Source: Argopecten irradians (lineage: Eukaryota; Mollusca; Bivalvia; Pectinida; Pectinidae). From it: a DNA stretch of 64,000 bases. Both the position numbers and the translations under genes were made by a program. The notes below the pieces were generated by a model. It was not told the origin of the DNA. It saw only the letters and a program-made list of their open reading frames with translations, and did no database searches. Positions within the stretch are counted from its first letter, which is position 1. Each line of letters opens with the position of its first letter. This document shows positions 1-64,000 of the stretch, piece by piece. Where the stretch lies: contig NC_091142.1 in assembly GCF_041381155.1 (NCBI RefSeq), positions 40,411,604 to 40,475,603 on the forward strand, written 5' to 3'.

Positions 1-360
1 GAGGTAGTGGGGCGAATCATTTGTCTGACACACGGTTAGGATGACCCATTAGGTTTGACAACACTAACCTATATTTTATCTTCCATATTATCTCTTGGCA
101 TCTTAAACATCAATAACTGTACCGTGTATCTATTAATTGGCTAATCACGCGCATAGTTTAGGTCACGTGACTCCGTCTAAGAATTAGGCCATTTATAACT
201 TTGTCAGGCAGTGCCTGTTACCTATTTACACTGTGTTCTTCATCAATCGTAATAAGTTGTTGAAGTGGTTATTTCCAATCTAATCCATCGTAATTCACTT
301 ATTGGAGGCCAGTCAAATAATCAATTACCGCAAATCCAAGAATAAAACTGGCTGTAAGTC

Positions 361-546
361 ATGTCGATAATGACCGTTACAACAACGAATTGGCACGCCC
401 TCTATAGGCAAAATCAACATCAGATGCAGGCGAAAGCGAGGCTCGTTAGAGATCAATTGGCTGACATATTGTTAGAATGGACAGTAGATATAATGAATCG
501 TTCATATTTCTCAGAAAGCACGGTCAACTTAAAAAGTAAGAAATAA
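361..546 (+). CDS. Short hypothetical ORF, possible 5' coding exon
   Basis: A 61-codon ATG-initiated frame that I do not recognise. It is Gln/Arg-rich in the middle and amphipathic around LVRDQLADILLEW. A good splice donor (A|GTAAGA) sits at 535/536, just before the stop. Used as an exon (361-535) it ends in phase 1, which would join in frame to the acceptor at 13011-13012 upstream of the BH3-like ORF. That join needs a 12.5-kb intron and has a one-in-three chance of matching phase, so it is only a hypothesis. A TATA-like stretch lies near 191-197. Confidence 0.2.
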   Translation: MSIMTVTTTNWHALYRQNQHQMQAKARLVRDQLADILLEWTVDIMNRSYFSESTVNLKSKK

Positions 547-3500
547 AAATATTTTCGATATTAAATGATTTGTTCAAAATACGTCGACGTCGCCCTTTTC
601 TAAGAATTGCGAACATTTTTTTTACACATCGCTTAGGTTTGTATAAATATATAACGACGATATTCATTAATTGTAAGGAATTAAATCAAGATGACTTTGT
701 TTAAATGTAACTTGTTTCGACTTGATTTGATTAGGATTTGACCGGAAGTCTATGTCCAGATACTCCGTGTGGCGGTCAGTCCTCCCTCAAACCTATACCC
801 GCACGTGCAATGACGGGTTGGTGATTAGTAGAGATATGAACAATTAATCTTTTGCGTATAGTACAATAACGTTTATAGGTAACAAAATGTGTTAAGCACA
901 ATGTCTTGGATCTTGTCTGGGGACAAATAAGTAAATTACGTATAGAATGGCAGGCCATAAATTCATCTTGATATAAGTAAGATGGTACCTTTTTGTTACA
1001 GAAAATATTTACAACTTATTGATATTGTAGGAATCGTGTTTAACATAGCCAATATGTTTGGAAATTCCGCAATAAAAATATTTTTCTCTTTAATTTATTT
1101 TGCTTCAACTTTCTAAAGCTTAATTGATATTTATAACAATGCTCATGTTTTGAATTGATTTTTTGATGAAGTATCTATATAATTAAATTTTGCTTTTGTC
1201 ACAAGCATTTTAAGCATTTGGCTTAAAATTTACTCTATTGTCACATAAATTAAACATATGACACTGTCGTTTGTAACGTCGCTCCCGATTGACTGTTACA
1301 AGGAGGTAATGATTTCATAGAAAAAAAGTCCTTGAATGAGTTTGCCATTTGAAGAGATTATCTATTATTAATAGAAGATTGAATGATAAGGATTGATTAG
1401 AATAAATATTTATGTTATGGAGCTATTTAATACAAACATCTTAGTGTACTCTCATCAGTATTTAGAATACACTCAGATTTTGTATTATATCTCTATACCA
1501 TGAAACATATAAAATAAAATCCGAACATTTTTTCATATAACGTTTAAAAGATTTTGGTCCACTGTCTTAATAATGCCATAGACGTAAGACTGTCATAGCC
1601 AATTGTATAATGATAAGAAAATAAGGTTTTATGCATACATAGACCCCATCCTTGTTAACCAGGGGTGTTAAGTCCACAATACCCTCCTTTTCAAGAAGTG
1701 AAGAGGAAGGTATTGGTTCGTAGCTCTTCAGCGAAGAGGGAAGATGAACTGATATTTATTCCATACGTGTACAATAATTGTTTAAATCAACAATTTCATT
1801 ATTATTGAATATTTTTTCATTAATATGTTTAGTAATATTCAATACTAGTCTATATTTCGAGTTTTCAAAGTAGGTTACATGTATTTTCTAACTGGTTGAC
1901 GTTCAATTTTAATTCAATTTGTATTCAATACACGCATATCCTGACCAAAAATATCAAATTTGAAAAATGAACTCTAGAATAATAATCATGGTTAAGTTCA
2001 GTGAGTTCACCCTTTTTGAAATGATTTTTTTTTCGTTTTTGACATATGTAGAATTCATAACATTATAATAATTTTTACTTTTTTTTGCTCTGTATATTTT
2101 AGAATGATAAATACATTTCTTAACTTCAACTGATTACCCATTACATACCAAAGAAAGTTATTTTATTGCTCTTTAAGAGATACCGTCATAATACATAGAA
2201 AATTATAATCTACTGAAATTCGATAAAGAGAAAAAAAATCCCAATAGACAAATGCATATATACCTGTATCGACAGATAGAGTATGTCACTCTGATAATAA
2301 TGAATATTTATGAGTTGATTGCTAATTAAAGATCTTGCACAAGCCTGATTGGATGTAAATTACCACCGCGTGTTCTTATAACTGTCATTATCTGTTTGCT
2401 GTCTTTCGCGATAGCTTATCCTTCTGTATAAAGATGACCATTATAGGTCTAGGTAGTCTACTGTTATTTCCCTGAGATTTAAGGGATGATACAAATAGTC
2501 TGTAATGACAGCAATACAATTATTCAAAAGATTGAGAAAAAGGTGTTTTGTCTGGTAATAAATGAGCCGATTTGTCAAATATTGGCAATTGTTAAAAGAA
2601 ATGCACAAATCGTCTACTTCAATCACTACGTGCACAAACCATACTAACTATATAATTTAATGCAATAAGAGATTGTGTTCCTAGGCCAAGAGACCCCTTG
2701 AATAAGCTCTGTTCTGGAGGATGAAATTGTCACAGGTGTTTTATCATGAATGCTGTAAACGTCTCTTTCATGAATATGCACAATTCATATTAAGATTTAT
2801 CATATCAGTTTTCTAATTAAAAAAAAAGAATTGCAGAAAACAATGAAATACCACGCATACTTTGTGGAACTGTCAGAAATCTGTCCGAAAATAATATCGA
2901 TATCATTGGAAAAATTAAACGTATACAATATTTACACCAATATTAAAAATAATACTGCATGGCTCTGAGAATATTTCACGTTTTATCAGGTGTTTCGTGA
3001 AGAAAACGACGGTAGAATTAGAAGAAAAATTCTATTTCACCGGTATAATTAGCCTTAACGGAGCGAACGGAAGCAGAAAATTGTTATTGGTGCCTAGCCA
3101 TGCGCCATATGTTTAGGCTATTTGTAAAGGTATAATTTGTGAGGGGGAGAGCGATAAAGCCACGCGTATCTCTAAGTGTTCATTAATTACAGGTTTAACT
3201 TGACCGCCACACGTCAAAGGTGTGAGTACAATGTATAACTTACCTGGAGCGGTCAGTTCCGTGGTCAGGCTCTTTAACACTTGTCCAGAGGCCAAAACAC
3301 GGGGTCTTTATCATTGAAAGCGTTCAATATTTGGATAAGGAAATTGATCAGAACATTTTAGGGTGATAATATTGTTCATCGTCTTATGTTTACCAAGATT
3401 TCAAGATTTTCAAGATGATTATTTAAACTTTTACACAATTGTAATTGTAACAAGAGCTTAACAGATACCCTCTTCAATATCTATCGAAATCCTTCAGCGG

Positions 3501-6500
3501 TTGGAGATTGCAGAGTTAGTTTTGAAATTTTCATTTTTTATTTTCTTACCATCTTAATACGGTGAATGATTGGACTTCCATGAAAATGATTTTGACATTT
3601 CAATCCTTTCTAAAGTCCCCAGCCAACAACTTACAACTAGATAAATGTTTCCTGACTGAACAACTGTACTTATGTTCTTGTGGTTGCATTTTCTTGCTGG
3701 GAAAAAAAACTATATCAAATTGTGTTGCCCAAATTACCGCTCCTCGATCCCCCTCTCTTTGGCCCCATTTTAACACGTGCAGTTACTGACCGGCGTCGTG
3801 TCTGGCCCCTACCTTGTTAACCGTTATAATGGACTTGTCCTCGTGGTCAGTGTTTATTGTTGTGCCCTATCGCCGTACGTCCGTCCTCATTAGTCCACCA
3901 CCCTATCCGGACTGTCCGGTCCTATTTTAGACATCATGTGACAGTCCACCAATGTCATGATATATAGTCAACCAACGGTGGGTTGTAAACTTAAATCAGA
4001 AATATTGCAACATTCTTGAATCTAGCTTTGGTATCTTTATGCTTTAGCGACGTATTTAACCTAACACTTTTATGTTTTTACACAATATTAAGGCGGTTTC
4101 TGAAGATGAACGGTTGCAATCGTTTATCAAGATGACTGATTTTAACTTTCTCAAAATAAAGCATACGACAATCAATGACATGACAAATGGGAGTAATGAT
4201 CAGAACAATCACCAATCAAAAGCGTCAAGATAGTTGGAAATCAGAAAGTGCGTCTTCATTCTCATGGATTTGTTGTTTCCCTAAACGTCAATGCTGAAGT
4301 TCTATGTGGCGACATTCTTGATGGTCAAAATTGATAATCACATAAGCTCATTTTAAAGAACATGCAGAGTGTGTATTTGTGCTCAACACCCGGTACTAAT
4401 GCCATGATTTATTGTTATTTTGTACGAAAATCTAGGTTTAGTTTTATTGTTACAATGCAATGCTACGTCATTTATTTAATTGCCTTGAACTTATGGATCA
4501 GGCCATGCGTTCACAAAACAGTCTGACATCTAAAACATCTTCTTTTTGATTTTTCATAATGGAAGTTAAACTTTTCTAAGCGTGGCTAGATTTTTTGGAT
4601 AGTTTTCAATTGCAGATGACGTGACGTTTATAGGAATCTCCGAATTCAATAATTTAATTTCTTTAACCGAAACATAATTCACAACGCATTTTGAATTTTA
4701 TGGATTTATGTTAATATCATTGTTAGTGATGCATCATTTCACTATTTTACTAGAATATTCATTTAGTTCTTCATGAATTTATTAAATAATACGTATGTAT
4801 TATTATGTGTATATATAGTACTATTGTATGGTATGTGGATGAATACAGCAGTACAGCTATCCTGTCAACAGCCGAAGCCCCGACGTATAATGACATTGTG
4901 TAAGGTATATATGTGTGTCACGCTGAGTCTTTGATCTGTCAACGCCAGCCTCATCAACTCTTCCTCACGTACTACTCATTATAACTAGGTACAGTGTTAA
5001 CTAGTGGAGACTCCCGTTGGAGGAGGTGTCAGGTTTACAATGTACAGTTATCTTGATCAATAAGGCCCACGGACAATCTGAAAACATACAGAAAAAAATA
5101 ATGGCAAAAAACAAAGCAAATAAACAAATAGCAAGAGCACTTAACTCAAAATTAACGATAACTCTAACTCCAAATTATCTCGTAAAAGATAAATAAAACA
5201 CACCAAACTGAACATTTAAACGGTATTTCTGTTGTTTCTAAACATCATATTCTTTTGTCATAAATACATTTTGAATCTATGTCTTTTTTAAACGGTAACC
5301 TATAAACATTGAAGCTTGAAACTCTGAATGATGGACGACATCAGTTCTGTTAAACAAGTATTATGAGTTGGCATTGTTGAAAGACGGTATTAAATTTAAT
5401 TAGCTTATTCTTAAATTACTTTTAGAAGAACATCTGTGTATTCCACCATTTCTATGCGAAGAAAATTTAATAGGCGTTTCAAAACAAACGATGCGGTGTC
5501 CAATCTTTGTATTCATTGTGGTAAGCAGAAAATCCGAAAATATTCAAACCATCCCCAAAAACTAAATGTTCAATTTCAAAATATATGTTTTTAAGTTTGT
5601 TTTTGAAACAATAAAGGATGTTCGATTTCTAACATGCAACGTTTTTACTTTGTATTTGGATAATGATAAAAAAATGGTTACCATATTTGTCCTCGTGGAA
5701 TCATTATCTGGCGCAGGAGATATAGCTGGTGTAAAATGCCACGTAAATGATTTGTACGAAGCATGGTTAATTTAAAAATAAATATATAATTGTGATGCAA
5801 TATACGGTGACGAATGGAGAACATGCAATGAATTAATTTGTTCAATGATACATTTAAGGATAATTACTCATATCTTAAGAACAGAAGTATATATTATCCT
5901 GTCATTCGTTGAATTACTTTATTGTCATAGAAGTCGTTAACCTGTGCTGGATCTCTCTCGATTCCGACTTTCTCCCAGCAAAGAGGTCAATATATTCTAT
6001 GCACTCAGTCTATAATATCATTGCTAATTTCTCCTTTATAATCTCACCAGGTTTGTCGCACCTTTACAGCCACACAGTTTTCTTGTCGAGTTCAAACACC
6101 TGAGCTTGGTTCCTCCATACAACACTGACCTAGCGACTCACATAAATACAAAACCATCATTTTACTTTTACCCAGATGTACCAAATCCTGATAGAAAAAA
6201 TGTTTTTTTTCTTATTCTCTTTTATCCATGCAACTGAAAGGTACTTGATGATATTTTGAAATATGTCTTGGAATGGAGTTATGGAGAAAGCTAGGTGTAA
6301 ATCTACACACAACGGACACGACGAGAAAAAAAAGTTTGTCGGAATTCCTTTTTTCGCAATCGACAGACCAAATAGTATCCCGCTAAATAGAAATACAGCT
6401 TAGGAAGTATTACATGTTGCGTTATCTTAACATTTTGATCTAAATATCCGAAGCTTTTGATTTCCGTTTCGACAAGTGTTGTTCTTAATTGCACGTAAAC

Positions 6501-8099
6501 ATGTTTTTCTTGAGTTACATAATTAATTGTGTTGTCAATTTACCTTAGTTAAGTATGTTTTCACCTGTTTCTAATTTATGTATGATATTGGTAAAAATGA
6601 ATTTCATCGTGGTATTGGGAATATAAACCATCATTTTTCTCAATCGGATTTTGCTTTTGTTGAAATGTTAGTACTGAGTACTTATTTTTGTCTTCAATAA
6701 TTTCACTTTGCAGACATTTCATTTTCAATTTACAGGTACAATGTATACAACTTCATTGCTTTCCTTTATAGGCATATGCAAAGGCACTGTTTTATTTTCT
6801 ATCTATGTTTCAAAGTCAACAAGTCGTAATTATTTTAATTTATATGCAGTAGATCTATAACCTGTACTTGAGTGCCACTTGACAGTCCTCTCGAACATGG
6901 TTTTAAGTTCATAGTTCTGTTGAACGTTTACATAAACTGTTTATGATATTAATACGTTATGATAAGGCACATGTCGGTTAATAAACACATTCTCACCTTT
7001 AACAATGGGCAGCTAATGGGATTAAGTCTGAACGTTAAATCGGAACTCCTCGGGCCATACTTATAGCGTCATCCCAAACGAAAACAAACATTCCACCAAA
7101 ATACAGTCACGCGTCTAGCGGTAACCCAACAGACCGAACGGACACAACACCATCGTGATCCTCCCAAAACACAATATTACAGAGATATTAGAGCCACTGA
7201 CATTAATGTTTGTATAAAATGATATCCATACCATTGACTTTCAATAGATTCATATTCAGATAGCCGTATTAAACTACTTTTTTTCTTCTATAACTCAACT
7301 GGAGGAAATGACAAAATCTTTTTATCACAGCTGATGATTTGTTAAATATGTATTTGAGTCGGACACTGACTTCACAAAGGATATTTCAAATTGAACAGGT
7401 TTAATTTAGTTGGTATACTTTACATGTCCCGCTCGACTGAAATGTTCTTTTTATCAAAATGTTTTCAATTACAATAGAATTAAGTTGCATTTGCCATAAG
7501 GGATGCTTACGTTATTTATAAAAGCATATGTATCTTACCACAAACATATAGAATCCTAAATGAGTATCCAAATCATCAGATTTTATGAAACCGACATTAA
7601 AAGGATTTCCAATGCCAAAATGTGATGAATGTCCCAAATATACACTATAAGATACTAATTTACCATTCCAAATACGACTTTTTTTACCTTATTTTTATTT
7701 CATCATAAATGATTAAGTTATATGGAAACTTCAAAAGTGACACAGTGCATCAAATCCAGTTATATACATGTATAAAATCACATACCTGGGACCTTCTACT
7801 TCCTTGTTCTATTTACGTACTTGGAATGTTTCAATAATTAAAAGAAAGCATAAAAACAAAAGAATAATTTCAGGCATCTTTCAACGGTTGCTTTTATAGT
7901 TTTCTTCTGTATACGATATTTCAAAATCTCAAAGGGAAAGGGCAGAACATAAAATAAGTAACTGTTCTTTTAAACAAAACCCCCATGATGCCATTGAAGA
8001 CAAATAAATTTTATAACACATTTGCATTAATTAAATGCTCAATGCCATATAGAACAGGTACATGCATCAATGAACAACAAGCAAATTCGTGGAATTTCC
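547..8099. other. AT-rich non-coding stretch
   Basis: About 7.5 kb without a supported gene. Open frames are short and mostly begin at non-ATG codons. Somewhat less AT-rich blocks at about 3000-3300, 3780-3990 and 7010-7200 could be conserved non-coding DNA or decayed repeats, but I cannot assign them. Confidence 0.6.
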
Positions 8100-9107
8100 A
8101 TCCCCCGCTTTCAAGACATATTGTAGGTAAACATTATTGAGGTTAGGTTTAACCTTGGTTGACACATGAAAAAATAAACTTAATTCTTATTTGGAAGTAA
8201 GACATTTAACTTTGTTACCAAGTTTGAAGAAAATCGGTTAATATTTATTACAGTTATTGTACGGAAGTGGCAGAAAATGACTTTTTTTTTGCTAATTAAA
8301 ATCTGCCAAAAGTGGCTATCGAACTTGGCTAAGCCCTTAAGGCATTTAACTTTGTTACCAAGTTTCAACAATATTAGTTTTAACATTTGTTAGTTATTAC
8401 ACAGAAACTGCAGAAAAATGACATTTGTACTAAATTAAAGGACCATAACTCTGATAAATAACATCCGCTGAAAGAGTTGATCGAACCTGGCCAGGCACTT
8501 AATGCATTCAACCTTGTAACCAAGTTTGAAGAAAATCGATTGATATTTATTACAGTACGGAAGTGGCAGAAACTGACTTCTTTTAAGCAAAGGGCCATAA
8601 CTTCGCTAAATAAGGTCCGTTGGAAGTCGCGATCAAACTTGGTCAAGCCCATCAGGCATTTAACCTTGTTAGTAAGTTTGAAGAAAATAGGTTCACATTT
8701 GTTACATTTATTGCACGGAAATAGCAGAAAATGACGTTTTTGGTAATTCAAAGGGCCATAACTCCGCTAATAGTGTCCATCGACAGTCGTGATCGAACTT
8801 GGCCGAGCCTTTATAGGAAATTTAACCTTGTCACTAAGTTTGAAGAAAATCTGTTCATATTTGTTTCAGTTATTGCACGGATATGGCACAAAATGACGTT
8901 TTTAGTCATTCAAGGGGTCATAACTCCGCTAAAAAGGGTCCATCGACAGTCGCGATCGAATTTTAGCAATTTAACCTTGTCACCAAGTTTGAATTGGTTT
9001 ACATTTGTTACAGTTATAGCTCGGAAACGAAGTGTTACAGACAGACAGATGGACGGACGGACAAACCCAAATTAATATCCCCGTTTCGGAGAAAGCGGAG
9101 GATAATA
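8100..9107 (+). mobile_element. ACGG-microsatellite element (pearl/HINE-like) with internal tandem units
   Basis: The left end TCCCCCGCTTTC (from 8101) is inverted at the right end (GAAAGCGGAGGA, ending 9103). Between them are about six diverged copies of a 140-160 bp unit; each contains 'ttaaccttgttaccaagtttgaag', and several add 'gggccataactccgctaa'. A GACAGACAGATGGACGGACGG microsatellite lies at about 9040-9060, followed by a terminal hairpin. This matches non-autonomous rolling-circle-related elements described in bivalves (pearl, cvA, HINE). There is no coding capacity, and the ORFs crossing it are artefacts. Confidence 0.65.
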
Positions 9108-12100
9108 AACCTTATATTATATATTGACGTACATTCTTTCTTAATTTTATTGCAAACAAATTAACACATAAGACGTCAGAATAGCATTACATTGTGCATT
9201 ATTTCACATTACAATGTAATAATTACTCAGGGGCATAGATGAAATGTTAGCTTGATGCAATGACTTTACGATTACAGTCAGTGACGTTGAAATATCAATT
9301 TAAGTTTATATTATTAATATAACATACGGATATATTCTAACTGTGATCAGATATATCATACACCATGTCGGAATTCCCAAAGGCGTTGACATTCACACAA
9401 GCTTAACAGCAATTCCCAACAGTTTGCTTCCACGGTTGTTGACCTTGGCTCATTAAAACAGAAAACGTGTACTAAATCAACATTGTCGATAACTAAAATG
9501 AATGTATCATGAAAGTTAATTTTGTTTTTGTAAGCATCTGTTACAGGTAATGATTTTTAAAACTGTCAATTAAATTCGGGTCGATTCTAATTTCACAGCA
9601 ATGTGTTGGAGTCTATCCCTTTTTGCTTCAGATGAACCCGAATTGTTAAGCATTGTCAGTTTGATTGGTCAAAATGCTAACTTTTCAACTAACGTTCTTT
9701 CCTAACTGTCACATATAATAATAGTCTTTTTAATTGATATTTTATTATTATTTATGCTTGCATTTTTTCATGTAAGAATATACAACATTGATATGGTCAA
9801 TCTTGTCGAGATACTAATTCTATTTGTCTTGCTGTGTCAAGCTTGCAATGTTCACGAGATTTTCACACATCGTTCGGTAGTTCCCCAGTTGTACCACACC
9901 AGCACCAGAGTACTACCCTTCCCCGATTTATTTCCAATCTCCTCATCAATAAGCCATCATTGCTGAGAACTGTAGCCAAGACCAACATTGCCGAGTGGTC
10001 ATCGTAGTCGGTCAGTCCCCTCAGACCGATGACCACTGACCTACTGTTACGCTGTGTATACATATGTAACAAGCCATTATATCACTACCATAGCCGTGAA
10101 GATCAAATATTAATTAAACCATTTCTGACTCGTCACTGAGTCATATCACTGCGTTAATGTATATGACAATGTAGATACATGGCGTATCTGAGGTCAATGC
10201 GCCTCGGCTAATGAGACCGACACAGCTAATTATAAACCTTAGTCCGCATCTTCATCAGTCCTCACTGATCTAAATATAACAGCATTCTCCATCTTTATGA
10301 TTGATACAAATTCTCCCAACGTTTTCTTTTTCATCCTGTAGCAAGCATATGGAAATAGCAAAATAAAAGGCGTGATTGAAAAATTAATAAAACGATATTT
10401 AAAAAATATACGAATATATTTTCCGATATTTTCTTTCAAAGATATTTTCAATCTTTAACGCGTGTTTTTTTCCTCTCCATTTTAACGACGCCATATTTTA
10501 GCTATAACAGCATATTCAAAACTATAAAAATCGACAATAACACCAACTAGCCTTTTTTCCTTTTTTCCTTTTTTTTCCTTTGCCGTTATTCATTATTGCG
10601 ATGGGATGCTAGGATAATAAATACAGGATAGATAGATTTTTGGGAAAAATAAATCAGCGCTTAGACAAAAAAATATTTTGTCGAGATAAAATTATCAGTT
10701 TTAACAATACTCGAGTGTATTTCCATTAGGAGCAGCTCGGCTATTTTGTTTGAGATCGTAAACGCGGTGATTCTAGTTTAAATCCGATTGATTGAAGATT
10801 CAAGGTCCTTGTTTAAGCTAGATTTGTAATGGTCTTGGACATAATTACCTTAAGACAAATCATTGCCTCAATTATCGTCTCGATTACGTAACAACTCTTT
10901 AAATGTTTTCATCTTATTTTTTATCTTCAAAAATTCTCTTCTCTTCCGTGTTTCAAAGAACAAATATCTTTTTATTATTATTTCCTTTATTTATGATCTG
11001 TACCGATGAAATTTTCAATGATAAATTAGTTTAATATTAATCAATATAAGGTTTGTCATTACTTCCAAGTGCCCCAATTAAAATAAATTGTTGAATTATA
11101 AATACACTATAAGCATTCTGAATAAAGCTATGTGTCTTTAAAATAGCTACACTTTAAGAACTTTACTCATCGATAAGACACATAAAGGAAATATCACGGG
11201 ATTGTTGGTCCTTATCGGATGTCATTCACGTTCTAATTCGATTACCTTTTTAAATATTCAAAACATAGTTATACATGTATATATATAACTCTTGTTTACT
11301 TTGCGCGTGTTAAATTATATCTCCAACAGAATTAAACTCATTCTTGTAAAAAGTATTAAGCTATAATTACCCTGTATATGGTATTTAGTACTGCAGTAAT
11401 TACAGAATCAGCGACATTACACACTTTGGGGGATTACAATGTGTCTGTAAGTATATTCATGTAAATACATGGATTATCTGCCTTTTATACTGTGGTCAGT
11501 TGAGTACTAACTTCAACACCTTGTCGGGGCAATGACCTATAGACTGGACAGTGGCGTATACTAAAGTTAATGTACTACAACATGGACAAATGATTACGGA
11601 CTGTCAACGATGCATTGCTTCCGATGTACAACCATGCTGAAATATCTGATGCAATTAAGCACTGGTGTTATGTTAACCTTGCAATCAGTTTTTTTCACTG
11701 CAATGAATAATTTTGAAAAATCGTAAATTTGATTTTTTTTAAATACGTGAATAAAGCTAATGTTGTATTAGATATGTGTAGCCTTATACAAGCTAAATGT
11801 AACCAAATTGCACAGAATTTGTACATTTTATATAAAGAAAAAATACACTAGATTAGTTAATATAACAATAATTTTGTCTCTCCAATGCTTATCAAAGACG
11901 CAAAAAGCATAAAAGGTTTGCTGATAGAGAGGAACCAAAACCAACTGGAATTTGATCTAAAATAAACGTCAAAAATGAGTGAGATAGTAAATGGTGTACT
12001 ATAGTTAATAGTTCATATTTTTTTACAATCTTGAGAATTATAGAGCGATAGGCACATTATATTATAACGCCCTTCACGCAGCAAATTCCGTAATCTCTAA

Positions 12101-13012
12101 ATATTAAATCTACCTGTAATTAGATGCAACTCTTTGTTGAAAAGCTGTTGTAACAGTTGTGCGGTGTCATTACATATTTTGAATATACTGATTGACTAAA
12201 GCCAGAAGTTATCATACAATTGTGCAGTTTAAATAACGGTCAGCAACCCTGCTATCAATCAAGGTGTTAATATCCATTTCAATGACTCGCTTTATAACAT
12301 GTACAATAGAAGGTGCCAAGCTCTGTCAAAACAAAATGTCAGGGTTTTGTGTGAAAACCGTTCGTTGAAATGACCAAGATCCATATTCCTAAAATAAATC
12401 TCCATACTGCAGATGGTCGATCACATAATGATATAGGTTACTAATGTTGCAATATAGGTACTCTCAAAAGGGCTTGTACAAATATTGGTCTTTATTTTCG
12501 GTGGAAATACATTATACATAAATAATACATATTGATGTTGATATACGAATACATCTGAAAGATATTTGACTAATTAATTAGAACTTTTATACCCACTTAA
12601 AAGCCTATATCGACTATTTACGTATACATTAATACACACGTTGAGTCAGTGTTCCCTGAACACTGTTGCCAACTCCAAACGCTCTCGGCACAGCTTAACA
12701 CCGAGTCGTGGTCGCTGGTCAGGTCTACACAGAAGAGGTCAATACCCAAAGCAATGATATACCCAGCGAAAACCTTGTTAGGCACAGGGCCAAATCAGGT
12801 GAAATGGAAATTACCCACACGCCAGCCAATCAAATCCGTTCTCTATTGTAGGGATTTCTTTTAAATACACACGCGCAAAGAGAGCTGCTATTAAAAGCAA
12901 ATTTGCCTGCACGGGAGGTGGAAGCTTATTCATTCTAGCCGTGCTTAGCGACTTGCTATGACAAAATATTCAAATTTTTGAATTTGATATTTCGAGGATT
13001 TTAAAACTTCAG
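9108..13012. other. AT-rich intergenic or intronic stretch
   Basis: No convincing gene. It contains a perfect 10-bp inverted repeat at 9995-10004/10027-10036 and a TTCC-rich low-complexity tract at about 10551-10580. The region 12640-12900 is less AT-rich and precedes the BH3-like ORF, so it may hold its promoter or 5'UTR. Confidence 0.5.
9995..10036. repeat. Perfect 10-bp stem hairpin
   Basis: GTGGTCATCG at 9995-10004 is exactly inverted as CGATGACCAC at 10027-10036, with a 22-nt loop. Function unknown. Confidence 0.6.
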
Positions 13013-13020
13013 GCGTCAAA

Positions 13021-13242
13021 ATGAAAGGAAACAGTGAGGAAGACAAACTATCTCGCCCACAGGAGGTGGTAATAAGGGATGTAGCAGACAGGCTACGAAG
13101 TATTGGGGACGAAATGGACAGAGAGTACTCACAAACCAACTCCGAGTTGGTGTTGGACTTCTCTCAGTTCTTGTTTCAATACGTCGTCACTGAGTTTCAA
13201 AATAAATTCAAGATTATGGTGAAAGTGGTGAAACCAAACTGA
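13021..13242 (+). CDS. BH3-only-like pro-apoptotic protein candidate
   Basis: A 73-codon ATG frame. Residues 21-33 read VADRLRSIGDEMD, a near-ideal BH3 helix: hydrophobic positions V21, L25, I28 and M32, small A22, and the invariant G29-D30. BH3 helices bind the groove of BCL-2-type survival proteins at the mitochondrial outer membrane. No BH1 motif (NWGR) follows, so this is not a BAX/BAK-type multidomain protein. The C-terminus has a moderately hydrophobic stretch (FSQFLFQYVV) rather than a clear tail anchor. An AG acceptor at 13011-13012 leaves room for an upstream coding exon. A donor after the stop (AAG|GTAAGC at 13261) pairs with an acceptor at 13459, implying a 3'UTR intron. Family placement (Bim/Bik-like) is inferred from the motif alone. 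Confidence 0.55.
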   Translation: MKGNSEEDKLSRPQEVVIRDVADRLRSIGDEMDREYSQTNSELVLDFSQFLFQYVVTEFQNKFKIMVKVVKPN

Positions 13243-13260
13243 AAACAAATCCTAAAAAAG

Positions 13261-13459
13261 GTAAGCATCATTGACCAATATCAAAATAAATTAATAATTA
13301 CAATAGTATACTGCTTTACATATTTTAAAATGCACAAAAAATAATGTTTTATCTTATTGATATAATAGTTCGAAAGAAATTAGTCAACATTAAGCATTTT
13401 ATCTTTGCGTATACATGTACTATGGTTAAATTTCTTATCCTCACTTTTGTTTCTTACAG
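13261..13459 (+). other. Probable 3'UTR intron of the BH3-like gene
   Basis: The donor GTAAGC starts at 13261. The polypyrimidine-rich acceptor TTTGTTTCTTACAG ends at 13459. The intron starts 18 nt after the TGA stop, close enough not to be expected to trigger nonsense-mediated decay. Confidence 0.5.
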
Positions 13460-14854
13460 TTTTGGTGATGTCATTCCGTCCATTCCTTTCCGGGGATTCA
13501 AACTAGTCATGTGAAACATCAGAGGAGGACAAACTATTTTGTCAATCATTGAACAGAACTGCATTTACAAGAAGGAAAAAAAGAAGTGAAAATACATTGA
13601 ATATGTAATGAACAATTCTTCAAAATGTAATTCTTGGGATTTATTACGGGAAAAAGGAGAAGATATTCCTGAGCAGACGACATTAAGATATGCATTGTGT
13701 CATCAAACACATAATCACATACATACCATAACTTGGACACCTACACACGTTTCCATAGCGACTGAACATCGCGAAGTTGATGTGGAAATATCATTAACCT
13801 TTCAGGACAATGAATATTGATGAATGTTAACCATGGCACGGATATAGATACGGATACACCAAGAAGAGAAAGTAAGCAAGGAATTAATTCCTCCGGTGAA
13901 CATTTAACATTCCTGCAAAGACAAATAAACGGTTTCTGTAACTCTGATTCAGGATATTCAAACAGTGTGTACTACTGTATCAGTTTATATCATTCACATT
14001 CCGACATCAAATTTTGTATCATGGTGCTGTCATATATCATTTTGTAATACTTTACAGATATAATATAAGTTGTGTGTGGTTTTTTTTTTTTTTTTACTTT
14101 TAATCGTTTGTATGTCAAGATTTATCCAAGAGGTTTTTATAAAAGATATGTACGTTTAGAATTTTTATTATTCTCAAAGTTCTTATTTTATTTAAGAACG
14201 CAATCCGGTGCAATTTCATATTGATGTTTAAATGCCATAATACAGGTATGTTTGTAATACTGAGCTTGTGTAGTTAATACTGTAACGTTATTGTTCTCTT
14301 ACATTGATCATTTTATATTGTTGTCAATCAAACTAATATGTCATTGGTTTTGTTTTCACTTTTTGTTTTCATTTGGATGGAATTACTTCATATTGTTGTC
14401 AAAAGAAAAATACTTATATTTAAACAACAAATTAAGCCTGATTTATACGGCAAATCAATGAAATGGCTTCACTTTTTCCGGATAGCATTCCAATTTACTT
14501 AAGATTCTTATTATTCATTATCTTGTCTTAGAATTTTCACGAAAATGCCAAAATTTTCTGATTTTCTGTCTCCAGTTATTTACTAGTCACTTTAAAACTA
14601 ATTAAGAATCATAATTGGTAGCTATATCTTTAGATCGGCGACGAATAAGTAGTATATTATGTTTGAGATATTTTTGGTAATTTTGTGTAACTCATGTTAA
14701 CAAAAATTCGAAATATGTTGTTTTATCAGTAAAACTGACCGCTTTGCCATACATATGCGCTGTGATATTTTTCCCTTGAGATTTTCATGTTTCATTATCT
14801 CATGCAATTGTGCAATATGAGTGCCATATACATTTGTATCATGATGCAAATAAA
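13460..14854 (+). other. Probable 3'UTR of the BH3-like gene
   Basis: AT-rich, with only short unrelated frames (for example 13608-13820). It ends at an AATAAA hexamer at 14849-14854. Assigned from position. Confidence 0.35.
14849..14854 (+). terminator. Candidate polyadenylation signal
   Basis: A canonical AATAAA about 1.6 kb downstream of the BH3-like stop codon, and the best candidate 3' end for that transcript. Confidence 0.4.
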
Positions 14855-14991
14855 ATTATAAAAATTGAATATGTTTCATACTTTATTTGTCAGAAAAAAG
14901 TTACCATTTCGTGGATAGCGACATGGACAGGAAGAGCGCTTCACATAAGTTGAAAAACGTGTAGCTGTATGTGACAGTTACAAAACAATAC

Positions 14992-15708
14992 TAAGCGACA
15001 TATAATCAGCAAAAATAAAAAGAAGTTTCCACATGCACCATTGACATATCACCACAAACCTATACTTACAAAACCCGCGTAATATTTAAATTCACTTTAA
15101 ATACGATACTTAAGAGACATCAAATCAGCAAAAATAAAAAGAAGTTTTCACATACACCATTGACATATCACCACAAACCTATACTTACAAAACCCGCGTA
15201 ATATTTAAGTTCACCTTAAATACGATACTTAAGAGACATCAAATCAGCAAGAACAAAAAGAAGTTTTCACATGCACAACTGACATATCACCACAAACCTA
15301 TACTTACAAACCCGAGTAATATTTAAATTTACCTTAAATACGATACTTAAGAGACATCAAATCAGCAAAAACAAAAAGAAGTTTTCACATGCACCATTGA
15401 CATATCACCACAAACCTATACTTACAAAACCCGAGTAATATTTAAATTTACCTTAAACGATACTTAAGAGACATCAAATCAGCAAAAACAAAAGAAGTTT
15501 TCACATGCACAACTGACATATCACCACAAACTATTACAAAACCCGAGTAATATTTAAAGTTCACCTTAAATACGATACTTAAGAGACATCAAATCAGCAA
15601 GAACAAAAAGAAGTTTTCACATGCACAACTGACATATCACCACAAACCTATACTTAAAAAACCCGAGTAATATTTAAATTTACCTTAAATACGATACTTA
15701 AGAGACTT
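14992..15708. repeat. 119-bp tandem array, about 6 copies
   Basis: Units share 'gacatcaaatcagcaa', 'catatcaccacaaacc' and 'cgatacttaaga'. The spacing measured between two neighbouring units is 119 bp; two units have small deletions. Not coding. Confidence 0.9.
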
Positions 15709-18700
15709 ACTCTTAATAAACCTTAGTTGATTGACAAACAAACGGATAGTGATGGATGATTAATGGGGACCAAGACCGTGGCTTGAGTCTTTACTAGGTG
15801 AGAGAGTACGCAATATCGTAATATAACATAGTAGAATTTCTAAGTTTGGTCAAATAATGAAAGTCAAATATGCGTGCGTACTTTTGCACAATAAATCAAA
15901 TTAATTATTTCTTTAAACAAGACATCTATATCATTACTTCATCTTCTAGTTTCCAAACATAATAGTGCATTTCGTACAGCACATAACCAGTTGATATATT
16001 TTTCCTTAAGTCAGATAAAACATAGACACTACTGGAATATGGAACTAATTCTTTTCTGGAAAATAATTGCCAAAGACATTGTTTTCTGTGTTGCATTGCT
16101 TTATATTCACTCACACCCTCATTACTTTGTCTTTGTGTTAAAGCACTGTAACTAATAAGATCATTTTTCGACCTTCTTTGAAAATGATACCATACCATGC
16201 GAAGAGGAGAATATCAAGTTACTCGTTAACAAAGGAACTGAACTCCTTATAAACAGGTGTCTATAAACAGATGTGGCTGTCATCTACATCATAAGAGTGT
16301 CGTCTCACATGATATCTGATATCCTAGCAGATTTAATGTTATTTTATAGCATATATAGCGTGGAGAATTCCCTTCCATATATTTTTTTATTTGACTTTTC
16401 ATCACCTGACTTACAGAATTAAAGCCCAGACAATTCCAACAGTCGAATACTGTATACCAACGTTCTCTGACGTGCGGTTTACTGTAAAAAAATCGCAATC
16501 CAATTAAATTCATGAAAGTTTGTCTTCACGATTTACTTTCTATATCACTTATACTGATAAGAATTACCATTTAATTATTAGATTTGCGAATATTTATCTT
16601 CGCGTACTCGTTTTGAAATGGATTATCGCGAAATTTAGTAGCCGCGAAACAAAGTTGGTGTACACTGTACAGTACCGTAGCCATTCAATTCAACTGATTT
16701 TATTTCGAATTCAAACAGCAGATAGGATTCATGTACATAAAGAAAATAGCCTAGATATGTTACCAAACCTAAGAGAATGTGTTAAAACTTATTTGAAATA
16801 GCATCTGTGTCCTTAATGATTAACTTGCTTTTTTTTAAATATTACAATGTATATAAACAACATTAAAAGAGACACCTTGGGAGTACGTCCTTGTCAATTT
16901 TAGATTGTTAAGAAGGATTGCAATCGCATGTTACGACATTTTAGGGGAAAGGAGGCCTCGAGTTTAGAAGGAATAAAATTTATACGCCACTGATTTTCTG
17001 ATCAAACATTATTTTTAAAAACGTCAACTTAAATAACTTTGAAAATATGTGTTTGTTCATTTGAATGAGTATGGAGAGGCAGATTTTTTAATACAATTAT
17101 AAGATCAACATATCAGTATGACGTGTAAATTTTCATTCCGTTTATAGAAAATTTAACCACACAGGGAACCAATATGAATCACACCCATTTGAATCAATTT
17201 ATTCAGCTTCGTGGCTTATCTAATGGACCTCAAATTATCTATCTTATTTATTATATCTATTTACTATTTAGAGAAACAATAGATGCAGCCGAGGTAGGAA
17301 CTTTATAGAAATAGATAAAGTCGATTTTGTATAGAAGAGAATGTTGGCTTGTTTTGTAACCAATTTATTTTCGATGTAGACAATAACATTGTCGTAAGCA
17401 AGCCATTGGACAGAAATGAAAACTAACCTACTTATTTTACATCGCTACAATCTTTGAATACCTCTTGTGCTGGTCATTTACACGTGGGTACGATAAGTTG
17501 ATTACAGAAAGGAGATGTTTAATTATTAAAATCATGTGTATGTTAACTAAACTAACTATCGGGAGGCTGGAACACATTGTTACTGAAACGTTCACCTGAG
17601 AAATACCTGGATATTGAACCCGAACATAATTAACACCTTTCGGTGGCATAGACCTGTTTCAGTGGCTGCGAAGGTTATGTGTTACATTCCAACACCTATT
17701 GGCTGGCCCGATAAAAAGTGTTTTAATTGTTCAATCAGCTGTTCTACAATGACAAATCGACATTCTGTGTAAACGAGTGGTTAATTATGTACCGAGAAAA
17801 GCTATGTTTGTTTGATAAAGCGTGTCGATTTCCTAGTTTGTAACTGACAACGCTAACTCCGCTATTGATTATCTTTAATAAATTAATCAAACATACAGAT
17901 ATGTACATACATTACGGTGTAGCACTAAATGTAAATAAAGGTCAGTGTCTTCAACAAGATACACACTGGCGATGTTCACTTTCAGCCTAGTAGTGTCAAG
18001 AACATGAACCATTGCGCGCTCTTGTCGTGGACGGGTTATTCTTATTTATATTACGTGTTTAAATCGGGATACCTTTATCATCAAAAGTGGTCTAAATTTA
18101 CAAGCTGATATCATAACCAAATACTAAAATACCAAATATAGCTCAGTGATACTTCAGTGAATCAGTAGTTATTACTCTGGAACACATGGTTCGTGTTCTC
18201 TTTTAAAGGTATTCGTCCGCAGACATCGTCTGTTACCGACCATTTCACACAGACGCACTTTCTTCCGCACTAAATACCCTCTACGCCCCATACTTGCAAT
18301 TCATTTCAAATAATATTTTATTTAATGATAATAAAATAAAATAATGACATAAAAGGTTGGATTCAATTTCGCAATTTGTATTTTATTCAAGTCTATCCTA
18401 ATTGTTTTTTTTTTATTTTAATCCCGGATTTAATGTGGATCGCGTTCTGATGGCTCGTATACAAAGTTAGACGGCTAATATCTTATGGTTATGAAGAAGC
18501 AAAACCAGGAAGGAATTTGTAATACACGTATGTTAAAGGTAAGAAAATATCCTCTTAGTTTTGTTCATAATGAATGAAAAACAATGTTTACAAGACGAAT
18601 TACTGGTCATGATAAACTTGAATTGGCTAAAAATGGTTTATTATGTGATGAACTTCAAAGGATTGGATGTATCTTAGGTATTCTGAAAACATGTCCCAGT

Positions 18701-19088
18701 ACTAACATTTCTAACGAAAAGTTTTCAACTTAGAAATTGTTTTTATTTTAATGCACATGTAAAACAGAGAAACATTTCTGTATTTGCAGAAGGATGAGTT
18801 GGAGAAAACAGCCATTTCGGTTCAGTAACCTCTCTATACTCCGATCTGAGAGAATAGGAAAAGTCATCGTGTTTTTTTTATAGTAATTAACGATACCTTT
18901 ATAATCTTTGATAGTACTTCATGGCATCGGGTGGATCATCCTTCCTAGATTATTCTGGTGTTGTCAACTACAATCTCCGGAGGTGTGCAGACTGGGGTGA
19001 TCAGGTCCCGACCCAGAATCCGCTAGGATATATCACTACTTGAAGCTGTTAATTTGGTACCAAACCTTTATTCACGACTGATGTAACT
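15709..19088. other. AT-rich stretch without recognised gene
   Basis: Only short frames are present. A minus-strand ATG frame at 17649 (MPPKGVNYVRVQYPG, followed by a possible GT donor) could be a first exon, but nothing corroborates it. A minus-strand 90-codon frame at 15926-16198 is unrecognised. Confidence 0.5.
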
Positions 19089-19369
19089 GCATCCTCGATA
19101 CTCCAGGGGTTCCGATCACTTACGATCTCTACACCCCTGGACTATCTCATAGTAAAACTGGAGGAAACAGAATAGAACAGGTAATTTAGTCATTTGATGT
19201 TCATCAAAGAGCCGTATAACTGTAAACTCTCTCTGTAATCTTCAGAGGAATTATTTGCTAGGCTGTGATTGGTCAAATGTTGTCCACTGAGCTGCCTTCA
19301 ATTTCACTATGAGATAGTCCAGGGGAGTAGAGATCATAAGTGATCGGAACCCCTTTAATATCGAGGATG
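19089..19369 (-). mobile_element. Foldback MITE, copy 1
   Basis: Terminal inverted repeats of about 65 bp, including 'ggttccgatcacttacgatc' inverted near 19341. The direct repeat ATGTAACT occurs at 19081-19088 and 19370-19377, consistent with an 8-bp target duplication. The interior is the reverse complement of the copies at 24311 and 57500. An 8-bp duplication would suggest an hAT-type transposase in trans, but this is inferred. Confidence 0.75.
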
Positions 19370-19585
19370 ATGTAACTAATGTTGCGATGTCAACTGCTCA
19401 TTTCTTTTCTTTCACAGTCACATTGATGCCAACTCAACTTCTCGACATATCCTTCCTATCACTATCAAACGTCTTCTTTCTGGCCAGTTATGCCGATGAT
19501 CCTGATGACACTCCACATAATCTGCTCAGCGAAGCCTGTTTTCAATCTTGACAGAAAGACACTACATTTTCAAACAGTTTGGTAT

Positions 19586-19934
19586 CAAATCATTGTATAT
19601 GACTATCTTGCTGTATCCAGGACTCACCTGTTATTTACACATTGTATATGGCTATCTTGCTGTATCCAGGACTCCACTGTAATTTACACATTGTATGTGG
19701 CTATCTTGCTGTATCCAGGACTCTACTGTAATTTACACATTGCATGTGACTATCTTGCTGTATCTAGGACTCCACTGTTATTTACACATTGTATATGGCT
19801 ATCTTGCTGTATCCAGGACTCCACTGTAATTTACACATTGTATTTGGCTATCTTACTGTATCCAGGACTCCACTGTAATTTACACATTGTATATGGCTAT
19901 CTTGCTGTATCCAGGACTCCACTGTAATTTACAT
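19586..19934. repeat. 49-bp tandem array, about 7 copies
   Basis: The unit contains 'ggctatcttgctgtatccag' and 'gtaatttacacattgta', with a period of 49 bp. Because 49 is one more than a multiple of 3, one long frame cycles through all three translations of the unit. It is not a gene. Confidence 0.9.
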
Positions 19935-20097
19935 TGCCTTCCGGCCTTCACGAACATGATGAAATGCACGCCTTTTTTGTTTACTTATCTAAGTTGTGTA
20001 TGCCAATAAAACCTAAACTGAAGACAATTGTATTTTGCAGCTGCTGGGCTATTGAGAAACAAAAAAGGAATAATATCAATGGCTGGTCTGTCTCATA

Positions 20098-20640
20098 TTG
20101 GATCGCCTGTCATTCTTCGTGATCAAGTGGGATGGAGTCAAAAATGTCGTAGACAGAGTTCTGTTGAAATTGCAGCCTTTGAGGCTTCACACACTAACTA
20201 TCATTCGCTGTCTACTTCAGTTGCTGGGTTCCCTACCGATTCTGCCACCTCCTATGTGTTGCATACATGTGTCTGATTTTCATGTTTTTCAATTGTACGA
20301 ACTTCCCTCTGTGTTAGATGCCCCGACCCTCCCCTCATGGGTCAATGATGTCCTCCTTTTATTTCCTATCGTCACTTCGTACCTAGTCTATCTACTGTTA
20401 TTGTTCTTTATATGTCATCCTGGATTCTGGATTTTCCTTCTTGAAAGTCTATGCTGACATGTTGCGTCCTGTCTTGGTGTTTACCTATGCTGCCTACACC
20501 TTGGTATTTAGGGCGTCTCATACGTGATTGTCTGGCTTCAGTCACCTAAAATTCCTTCATCAAAGATGTCAAAGGAAGCTGCAATTTAGTCACTCGATAA
20601 AGTACTGTGTATATATGCTTACCAGAACTAAGGTACCTGT
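20098..20640 (+). pseudogene. Decayed DIRS-like retroelement RT/RNase H fragment
   Basis: The conceptual frame has LLQLLGSLP, then ...LDAPTLPSWVNDVL, and after a frame change LVFTYAAYTL. This resembles the end of the RT domain and the start of RNase H in tyrosine-recombinase (DIRS/Ngaro) retroelements, where 'VFTDAS' precedes 'GWGA'. The catalytic Asp is replaced (VFTYAA) and stops interrupt the frame. No recombinase domain is visible. It could be another retroelement class, since the match is by eye and weak. Confidence 0.3.
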
Positions 20641-21300
20641 TTGTCGTTTCTTTGCTCCGACATTTGCCATCGGTAAACTGTTCACTAGCAGCAGTTAAGT
20701 ATAAACCATGTTGGTAGATCCAGATCTTTTAAATGTATTTACTCTCATACTTGGCTTATCCCCTGCAATACACTCATGTCGCCTAAGATTGTAGTACATG
20801 GCTACACATGGATCAGCCTCCTGACGTCATTGTGCCAGGAAGATTTCTTTTTCTCTGTAACATTTCTAACATTTTTAGAAGATAGGCAGGTTTTTCTATA
20901 AAAGATGCAAACAACGGGATTGGCGATATCAAAGTATCACAATTTTCATGTGTGTATGGAGGCTAGTGACTTGCAAGCAGTCGCGGTTTTCTTAGAACTT
21001 TGCGGGATATCTTACATTTTAAAATTACAATAAAACATCGTGGTATGAGAAAAAATACCCTTCCGTTTGTGGATATGAAGGATGTGGATATTCTACTACC
21101 TGAGTAAAACCCTCGGCTAGCCTCGCAACAAGCTGAGAATTTTACAAGATTTTGTAATATACCTCATAAGTATGATAGAGTCTTATATTCTTTTCTACAT
21201 TGTATTTCAATCTGCTTCTTGGTGTTATGTAATCATGTAATTAAAACACCAATTTAAGTCCTTATGACTTCTGGAGGCGTATCATTGTATATGATCAAAT
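20641..21300. other. Spacer without recognised features
   Basis: AT-rich DNA between the retroelement-like fragment and the 3' end of the minus-strand LINE. Nothing coding is recognised. Confidence 0.5.
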
Positions 21301-21940
21301 AATCGATCATGTAGCACTATAACAAGTAGGAGAGAATTTGGAGGGTTCATTGTGACAGTGCTGGTTAAGGCGCGATTTAAAGGAGTTCACAGACTTTGCA
21401 GACACTACATTTTCTGGCAAATTGTTCCAAATATCTACAATTCTGCTGTTAAATCGATGTTCAGTTACTTCTAGTCTGGATACTGGCTTTACGATCATTT
21501 TAGAGTGACCTCTTGTGAAGGTGATAGGAGACATTGTAAACAATTTATCTTTGTCGACTTTATCGATGTTGTTGATAATCTTAAAAAATTGGATGAGATC
21601 GGAACGTTTTCTCCTATACTCAAGGCTTGGTAATCCTAAGGATCTCAGTCGCTGTTCGTAGGATAAGTTGGTTAATCAATTTAATCTTTTGGTCGCTCTC
21701 CTCTGGACATTCTCGATCACAATTTTATCCTTAAGTAACATAGGATACCAAATGCAGGATGCATATTCTATATTAGGCCGAATCAGGGACTTGTACAAGT
21801 TAAGGAACATTGTTGTATCGATGTAGGTAAAAGATTTGAAGATCAGACCAGTTAATCTGTTAGCTTTTGAAGCACAGTTGGAGGCATGCTCACTAAATTT
21901 CATTTTACTATCAAAAGTTACGCTTGGATCTTTTTCGGAT

Positions 21941-22999
21941 TTAGTTTTGGTATTGACCTTCATTTTCGATGTTATAATTGTTAATGTTGTCCTTAGAGTT
22001 ACCGATACACAGGTGTTTACACTTTTTGGCATTAAGTTGCATGTTCCAGGTCTCGGTCCATTTGCAAATGTTCTCAACATTTCTCTGTAGATCCTCTTTG
22101 TCATCATTGTTGCTTACTCCTTTCAATAATTTTGCGTCATCGGCGACGGTTTTAATTACAGTTTGCACTACTTCCGGCATGTCGTTCACGAAAATTAAAA
22201 ATAATATTGGCCCTAAAATGCTCCCCTGGGGGACACCTCTTGTGACGTCACTTACGTAGGAGAATTCATCGTCAATACAGACCCGCTGCTTCATTCCAAT
22301 GAGAAAGTTTTTGATCCAATGTAAAACATTTCCTCTGATACCGTATTTTTCCAATTTTAAAAGTAATCTTTTGTGAGGGACCCTGTCGAAAGCTTTACTG
22401 AAATCGAGGTATATGATGTCGACGTTTTTCCCCTCATCCATTTCATTGGAAATATAGTCGGTAACCTCGATGAGTTGTGTCACACAGGATTTCCCTTTCA
22501 TGAAGCCATGCTGGTGATTTGAAAATAAGCCGTTTGTTTCCATATGAGTGGTGATTTCATCTTTCAGAATTCGTTGAAGAATTTTGCATGGTATCGACGT
22601 TAGACTTATTGGACGATAATTTTCTGTTTTGAGTCTAGACCCATTTTTGTGAATCGGTGTTACATGAGCAACCTTCCAATCTGATGGTAGTGTTCCTTCT
22701 TCTATTGATTTCTTGAATATTATTTCTAGTGGCTCAATCAGTTCATCAGATGTTTCTAAAATCAGTTTTGGATGGAATATGTCTGGACCTGATGATTTGT
22801 TTGGATTCAGTTTCAAGATTGCTGATTTGATTTTTTCTTTAGTTATGATGACGTTTTCCAATGCAGAGTTGAAATTTCTAGTAGTGAAAGTAGGTAGGTC
22901 TCCGTCTGGTTCAACTTTGAAAACACTAGAGAAGTATTCATTAAACATATTGGCCTTGTCTCTACTGTCACTCCATCTTTTCCCACTCGAATCCTCCAA
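21941..22999 (-). pseudogene. Reverse transcriptase domain of the minus-strand LINE
   Basis: A 352-codon frame with the ordered RT motifs of non-LTR elements: NPNKSSGPD, W-K-VTPIHKNGS, ENYRPISLT, HGFMKGKSC, IIYLDFSKAFDRVPH, GVPQGSILGP and KTVADDAKL. The catalytic motif usually reads [FY]ADD; here the first residue is Val. The frame breaks near 21941, and the post-RT part continues in another frame through 'SLIRPNIEYAS' at 21676-22107. The copy is most likely dead. Confidence 0.85.
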
Positions 23000-23209
23000 T
23001 TCCCCTACGGATTGTCTTGTTTTGTTTTTTGACCGTATATATTTTCAGAACTGTTTTGGATTGTCTTTTATGTGATTGGCTATATTACCTTCAAAGTGTT
23101 ATTTCGACACTCTAATGGAGGATGTTGCCTTGTTCCTCGCTAATTTGTATACATTCCAGTTTTCTGATGTTCTACAGTGTTGATATCTTAACCACTTTTT
23201 ATGCTTATC

Positions 23210-23536
23210 CTAGATGTTGTCTCCAGCTAGTTTGTTTAAAAGGGCTGTTTGCTTTGGATGGTCGTAATTACCATTGCTCACTGGTACGTTTTTATCTACT
23301 ATAATTGATACAAATTCAGCGAAGGCTTTCCACGATTCCTCTGCTCCCTTTCCCTCCAGGAGAGTATGCCAATCTTTGTTTCTTAGTTCTTTTTTGATGT
23401 TATCGTAGTTTCCTTTGAAATAGTTCTTTTTCACTGTGGTTTTAATCGTTGTGTCTGTATACAAGTTAAGATTAAAAGTTAACAGCAAATCATGGATCAC
23501 TATGACCAAGTCCGGGTAAATGTTCAACGTCATCAA
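23210..23536 (-). pseudogene. Endonuclease-RT linker fragment of the LINE
   Basis: Contains 'HDLLLTFNLNL', which fits the end of an exonuclease/endonuclease/phosphatase-type domain, then a Lys-rich linker ('KKNYFKGNYDNIKKEL'). It is separated from the conserved GHSD motif by a frameshift near 23505-23520. Confidence 0.6.
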
Positions 23537-24310
23537 CTATTCCCTCTTCGTTGGTAAAAATCAAGTCAAGGCAATTGGGAGTTTGACCCTCTCTATATCT
23601 AGTAGGAAGCTGGACATGCTGATTGAGGAAGAGATCTTTTGTCGTTTCAAGAAACTCATAGGCTGGATGACGTTCAGTAACAGAAGTAGAACAGTTATTC
23701 CAATTGATCTCTTTGAAATTGAAGTCTCAGTTATTAAAGTATGGCTAATTGATCGTTTCAGTGCATCAATTAAAAGGTGTTGTAATTTGATGTTGTTGCG
23801 TTATCACTGTTCGGGCTTCTGTAGATGTTTCTAATCCGTAATTTATCTTTGTTTTTCAAATTTATGCTGCATCATACATGTTCGTCGAAATCAATTGTGT
23901 TGCTTACGTTACCAGTTTCATTAAAAATCGGATTGATCTTGTGTTTCCTATTTTGTTTTCTTTTAGAATTTTGTTCAATACATATTAACGACTTTCGTGA
24001 GTTAATACCAGAGATTTAGATAGTGATGTCAGAACTGTAAATACGTGTAGCTGCTAATTCCGAGCTTGAAGTCACAAGAAAGAAATCACATTGTGATTGT
24101 TAGACCTAGAATTTATTCGTGGTCAAACAAATATCCAATACTTCGGATGTGTTTTCCCTAACATTTGACCACTTAAAATGAAAAATTGTAGGATTTCTGT
24201 TACTGATTTATCACTCATACGACAAATTGTCTAGTCATCTACTATATACATATCACGGGTCTTTATGAGTAAAAATTATTTTTAAATGTATGAACGCATG
24301 GATTTCGGGC

Positions 24311-24590
24311 ATCTCCAATCCTGGACTATCTCAGAGTAAAACTAAAGCAGCTCAGGAGAAAAAATTTCTTACCAATCACAGGCACCTAAATACTTCCTTT
24401 AGAGAGAGCGACGCCCCACTTCAAAGCCACACAGTCAAACGAATTAACTACAGTGCACCGTTAACGTTATATACGATTCGTTCGGTGTACATCAAACTAA
24501 ATTACCTCTGCTCTGTTGCATCCAGTTTTATTATGAGATAGCCCATGGTGGATATAACGTCAGTGATAGTAACCCCTGGAGTATTGAGGT
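24311..24590 (+). mobile_element. Foldback MITE, copy 3 (diverged)
   Basis: Shares 'ctggactatctca', 'agagagcgacgcc', 'caaagccacacagtcaa' and 'atgagatag' in order with the copy at 57500-57808. The termini have drifted. Same orientation as the 57.5-kb copy. Confidence 0.7.
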
Positions 24591-24642
24591 TGGGATTTCA
24601 GCATAAAACAGAAATATATATATCCATCGTCGGTGACCCACG

Positions 24643-24682
24643 CTTGATTGCACTACACTACGATAAGTGTAGCTTAGTGTAG
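24643..24682. repeat. Short perfect inverted repeat
   Basis: TTGCACTACACTA is inverted as TAGTGTAGTGCAA with a 14-nt spacer. This could be a small foldback remnant. Similar 'cactacac' words occur at 36320-36400. Confidence 0.55.
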
Positions 24683-25122
24683 TGCAAGAATAAACCAACT
24701 TATCAGTTATATTGGTTTTTTTTTAAATTCTAGTGATTACTCGATCATATCTTAAACGTTCACTTATAGTGTTTGTGAATTTATTTCTTTTGTTTGTCAT
24801 GCAAAAGAGGAATAGGGCCATGCATGTGTATAAAAAATAGTTTTTTTCTTGTAGTAAGTCGAAATTTCGGGTAAGTAATTAAAAATTTCGAGTTATATAT
24901 ACTAACGTGAAAAATCAGATTTATTTTTATACTCGTGGACCTAATCTTCTTCCGCACCTAATTGTCTTCCGTAGTGTCAAAATATGTAAAACAAAATTCT
25001 CGCTAACAAGCGTCTATATATTATTGATAGCATACAACCTATAGGTGCGCGATGGTTATACTCTCCCCTGATGGTGATTTCTTCAAAGACGGTATTTCGT
25101 TGGTCAATGTTTTTTCATGGGA

Positions 25123-25150
25123 CCAATAGATAACGACGTAAGAACACGTG
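25123..25150 (+). promoter_or_regulatory. Candidate PELO promoter elements
   Basis: CCAAT at 25123-25127 and a CACGTG E-box at 25145-25150 lie 120-150 bp upstream of the PELO start codon. Both are common in housekeeping promoters. Motif presence only. Confidence 0.3.
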
Positions 25151-25271
25151 TCGGTAATTTTCGCTCGCAGGATGTTGCCTCATATGTGTCAAACGTGAAA
25201 CAATCAACATGTTTGGTGTTTTTGTGGGCTTCAAATATGACATCACTTAGTTAAATCGTAAAAGAACGAAA

Positions 25272-25312
25272 ATGAAGCTCGTCAGCAGAGATATTGACAA
25301 AAATAATTCAGG
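25272..25312 (+). CDS. PELO: PELO exon 1
   Basis: Encodes [13 protein letters not shown] plus two bases of a Gly codon. The donor is GG|GTAAAT. Human Pelota also starts MKLV and has the same length to the conserved VTL.PEE motif, which supports this start. Confidence 0.85.
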
Positions 25313-28300
25313 GTAAATGTCAAATCGTAGTGTGAATAGCATGGTACCGGTAGTCTTACTACCTGCCGGTTGACCGTTTTTCAATGGTGACGTTTCTTGG
25401 AACTTGATAGAATATTGTAAATTTGCATATTCCCACATATGTATGTAAGAGGAGATGAACGGATTTTAGTTTATTTAAAAATGTTATCCTTACCTCTTAA
25501 CATTTCCTGCAAATCCATGTACAGTATCGGTTACAATATAAAATGTAGACAATCGACTGCCTCAGTAGTGACCGGACATATATGTATGTAACATTTACGT
25601 AACGTCCGTATTTGTTCGTGTTATGTCTGTAGGTAAATTCAATATATGCCCTCTAATATTGAACTAATGATCTTCAATTATATACATATTTTATTTGTGT
25701 AAACACAAAATTTATGAAATTGATATCATATTAGACCAAATAATTTAGTTCTAACTTCTGTTTCTACTTCTGCTTTTAAATGACCACCTTAACCAGGATG
25801 AAGATTATTTCATATGGTGGTGTGCTAAATACCAAAGATTGAATATAAACATATTTCAAAGTATAAACAGATTAAAAAAAATATGGCAGGGTTGTGAGGG
25901 CTGTTTTGAAAGCTTTGAGTTTGATGATTTAATAGAAACATATAAGACAAAGAATAGATGACTTCATTTAATTGGCAGAGGGACTCTAGTAAGGACCTCG
26001 GTAATCATGTAATTAAAACGCCATTAAACCCTTCTGATGTGTAACCATGTAGTTATCTATTAATTGATGGCGATCAGATGGAACACTATAACTTGGAGAG
26101 TATTCCTAGGATTGTACAAGTGCTTGTTTAGACGCAATCTAAAAGAGTTCACAGTTAGACTTTACAGATATCACACGAAAAAGGCATGCAAACTCCAAAT
26201 AAACTTCAAGTATCTACAATTCTGGCCCTGCAGCTAGGGCGTTAGAATTGTACCAGCTGCCCCTATTGCATGATCGTAAAAGGCGACTAAATTTAGGATC
26301 TTATCTTTTCTCTTCTTCCTAACTGACTTTATCTTTCCTAAGGCCTCCCTTGGCACCGCCTCACTTTTGGCCTTGAGTTGAGCGTTCGCTCCTGTGAGGA
26401 AGGCTCTGGGTTCTGTCCCCTGGCCGAGACATACCAAAGTCTATAGAAATGGTAGTTTCTGCTCTTGCTTAGCGCTCAGCATACAGGGAGTGGGACGACT
26501 GGTTCGCCCGTTGTCAGTATAATGTGACCGGGTGGGGTGTGTTGCTTGGTGTCTTCGGCGGCATGCTTCAGTGATATAGCACTATAAAAAGGGCAAAAGT
26601 TCCACTATACAAGAAGACACAACAAGAATATACCGCAGTCTTCCAAAACACACACCTCACACAACATACATGCAACACACCGCATACACATTGGAGGCCT
26701 TCCTTACATGACCCTAGCTGTTAATAGGACGTAAATTATTCAAACAAACAAACAAACAAACAAATCTACAATTCTGCTATCTACTATTTAACATGATATA
26801 CTAAGTTTGATATGTAACAAAAGTTCAAGATGGTATGGGCACAAGTTTTTAAAGAAAAAAATATGTTTTTATTGATTATAAATATTAATAAAATAAAATT
26901 TTAATGGTGACAAAATCATACCAAAATATCTTCAGTAGATGAACTGTAAATCATGCCATTGAACAATGTACATGTATAAACTTGATATTTATGCAAAAAA
27001 AACATTTTTAGCTCACCTGGCCAGAATGTCTGTCGTCCGTCCGTCCGTCCGTCTGTCTGTCTGTCCGTCAACATTTCCTTTTAATCGCTACTAGTCATAG
27101 AGTTCTGCATGGATTGTAACCAAATTTGGCCACAAACATCCTTTGGGAGGGGGAACAGAACTTGTATAAATTTTGGCTCTGACCCCCCGGGGGCAGGAGG
27201 GGCGGGGCCCAATATGGGAAATAGAGGTAAATCCTATAAATCGCTACTTGTCCTAGAGTTCTGCATGGATTGTAACCAAATTTGGCCACAAACATCCTTA
27301 GGGGAGGGGGAACAGAACTTGTATAAATTTTGGCTCTGACCCCCCGGGGGCAGGAGGGGCGGGGCCCAATATGGGAAATAGAGGTAAATCCTATAAATCG
27401 CTACTTGTCCTAGAGTTCTGCATGGATTGTAACCAAATTTGGCCACAAACATCCTTAGGGGAGGGGGAACAGAACTTGTATAAATTTTGGCTCTGGTCCC
27501 TCGGGGGCAGGAGGGGCGGGGCCCAATAGGGGAAATAGAGGTAAATCCTTTAAATCGCTACTTGTCCTAGAGTTCTGCATGGAATGTAACCAAATTTGGC
27601 CACAAACATCCTTGGGGGAGGGGGAACAGAACTTGTATAAATTTTGGCTCTGGTCCCTCGGGGGCAGGAGGGGCGGGGCCCAATAGGGGAAATAGAGGTA
27701 AATCCTTTAAATCGCTACTAGTCATAGAGTTCTGAATGGAATATAACCAAATTTGGCCACAAACATCCTTAGGGGAGGGGGAACAGAATTTGTATAAATT
27801 TTGGCTCTGACCCCCCGGGGGCAGGAGGGGCGGGGCCCAATAGGGGAAATAGAGGTAAATCCTTTAAATCGCTACTTGTCATAGAGTTCTGCATGGAATG
27901 TAACCAAATTTGGCCATGAAAATCCTTGGGGGAAGGGGAACAGAACTTGTATGAAATTTGGCTCTGGTCCCCCGGGGGCAGGAGGGGCGGGGCCCAATAG
28001 GGGAAATAGAGGTAAATCCTTTAAATCGCTACTAGTCATAGAGTCCTGAATGGAATGTAACCAAATTTGGCCACAAACATCCTTGGGGGAAGGGGAACAG
28101 AACTTGTATAAATTTTGGCTCTGGTCCCCCGGGGGCAGGGGCAGGACGGGGCGGGGCCCAATAGGGGAAATAGAGGTAAATCCTTTAAATCGCTACTAGT
28201 CATAGAGTTCTGAATGGAATGTAACCAAATTTGGCCACAAACATCCTTGGGGGAAGGGGAACAGAACTTGTATAAATTTTGACTCTGGCCCCCCCAGGGC

Positions 28301-30671
28301 AGGACGGGTGGGGCCCAATAGGGGAATTAGAGGTAAATCCTTTAAATCGCTACTTGTCCTAGAGTTTTGCTTGGATTGTGACCAAATTTAGCCATAAACA
28401 TCCTTGGGGGAAGGGGAAACAGAACTTGTGTAAATTTTGGCTCTGACCCCCTGGGGGCAGGAGGGGTGGGGCCCAATAGGGGATTTAGAGGTTAATATTA
28501 TAATTCCTTCAGAAAAGAAACAATGAACCTGTATTCAGAATATTACTTGGCATTACAAACCAGGTGAGCGATATTTATGCAAAAAAACATTTTTTAACGA
28601 ATACAATAAAATGTATAGAAAAAATAACTTTAAATCTGAGGTCCCTTTGCCATCAGCAAAAGTAATGGTATTGGTTTCCAATCTCCTTTACCTACTGATA
28701 TGTTCTGGTTCTAATGATGTGTACAATAGTGTTTAGAAAAATAAAAAAGAACACCTGAATAGCCTAACACTGTAAATTACAATAATGAGTTATAATTACT
28801 GGCAGGCAGATGATTTACATGGAGTACCGATTCTCACCATCACATGTATATTTGCATGGTTACATCACTATCACATGTATATTTGCATGGTTACATCACC
28901 ATCACATGTATATTTGCATGGTTACATCACCATCACATGTATATTTGCATGGTTACATCACCATCACATGTATATTTGCATGGTTACGTCACCATCACAT
29001 GTATATTTGCATGGTTACATCACCATCACATGTATATTTGCATGGTTACATCACCATCACATGTATATTTGCATGGTTACATCACCATCACATCAATATT
29101 TGCATGGTTACATCACCATCACATGTATATTTGCATGGTTACATCACCATCACATGTATATTTACATGGTTACATCACCATCACATCTATATTTGCATGG
29201 CTACATCACCATCACATGTATATTTGCATGGTTACGTCACCATCACATCTATATTTGCATGGTTACATCACCATCACATGTAAATTTGCATGGTTACATT
29301 ACCATCACATGTATATTTACATGGTTACATCACCATCACATGTATATTTGCATGGTTACATCACCATCACATGTATATTTGCATGGTTACATCACCATCA
29401 CATGTATATTTGCATGGTTACATCACCATCACATGTATATTTGCATGGTTACATCACCATCACATGTATATTTGCATGGTTACATCACCATCACATGTAT
29501 ATTTGCATGGTTACGTCACCATCACATGTATATTTGCATGGTTACATCACCATCACATGTATATTTGTATGGTTACATGCAAATTTTTGTAATAAGTTTT
29601 TGATAGATCACACTAAATATAATACAATTTGCGTGTAATCATACATGTGAGAATGAAGATGAAAATTGTCATGTGACAAAAATTGGTCTCTGACTTTAGA
29701 GGTATGAAAATGATTTGCTATAAAGATTGTTTTATTACATGTTAAAATATTTTAGGAGTGTGACCCTAATTCCTGAGGAGAATGAGGACATGTGGCACAC
29801 CTACAACCTGGTAACCATTGGAGACTCCTTAAGGTCAACGACCATCAGGTAAAATAAAAGTAAATTGGTACCGTGTGTCAAATTTGTAGCAATTGGGACT
29901 TCTTAGATGTAATATCAGCCAGTCTTTAGCCGTCAGTTACCAACCAAGACATGGAACAGGCAAAATTAAACAACATGCACTTATTTGACACATGCTTGAA
30001 ACAATGTATGTTACACTTTCAATATAGTATCTTATCTGAATACAATATTTTACATGAAGATCTCTAGGGAACAAATTTCTTTTATGAAATTGATTTTGTT
30101 TATCCGGTTGTGTTTCTAGAAAAGTCCAGACCGAGTCAGCTACAGGGAGTGTAAGTGTAAACAAAGTAAGGACCACTCTCACTATCCATGTGGAAGCCAT
30201 AGAATTTGATACACAAGGATGTATGCTCAGGGTGAGAGGACGCAATATACAGGAAAACCAGTATGTCAAGGTAGGAAGGCACTGTTACAATTCAATATTG
30301 ATCAGTTGCAATAGAAACAATATTTTACCATACTATGGCTGATTAAATAACATTGTATTTCGAGCTAGGGTGGCACAAAGAAACAAATAGTCTTTTATCT
30401 TGGATTGCATGTAAAACAAAACTGGTTTCCCATGATCTTGCAATTCTTCCTGTAGCATTTCCGTTCAAGCAAACAATGATTTACTAATTGTATTGGTAAT
30501 TATGACCAGTCTGTATCTAAAATGTTACTGTTTTAGCAGGAAGTTTGAATCCAGGATTAAAGACATGTTTTTTTTTGTAGATGGGTGCTTATCACACCCT
30601 TGACCTGGAGCTGAATAGAAAGTTTACATTGGGTAAACAGGAATGGGACAGTGTGGTTCTGGAGAGGATCG
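25272..30671 (+). CDS. PELO: Pelota (ribosome rescue factor), N-terminal part, exons 1-4
   Basis: Spliced CDS: 25272-25312, 29756-29848, 30120-30270 and 30581-30671. Exon lengths of 41, 93, 151 and 91 nt keep one frame across three GT/AG introns and give 125 codons plus one base. Diagnostic segments are [58 protein letters not shown] and [11 protein letters not shown], all close to animal Pelota. In the family this is the N-terminal (eRF1_1) domain, which enters the decoding centre of stalled ribosomes with HBS1L. The central and C-terminal domains (full length about 385 aa) are not found downstream in this window. Exon 4 ends at a donor (GATCG|GTAGGT) that has been amplified into the array that follows. 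Recognition is firm; whether this copy is functional is open. Confidence 0.9.
26005..26795 (-). mobile_element. 3' fragment of a CR1-like LINE, split by a SINE
   Basis: 'aatcatgtaattaaaac' through 'gagttcaca' to 'atctacaattctg' matches the 3' part of the LINE at 21230-21440 with divergence. It is interrupted at 26225-26763 by a SINE and resumes for a few bases. Same orientation as the 21.3-kb element. Confidence 0.65.
26225..26763 (+). mobile_element. SINE-like retroposon with CAAA tail
   Basis: A 539-bp insertion flanked by the 13-bp direct repeat ATCTACAATTCTG (26212-26224 and 26764-26776). It ends in a CAAA-repeat tail at about 26739-26763. Tail plus target duplication are the marks of LINE-mediated retroposition. 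I cannot assign the head to a specific RNA gene with confidence. Confidence 0.75.
27005..28571 (+). mobile_element. Helentron/HINE-like element with 9 x 158-bp units (copy 1)
   Basis: Begins TTTTTAGCTCACCTGG, then a CCGT/CTGT microsatellite (27032-27066), then nine units of about 158 bp, and ends CCAGGTGAGCGAT. The sub-terminal inverted repeat is GCTCACCTGG/CCAGGTGAGC. Each unit contains 'ccaaatttggccacaaacat', 'gaacagaacttgtataaatt' and a GC-rich block with GGGGCGGGGCCC. Near-identical 26-bp sequences flank it (26984-27009 and from 28570). It lacks the terminal hairpin seen in copy 2. No coding capacity. Confidence 0.75.
28836..29576. repeat. 31-bp minisatellite, about 24 copies, one octamer motif per unit
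   Basis: The unit contains 'catcacatgtatatttgcat' and 'ggttacatcac', with a period of 31 bp. Most units hold ATTTGCAT, the reverse complement of the POU-factor octamer ATGCAAAT. Some units carry ACGTCA in place of ACATCA. All three plus-strand frames are open because 31 = 1 mod 3 and the unit has no stop. Lies in PELO intron 1, about 180 bp before exon 2. Confidence 0.9.
29756..29848 (+). CDS. PELO: PELO exon 2
   Basis: Acceptor ATTTTAG, donor CAG|GTAAAA. Encodes [17 protein letters not shown] and [11 protein letters not shown]. The motif EDMWHTYNL...GD.LR is the hallmark of the Pelota/Dom34 N-terminal domain. Confidence 0.92.
30120..30270 (+). CDS. PELO: PELO exon 3
   Basis: Acceptor GTTTCTAG, donor AAG|GTAGGA. 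Encodes [26 protein letters not shown] and [12 protein letters not shown], in line with animal Pelota. Ends in phase 0. Confidence 0.92.
30581..30671 (+). CDS. PELO: PELO exon 4 (parent of the 73-bp array)
   Basis: Acceptor TTTTTTGTAG. Encodes [15 protein letters not shown] and [13 protein letters not shown], ending in phase 1 at GATCG|GTAGGT. The last 39 nt and the following 34 intron bases form the repeat unit amplified downstream. If not spliced at this donor, the frame reads into intron and stops within about 12 codons. Confidence 0.85.
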
Positions 30672-33600
30672 GTAGGTTTATACCTGTTGTATACACTAAT
30701 TACTAGTAAACAGGAATGGGACAGTGTGGTTCTGGAGAGGATCATTAGGTTTATTACTAGTAAACAGGAATGGGACAGTGTGGTTCTGGAGAGGATCGGT
30801 AGGTTTATATCTGTTGTATACACTTATTACTAGTAAACAGGAATGGGACAGTGTGGTTCTGGAGAGGATCGGTAGGTTTATATCTGTTCTATACACTTAT
30901 TACTAGTAAACAGGAATGGGACAGTGTGGTTCTGGAGAGGATCGGTAGGTTTATATCTGTTCTACACACTAATTACTAGTAAACAGGAATGGGACAGTGT
31001 GGTTCTGGAGAGGATCGGTAGGTTTATATATGTTCTACACACTTATTACTAGTAAACAGGAATGGGACAGTGTGGTTCTGGAGAGGATCGGTAGGTTTAT
31101 ATCTGTTCTATACACTAATTACTAGTAAACAGGAATGGGACAGTGTGGTTCTGGAGAGGATCGGTAGGTTTATATCTGTTCTTATACACTTATTACTAGT
31201 AAACAGGAATGGGACAGTGTGGTTCTGGAGAGGATCGGTAGGTTTATACTGTTCTATACACTTATTACTAGTAAACAGGAATGGGACAGTGTGGTTCTGG
31301 AGAGGATCGGTAGGTTTATATCTGTGTTCTATACACTTATTACTAGTAAACAGGAATGGGACAGTGTGGTTCTGGAGAGGATCGGTAGGTTTATATCTGT
31401 TCTACACACTAATTACTAGTAAACAGGAATGGGACAGTGTGGTTCTGGAGAGGATCGGTAGGTTTATATCTGTTCTATACACACTTATTACTAGTAAACA
31501 GGAATGGGACAGTGTGGTTCTGGAGAGGATCGGTAGGTTTATATTGTTTCTCACTATTACTAGTAAACAGGAATGGGACAGTGTGGTTCTGGAGAGGATC
31601 GGTAGGTTTATATCTGTTCTACACACTAATTACTAGTAAACAGGAATGGGACAGTGTGGTTCTGGAGAGGATCGGTAGGTTTATATCTGTTCTACACACT
31701 AATTACTAGTAAACAGGAATGGGACAGTGTGGTTCTGGAGAGGATCGGTAGGTTTATACCTGTTCTATACACTTATTACTAGTAAACAGGAATGGGACAG
31801 TGTGGTTCTGGAGAGGATCGGTAGGTTTATATCTGTTCTACACACTTATTACTAGTAAACAGGAATGGGACAGTGTGGTTCTGTGTGGTTCTGGAGAGGA
31901 TCGGTAGGTTTATATCTGTTCTATACACTAATTACTAGTAAACAGGAATGGGACAGTGTGGTTCTGGAGAGGATCGGTAGGTTTATACCTGTTCTATACA
32001 CTTATTACTAGTAAACAGGAATGGGACAGTGTGGTTCTGGAGAGGATCGGTAGGTTTATATCTGTTCTACACACTTATTACTAGTAAACAGGAATGGGAC
32101 AGTGTGGTTCTGGAGAGGATCGGTAGGTTTATATCTGTTCTATACACTTATTACTAGTAAACAGGAATGGGACAGTGTGGTTCTGGAGAGGATCGGTAGG
32201 TTTATATCTGTTCTATACACTTATTACTAGTAAACAGGAATGGGACAGTGTGGTTCTGGAGAGGATCGGTAGGTTTATATCTGTTCTACACACTTATTAC
32301 TAGTAAACAGGAATGGGACAGTGTGGTTCTGGAGAGGATCGGTAGGTTTATATCTGTTCTATACACTTATTACTAGTAAACAGGAATGGGACAGTGTGGT
32401 TCTGGAGAGGATCGGTAGGTTTATATCTGTTCTATACACTTATTACTAGTAAACAGGAATGGGACAGTGTGGTTCTGGAGAGGATCGGTAGGTTTATATC
32501 TGTTCTATACACTTATTACTAGTAAACAGGAATGGGACAGTGTGGTTCTGGAGAGGATCGGTAGGTTTATATCTGTTCTATACACTTATTACTAGTAAAC
32601 AGGAATGGGACAGTGTGGTTCTGGAGAGGATCGGTAGGTTTATATCTGTTCTATACACTAATTACTAGTAAACAGGAATGGGACAGTGTGGTTCTGGAGA
32701 GGATCGGTAGGTTTATATCTGTTCTATACACTTATTACTAGTAAACAGGAATGGGACAGTGTGGTTCTGGAGAGGATCGGTAGGTTTATATATGTTCTAT
32801 ACACTTATTACTAGTAAACAGGAATGGGACAGTGTGGTTCTGGAGAGGATCGGTAGGTTTATATCTGTTCTATACACTAATTACTAGTAAACAGGAATGG
32901 GACAGTGTGGTTCTGGAGAGGATCGGTAGGTTTATACTGTTCTATACACTATTACTAGTAAACAGGAATGGGACAGTGTGGTTCTGGAGAGGATCGGTAG
33001 GTTTATATTGTTCTATACACTTATTACTAGTAAACAGGAATGGGACAGTGTGGTTCTGGAGAGGATCGGTAGGTTTATATCTGTTCTATACACTTATTAC
33101 TAGTAAACAGGAATGGGACAGTGTGGTTCTGGAGAGGATCGGTAGGTTTATATCTGTTCTACACACTTATTACTAGTAAACAGGAATGGGACAGTGTGGT
33201 TCTGGAGAGGATCGGTAGGTTTTATATCTGTTCTATACACTATTACTAGTAAACAGGAATGGGACAGTGTGGTTCTGGAGAGGATCGGTAGGTTTATATC
33301 TGTTCTACACACTTATTACTAGTAAACAGGAATGGGACAGTGTGGTTCTGGAGAGGATCGGTAGGTTTATATCTGTTCTACACTATTATTACTAGTAAAC
33401 AGGAATGGGACAGTGTGGTTCTGGAGAGGATCGGTAGGTTTATATCTGTTCTACACACTAATTACTAGTAAACAGGAATGGGACAGTGTGGTTCTGGAGA
33501 GGATCGGTAGGTTTATATCTGTTCTACACACTAATTACTAGTAAACAGGAATGGGACAGTGTGGTTCTGGAGAGGATCGGTAGGTTTATATCTGTTGTAT

Positions 33601-36265
33601 ACACTTAATTACTAGTAAACAGGAATGGGACAGTGTGGTTCTGGAGAGGATCGGTAGGTTTATATCTGTTCTATACATTATTACTAGTAAACAGGAATGG
33701 GACAGTGTGGTTCTGGAGAGGATCGGTAGGTTTATATCTGTTCTAACACTTATTACTAGTAAACAGGAATGGGACAGTGTGGTTCTGGAGAGGATCGGTA
33801 GGTTTATATCTGTTCTATACACTTATTTACTAGTAAACAGGAATGGGACAGTGTGGTTCTGGAGAGGATCGGTAGGTTTATATCTGTTCTATACACTTAT
33901 TACTAGTAAACAGGAATGGGACAGTGTGGTTCTGGAGAGGATCGGTAGGTTTATATCTGTTCTATACACTTATTACTAGTAAACAGGAATGGGACAGTGT
34001 GGTTCTGGAGAGGATGTTATTCTGTTTAACACTATTACTAGTAAACAGGATGGGGTTCTGGAGAGGATCGGTAGGTTTATATCTGTTCTATACACTAATT
34101 ACTAGTAAACAGGAATGGGACAGTGTGGTTCTGGAGAGGATCGGTAGGTTTATATCTGTTCTATACACTTATTACTAGTAAACAGGAATGGGACAGTGTG
34201 GTTCTGGAGAGGATCGGTAGGTTTATATCTGTTCTATACACTATTACTAGTAAACAGGAAGGAATGGGACAGTGTGGTTCTGGAGAGGTCGGATGGTAGG
34301 TTTATATCTGTTCTATACACTTATTACTAGTAAACAGGAATGGGACAGTGTGGTTCTGGAGAGGATCGGTAGGTTTATATCTGTTCTATACACTTATTAC
34401 TAGTAAACAGGAATGGGACAGTGTGGTTCTGGAGAGGATCGGTAGGTTTATATCTGTTCTATACACTTATTACTAGTAAACAGGAATGGGACAGTGTGGT
34501 TCTGGAGAGGATCGGTAGGTTTATATCTGTTCTATACACTTATTACTAGTAAACAGGAATGGGACAGTGTGGTTCTGGAGAGGATCGGTAGGTTTATATC
34601 TGTTCTATACACTTAATTACTAGTAAACAGGAATGGGACAGTGTGGTTCTGGAGAGGATCGGTAGGTTTATATCTGTTCTATACACTTATTACTAGTAAA
34701 CAGGAATGGGACAGTGTGGTTCTGGAGAGGATCGGTAGGTTTATATCTGTTCTATACACTTATTACTAGTAAACAGGAATGGGACAGTGTGGTTCTGGAG
34801 AGGATCGGTAGGTTTATACCTGTTCTACACACTTATTACTAGTAAACAGGAATGGGACAGTGTGGTTCTGGAGAGGATCGGTAGGTTTATATCTGTTCTA
34901 TACACTTATTACTAGTAAACAGGAATGGGACAGTGTGGTTCTGGAGAGGATCGGTAGGTTTATATCTGTTCTATACACTTATTACTAGTAAACAGGAATG
35001 GGACAGTGTGGTTCTGGAGAGGATCGGTAGGTTTATATCTGTTCTATACACTTATTACTAGTAAACAGGAATGGGACAGTGTGGTTCTGGAGAGGATCGG
35101 AGGTTTATATCTGTTCTACACACTAATTACTAGTAAACAGGAATGGGACAGTGTGGTTCTGGAGAGGATCGGTAGGTTTATATCTGTTCTATACACTAAT
35201 TACTAGTAAACAGGAATGGGACAGTGTGGTTCTGGAGAGGATCGGTAGGTTTATATCTGTTCTATACACTTATTACTAGTAAACAGGAATGGGACAGTGT
35301 GGTTCTGGAGAGGATCGGTAGGTTTATATCTGTTCTATACACTTATTACTAGTAAACAGGAATGGGACAGTGTGGTTCTGGAGAGGATCGGTAGGTTTAT
35401 ATCTGTTCTATACACTTATTACTAGTAAACAGGAATGGGACAGTGTGGTTCTGGAGAGGATCGGTAGGTTTATATCTGTTCTACACACTAATTACTAGTA
35501 AACAGGAATGGGACAGTGTGGTTCTGGAGAGGATCGGTAGGTTTATATCTGTTCTATACACTAATTACTAGTAAACAGGAATGGGACAGTGTGGTTCTGG
35601 AGAGGATCGGTAGGTTTATATCTGTTCTATACACTTATTACTAGTAAACAGGAATGGGACAGTGTGGTTCTGGAGAGGATCGGTAGGTTTATATCTGTTC
35701 TATACACTTATTACTAGTAAACAGGAATGGGACAGTGTGGTTCTGGAGAGGATCGGTAGGTTTATATCTGTTCTACACACTTATTACTAGTAAACAGGAA
35801 TGGGACAGTGTGGTTCTGGAGAGGATCGGTAGGTTTATATCTGTTCTATACACTTATTACTAGTAAACAGGAATGGGACAGTGTGGTTCTGGAGAGGATC
35901 GGTAGGTTTATATCTGTTGTATACACTTATTACTAGTAAACAGGAATGGGACAGTGTGGTTCTGGAGAGGATCGGTAGGTTTATATCTGTTCTATACACT
36001 TATTACTAGTAAACAGGAATGGGACAGTGTGGTTCTGGAGAGGATCGGTAGGTTTATATCTGTTCTACACACTAATTACTAGTAAACAGGAATGGGACAG
36101 TGTGGTTCTGGAGAGGATCGGTAGGTTTATATCTGTTCTATACACTTATTACTAGTAAACAGGAATGGGACAGTGTGGTTCTGGAGAGGATCGGTAGGTT
36201 TATATCTGTTCTATACACTAATTACTAGTAAACAGGAATGGGACAGTGTGGTTCTGGAGAGGAAC
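30633..36265 (+). repeat. 73-bp minisatellite derived from PELO exon 4 and its splice donor, about 77 copies
   Basis: The period is 73 bp, with copies of 65-83 bp. Each unit = 39 bp of exon 4 ('caggaatgggacagtgtggt', 'tctggagaggatcg') + donor GTAGGT + 'ttatatctgttctatacact' + 'tattacta'. The first unit is the exon itself, which fixes the direction of origin. Exonic and intronic parts are about equally conserved, so the array is young or homogenised rather than under coding selection. In the exon frame every unit ends in TAG. Defective units occur at about 34010-34060 (donor lost, short), 34255-34300 and 31870-31890 (internal duplication). The final unit (from 36229) diverges after GAGAGGA and lacks the donor. 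Confidence 0.95.
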
Positions 36266-36924
36266 AAAGAATTGATTGAGAATGTGTAGTGTATACTTTA
36301 TCACACGGAGACCCAGGGTCAATTACACTACACTTATCATTTACAGTAAATAAGCTTACTGTAGTGACATCACATTGTTTGACCATGGTTGATGCACTAC
36401 ACGCTTATATCATGTGGAAATAAGTGAAGCATAGCAATCAACTGTGGGTGTCCGATGATAATTTCATCAGTGATTTTATTATTGTAATCACCATATTCAT
36501 GGATTAAAATTTCATTTATATTTGTTTCATATATTTCTAAAATTTCTTAAAAAGAATTCATCATAATACAATCCATGTTTCAGTGACTTTTGATGTTTCA
36601 CTAAAGAAGTGTAATCACTACCTTGACCTTAGCAAAATTTGCTGATCACTTCAATTTACCATGTAGTTTTACACTATAACACACAGACTCTAGTAAAGTC
36701 AGAAAGTCACATGTTGCACGCATTTTATGTTTTTTTTTGTATCTCCTAAAAGCTGAGAAATGTACCAGTCTGGTTATGTGCTGTAGAGGCTAGGGATATA
36801 GAATACCATAAAAAACGTGCGATGAAATTTCATGAAAAAAAATCGCTGCAAAAACGACTACAAGTATCTTAGAACTTTCAAACTGTAAATCATGACCTTT
36901 TAAACAAGGACATAGTCATTCAGA
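36266..36924. other. AT-rich spacer after the PELO array
   Basis: No PELO exon seen. Contains 'cactacac'-type inverted words at about 36285-36410 that may be a foldback remnant. Confidence 0.5.
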
Positions 36925-37513
36925 TCCCCCGCCAATGGAGCTATCAAAGCTGAAGTAAGTTTGATTGTGGAGACTTATGTGTATGGAAAAAAACAGGAAA
37001 AAGGAAGTTGAGTTAAAGAAAGATGGAGTATAATTCAAGTAGAGCGGGGCTGCAATTGTTGAATCAGGTATACAGCCTTGACATTTACATTAGACTTACA
37101 CAAAGATGGGTGGAGTTTTTTGCAAAGTAGCATTTACCATTTACCATGATATTTTCAGCAATGTTTCCATGGTAACGGAAAAAGTGCAAAAAATGAAAAC
37201 CTAAAAATAGCAAAAGGTACTACTAGACCATAAAAAGAATGTGTCTATGAAGTTTCGTGGAAATATCTCTGCTGGTTTTAGAGTTATGCTCCGGAAATGA
37301 ACCTGCTACAAAAATATGATATTTTCAGCAATGTTTCTATGGTTACAGAAAAAAGCATCGTGCATGAAGCATGAAGTTTTGTGGAAATATCTCTACTGGT
37401 TTTAGAGTTATGCTCCGGAAACCATTCGTACGGACGGACAGACGGACGGACAGACGGACGGATGGAACCCATTTGTATATCCCCCGCCAACTTCGTTGGG
37501 TGGGGGATAATAA
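36925..37513 (+). mobile_element. ACGG-type element (pearl/HINE-like)
   Basis: The left end ATCCCCCGCCAA is inverted near the right end (TTGGGTGGGGGATAATA). Inside are repeated units ('tgatattttcagcaatgttt' and 'tttagagttatgctccgga', each twice or more) and a GGACGGACAGACGGACGG microsatellite at about 37432-37462. A terminal hairpin spans about 37480-37505. Same architecture as the 8.1-kb element but a different body. Confidence 0.65.
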
Positions 37514-38452
37514 AGTCATTAGGCATAAAATTGTGAAATTAAATTCCTGTGAAAATAAGTTGGTTTACAGCAACAAAAGTCCCTTGATGAAATTGTGAAA
37601 TGTTAAAAAAAGGATTCATGTTGTAATAAATTCATATTTATACATGCAGATTATATTTCCAGCTACCATAGGCATAATGTTTCAAGTACAGGACTAACAT
37701 TTTACTTAGTCTACTCTATACACATCATCTTTACAATTTGTATATCAAAAGAGAAATATTGAAATAGTAAAATAATTAAATGCATACATACATGAATAGT
37801 ATTTACAGTTAATCACATCAAGTTGCCTTGCATTGAGTACAAACTTCGAATCAATACTTATATACCATATACCTTTAAGATACCAATATATATAAAATAA
37901 ATTATCATGCATATTATGCTGTAGTTTTAGGCCTTATGGAAATTAAGGTATACAGTTAATACATGTTTAACATATTCTAAACCAATTCTAAGCCAATTAT
38001 AAACATTGTCTTAAAGCCAATTATAAACATTGTTTTAATCATAACTAAAAAGCTGAAAACAAATTTCTAAAAGATAACACTAAATCGCCACAACCGCTTG
38101 TTTCATTAGACTATATTAGAATGATTTTGCAGGAATGTGAATTTTGAAATGTATATATATGTTTCAACCAGACTATACCCTGGTAGTTGTTTATCTGGGG
38201 TTAAATACTGGGTAGGTGCTGATAAGTATATACATGAATATGGCAAGAGCAACAAATTCTTCATTTTTAAAAAATCTAAACTGAAATTACACAATAGGAC
38301 ATCAGTATGACTACCGTAGTGAAAAACATGTAGCTGAATTCTCAACCCACAGACAACAATAGTCCAGTAAAAATAACCTTATAGTGACCACCCCTGTATA
38401 ACGACCACCTGCTTAATTAAACCGGAGTCTAACCAAACTCAACACAATTGGA
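37514..38452. other. AT-rich spacer
   Basis: No gene recognised. Has a 24-bp tandem duplication ('agccaattataaacattg', twice) at about 37990-38036. Confidence 0.5.
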
Positions 38453-39007
38453 CCTGTATATAAAGGTGACCTGTATATAAAGGTGACCTGTATATAAAGG
38501 TGACCTGTATATAAAGGTGACCTGTATATAAAGGTGACCTGTATATAAAGGTGACCTGTATATAAAGGTGACCTGTATATAAAGGTGACCTGTATATAAA
38601 GGTGACCTGTATATAAAGGTGACCTGTATATAAAGGTGACCTGTATATAAAGGTGACCTGTATATAAAATGAGGGACCTGTATATAAAGGTGACCTGTAT
38701 ATAAAGGTGACCTGTGTGACCTGTATATAAAGGTGACCTGTATATAAAGGTGACCTGTATATAAAGGTGACCTGTATATAAAGACCTGTATATAAAGGTG
38801 ACCTGTATATAAAGGAGACCTGTATATAAAGGTGACCTGTATATAAAGGTGACCTGTATATAAAGATGACCTGTATATAAAGGTGACCTGTATATAAAGG
38901 TGACCTGTATATAAAGACCTGTATATAAGGAGGTGACCTGTATATAAAGGTGACCTGTATATAAAGTTTGACCTGTGACCTGTATAGTTTAAAGGTGACT
39001 GTATATA
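38453..39007. repeat. 17-bp minisatellite containing a TATA-box-like word, about 33 copies
   Basis: The unit is GTGACCTGTATATAAAG, period 17 bp, with a few interrupted units near 38668, 38712, 38780 and 38910. Each unit carries TATATAAAG, matching the TATA-box consensus on the + strand, plus TGACCT, a nuclear-receptor half-site word. The long minus-strand frame across it is an artefact. Confidence 0.92.
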
Positions 39008-39640
39008 AATACCTGTCAATGATACCCCTGTACTTTGACTATTTTCATCTATATAAATTCTGATCTACCAGAGTTACTTCCCCTAGTTTCCCCCTGTCAT
39101 TACTGAGGTACCGTAATGAAACTCTAATACATCAGAAGGATCTATATACAGTAATACAGTTATAATGTTTTAATATAAACAAACTGGAACATGTCTAGAA
39201 TTAGATCTAAGTGATGACAGCAAAGTTTAGGCCAGATCAATAAAGACACATGTTTTAGAGAAATTTAAAAATGGTGTAAAGTTGATTTTAATCACTAGTA
39301 ACATTCAACACTGATATCTAACATGGATTGAAATGACATCTTAAACAATTCAATTAAACAAAATTTAACTTGTGACATACATGTAAATGTTCAATATCTT
39401 ATCCCTGGCATCCTACTTGTGTAAAGGACACCTGTCAGTAATGTAAGACCAAAGAACAATTGACTACATAATTGAGGTACATGTATTTATAATGGGCACC
39501 TGCAGTTAGGCTTCTTAGGCCCAATTAATGATTAAGTTTACTTTAATTTTAATTCTCAGAAGGTATGGTTAGAGAACCTTCATTAACTTTAGTCACATGG
39601 GGTAATGATTTGTTTTGGCTTTCTGTAAACTACATTTGTA
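39008..39640. other. Spacer without recognised features
   Basis: AT-rich, with no coding signal or repeat recognised. Confidence 0.5.
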
Positions 39641-40190
39641 TTGGTTTTGTAGGTGGGGTTATACCTGAGTGGGGACCCCGGAGGGATTTACAGGGGTGGG
39701 AGGATATATGCAGTGTGGGAGTGGGGTGGGAGGAGATATACAGGGGTAGGATAGGGTGAGAGTAGTTATCAAGGGCTGGGTGGGGTTATGGAAAGGAGGG
39801 AGGGGATTAACACGGGTGAATGATCTAAAAGTAGGAGAGGTTATACAGGAGTGAGTGGATTGAGTTATAGAATGGTGGGTGAATTTATAAAGATGTGGGT
39901 GGAGTTATCAAGGAGTAAATTGTGTTATAGAGGGGTGGGTAGGGTTACACTTTGATAAATGGGGTTATACAGAGTGGTAGGGGTAATAAGGGGAGAGTAA
40001 AGTTATATAGAAGTGGGTTATAAGAGGATGGTGGAGTACCATAGAAAAGGGTGGGGTCATACAGGGATGGGCAGGGTTATGGGTGGGTGGGGTCATACAG
40101 GGATGGGCAGGGTTATACAGGGGTGGGTGGGGTCATACACAGATGGGCAGGGTTATACAGGGGTGGGTGGGGTCATTCAGGGGTGATGTA
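39641..40190. repeat. Degenerate G-rich array with G-quadruplex potential
   Basis: Imperfect units of the type 'ggtggggttatacaggg...'. At about 40080-40103 the + strand reads GGGTGGGTGGGG, a 7-nt loop, then GGG, fitting a four-run quadruplex with short loops. Repeated again near 40120-40170. Confidence 0.7.
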
Positions 40191-42113
40191 ATGTGACAAG
40201 AAAGGACGGACATGATTTACATTTGGGACATACAAAGTTAACAGAAAGAACAAGATTAAGAAATGCTCAGCTAAACCAGAATTAATCTAACATTTCCTAA
40301 TCTAAAATAGTCTTTTAAGCTATTTCTTGAACTTAAACTACATAAGAATTAACCTTCATGAAAAATCATCAACAACAAAGAAACTACAGTAGAAAAAAAG
40401 TAACAATAACCATAGAAGTCCCAAAAACCGTTAACACCAAGCTAAGTTTGTATTGTAATCTCCTGGTAATAATCTCCCCATCATAGCTTATATATTTATC
40501 TTCAACAATTTAAGATTAATTACTGTAATGAAATATAAATTGTCTTGGAAACATGGATAATCATCACCATAAAAACCTGAAATATTAATGGAAAATCAAA
40601 ACCTTTAAAGGAATATATATGTTATTAACTCAAATCAATTAACTGAAACAGACAATCAAAAATAGTACCAATGATCTCTATATAACAATATTAATCCATA
40701 AACAATCCCCCTCTCCTTGCTTTCATCCCTGAAGACACATTTAGACTTTTCTAAATCAAAAACTAGACCAGTCTATCATGAGAATTCTGGGGGGAATGAG
40801 TTAATGTGTATACATTTCAAACTTATTTTTTATACACAACATGAAATCTTATTTGTGATCAGGGTCTATCTGTTCAAAAGGTTTCTTCAAAAGCAGGATG
40901 TGTGCAAAAGTTGAGATAGATTATGAGAGGGGCTTATTTGAGATGTTTTACTCGTGAACAGAACTCCTGGTATATTGGTGAACACAATAAATTGTGGGAA
41001 GAGGTCATTTCTGGAACACAACAAAACAGAAAAATCTGATTTGATCCCTTAATGTAGATATAGTTTCACCAGATACAGATCTGTACAACATCACAGACTA
41101 CAGCTAAAACATGACTTGATTTCACTAGATGACTGCAGCTTTCCTTAGACAACAGAACGTGATTAGGGCAGTGTCTTTTTTCAAATGATAAATTAATCTT
41201 GCAGTATTTTGAATTCATTTTACAAGCAAAATTTATAAAGAAATAACCATAACACTAATAAGTCTATGTATAGTCTCCTCACTATTGCGTTTTTCTCTGT
41301 AATAATTACAAAAGATCCAAATTTATACTACAGATTTAACCAAGGGGAGATAATCTAATGGTTGGCAGTACAACTATTCATTCCCAAAAGTATTTCGGTT
41401 TTGAGTAAAAAAGATTTTTTTCTTCTGTTTTTCATTTTCCACGTAAATACTAAAATTCTTCGGATAATGTTTTGTTCTGAGGTGATGATAGACCCCCACC
41501 CCCATCCCAACTGGTTCAATGATGTTATACATGATCTGACAGTTTATATCACAGCTCATCAATTAAACAAAGAATTTGACATAATCAAACTTTCTCACAA
41601 CCCAAGGTCTTATAATAACTCAAGAAACTGGTGCTTCAGTCACAACTCTCTTGCATCTCTCAATCGGCTTCTAAAACATTACCTTATAGTAACATCACTG
41701 CACTTATGCTGTATAGCAGCTGGGAGAGAAGCCAACTGTGATTTCACCTCAAACCTTTTGCAGATTTCTTAAGAAGAATAATGTAAAGTCAGAAAACTTG
41801 ATATTTTGTTTTCTTAAGAAGCTGCAGACAGTGATTTTGTTTGATCCATGATTCAAGTTTGCTACAGACAAGTGTCTTTTGGAAGCTGGAGAAAAAATTG
41901 TTGACCTAGTGGTAGAGATGAAGATAAAAAGGATTTTGTCCTCAATGTAACATCATTTTGGCCTTGTTGATTCACAATTATAATGCTGAAATTAAAGTAA
42001 TTTTCAGAACTGAAGTGGGATGTAGAAAGTGTCCAGTATATATATTTTACTGCAGTGATTTTCAGAACTGAAGTGGGACGAGGAAAGCGTCCAGTATTTG
42101 ACTGCAGTGATGT
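40191..42113. other. GUCD1 3'-flanking/3'UTR region
   Basis: No PELO or other exon recognised. Includes a tandem duplication of about 55 bp at about 42000-42110 ('cagaactgaagtggga...cagtga', twice) immediately downstream of the GUCD1 stop, hence probably in its 3'UTR. A plus-strand frame at 41362-41772 starts at TTG and resembles nothing known. Confidence 0.45.
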
Positions 42114-42202
42114 TCAGGGGTTAAAGATGAACAGGGTATCCTCATCTGTACCATGGCTTTTTCTTGCTTTGTCAAATTTGTCCATTCGGCTGCAACATAC
42201 AT
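42114..42202 (-). CDS. GUCD1: GUCD1 exon 9 (last coding)
   Basis: Acceptor TTTTGTTCCAG. Encodes VCCSRMDKFDKARKSHGTDE then DTLFIFNP and TGA. Corresponds to the human end ...YGTDEDILFVYLDS. Confidence 0.9.
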
Positions 42203-45200
42203 CTGGAACAAAAAACATTTCTCCACTAGTTTTTAAACATGACATTTTTTGATAATCTTAAAGATGCTCCAGTTTTTGATAGTGAAAAAGTACCATTTGT
42301 CAGCGATGGAGCATCTTTAATGTCATTGATAAACAAGTCATCAATGATTCTGGATTCCAGTGACCAGGTAGCTACCTTTGTATGAAATTTCAACAAAATT
42401 TATCAATAAGTTATCTCTGGAAAGACAGACAGACAGACAAGAAATTAATACTATATTCCCCTCCTGTTTTTCAGAGGACTAATATCAATCTGCCATGAGA
42501 GAGTTCAAAAGATTAGGAGAACATTCCACTTTGTGTGAGACCTCTACCAATCACAGTACTTAAGTTCTTGCTACCCTCGTGTATGAATGGGGGTTATTTA
42601 TAGTAATGTCAAACTCTGTCAGTCGATTGATTTACTCTCAAGTTTATATGGCGACTAAGTTTCACTGGACATTTTCATTTATTCTGTTTGTCTGGTTGGA
42701 ACTAGTTGTTTATTCATTAATCAATAACCAACTTGGTGATTTTATATTGTTTTCAGAGAAGTCTGGACAAAGTTCTCATAGGTCTATATCAAAATCTAGA
42801 GGTCAGTCAGGATTTATACTTGAAATAATTACATTAACAAGAGACCCATGGACCTTGACGGCCAACTGACTATTGGCACAAAACAACATAGTCATATAGT
42901 ATACAGTAGTGGCTAAGTATAAAAGCAATACAACAAGTTTCCAAAATATTTCATGACTTTGACCTTAAAAGTACATAAAGGTCATTCACTTGAACAAACT
43001 AGGTAGCTCTTTATCCTAGACCCAATTTGAGTAACCTAGGTCTTTTGGTTCTTGAGAAGAAGTTGTTTAAAGAATTTAGCCTATTTGACCCCAGAGACCT
43101 TTAATGAAGGTCAAGGTCATTTATTTGGACAAACTTGGTAGCCCTTCATCCCAGCATGCTAATGGCAAAACATCAGTACCCTAGGCCTTTCGGTTATTGA
43201 GAAGAAGTTGTTGAATGAAAAGTTTACGCAGGGCCCACGGAGCAACGTGCACGACGACAGACGAAGCATGATGACAATAGGTCATCCTGACCCTTCGTGT
43301 TAAATGACCTAAAAATGGTCCAACCAGACCAACCCCGTAAACAAAAACGCCCATCCTCTTTCTGCCATTATAACTCAGATAAACATGAGGTTTCTCAAAA
43401 TGACCTTCACTTTCTGTGACTTATAGCATATAAGAGTAAGAACCCTGCCCGTTTGACTCCCGAGTGTACGAGTTAAAGGCAGCCAACGATAAAATCATCC
43501 CTAATTAACATTAATTACATATCCTCACTTACCTTCATCATATGAAGGGTTTTTATAGAACACTCGTTTCTTTCTTTGATCAAATCCACACACAACCACA
43601 AAATGTCCTGAAAATACATAGAAAAATTACATTTGTACTATCAGTAAGATAATAAATAGTTGATATATCATAAAACTAACAAGAGGCCTAGAGGGCTTGT
43701 ATCGCTCACCTGGTTTGTAATGCCAAGTAATGTTCTGAATACAGGTTCATTGTTTCTTCTCTGAAGGAATTTTAATATTAACCTCTAAATCCCCTATTGG
43801 GCCCCAACCCTCCCGCCTCCAGGGGGTCAGAGCCAAGATTTATACAAGTTCTGTTCCCCTTCTTCCAAGGATGTTTATGGCCAAATTTGGTCACAATCCC
43901 AACAAAACTCTAGGACAAGAAGTGATTTATAGGATTTACCTCTATTTCCCCTATTGGGCCCCACCCGTCCTGCCCTCGGGGGGCCAGAGTCAAAATTTAT
44001 ACGAGTTCTGTTCCCCTTCTTCCCCAAGGATGTTTGTTGCCAAATTTGGTTACAAACCATGCAGAACTCTATGACTAGTAGCAATTTAAAGGATTTACCT
44101 CTATTTCCCCTATTGGGCCCCGCCCCTCCTGCCCCCGGGGGACCAGAGCCAAAATTTATACAAGTTCTGTTCCCCTTCCCCCAAGGATGTTTGTGGCCAA
44201 ATTTGGTTACATTCCATTCAGAACTCTATGACTAGTAGCGATTTAAAGGATTTACCTCTATTACCCCTATTGGGCCCCGCCCCTCCTGCCCCCCGGGGAC
44301 CAGAGCCAAAATTTATACAAGTTCTGTTCCCCTTCCCCAAAGGATGTTTGTGGCCAAATTTGGTTACATTCCATTCAGAACTCTATGACTAGTAGCGATT
44401 TAAAGGATTTACCTCTATTTCCCCTATTGGGCCCCGCCCCTCCTGCCCCCGGGGGACCAGAGTCAAAATTTACACAAGTTCTGTTCCCCTTCCCCCAAGG
44501 ATGTTTGTGGCAGAATTTGGTTACAATTCATGTAGAACTCTATTACAAGTAGCGATTTAAAGGATTTACCTCTATTTCCCCTATTGGGCCCCGCCCCTCC
44601 TGCCCCTGGGGGACCAGAGCCAAAATTTATACAAGTTCTGTTCCCCTTCCCCAAAGGATGTTTGTGGCCAAATTTGGTTACATTCCATTCAGAACTCTAT
44701 GACAAGTAGCGATTTCAAAGGATTTACCTCTATTACCCCTATTGGGCCCCGCCCCTCCTGCCCCCGGGGGACCAGAGCCAAAATTTATACAAGTTCTGTT
44801 CCCCTTCCCCCAAGGATGTTTGTGGCCAAATTTGGTTACATTCCATTCAGAACTCTATGACTAGTAGCGATTTAAAGGATTTACCTCTATTTCCCCTATT
44901 GGGCCCCGCCCCTCCTGCCCCCGGGGGACCAGAGCCAAAATTTATACAAGTTCTGTTCCCCTTCCCCCAAGGATGTTTGTGGCCAAATTTGGTTACATTC
45001 CATGCAGAACTCTATGACTAGTAGCGATTTAAAGGATTTACCTCTATTTCCCCTATTGGGCCCCGCCCCTCCTGCCCCCGGGGGACCAGAGCCAAAATTT
45101 ATACAAGTTCTGTTCCCCTTCCCCCAAGGATGTTTGTGGCCAAATTTGGTTACATTCCATTCAGAACTCTATGACTAGTAGCGATTTAAAGGATTTACCT

Positions 45201-48200
45201 CTATTTCCCCTATTGGGCCCCGCCCCTCCTGCCCCCTGGGGACCAGAGCCAAAATTTATACAAGTTCTGTTCCCCTTCCCCCAAGGATGTTTGTGGCCAA
45301 ATTTGGTTACATTCCATTCAGAACTCTATGACAAGTAGCGATTTAAAGGATTTACCTCTATTTCCCCTATTGGGCCCCGCCCCTCCTGCCCCTGGGGGAC
45401 CAGAGCCAAAATTTATACAAGTTCTGTTCCCCCTCCCCCAAGGATGTTTGTGGCCAAATTTGGTTACAATCCATGCAGAACTCTATGACAAGTAGCGATT
45501 TAAAGGATTTACCTCTATTTCCCCTATTGGGCCCCGCCCCTCCTGCCCCTGGGGGACCAGAGCCAAAATTTATACAAGTTCTGTTCCCCCTCCCCCAAGG
45601 ATATTTGTGGCCAAATTTGGTTACAATCCATTCAGAACTCTATGACTAGTAGCGATTTAAAGGATTTACCTCTATTTCCCCTATTGGGCCCAGCCCCTCC
45701 TGCCCCTGGGGGACCAGAGCCAAAATTTATACAAGTTCTGTTCCCCTTCCCCCAAGGATGTTTGTGGCCAAATTTGGTTACATTCCATTCAGAACTCTAT
45801 GACTAGTAGCGATTTAAAGGATTTACCTCTATTTCCCCTATTGGGCCCCGCCCCTCCTGCCCCGGGGGACCAGAGCCAAAATTTATACAAGTTCTGTTCC
45901 CCTTCCCCCAAGGATGTTTGTGGCCAAATTTGGTTACATTCCATTCAGAACTCTATGACAAGTAGCGATTTAAAGGATTTACCTCTATTTCCCCTATTGG
46001 GCCCCGCCCCTCCTGCCCCCGGGGGACCAGAGCCAAAATTTACACAAGTTCTGTTCCCCTTCCCCCAAGGATGTTTGTGGTGGAAATTTGGTTACAATTC
46101 ATGTAGAACTCTATGACAAGTAGCGATTTAAAGGATTTACCTCTATTTCCCCTATTGGGCCCCGCCCCTCCTGCCCCCGGGGGACCAGAGCCAAAATTTA
46201 TACAAGTTCTGTTCCCCTTCCCCAAAGGATGTTTGTGGCCAAATTTGGTTACATTCCATTCAGAGCTCTATGACAAGTAGCGATTTTAAAGGATTTACCT
46301 CTATTTCCCCTATTGGGCCCCGCCCCTCCTGCCCCCGGGGGGTCAGAGCCAAAATTTATACAAGTTCTGTTCCCCTTCCCCCAAGGATGTTTGTGGCCAA
46401 ATTTGGTTACAAACCATGCAGAACTCTAGGACAAGTAGCGATTTATAGGATTTACCTCTATTTCCCCTATTGGGCCCCGCCCCTCCTGCCCCTGGGGGAC
46501 CAGAGACCAAAATTTATACAAGTTCTGTTCCCCTCCCCCAAGGATGTTTGTGGCCAAATTTGGTTACATTCCATTCAGAACTCTATGACTAGTAGCGATT
46601 TAAAGGATTTACCTCTATTTCCCCTATTGGGCCCCGCCCCTCCTGCCCCCGGGGGACCAGAGCCAAAATTTATACAAGTTCTGTTCCCCTTCCCCAAAGG
46701 ATGTTTGTGGCCAAATTTGGTTACATTCCATTCAGAACTCTATGACAAGTAGCGATTTAAAGGATTTACCTCTATTTCCCCTATTGGGCCCCGCCCCTCC
46801 TGCCCCCTGGGGACCAGAGCCAAAATTTATACAAGTTCTGTTCCCCTTCCCCCAAGGATGTTTGTGGCCAAATTTGGTTACAATCCATTCAGAACTCTAT
46901 GACAAGTAGCGATTTAAAGGATTTACCTCTATTTCCCCTATTGGGCCCCGCCCCTCCTGCCCCCGGGGGACCAGAGCCAAAATTTATACAAGTTCTGTTC
47001 CCCTTCCCCAAAGGATGTTTGTGGCCAAATTTGGTTACATTCCATTCAGAGCTCTATGACAAGTAGCGATTTCAAAGGATTTACCTCTATTTCCCCTATT
47101 GGGCCCCGCCCCTCCTGCCCCCGGGGGACCAGAGCCAAAATTTATACAAGTTCTGTTCCCCTTCCCCAAGGATGTTTGTGGCCAAATTTGGTTACATTCC
47201 ATTCAGAACTCTATGACTAGTAGCGATTTAAAGGATTTACCTCTATTTCCCCTATTGGGCCCCGCCCCTCCTGCCCCCTGGGGGACCAGAGCCAAAATTT
47301 ATACAAGTTCTGTTCCCCTTCCCCCAAGGATGTTTGTGGCCAAATTTGGTTACATTCCATTCAGAACTCTATGACTAGTAGCGATTTAAAGGATTTACCT
47401 CTATTTCCCCTATTGGGCCCCGCCCCTCCTGCCCCCTGGGGACCAGAGTCAAAATTTATACAAGTTCTGTTCCCCTTCCCCAAGGATGTTTGTGGTAGAA
47501 TTTGGTTACAATTCATGTAGAACTCTATTACAAGTAGCGATTTAAAGGATTTACCTCTATTTCCCCTATTGGGCCCCGCCCCTCCTGCCCCCAGGGGACC
47601 AGAGCCAAAATTTATACAAGTTCTGTTCCCCTTCCCCAAAGGATGTTTGTGGCCAAATTTGGTTACATTCCATTCAGAGCTCTATGACAAGAAGCGATTT
47701 CAAAGGATTTACCTCTATTTCCCCTATTGGGCCCCGCCCCTCCTGCCCTCGGGGGACCAGAGCCAAAAGTTTATACAAGTTCTGTTCCCCTTCCCCCAAG
47801 GATGTTTGTGGCCAATTTTGGTTACAATTCATGCAGAACTCTAGGACAAGTAGCGATTTAAAGGATTTACCTCTATTACCCCTATTGGGCCCCGACCCCT
47901 CCTGCCCCTGGGGGACCAGAGCCAAAATTTATACAAGTTCTGTTCCCCTTCCCCAAAGGATGTTTGTGGCCAAATTTGGTTACATTCAATTCAGAACTCT
48001 ATGACAAGTAGCGATTTAAAGGATTTACCTCTATTTCCCCTATTGGGCCCCGCCCCTCCTGCCCCCGGGGGACCAGAGCCAAAATTTATACAAGTTCTGT
48101 TCCCCTTCCCCCAAGGATGTTTGTGGCCAAATTTGGTTACCATTCCATTCAGAAGCTCTATGACAAGAAGCGATTTAAAGGATTTACCTATATTACCCCT

Positions 48201-51200
48201 ATTGGGCCCCTGCCCCTCTGCCCCGGGGGGGTCAGAGCCAAAATTTATACAAGTTCTGTTCCCCTTCCCCCAAGGATGTTTGTGGCCAAATTTAGTTACA
48301 TTCCATTCAGAACTCTAGGACAAGTAGTGATTTAAAGGATTTACCTCTATTTCCCCTATTGGGCCCCGCCCCTCCTGCTCCCAGGGGATGAGAGCCAAAA
48401 ATTTATACAAGTTCTGTTCCCCTTCCCCCAAGGATGTTTGTGGCCAAATTTAGTAACATTCCATTCAGAACTCTATGACTAGTAGCGATTTAAAGGATTT
48501 ACCTCTATTTCCCCTATTGGGCCCCGCCCCTCCTGCCCCCGGGGGACCAGAGCCAAAATTTATACAAGTTCTGTTCCCCTTCCCCCAAGGATGTTTGTGG
48601 CCAAATTTGGTTACAATCCATTCAGAACTCTAGGACAAGTAGCGATTTAAAGGATTTACCTCTATTTCCCCTATTGGGCCCCGCCCCTCCTGCCCCCGGG
48701 GGGTCAGAGCCAAAATTTATACAAGTTCTGTTCCCCTTCCCCCAAGGATGTTTGTGGCCAAATTTGGTTACAATCCATGAAGAACTCTATGACAAGTAGC
48801 AATTTAAAGGATTTACCTCTATTACCCCTATTGGGCCCCACCCCTCCTGCCCCCGGGGGGTCAGAGCCAAAATTTATACAAGTTCTGTTCCCCTTCCCCA
48901 AAGGATGTCTTTGTTGCCAAATTTGGTTACATTCCATTCAGAACTCTATGACAGTAGCGATTTAAAGGATTTACCTCTATTTACCCCTATTGGGCCCCGC
49001 CCCTCCTGCCCCCGGGGGACCAGAGCCAAAATTTATACAAGTTCTGTTCCCCTTCCCCAAAGGATGTTTGTGGCCAAATTTGGTTACATTCCATTCAGAA
49101 CTCTATGACTAGTAGCGATTTAAAGGATTTACCTCTATTTCCCCTATTGGGCCCCGCCCCTCCTGCCCCCGGGGGACCAGAGCCAAAATTTATACAAGTT
49201 CTGTTCCCCTTCCCCCAAGGATGTTTGTGGCCAAATTTGGTTACATTTCATGTAGAACTCTATGACAAGTAGCGATTTAAAGGATTTACCTCTATTTCCC
49301 CTATTGGGCCCCGCCCCTCCTGCTCCCTGGGGATCAGAGCCAAAATTTATACAAGTTCTGTTCCCCTTCCCCCAAGGATGTTTGTGGCCAAATTTGGTTA
49401 CATTCCATTCAGAACTCTATGACAAGTAGTGATTTAAAGGATTTACCTCTATTTCCCCTATTGGGCCCCGCCCCTCCTGCCCCCGGGGGATCAGAGCCAA
49501 AATTTATACAAGTTCTGTTCCCCTTCCCCCAAGGATGTTTGTGGCCAAATTTAGTTACATTCCATTCAGAACTCTATGACTAGTAGCGATTTAAAGGATT
49601 TACCTCTATTTCCCCTATTGGGCCCCGCCCCTCCTGCCCCCGGGGGACCAGAGCCAAAATTTATACAAGTTCTGTTCCCCTTCCCCCAAGGATGTTTGTG
49701 GCCAAATTTGGTTACATTCCATTCAGAACTCTATGACTAGTAGCGATTTAAAGGATTTACCTCTATTTCCCCTATTGGGCCCCGCCCCTCCTGCCCCCGG
49801 GGGACCAGAGCCAAAATTTATATAAGTTCTGTTCCCCTTCCCCCAAGGATGTTTGTGGCCAAATTTGGTTACATTCCATTCAGAACTCTATGACTAGTAG
49901 CGATTTAAAGGATTTACCTCTATTTCCCCTATTGGGCCCCGCCCCTCCTGCCCCTGGGGGATCAGAGCCAAAATTTATACAAGTTCTGTTCCCCTTCCCC
50001 CAAGGATGTTTGTGGCTAATTTTGGTTACAATTCATGCAGAACTCTAGGACAAGTAGCGATTTAAAGGATTTACCTCTATTACCCCTATTGGGCCCCGCC
50101 CCTCCTGCCCCTGGGGGACCAGAGCCAAAATTTATACAAGTTCTGTTCCCCCTCCCCCAAGGATGTTTGTGGTCAAATTTGGTTACAATCCATGCAGAAC
50201 TCTAGGACAAGAAGCGATTTATAGGATTTACCTCTATTTCCCCTATTGGGCCCCGCCCCTCCTGCCCCGGGGGGGACAGAGCCAAAATTTATACAAGTTC
50301 TGTTTCCCCTCCCCCAAGGATATTTGTGGCCAAATTTGGTTACAATCCATGCAGAACTCTATGACTAGTAGCGATTTAAAGGAAATGTTGACGAACGGAC
50401 GGACAACGGACGCCGCGCCATGACATAAGCTTACCGGCCCTTTGGGCCAGGTGAGCTAAAAATGTTGCCAGAGTGGACGACTAATACCTTTGTTAGTAAT
50501 GTCTTTATTTCCTTTTGCAAAATTTACTCTTGTTCTTTGAAGTTTTGCATATGACTATATATGAAGACGTATTCTGCTGTACACATACCAATATGGATAA
50601 CTGACTTGCATTTTTGTGTGTGACAAAAACAATTACCTAGATAATTGTGTGAATTTAATAGATGGCAAATACATTTCAATCCAAACTGGAACTCAAATTT
50701 CCATATTGTAATGAGTATATGAAATAGCATTAAGAAATCTTTTCCAGGACATCTTAAGTTAAGTTTATTTATCAATTGAGGATCTAAACATGGGTATTAA
50801 ATTTGTCTGACCATATATGTCAGACATTATAGATTATATACTGTCAGACAAATTTAGCACCTATGGATCTAAATAGAGATTCTCTGGTCAATACTAGCCG
50901 CAATATATCGCTCGGCTAGGGAGAACTTCTCTTTAGCTCGATCGGTTGAGCATCAGACTAGTAATCCAGAGGTCCCGAGTTCGATCCCTGGCAGAGGCAG
51001 GTATTAAATTTATTGTAAATCCTGCACCCTGTTACATATATATTAAATAGTACTATGTACAATGTACATGAAAGTGAGGTTACTTAAACATTTGAATTAT
51101 TTCATATCTTAAACTATAAAGGAGCTCCTGATTCTCCAAATGATTATCTAATCTGTATACAAAGATGTATACATTTAGTGTTAAAACAACATATCTATAA

Positions 51201-54200
51201 CTATAAAGGAGTTCCTGATTATCTAATCTGTATACAAAGATGTATATATTTAGTGTTAAAACAACATATCTATACCTATAAAGGAGTTCCTGATTATCTA
51301 ATCTGTATACAAAGATGTATACATTTAGTGCTAAAACAACATTCTTGGGAAGCTTGTTCCATATTTTTACAATTCTAGGCCAAACATGTTCTAACGAATA
51401 TCCAATCTGGAATGTTGTGGAAAAACTTTGAATGGATGTCTCCTAATTCCCTGTCTGTGTAATTTATTTGTCCACATTTGAATAAAGATTGTTGTACAGT
51501 TATCATAACATTATTTGTTTTTTTAAAGATCTCGATCTTTATTAGCCTAAACTGTGATATTTCTAAATAATCGACCCATAGATTCTTATGGGACCACTGT
51601 AGTAAGTAGAATAGTGCAATGATATTCAGATGCCAATATTCTTTGAACAATTTGAAAATATGATATCTTACCTTGGTAAGTTCCACAGCACCATTTGAAG
51701 CACGAAAAACAAGGGCGTCTCTAAAAATTAAATTTGTCAGTTAGTACTTTAAGTGTTAAGTTGCCATATCTAGAATTTCAAACACAAAAAATAACTTGAT
51801 GAAATATATCAATTATTCTCTTACATTGAACCCTATCATTATACAAGAACTACATTATACATTCTAAAGGTAAAAACATTCTCAATTAAGAAAAGAATCT
51901 TTGATAATCAAAATCAAGAAAATATTTGATGAAAGTAAAATGTATAATTAGTACAAATCATGTAGAATTCCACAAACAAATTTTACCAGGCCAATGCTGA
52001 ACTCTCTCCCAATAACGTTACTGATACAAAATCTATTTATTGATATTTCTTTTTGATGGTTAAACATGAACTCTGGTGACACTGAATGACCTTGCACTGA
52101 CCTTGTCACACCAGATACACTCGAGGTAGTTCCAGTCCACCAGACAGATCACCAGGTTCTCCTTGGCGACGTGATTCACAATGTCTGATATAGGCACTGA
52201 GCTGTAAATAGGATCAAACTCAGTATAGTTATAGGAGGGAATCTGGGCTGGTACAAAAAGCCTAGTAAAGGGCAGTCACAACATCATAGGGTACAAAGTT
52301 ATCATGATAAGAATAATTTGTTATACTCACCATTTTTCTACCTCTATATTATTGGATGCAGCTTCAGAAAACATCTTTCCAACTCTGTCTTCATCTTGAT
52401 TGAAGTGAATTTTGTAGAATGGCTATAGGAAACAGAACACTTTGAATAATTGTTTTATTCTAATTGTATTTATAGATATTAACATTGTGTCCTCTAAAAG
52501 TTCTGTTGATTTTTTTTTTATAAATGTGACAGATTAATCCCCATTGCTATCTTTTTCTAATTAGTAATGACCAACTTAAACAAGCTGAAAACAATTACAC
52601 TACAGTTACATGTGTATAATTTCAGTTGATCCTAGTTAAATATCAATTCAGAAACCAAGCTTTGTTATAAGGTTAACACCATTAAACATGGATACTGACT
52701 TATAAATAATGTGATTAGGAAAGTATACCTTTTTTGCATATTCTTGGTCCACTCCCAGAGTCACAGTCGTTAGCTTTGTTCTTATATCATGGAACTTGAA
52801 CAGGTAGGCTAAATCTATTGTCCAAATACTGCATCACAAAATATATCACTGGCTATAGTTGTATAATCAGAGGGTTGTTTGTTATTCTATGAGAATATAG
52901 TTCACATATTTATTATTCAGTTTTTTAATTTTACTGAATTATCTCCCTTGCAGAAAGGTATCAGTTGTGACTTCATTATTTGAGGCATAATTTACAATAT
53001 GATTACATATTTTATCTATGCTATCAATGCATATCTCATAATATTTTGAGAAATATAATCAGTTTGCTGATACTTTGTCTAATCAAAAGACACATGTTTC
53101 CTCACATAATTTTACAGATTTAGATGCCCTCCATATATAACATCATGTGTTTAACCACTGTGTTCTAGTTTGATAAAACTGACCTTTCTCCACAGTTAAG
53201 TGCCTCAAAGTCAGAAGTGTAAACACTGTGAACATTCCTCTTGAAGTATCTGCAAAACATATGGCATAAATATCTGGTGATATATACCTGGTATCATCAC
53301 TAAATAGATTCAATATCTGATTTACTGACACATTCAGTAAATAGATAGTTCTATATTCTGTGGGTATACCAAAATTACACAACATATCATCCATAGTGCA
53401 ATCGCAACAAACCAATATATTTCTCTCTCTCTTTTACAAACCAATATACTTTGCAAGTTTAATTATATACAAGAGCTGTTGGAGAACAGCAAAGCTTGCC
53501 TATTCAGAAGAAGTTGATGTTCAAGTATTTACTATTTAAACATGGAAATATGACAAATTAACAGACTCAAAAACCCCCTAAAAGGGCCCCAAATTGGTTG
53601 TATTATCACGTTCAGGATCCATACACATTAGGAAAATAAAATCATAAACATTTATAATGACTTATGCTAAAACAATTGACAAAATAGAAACTTGCTAAAA
53701 AATTTAACATGGAATTATGACAAATTAACAGACTCAAAAACCCCCTAAAGGGCCCCAAATTGGTTGTATTATCACGTTCAGCATCCATACACATTAGGAA
53801 AATAAAATCATAAACATTTATGATGACTTAAGCTTAAACAATTGACGAAACAGAAACTTGCTCAAAAACTTGAACGTGAAATGGGACGCCAACGCTGACG
53901 CCGACACCAGGGTGACAACATTAGCTCCCCCTATTCTTCGAATAGGCGAGCTAAAAATGATTGACAATCAATAACAGTACGCGTCTAAATAGTCTAATTA
54001 CATATACCACAAAGCAATAACTTAATATTTTTGTATGCAACATGATTGGTAGTCAATGTTACACAAATTATCTCTCCTTATATACATGTAGACCTTTCTC
54101 AATTACATGTAACACAAAGCAACAACTTTAATATTTTTATATGTGACACAATTGGTAGCTAATATTACATGACTAATATCAATATTTAAACGAAATGTTT

Positions 54201-56123
54201 TTATTTTTTTTCTATGTTAAAAAAATTTGATAGTCAATGAAATGTTTTCCTTTCTACTGTCAAGGACATTTGATTAAAAAAGTCAGCCAAAATTATCTAA
54301 TTATCTCCCCTTTGCCCAGGATTAAAAGAGCAAAATTGACAGTCCTTATTACTAAATATTTCAGTACACTAAAACTTTTCTGATCTTTTAGAATTTGTCT
54401 GTTATTGGTGTATGTTAAATTCTAAAAGTATGGATACATTGTTTGCTAACTTGTACTGATCACCCTGTCCTGACATATAAATATAGTTGAGTTTTTTTTG
54501 TTTTTTTTTTCATCTCTGCTGAGGATGGATATATATTCACACACAAACCTGAGCACCATGCAGCAACATGCCAGCCCACAGTCCCAGGAGTATGACTGTA
54601 TATGTGTTGGCACTTTCAACTGAACTTGTCTTTGACTGTCTGCACCCTTATCCTTAAGCTTAATTCCTCCATCTACAAGTAGGAAACAGAAACATGTGAT
54701 ATACCGGGTACTTTGTTAAGACTAAAGTATGGTTTCTGCATAATATGCATAGCTTTTCCCTCTGTGGATTTTTTTTAGAAATTTCCAAAAAGGTGCTAGC
54801 TGTTTCCATTATCTCTTTTAAATCATTTTGGTTTTTTAGATGATTTCTCCTAGAGTTAGTCATAGAATTTTGTTTTTATTTCAACTGGGCCATCACAAGA
54901 ACATTGCATGATTTTATTTCAAATAATTTTAAGATAAAGATGAAGATAATTTCCTGTTGTAAAATATGGAGCAATGGCACAAAGTCTTTGTTCAGCATAT
55001 ATTACTGACAGAGTACAAAAACACTCAGCTTTACACCAATAGCCTAGGTTCAGAAAAAATGTGCATTTATGAAGGTAAAGGGTGTTTTGCGATTTTCTTC
55101 AAATTTATGTCTGCTACATTGTACTTTGATCTAATCATTTACTTGAGTTCTTTCCCTTATAAAAAATGGGGATTACATATTTGTTGATTGGATCAAAGTA
55201 GCAGAAATACATTTAATATGGCACACATTGAATTTGAGAATGGTCTAGTTAGGATCACAAGAAGATTATAGGCATGCCAGTCCCCAGATACCACCAGTAA
55301 AAGAAACCTGAACCATCATCCTACTCAACACTGATCAGAGCCTTCAATTTCGCTATGATATGTTCCTGGAATGTAAAGGTCGTAAATCAACCCTGGAAAT
55401 TGAGTAATTCCCACTGATGGAACTTGAAAAGAAGTTTTAGATATGTACAATTTTATGGGCAGTGGATGGGGCATGCCACATGGTGAGAAATACATAAGCT
55501 TATAATTAAGCTATCCATAAGCATCATCGTTATTTTCATACCACAGTTTTCAGATTGTTGTGATATTTTACTTAACAAATGAACAGTAGGGTTCAACAGA
55601 TCCTCCTTTATTAGTGTTTATTTCTGAAAGTTGGTTCCTTTTCGGACGAAATCAAAACTTCAGTAATGAAAGTAAAAGTATTTAACTTGATCTAAATTGT
55701 AAAGTGACACTAAAAGATCTAAATGAATTTTAAAATAAAGAAACAATATTCAACTACAAAAAAAATTGGGTGTCCCATATCATATGTAATAATTATTAGA
55801 CTAAATTAGTATTGTATTGTCCCGATGTGTACATGGCAGGACACAACTGCATATCTGCATGGATAACAGTTCATGTGAAAGTTCAGCCCCTTGTCACAAT
55901 GTCGGACATGTAATTATTTTCATTAGAGAAAACTCCGATGTTACTGTGGTCATATAACTTGGATTTCCACTCCGTCAGATCGATTTAAACATGACATCAT
56001 AATGTTTTATTTATAGCCTGGGGATAATCTCGGATGATCATGAATTTCGTCGTCAGCTAACAGTTTCTTCGTGATCAGCTGGTAACTTAAAGCTATCTTA
56101 CCGCCTTTGACAGTTTCCGCCAT
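42114..56123 (-). CDS. GUCD1: GUCD1 (guanylyl cyclase domain-containing protein 1), complete, 9 exons
   Basis: CDS on the minus strand: 56123-56102, 54672-54549, 53249-53184, 52828-52729, 52422-52331, 52201-52102, 51720-51672, 43607-43533 and 42202-42114. Total 717 nt, 238 aa plus stop (human about 240 aa). All eight introns are GT/AG with matching phases. Landmarks matching vertebrate GUCD1: YSWDCGLACCCMVL (residues 35-48), SIWTIDLAYL, TLGVDQEY, YQGHFVVVCGFD (183-194), FYKNPSYDE and SHGTDEDTLF. The family (Guanylate_cyc_2) is named after a plant protein; cyclase activity in animals is not established. C39 in a DCG motif, H186 in GHF and N204-P205 resemble the catalytic layout of C39-type cysteine peptidases (inference). 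Convergent with PELO. The start follows from the exon 1-2 join giving one open frame. Confidence 0.93.
42258..42320. mobile_element. 63-bp hairpin MITE in GUCD1 intron 8
   Basis: TTAAAGATGCTCCA (42258-42271) is perfectly inverted as TGGAGCATCTTTAA (42307-42320). It lies 56 bp from the exon 9 acceptor. A GACA-repeat (about 42425-42440) follows, then a hairpin-like end ('cccctcctg...cagaggac'), so it may be one end of a larger element. Confidence 0.55.
42955..43316 (+). mobile_element. HINE-like element, two 150-bp units, GUCD1 intron 8
   Basis: Two diverged units share 'aaggtcat', 'gacaaac..ggtag', 'cctaggtcttttggtt' and 'gagaagaagttgtt'. They are followed by a CGACGACAGACG stretch, a GGTCATCCTGACC palindrome and the terminal word GACCTAAAAATG, like the ends at 50462 and 53958. 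Left boundary uncertain. Confidence 0.5.
43533..43607 (-). CDS. GUCD1: GUCD1 exon 8
   Basis: Acceptor ATTTTCAG, donor GAAG|GTAAG. Encodes GHFVVVCGFDQRKKRVFYKN then PSYDE. Carries the conserved His (GHF) and the Asn-Pro motif of the family. Confidence 0.92.
43679..50462 (-). mobile_element. Helentron/HINE-like element with about 42 x 158-bp units (copy 2), GUCD1 intron 7
   Basis: Left end on the + strand: CAAGAGGCCTAGAGGGCTTG (terminal hairpin), then TATCGCTCACCTGG. Right end: ACGG-type microsatellite (about 50391-50410), GGCCCTTTGGGCC hairpin, CCAGGTGAGCTAAAAATG. The interior is about 42 copies of the same 158-bp unit as copy 1, inverted, with units mostly within a few substitutions of each other. 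Each unit has a CCCGCCCC GC-box and a CCCCCGGGGG-type block. Opposite orientation to copy 1, but both are in the same sense relative to their host genes. The many open frames ('[19 protein letters not shown]' and so on) are repeat artefacts. Confidence 0.8.
50463..50920. other. GUCD1 intron 7 remainder with an inverted repeat
   Basis: AT-rich. TAAATTTGTCTGAC (50798-50811) is inverted as GTCAGACAAATTTA (50843-50856). Confidence 0.5.
50926..51040 (+). mobile_element. tRNA-derived SINE head or tRNA pseudogene
   Basis: Polymerase III A-box-like TAGCTCGATCGG (50934-50945) and B-box-like GAGTTCGATCC (50978-50988) are spaced as in a tRNA, and the loop reads CTAGTAA (anticodon AGT). Anticodon and T stems have mismatches and the acceptor stem pairs poorly, so this is not a working tRNA gene. 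Preceded by a CTAGCCG/CGGCTAG hairpin. Extent of the body uncertain. Confidence 0.5.
51114..51345. repeat. Three tandem units of 75-87 bp
   Basis: 'ctataaaggag', 'cctgattatctaatctgtat' and 'acaaagatgtata' repeat three times. The second-to-third spacing is 75 bp; the first unit has a 12-bp extra segment. Confidence 0.8.
51672..51720 (-). CDS. GUCD1: GUCD1 exon 7
   Basis: A 49-nt exon, acceptor TTTTTAG, donor CAAG|GTAAGA. Encodes RRPCFSCFKWCCGTYQ plus one base, and the frame is fixed by YQ|GHF across the next intron. Cys-rich, like the equivalent human segment. Confidence 0.85.
52102..52201 (-). CDS. GUCD1: GUCD1 exon 6
   Basis: Acceptor TTTACAG, donor AAG|GTCAGT. Encodes SVPISDIVNHVAKENLVICL then VDWNYLECIWCDK. 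Aligns with human TVSVQDIQAHLAQGHVAIVL. Confidence 0.9.
52331..52422 (-). CDS. GUCD1: GUCD1 exon 5
   Basis: Acceptor CCTATAG, donor ATG|GTGAGT. Encodes PFYKIHFNQDEDRVGKMFSE then AASNNIEVEK plus two bases of Cys. Confidence 0.9.
52729..52828 (-). CDS. GUCD1: GUCD1 exon 4
   Basis: Acceptor GATGCAG, donor AAG|GTATAC. Encodes IWTIDLAYLFKFHDIRTKL then TTVTLGVDQEYAKK. WTIDLAYL and TLGVD are family signatures. Confidence 0.93.
53184..53249 (-). CDS. GUCD1: GUCD1 exon 3
   Basis: Acceptor TTTTGCAG, donor AAAG|GTCAGT. Encodes YFKRNVHSVYTSDFEALNCG then E plus two bases of Ser. Confidence 0.88.
53470..53958 (+). mobile_element. HINE-like element with two 168-bp units, GUCD1 intron 2
   Basis: Starts CAAGAG, then a perfect hairpin GCTGTT-GGAG-AACAGC, then AGCTTGCCTATTC. 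Ends GAATAGGCGAGCTAAAAATG, so the sub-terminal inverted repeat is GCTTGCCTATTC/GAATAGGCGAGC. Two internal units share 'gacaaattaacagactcaaa' and 'ttggttgtattatcacgttc'. Same architecture as the 158-bp-repeat element but a different body. Confidence 0.7.
54549..54672 (-). CDS. GUCD1: GUCD1 exon 2
   Basis: Acceptor CTTGTAG, donor CTCAG|GTTTGT. Encodes GGIKLKDKGADSQRQVQLKV then PTHIQSYSWDCGLACCCMVL. Carries the WDCGLAC motif with the putative nucleophile Cys39. Confidence 0.92.
55345..55412. mobile_element. Single-ended remnant of the same MITE family
   Basis: 'ccttcaatttcgctatga' followed by a degraded end ('ggaatgtaaaggtcgtaaatc') resembles one terminal repeat of the foldback MITE. The other end is not seen. 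Confidence 0.4.
56102..56123 (-). CDS. GUCD1: GUCD1 exon 1 (start codon)
   Basis: Encodes MAETVKG plus one base, with donor GCG|GTAAGA. Phase matches exon 2 (G|AT = Asp). The context AACGATGG has A at -3 and G at +4, a good animal start context. Confidence 0.85.
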
Positions 56124-56262
56124 CGTTAAAAATTGTGTAGTACGTTTCTGCTGATCTACATGTCACAATTCCCCACATAACAAACAGCAGATGCGCTGAA
56201 AATATCTAATAAACACTCTGAGAGAAAAATTGACACTCGAGTTTGTAAACAGGAACAAGCGA

Positions 56263-56269
56263 GGGGCGG
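56263..56269 (-). promoter_or_regulatory. GC box upstream of GUCD1
   Basis: GGGGCGG about 140 bp upstream of the start codon, in otherwise AT-rich DNA. Plausible Sp1-type site; motif evidence only. Confidence 0.3.
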
Positions 56270-57203
56270 TAACTCTAAAACGATATCCTCCCATCAAAAA
56301 GGTTGCACACCACCAAGTTTACAATGCAGATAGTGATTAGCTAGTGGAAGTCAATAAATCATATCAATGACTTACTTGATCAGGAATAATTTATCTTGTA
56401 GGAATTTGATTTCAGAAACTCATTCTTCAAAAAAAAATATGACTAAATAAATTTACAGATTTAATCTACAAATACAATAGATATCTATTTCTTAAAATAT
56501 TTTCAGTAACTGATGTGACAAAGTGTTGAATTTTAAACTCCTCATTCTATATAATTTTATTTATATTTTTGAACTCAGGGGGCTTGTAGATAGGGGAGTC
56601 TCAATCATTTGCCCTCCTGACTATATATTATCAGTCTTTTCTATAATCTTAAAATATACATGTATGTATGGTAATAAACTTTTTATAGTGACAATCGTCT
56701 TGCATCTTAATTAAAAATATAAAACCATATCTTAACTGAATTATGTATCTTACTGTACCCATGTATGTTTGTGTACGTTTTGTTTTTGATATGTGAAATA
56801 CTAGTTCTTATGTTTCTTTATTTTTGTTTGGCGATACAAGCTACTAATAGCTTATGTTGTATGTAATAATTCGGCATAGTATAATAAAGATTCTTGTGCC
56901 TTGTACATTCTATTAAGTAATGGACATATTTACCACTTTACTTTAAACATTGTACACGTTTCCTAAGATTGCTTGTCTCTGTTTAAAACCGTTTTACCGT
57001 CTGTTGTATTTCGCGCCCTTCAAACTTAAAGAACATAGAACAAACAAAATATTTCAAAATATTAGAACACACCATGGAAGCCATTATGAAAAGCTTAGAA
57101 TTTACTGGTTACTAGATTACAGTTTTTAGCTTGCAATTGACCGACACGGTCCTTGATCCATGATTAGTGTACTCAGCGATATAGACAAATTGTAGACCTA
57201 AAG

Positions 57204-57419
57204 ATGTCTAGAAAATTGATTTACGCCCCAATAAATTATACAGATTTCCTTAATCAAGAAATTAGCTATTTTAGGCATTTCATGTTTAAATACTCTGAGA
57301 ATTGTATCACCAAAGATGTCGAGTCTAACTGTGATGTTGTTGAGGAAAATCATATGTTAAATCAAGGATTTATAGGTGAGGAGGATTTGTCATTGTCTCT
57401 TTACACCACAGGGATCTGA
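57204..57419 (+). CDS. Short hypothetical ORF
   Basis: A 71-codon ATG frame, unrecognised, about 1.1 kb upstream of GUCD1 and divergent from it. The last part (QGFIGEEDLSLSLYTT) recurs in degraded form near 58060-58110, suggesting it belongs to the local diverged repeat rather than to a conserved gene. Confidence 0.2.
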   Translation: MSRKLIYAPINYTDFLNQEISYFRHFMFKYSENCITKDVESNCDVVEENHMLNQGFIGEEDLSLSLYTTGI

Positions 57420-57849
57420 AAATTAGTTACTGTTTATATAATTATGGAACCATCAGAGTGTCCTTAGACCACGTATGTAGTATGTATAGTGTGATTGTTA
57501 TACTCCAGGGGTTCCGATCACTTACGATCTCTACACCCCTGGACTATCTCATAGTGAAATTGAAGGCAGCTCAGCGGAAAACATTTGACCAATCACAGGC
57601 TAGCAAAGATTTCCTTTGAAGACTACAGAGAGAGCGACGCCTAACATCAAAGCCACACAGTCAACCACAGTGTACCGTTATACGGCTCTTTTGATGTACA
57701 TCAAATGACTAAGTTACCTGTTCTATTCTGTTGCCTTCAGTTTTACTATGAGATAGTCCAGGGGTGTAGAGATCGTAAGTGATCGGAACCCCTGGAATAT
57801 CGAGGATGTATAAACTGTAACTACGTGTAGTTCTCAGATCCCTGTGCTT
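57408..57849. repeat. Outer inverted repeat enclosing MITE copy 2
   Basis: CACAGGGATCTGA plus AGTTAC.GTTTATA at 57408-57440 is inverted at about 57811-57849 (TATAAACTGTAACT, then TCAGATCCCTGTG). It encloses the MITE, which points to a longer foldback or an earlier inverted duplication. Confidence 0.6.
57500..57808 (+). mobile_element. Foldback MITE, copy 2
   Basis: Near-perfect inverted repeats of about 50 bp, including CCAGGGGTTCCGATCACTTA at the left end. The interior is collinear with copies 1 (inverted) and 3. No coding capacity. Confidence 0.8.
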
Positions 57850-58690
57850 TACACTACTAAACTCCACGCGAGACGCCTATAATCGGGAAAAAAAATTCTC
57901 AACAAATACTTGTCCTATCGAGCCAAAAGAAACGCAAATATAAAGCTTAATAAATTTCACGATGTCCGTTCCTTATTTTAAGAACGGAAGATTTAGAAGA
58001 AATGTCTTAAATTTTCATTTAATTTTTTTTTAAATCACAAAGTCCTTTCCTTGTTTTAAGAACCAAGGATTTATAAGTGAGAAGGATTCGTGACTGTCTC
58101 TTTACACTATTAAACACCACGCGAGACGCCTATGAACTGGGAATAAAAACCGTTTTTCTCAACAAATACTTATCTTATCGAGACAAATGAAACACCAATG
58201 CAAAGTTTATTAAATTTCACAACGTTTATTACTTGCTTTAAGGACGGAAGATTTAGGAGATGTGTCTTAAATTTTCGGTAAAAAATACGGCAGCTCATGA
58301 AATGATGGCCCCGTTTCAGAAAGTAAGACGGTAACCCTCGCACCCTACATCAAAGGCTGCGCCGGTGGATATCAAAGGAAAATCAGTCGTCGCCCAAAAT
58401 GCAACGTCAAGGTCAGTGCACAAACACAATAGCTCCTGCATTGTACTTCCCCAAAACCCAGTGTGACTTATCCTTCTCATATACGTCCTTGTAAGAACGG
58501 AAGATTTATAAGAAATGTCTTAAATTTGCATTAAAAAATACGACAGCTTATAAAATGACGACCCGCTTCAGAGAGTCAGTTACGCCGGCGAATATCAAAG
58601 GAAAATCCAATCGATCGCCAAACGTCACGCTCAGTGCAACAAACACACCAACAAGCCTCAGAGCGACAGGTAATCAGATACTAGTGTATT
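57850..58690. repeat. Diverged large tandem units
   Basis: Three diverged units share 'cgcgagacgcctat' (57868, 58120), 'ctcaacaaatact', 'aagaacggaagattta' (57978, 58492), 'atgtcttaaatttt' and 'atatcaaaggaaaat' (58368, 58594). Spacing is about 250 bp for the first pair and irregular after that. Origin unknown. Confidence 0.6.
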
Positions 58691-59945
58691 CGTCCCAAAA
58701 ACCAAAATGACAAATTTTTTCTCATCATTATAAATCATTTATGATAACGCTTCTCAACATTTGAGTCATGGTAAAACTTACTGCTGTTGATACATAGAGT
58801 CATTACAGTATGGATATCTTAAAATCGACAGACATTAACATTACGGTCCATAGGGAATCAAGATAAAACAATTACACATTGGCATTGACTTCTCTAAAAC
58901 AAAAGAACCAAGCCCATCCTTTCAATAAAATTCTGAGGTCTTAACTATTACTATAGCGTATTCGTTATACATAACTATATGCCGAACAATACCTTCTAGG
59001 ACAATGCTCAAGAATCTCATGAAAAGTCAAAATCATGAGAAACACATGACGGTCCATTGAGCCTTAAACGGACCGATCTGACTAAATGGCATAATCCAAC
59101 ACGGTCAAAGAACAAGATACAGTTTGTGAGAAAACAAAAATCCTTTTCATTTGACTAGCAATTTAGTATTCAACCATTGAATGTTATGGTCTATAGAGAC
59201 TAGACGAACAGAAGTTTCTAGTTTCTGATTAAAACGAAATATGTAACGTTAACGTTACTCGTACCCGGTAATATCAATATTTTTCGGCCGGTAAACTGAT
59301 GGATCCAAGTGCGTTTCGGGTGCGATTAAATATGCTTCGACGTTTGACGGCAGTCGTAAAAATGATCGCAGTCGGGTATATATTCCCTTGTAAAAAATAC
59401 GAAAATTTCGAGGCCTAACCTCCAAATAATTGCAACAGAATTTGTTTAATGTTTTTTGGGTTGGAGGATCTTAGTATTTTACCATGAAAAAAGTCGCCAA
59501 CAATCATATGTTCAGTCAATCCTAGAAATAAAGAAGGATGAAAACGGCTTAAAACCTTTTGAAACTAGCTAGCATTACCGTTTTTGTTCTTTTTAGATGC
59601 AAACATTTATAAAATCTTACCCTGAACAATATCATATATGTTTTATGTCTTAAAGGATTATACTTTTTTTTGATATTAATGCATGATCGATAATACATTA
59701 GCTAGAAAAAAACTAAATATTGACCTGTCAAGTTGTTTAATCGTGCCAATTTGAAGTGTTTTTGTACTTAGTTTTTTGGCAAAACATTCATTTTGGTACA
59801 TGTAGCTAATATTTCAGAAAATGAAAAAAGCAAATGCCTCCAAATATGTTATATCCTTTTTTCGTATATTTCGTACTTGTTATTTTGATCATTTGTTGTA
59901 AAAACGTTATAAATATGCACATCTTACATTAATAAGTCTTTAATA
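58691..59945. other. AT-rich spacer
   Basis: No gene or repeat recognised. It ends at the 5'-truncated start of a LINE. Confidence 0.5.
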
Positions 59946-59949
59946 TATT

Positions 59950-61602
59950 AAAGGAAGCTAGAGTAGTTACAATACATAAAGGCAAAGAAAAGGAAAATTC
60001 AAATAATTATAGACCAATTTCAATTTTACCAACTCTTTCAAAAAATATTTGAAAAACATGTAACTAAGCATCTTTACAAATATCTGACCAAATATAACAT
60101 ACTGCATAGCTCTCAGTCAGGCTTTCGATCTCAGCACTCGTGTCAAACAGCTCTCATTAATCTGCTGGACATTTGGCTTAAAGGTATAAACAACAGTCAA
60201 ATGATAGGAACGCTTTTTATAGATCTACAAAAAGCTTTTGACCTTGTTGATCACAAAATACTTCTTTATAAACTTAAACTTTTAACTGTATCAATGTCAA
60301 GTCTGCAGTGGTTTACATCTTATCTATCTGGCAGATTTCATTCTATACAATCAAATGGTATGTCATCCTCTCCTAAATTGATAAAAAACAGGTGTACCTC
60401 AGGGTTCAATTCTTGGTCCACTAATGTTTCTTATATATATTAATGATTTACCAATGTATGTAAAACAATGTAATGTTGATATGTATGCTGATGATACGAC
60501 TATACACACAAAAGGCAGTACATTACCTGAAATTGAACAAAGCCTTCAAGAAGATATTCAAAACATTTTTAGGTGGTGCCAATTTAATAATATGAACATA
60601 AATTTACAAAAAACAAATAGCATGCTTATTGGGAGTAAGAGGAAAATAGCAGGAATGGACATATCAATCATTCAAATTGTCAGAAAGTCTTAGGTATTTA
60701 CATAGATAAATCTTTAAACTGGTCAGAACAAGTTAAAAAGGTAGCATCTAAGCTCTCAATAGCAATTGCTTTACTTCGAAAAATGAAAAGCTATCTACCA
60801 AGAGAAGCTAGGAAAATTTACTACAATTCCTACATTTTACCAGTTTTAGATTATGCGGCTATAGTCTGGGGTAATGGTTTGACAAAACAACAAATAAATC
60901 ATATTACAAAACTACAAAAGAAAGCTCTTAGAATAATGCTAGATAAACCAATACTATCTGACAGTTTATCCCTTTTTAAAGAAGCTAAAGTACTCCCTTT
61001 TGAACTCAGAATAAAATATCATACTGCAATTTTGGTTTATAAAGCACTGCATAATATGACACCGGATTATATATGTACTTTAAATTGAAACTTGTCAAAA
61101 TTCTTGCTTGTACAAACTCAGATCAGCTACAGAAAATAAACTCCTTTTACCAAAGTTACAATCAGAGACAATGAGAAAGTCCTTCAGCAACTCTGGGGTT
61201 GTATCTTAGAATAATATTCCACTTGATATAACAGACTCCACATCTCTTGTAACTTTTAGGCAAAAGTTAAGAAATTATTTACTATCAAACTTGATAAATC
61301 TAAATGCATTATTAACTTACATTGTGCTTAATATCTGTTACATATATATCAAAACAGTTCCTATCATTTGGTTTAAGGAATGTACTATACAGTATATATG
61401 AAACAGTAATGTATGTGTTTCATTTCACTTGTATTTTTCCATTGTATTGTATATAGATTGTTATCATATGCATGTGATGTATATTTTGATGAATTATGTC
61501 AATTTTGTTTGTGTTTATATAATGAGGGCCATATGGAAGATTAGCTCCATGCTAAATATGCCACCCTCAATAAATAAAGTATTATTATTATTATTATTAT
61601 AA
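59950..61602 (+). mobile_element. 5'-truncated CR1/L2-like LINE with ATT tail, decayed
   Basis: RT coding begins mid-domain (EARVVTIHKGKEKENSNNYR) and runs through post-RT sequence. The 3'UTR ends in an ATT-repeat tail at about 61580-61601, typical of CR1/L2-like elements. At least three frameshifts (about 60045, 60390 and 60670) make it non-functional. A different family from the minus-strand LINE at 21.3 kb. Confidence 0.85.
60201..61088 (+). pseudogene. Reverse transcriptase of the plus-strand LINE
   Basis: Three consecutive frames: GTLFIDLQKAFDLVDHKILL (RT motif A), then after a 1-nt frameshift in an A-run the GVPQGSILGPL motif and MYADDTTIH (catalytic YADD intact), then YYNSYILPVLDYAAIVWGNG in the post-RT region. 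Shifts lie near 60390 and 60670. Confidence 0.85.
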
Positions 61603-62592
61603 CAAGCTAACCGATACTTACATTATATATATCATTGGCTTCTTAGATAAAAATCTGTGTTTTCGTTTAAATATCACATACAGAGAGTGTATATAACAAT
61701 AATGATAATAAAAAGCCAACCAAATTTTATGACATATATGTATAATTCATTTTTCACAAAAATAATACGGGCAGCCACTTGAAACGTCATGATATACACG
61801 TGCATATCAAAAGGTCTCCAATACTTTTAAATGACATACGTATCATTTTACTAGTAAACGTTTCTGTCATAATTTGCGTGCCCCTGTGTTTTGGCTGAGG
61901 TGACCAAAATTGCATTTTACGGTCTCGGAATAGCAGTTGAGACTGCTTGTTTTACACATGTTCATAGAAATTTAACTGTCGAAAACGGATATATCTAGAT
62001 TTAATATCCAATGAAAAGTTACATAATATAAGACCACGATCGAGAGCATCGTGGGTAGCGATAGGCCAAGGACGTCTCCTTGCAGGCGGTATATGGGATT
62101 TGCAAATTAATTAGTCTTGATGAAATAAATGATTATTCTAATTACTGGTTTATGTAAATATTGAATGTACTTGCAATATTTCCGACGTTGGACATTTTTA
62201 TTTTGCTATAATTAATATGAGGTGAGATGAGGAGGTTTTGCCAAGTCGTCTCGGTTTTCCCTGTCGACACCAAAATAAAACTTGTATTGTAAGACAGTGA
62301 CCGTGTATACTGTTTATCCTGCAACATTTCCATTATACATACAGAAGATGGTGTTCAAAACGAAAACAAATTGCCTATTATTTACACAATATCGCTCAAA
62401 GCGAAATGCTTCTTTGACGATCAAGAAAAGATGCATTCACTAAACGGAATGAGTGTGTACTCCTTTTTACTACCATGGGAAATATGTAAGCGACGTCATT
62501 CCGATGATTGTGACGTCACTGTTTGGCGGGACTGACCGCCGTTTTCATTCACTCCTACTAAAAGTGACGTCACTGGAATGTTCGAGATCAAG
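61603..62592. other. Spacer
   Basis: AT-rich, becoming GC-richer near 62490-62590, where TGACGTCA occurs twice (about 62510 and 62563), a CREB/ATF-type palindrome. No gene recognised. Confidence 0.45.
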
Positions 62593-62682
62593 TAGACTGG
62601 TTCCCTTCCTTAGTTCTCTACTCTCCGCCAGGCTGCGCTCCGCTCACTAGCAAGGGAGGTAACTGAGGCGGGAACCAGTCTA
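62593..62682. mobile_element. 90-bp MITE with 9-bp target duplication
   Basis: TAGACTGGTTCCC is inverted as GGGAACCAGTCTA. It is flanked by the exact direct repeat GAGATCAAG (62584-62592 and 62683-62691). A 9-bp duplication would fit a Mutator-like transposase in trans (inference). The GC-rich interior has no coding capacity. Confidence 0.8.
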
Positions 62683-62691
62683 GAGATCAAG

Positions 62692-63134
62692 TCATCAAAT
62701 TTAGAAATTGAATCAAACGAAAGAAATCAAACATTTATTTACTGATATCGTATCTTTTTTCATATAACAACTATTACAGGAATTTCTTATTATCCGGTAT
62801 CGAGTTCTGTGCCTGACTTATGTCGATATAAGTGCTGAAAATACATTGTTTCTTTATATTGTTCCGCTTGTTTTGTTGACTTTAAGTTCGTGAAATGATT
62901 TTAACCCGTGAAGGGTGTCAGAACGTTTGATTTCAACGGGAATAAACACAGTAGTGATAAAGACCTTTCAAGTATGACAACAGTGAGTTTTCTCCAAAAG
63001 TAAGTAAGTTACACTACATTAATATTGCTAGTGGAACACTTAAAAAGTCGTTCTGATTTCAGAACAATTGGAATTATGAAAATATCTCTTACAGTTTTTT
63101 ATTCGTTGTTGTCATAAAATTTTGCCAGTAAATA
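62692..63134. other. AT-rich spacer
   Basis: Nothing recognised. Confidence 0.5.
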
Positions 63135-64000
63135 AACAAGAGGCCCAGGAGGGCCTGTATCGCTCACCTGTTTTTTTGTTAGTAATTATCACAAGAATCT
63201 GAACAATTAGAAAAATAAGCAAAATTGACTCCCAAAATTTAATTTTGATCACAACCATGCAATGATGCTATTAATACCATACAAATATGCTATCCAATAC
63301 ATAGGTTCAAAGTAATTTATATGAAAATAGTAGCCTAATTGACCTTTTTGACCTCGCATCTATTGCCGTTTAAGGCCCCGGGGGTCAGCTCCTATCATTT
63401 GTACAATTTCAAATCCCAGAACCCAGATTAAGGATGCTACCATTGCATATATAAGTGTTCTGCCATTTCTTGAGTTGTGCAGAGAAGAAGTCGTTTTATA
63501 TGGAAAAGTAGCTACAAATTGATCCCTTTTGACCCAACCCTTCTGGCTCCAGGGGAGGGGGGGGGGGTGGGGTCAGCCCATCATTTGCGAAAATTTTGAA
63601 TCCAAAACCCATTTAAGGATGTGAAAAGCGTAAACCATGCATTATAGAGCGCAATTATCATGTTAATCTCGATGAAGTCGCGAAGAAGAAAAGAAGTCGT
63701 AGGATATATGGAGAATTGACCAGATTTTTGAATCTGTTCATGCCCACTCATGGCCATCCCGGGGGTCTGACTCCTTATTGTTTAGTTCAATGTAGAGATC
63801 CCACAGGTCAGATATATCAAGGAATGACTAACCATATGACATTAGATAGAGGAAGTTATAGATCCAGATGCTGTAGATTGCAGAGAAGAAAGAGAGTCTT
63901 ATGTGGTTGAAAGTAAGCCAATATGAGATATCCCTTGTTGACCCCGCCCTCTCATGCCCCCCCGGGGTCCAGCCCTATCAATTTGCACAATTTTGAAACC
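63135..64000 (+). mobile_element. Start of another bivalve HINE-like element, cut by the window end
   Basis: Begins CAAGAGGCCCAGGAGGGCCT (hairpin GGCCC-AGGA-GGGCC), then GTATCGCTCACCTG, as at copy 2's left end. The body differs: about four diverged units of roughly 190-200 bp with 'ttgaccc.gcc', 'ccgggggtcag', 'cctatcatttg' and 'attttgaa'. The right end is outside the window. Confidence 0.65.

Follow-up and report, generated by a model that had tools for sequence, protein, structure and literature searches.

A minisatellite carrying the exon 4 splice donor in the bay scallop PELO gene

Pelota is a ribosome-rescue protein that serves messenger surveillance. In the genome assembly of the bay scallop, Argopecten irradians, the junction between exon 4 and intron 4 of its gene, PELO, is followed by dozens of near-identical copies of itself. 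Which of these donors does the message use, do repeat units enter it as mini-exons, and how far can the array and the gene model around it be trusted? We addressed these questions in a 64,000-nucleotide stretch of the assembly (845.8 Mb in 1508 contigs), hereafter the window (C9:40411604-40475603), in which an earlier sequence-only reading had drawn attention to the array.

Anatomy of the 73-bp array

The features of the window on which the argument turns are given below, in window coordinates; P0001 is a protein found by protein search and described in the next section.

25272..25312, + strand: PELO exon 1 (coding part), with usable splice sites
29756..29848, + strand: PELO exon 2, with usable splice sites
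30120..30270, + strand: PELO exon 3, with usable splice sites
30581..30671, + strand: PELO exon 4, whose final 39 bp open array copy 1; P0001 confirms this exon end
30672..30677, + strand: genuine exon 4 donor, GTAGGT, used in the message represented by P0001
30633..36263, + strand: array with a 73-bp unit, in 77 full copies and one part copy; a full copy joins the exon 4 end and its donor to 34-35 bp of intron
30707..30760, + strand: unit 2, 54 bp, donor destroyed (GATCATTAGG)
36229..36263, + strand: part unit ending the array in mid exon copy; likely breakpoint of an assembly error or rearrangement
42123..54625, - strand: GUCD1-like gene, matched in five stretches and in convergent orientation to PELO; it stands where the last PELO exons should be in the assembly

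Joined, PELO exons 1-4 encode 125 residues with no stop, over a genomic span of 5.4 kb from exon 1 to exon 4. We found no PELO exons beyond exon 4 in the window, in the 100 kb downstream or in the 50 kb upstream. The last exon of the GUCD1-like gene (42123-42200) lies ~6 kb past the array, on the strand opposite to PELO.

Tandem Repeats Finder reported a period of 73, 75.6 copies and 96% matches at 30751-36263, with further rows starting at 30633 and a 54-bp copy among them. Anchoring on TAAACAGGA gave 78 unit starts, corresponding to the 77 full units and the part unit, which ends at 36263 (...GAGAGGA up to that point, ACAAAGAATTG after it). The unit consists of 38-39 bp from the end of PELO exon 4, the donor (GATCG/GTAGGT) and the intronic stretch, and array copy 1 is the true end of exon 4. 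The unit's 38-bp exonic part is unchanged in 72 of the 78 copies; GATCGGTAGGT is kept in 73 of them, the other five lacking the donor motif, and TTACTAG closes 77. A 77-copy minisatellite of the PELO exon 4 splice junction, with this unit anatomy and with near-identical donors throughout, is what the sequence-only reading had described, and our analysis bears it out. Because the donor of unit 2 is destroyed, the decoy nearest the true exon 4 donor is unusable.

Variation within the array is narrowly placed. Alignment of 72 of the 77 full units, with five more heavily altered ones set aside, shows 43 substitutions; every one sits at one of five intronic sites, and the remaining 68 positions have none. 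The pattern resembles constraint, yet we make no claim of selection on the exonic sequence, as a recent spread of a few seed variants together with consensus merging explains it. Single-base indels, counted in units of 72 or 74 bp, fall on the same five variable sites in 6 of 10 cases (chance 0.078 each, p 3.7e-5), as expected if the consensus merged different copies, and a local mutation hotspot could do likewise.

Other repeats and frames lie nearby. Intron 1 of PELO holds a 31-bp array of 24 copies (28834-29578), ~180 bp before exon 2. A 157-bp satellite forms two arrays, at 27076-28496 and 43777-50383, whose consensus sequences look by eye like mutual reverse complements; the second, of 6.6 kb, lies inside the GUCD1-like gene. 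A reverse transcriptase frame occupies 21944-23044 on the minus strand (RVT_1 match, 2.6e-35), and a frame that is similar by eye lies on the plus strand at 60385-61085, of which the tested part, 60639-61085, gave no Pfam match. An exon-like frame at 12988-13239 (plus strand) has a weak match to BID (BH3-interacting; E 1.9e-5), just under the curated cut-off.

The donor used in the PELO message

The protein search returned P0001, a protein of 380 aa that is 100% identical to residues 1-125 of the window's PELO. It is encoded on seven contigs, none longer than 1382 bases; since exons 1-4 span 5.4 kb of genomic DNA, these contigs most likely derive from spliced RNA. Judged by sequence identity, the source species would be Argopecten irradians, the nearest named relative being Ylistrum balloti at 98%. 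The later part of P0001 matches distant PELO exons, described below, at 40/40 residues in one exon and 86/87 in another, where the lone difference sits at the exon edge.

At the exon 4 junction P0001 reads ...VVLERI-ETACDPTTHADLAAVV..., in which LERI runs on as ETACDP; this is the sequence expected where ATCG meets exon 5. P0001 passes from LERI straight into exon 5, so the first donor was used and no unit was added in that message. Had splicing failed there, the reading frame would have met a TAG at codon 137, the in-frame stop that the sequence-only reading had foreseen. With the stop already in the first unit, all later donors come after it, as we verified for donors 3, 4, 40 and 76.

Among the best 120 of 513 matches to the read-through form, only P0121, a RefSeq gene model, carries the read-through tail at 100%, the next match reaching 82%. 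No transcript-derived read-through protein occurs among those 120 matches, and P0121 is the sole case in them that bears on unit retention in transcripts. Unit-bearing transcripts could be rare or degraded, and protein matches of this kind are no proof of their absence. The question of donor choice and mini-exons that the sequence-only reading had left open is largely answered: the message behind P0001 uses the first donor and contains no unit, and this is probably the main form.

PELO in two halves of the assembly

Queried first with human PELO and then with P0001, the whole assembly yields one PELO only, in two halves. Exons 1-4 lie on the plus strand of C9 at 40.44 Mb; residues ~213-380 lie on the minus strand of C9 near 43.98 Mb, ~3.5 Mb away, and a local search near this distant half added a short exon for residues ~201-214. 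Residues ~127-200, which make up exon 5, were found by neither query of the assembly nor in the fetched loci. A second complete PELO was sought and rejected: the other eRF1_1 matches, on C11, are not PELO, and tblastn with PELO finds nothing there.

The sequence around the distant half is visibly damaged. The small exon is followed by exactly 5000 N and then by exactly 5000 bases of the 73-bp array, on PELO's strand and riddled with long G runs (C9 43.987-43.993 Mb). After this block N continues for ~16.5 kb, 2 kb of which were unread, up to a POP1-like gene (POP1_N match, E 1.3e-19). These N runs may be assembly gaps. At the other end the join at 36263/36264 is gapless, with no N in the window or in the 100 kb downstream, so that a misjoin, if there is one, lies inside a contig. 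By eye, the list of open reading frames for 36264-42400 contains no POP1-like exons, which would have been a direct sign of a flipped segment beside the array. P0121 is recorded as pelota homolog of Argopecten irradians, 136 aa, and equals the window's own translation, ending in the first array unit; RefSeq's PELO is truncated because the assembly is broken at the array.

Among the matches listed, the unit occurs in three places only, namely the window, the damaged block next to the distant half of PELO, and contig C1495, and none lies at an unrelated locus, as copies of a dispersed satellite would; the match counts across the assembly are lower bounds. C1495 (3251 bp) consists of the array alone and has raw-read-like errors: 1390 alignment columns hold 1129 matches, 86 substitutions and 175 indels, compared with 1966/2007 and 1980/2023 matches in two stretches of the window array. 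If the three pieces do not overlap they total up to ~190 unit lengths, and 77 is an unreliable copy number.

The exon 4 array is not the only repeat at a PELO splice site. On the minus strand of the distant locus (C9 43.98 Mb; L027, positions 555-740), a repeat spans the exon 7 donor, and as in the exon 4 array its unit joins the exon end and donor (TCTCTCAAAG/GTAACCC) to intron; it differs in having a 54-bp unit and three extra copies only. P0001 is spliced at the first exon 7 donor as well (HSLK-EVLQD). A 60-bp array (L027 1286-1746, minus strand) stops a few bases short of the exon 6 acceptor, and an altered copy of the start of exon 6 may be part of it. We asked of these observations whether splice junctions are favored birthplaces of minisatellites, and rejected the idea. 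Tandem copies span 2 of 13 PELO junctions (the exon 4 and exon 7 donors), with the exon 6 acceptor abutted by the 60-bp array, and 0 of 8 GUCD1 junctions, one of which was examined one base off its true position; the resulting 2 of 21 tested junctions is no excess over random window positions, of which 94 of 400 are spanned. The region is rich in minisatellites, and some happen to straddle exon ends.

How, then, did PELO come to be split? The split itself and the absence of exon 5 are direct observations, and we infer an assembly error rather than a real inversion, because a complete message from a gene present only once implies that the gene is intact somewhere. The alternative is that a real inversion of ~3.5 Mb broke in the array, leaving one chromosome with a truncated, 136-aa PELO while the other haplotype stayed whole. 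Two halves opposite in orientation on one scaffold, with the array at both ends, are the pattern that one break in the array would leave, and the left join is gapless; but at the other end lie N and array sequence in corrupted form, no exon 5 is found at all, PELO is known from a complete message, and ordinary assembly failure accounts for all of these observations. We therefore consider an inversion unlikely. We find it barely credible that an assembler or gap filler multiplied one junction and so produced the array as an artefact. Corrupted, G-filled copies and the indels of consensus merging do show bad assembly, but copies recur in the separate contig C1495 with its raw-read-like errors, variants at the five shared sites occur scattered along the window array, and a further donor-spanning repeat, a clean one, is present at exon 7 of PELO. 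The sequence-only reading had named two results that would undo it, expression of PELO only from another complete locus and an array that is an assembly artefact, and these hold in part: the array proves real, but it lies in broken assembly and its number of copies cannot be relied on.

A further alternative concerns function. Later donors might compete with the first, and unit-bearing messages, stopped at codon 137, would be destroyed, so that copy number sets PELO output, as the sequence-only reading had proposed. In its favor, 73 of 78 units keep the donor, the codon-137 stop is in frame, the GT is gone from the decoy closest to the true donor, a loss that selection could favor, and, by analogy, longer donor-bearing alleles of the human ABCA7 VNTR go with lower expression, while retention of one unit occurs there at a low level, in the portion of that report used here (PMC5954066). 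Against it, no transcript-derived read-through protein appears among the best 120 of 513 matches, and one broken decoy at that position could easily be chance, as five of 78 units lack the donor motif. Such competition strikes us as improbable. The fuller form of the proposal, in which dozens to perhaps two hundred decoy donors in an array of variable length set the yield of PELO message, a longer array giving more later-donor, codon-137-stopped and destroyed transcripts, seems to us slightly more doubtful again. Were it true, PELO's own role in messenger surveillance could form a loop.

The explanation that we favor, and hold to be likely, is a real minisatellite in intron 4 of a single bay scallop PELO gene that is spliced normally at its first donor, and whose array defeated assembly. 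The array would have arisen by tandem duplication across the exon 4/intron 4 boundary and grown by unequal exchange or slippage. The outermost, genuine donor is joined to exon 5 and the whole array removed with the intron, as the transcript behind P0001 shows and as probably holds for most messages. Exon definition is the likely reason: the true upstream acceptor would serve the first copy only, and the others would be 38-nt pseudo-exons behind a weak TTATTACTAG. Too long and too uniform to assemble, the array would then have been ended in mid unit, with the last PELO exons placed ~3.5 Mb off on the other strand and exon 5 lost. A regulatory effect is not needed to explain the array.

Two consequences follow from this reading. 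The locus is a natural test of donor choice: dozens of donors share their local sequence, and of these the message behind P0001 takes the outermost, in keeping with exon definition. The locus also serves as a warning, in that a conserved gene stands in RefSeq as a 136-aa stub where a splice-junction minisatellite probably defeated the assembler; claims of PELO gene loss in the bay scallop, and PELO expression counts, would be wrong.

Comparison with known donor-bearing repeats

The sequence-only reading knew of no described minisatellite of this kind, and in this it was mistaken. In human ABCA7, according to the part of the report drawn on here, intron 18 contains a VNTR of ~12 to 427 units of 25 bp that include the exon 18 donor (PMC5954066). 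There, one unit is retained at a low level, 2 +/- 1%, and longer arrays are associated with lower expression and more skipping of exon 19 (PMC5954066). Our literature search, which took in its sources in part, found no donor-bearing array in molluscs.

A second precedent is more distant. Internal tandem repeats alter the exon-intron structure of human duplicated genes (PMC2812944), and, in the portion of that paper considered here, these too are genic minisatellites that extend over both exon and intron sequence and can involve splice sites. They differ from the PELO array in averaging ~4 copies of ~30 bp, in belonging to recent paralogues, and in being kept in exons or made into introns (PMC2812944).

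The likeness to ABCA7 is closer. Both are tandem arrays of minisatellite-size units (in PELO 73 bp, 77 full and a part unit) adjoining an exon whose donor is included in the unit, in 73 of 78 units in PELO and in every unit in ABCA7 as reported there (PMC5954066); the ABCA7 VNTR ranges from hundreds of bases to more than 10 kb, a range to set beside the window array at 30633-36263. As P0001 attests for PELO, the host gene is spliced to a full-length message. In both genes use of the next donor leads to a premature stop, in ABCA7 through a frameshift (PMC5954066). The measured length variation and the effects on splicing and expression belong to ABCA7, to which PELO is likened by anatomy alone; such arrays can matter for expression there (PMC5954066), and by analogy the PELO array might too. 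As quoted in that report, the ABCA7 unit begins with the donor GT and holds no exon sequence (PMC5954066), whereas the PELO unit carries 38-39 bp of coding exon. By this analogy of anatomy, the PELO array appears to be built on the same plan as the ABCA7 VNTR, and what is new in it is the piece of coding exon in each unit.
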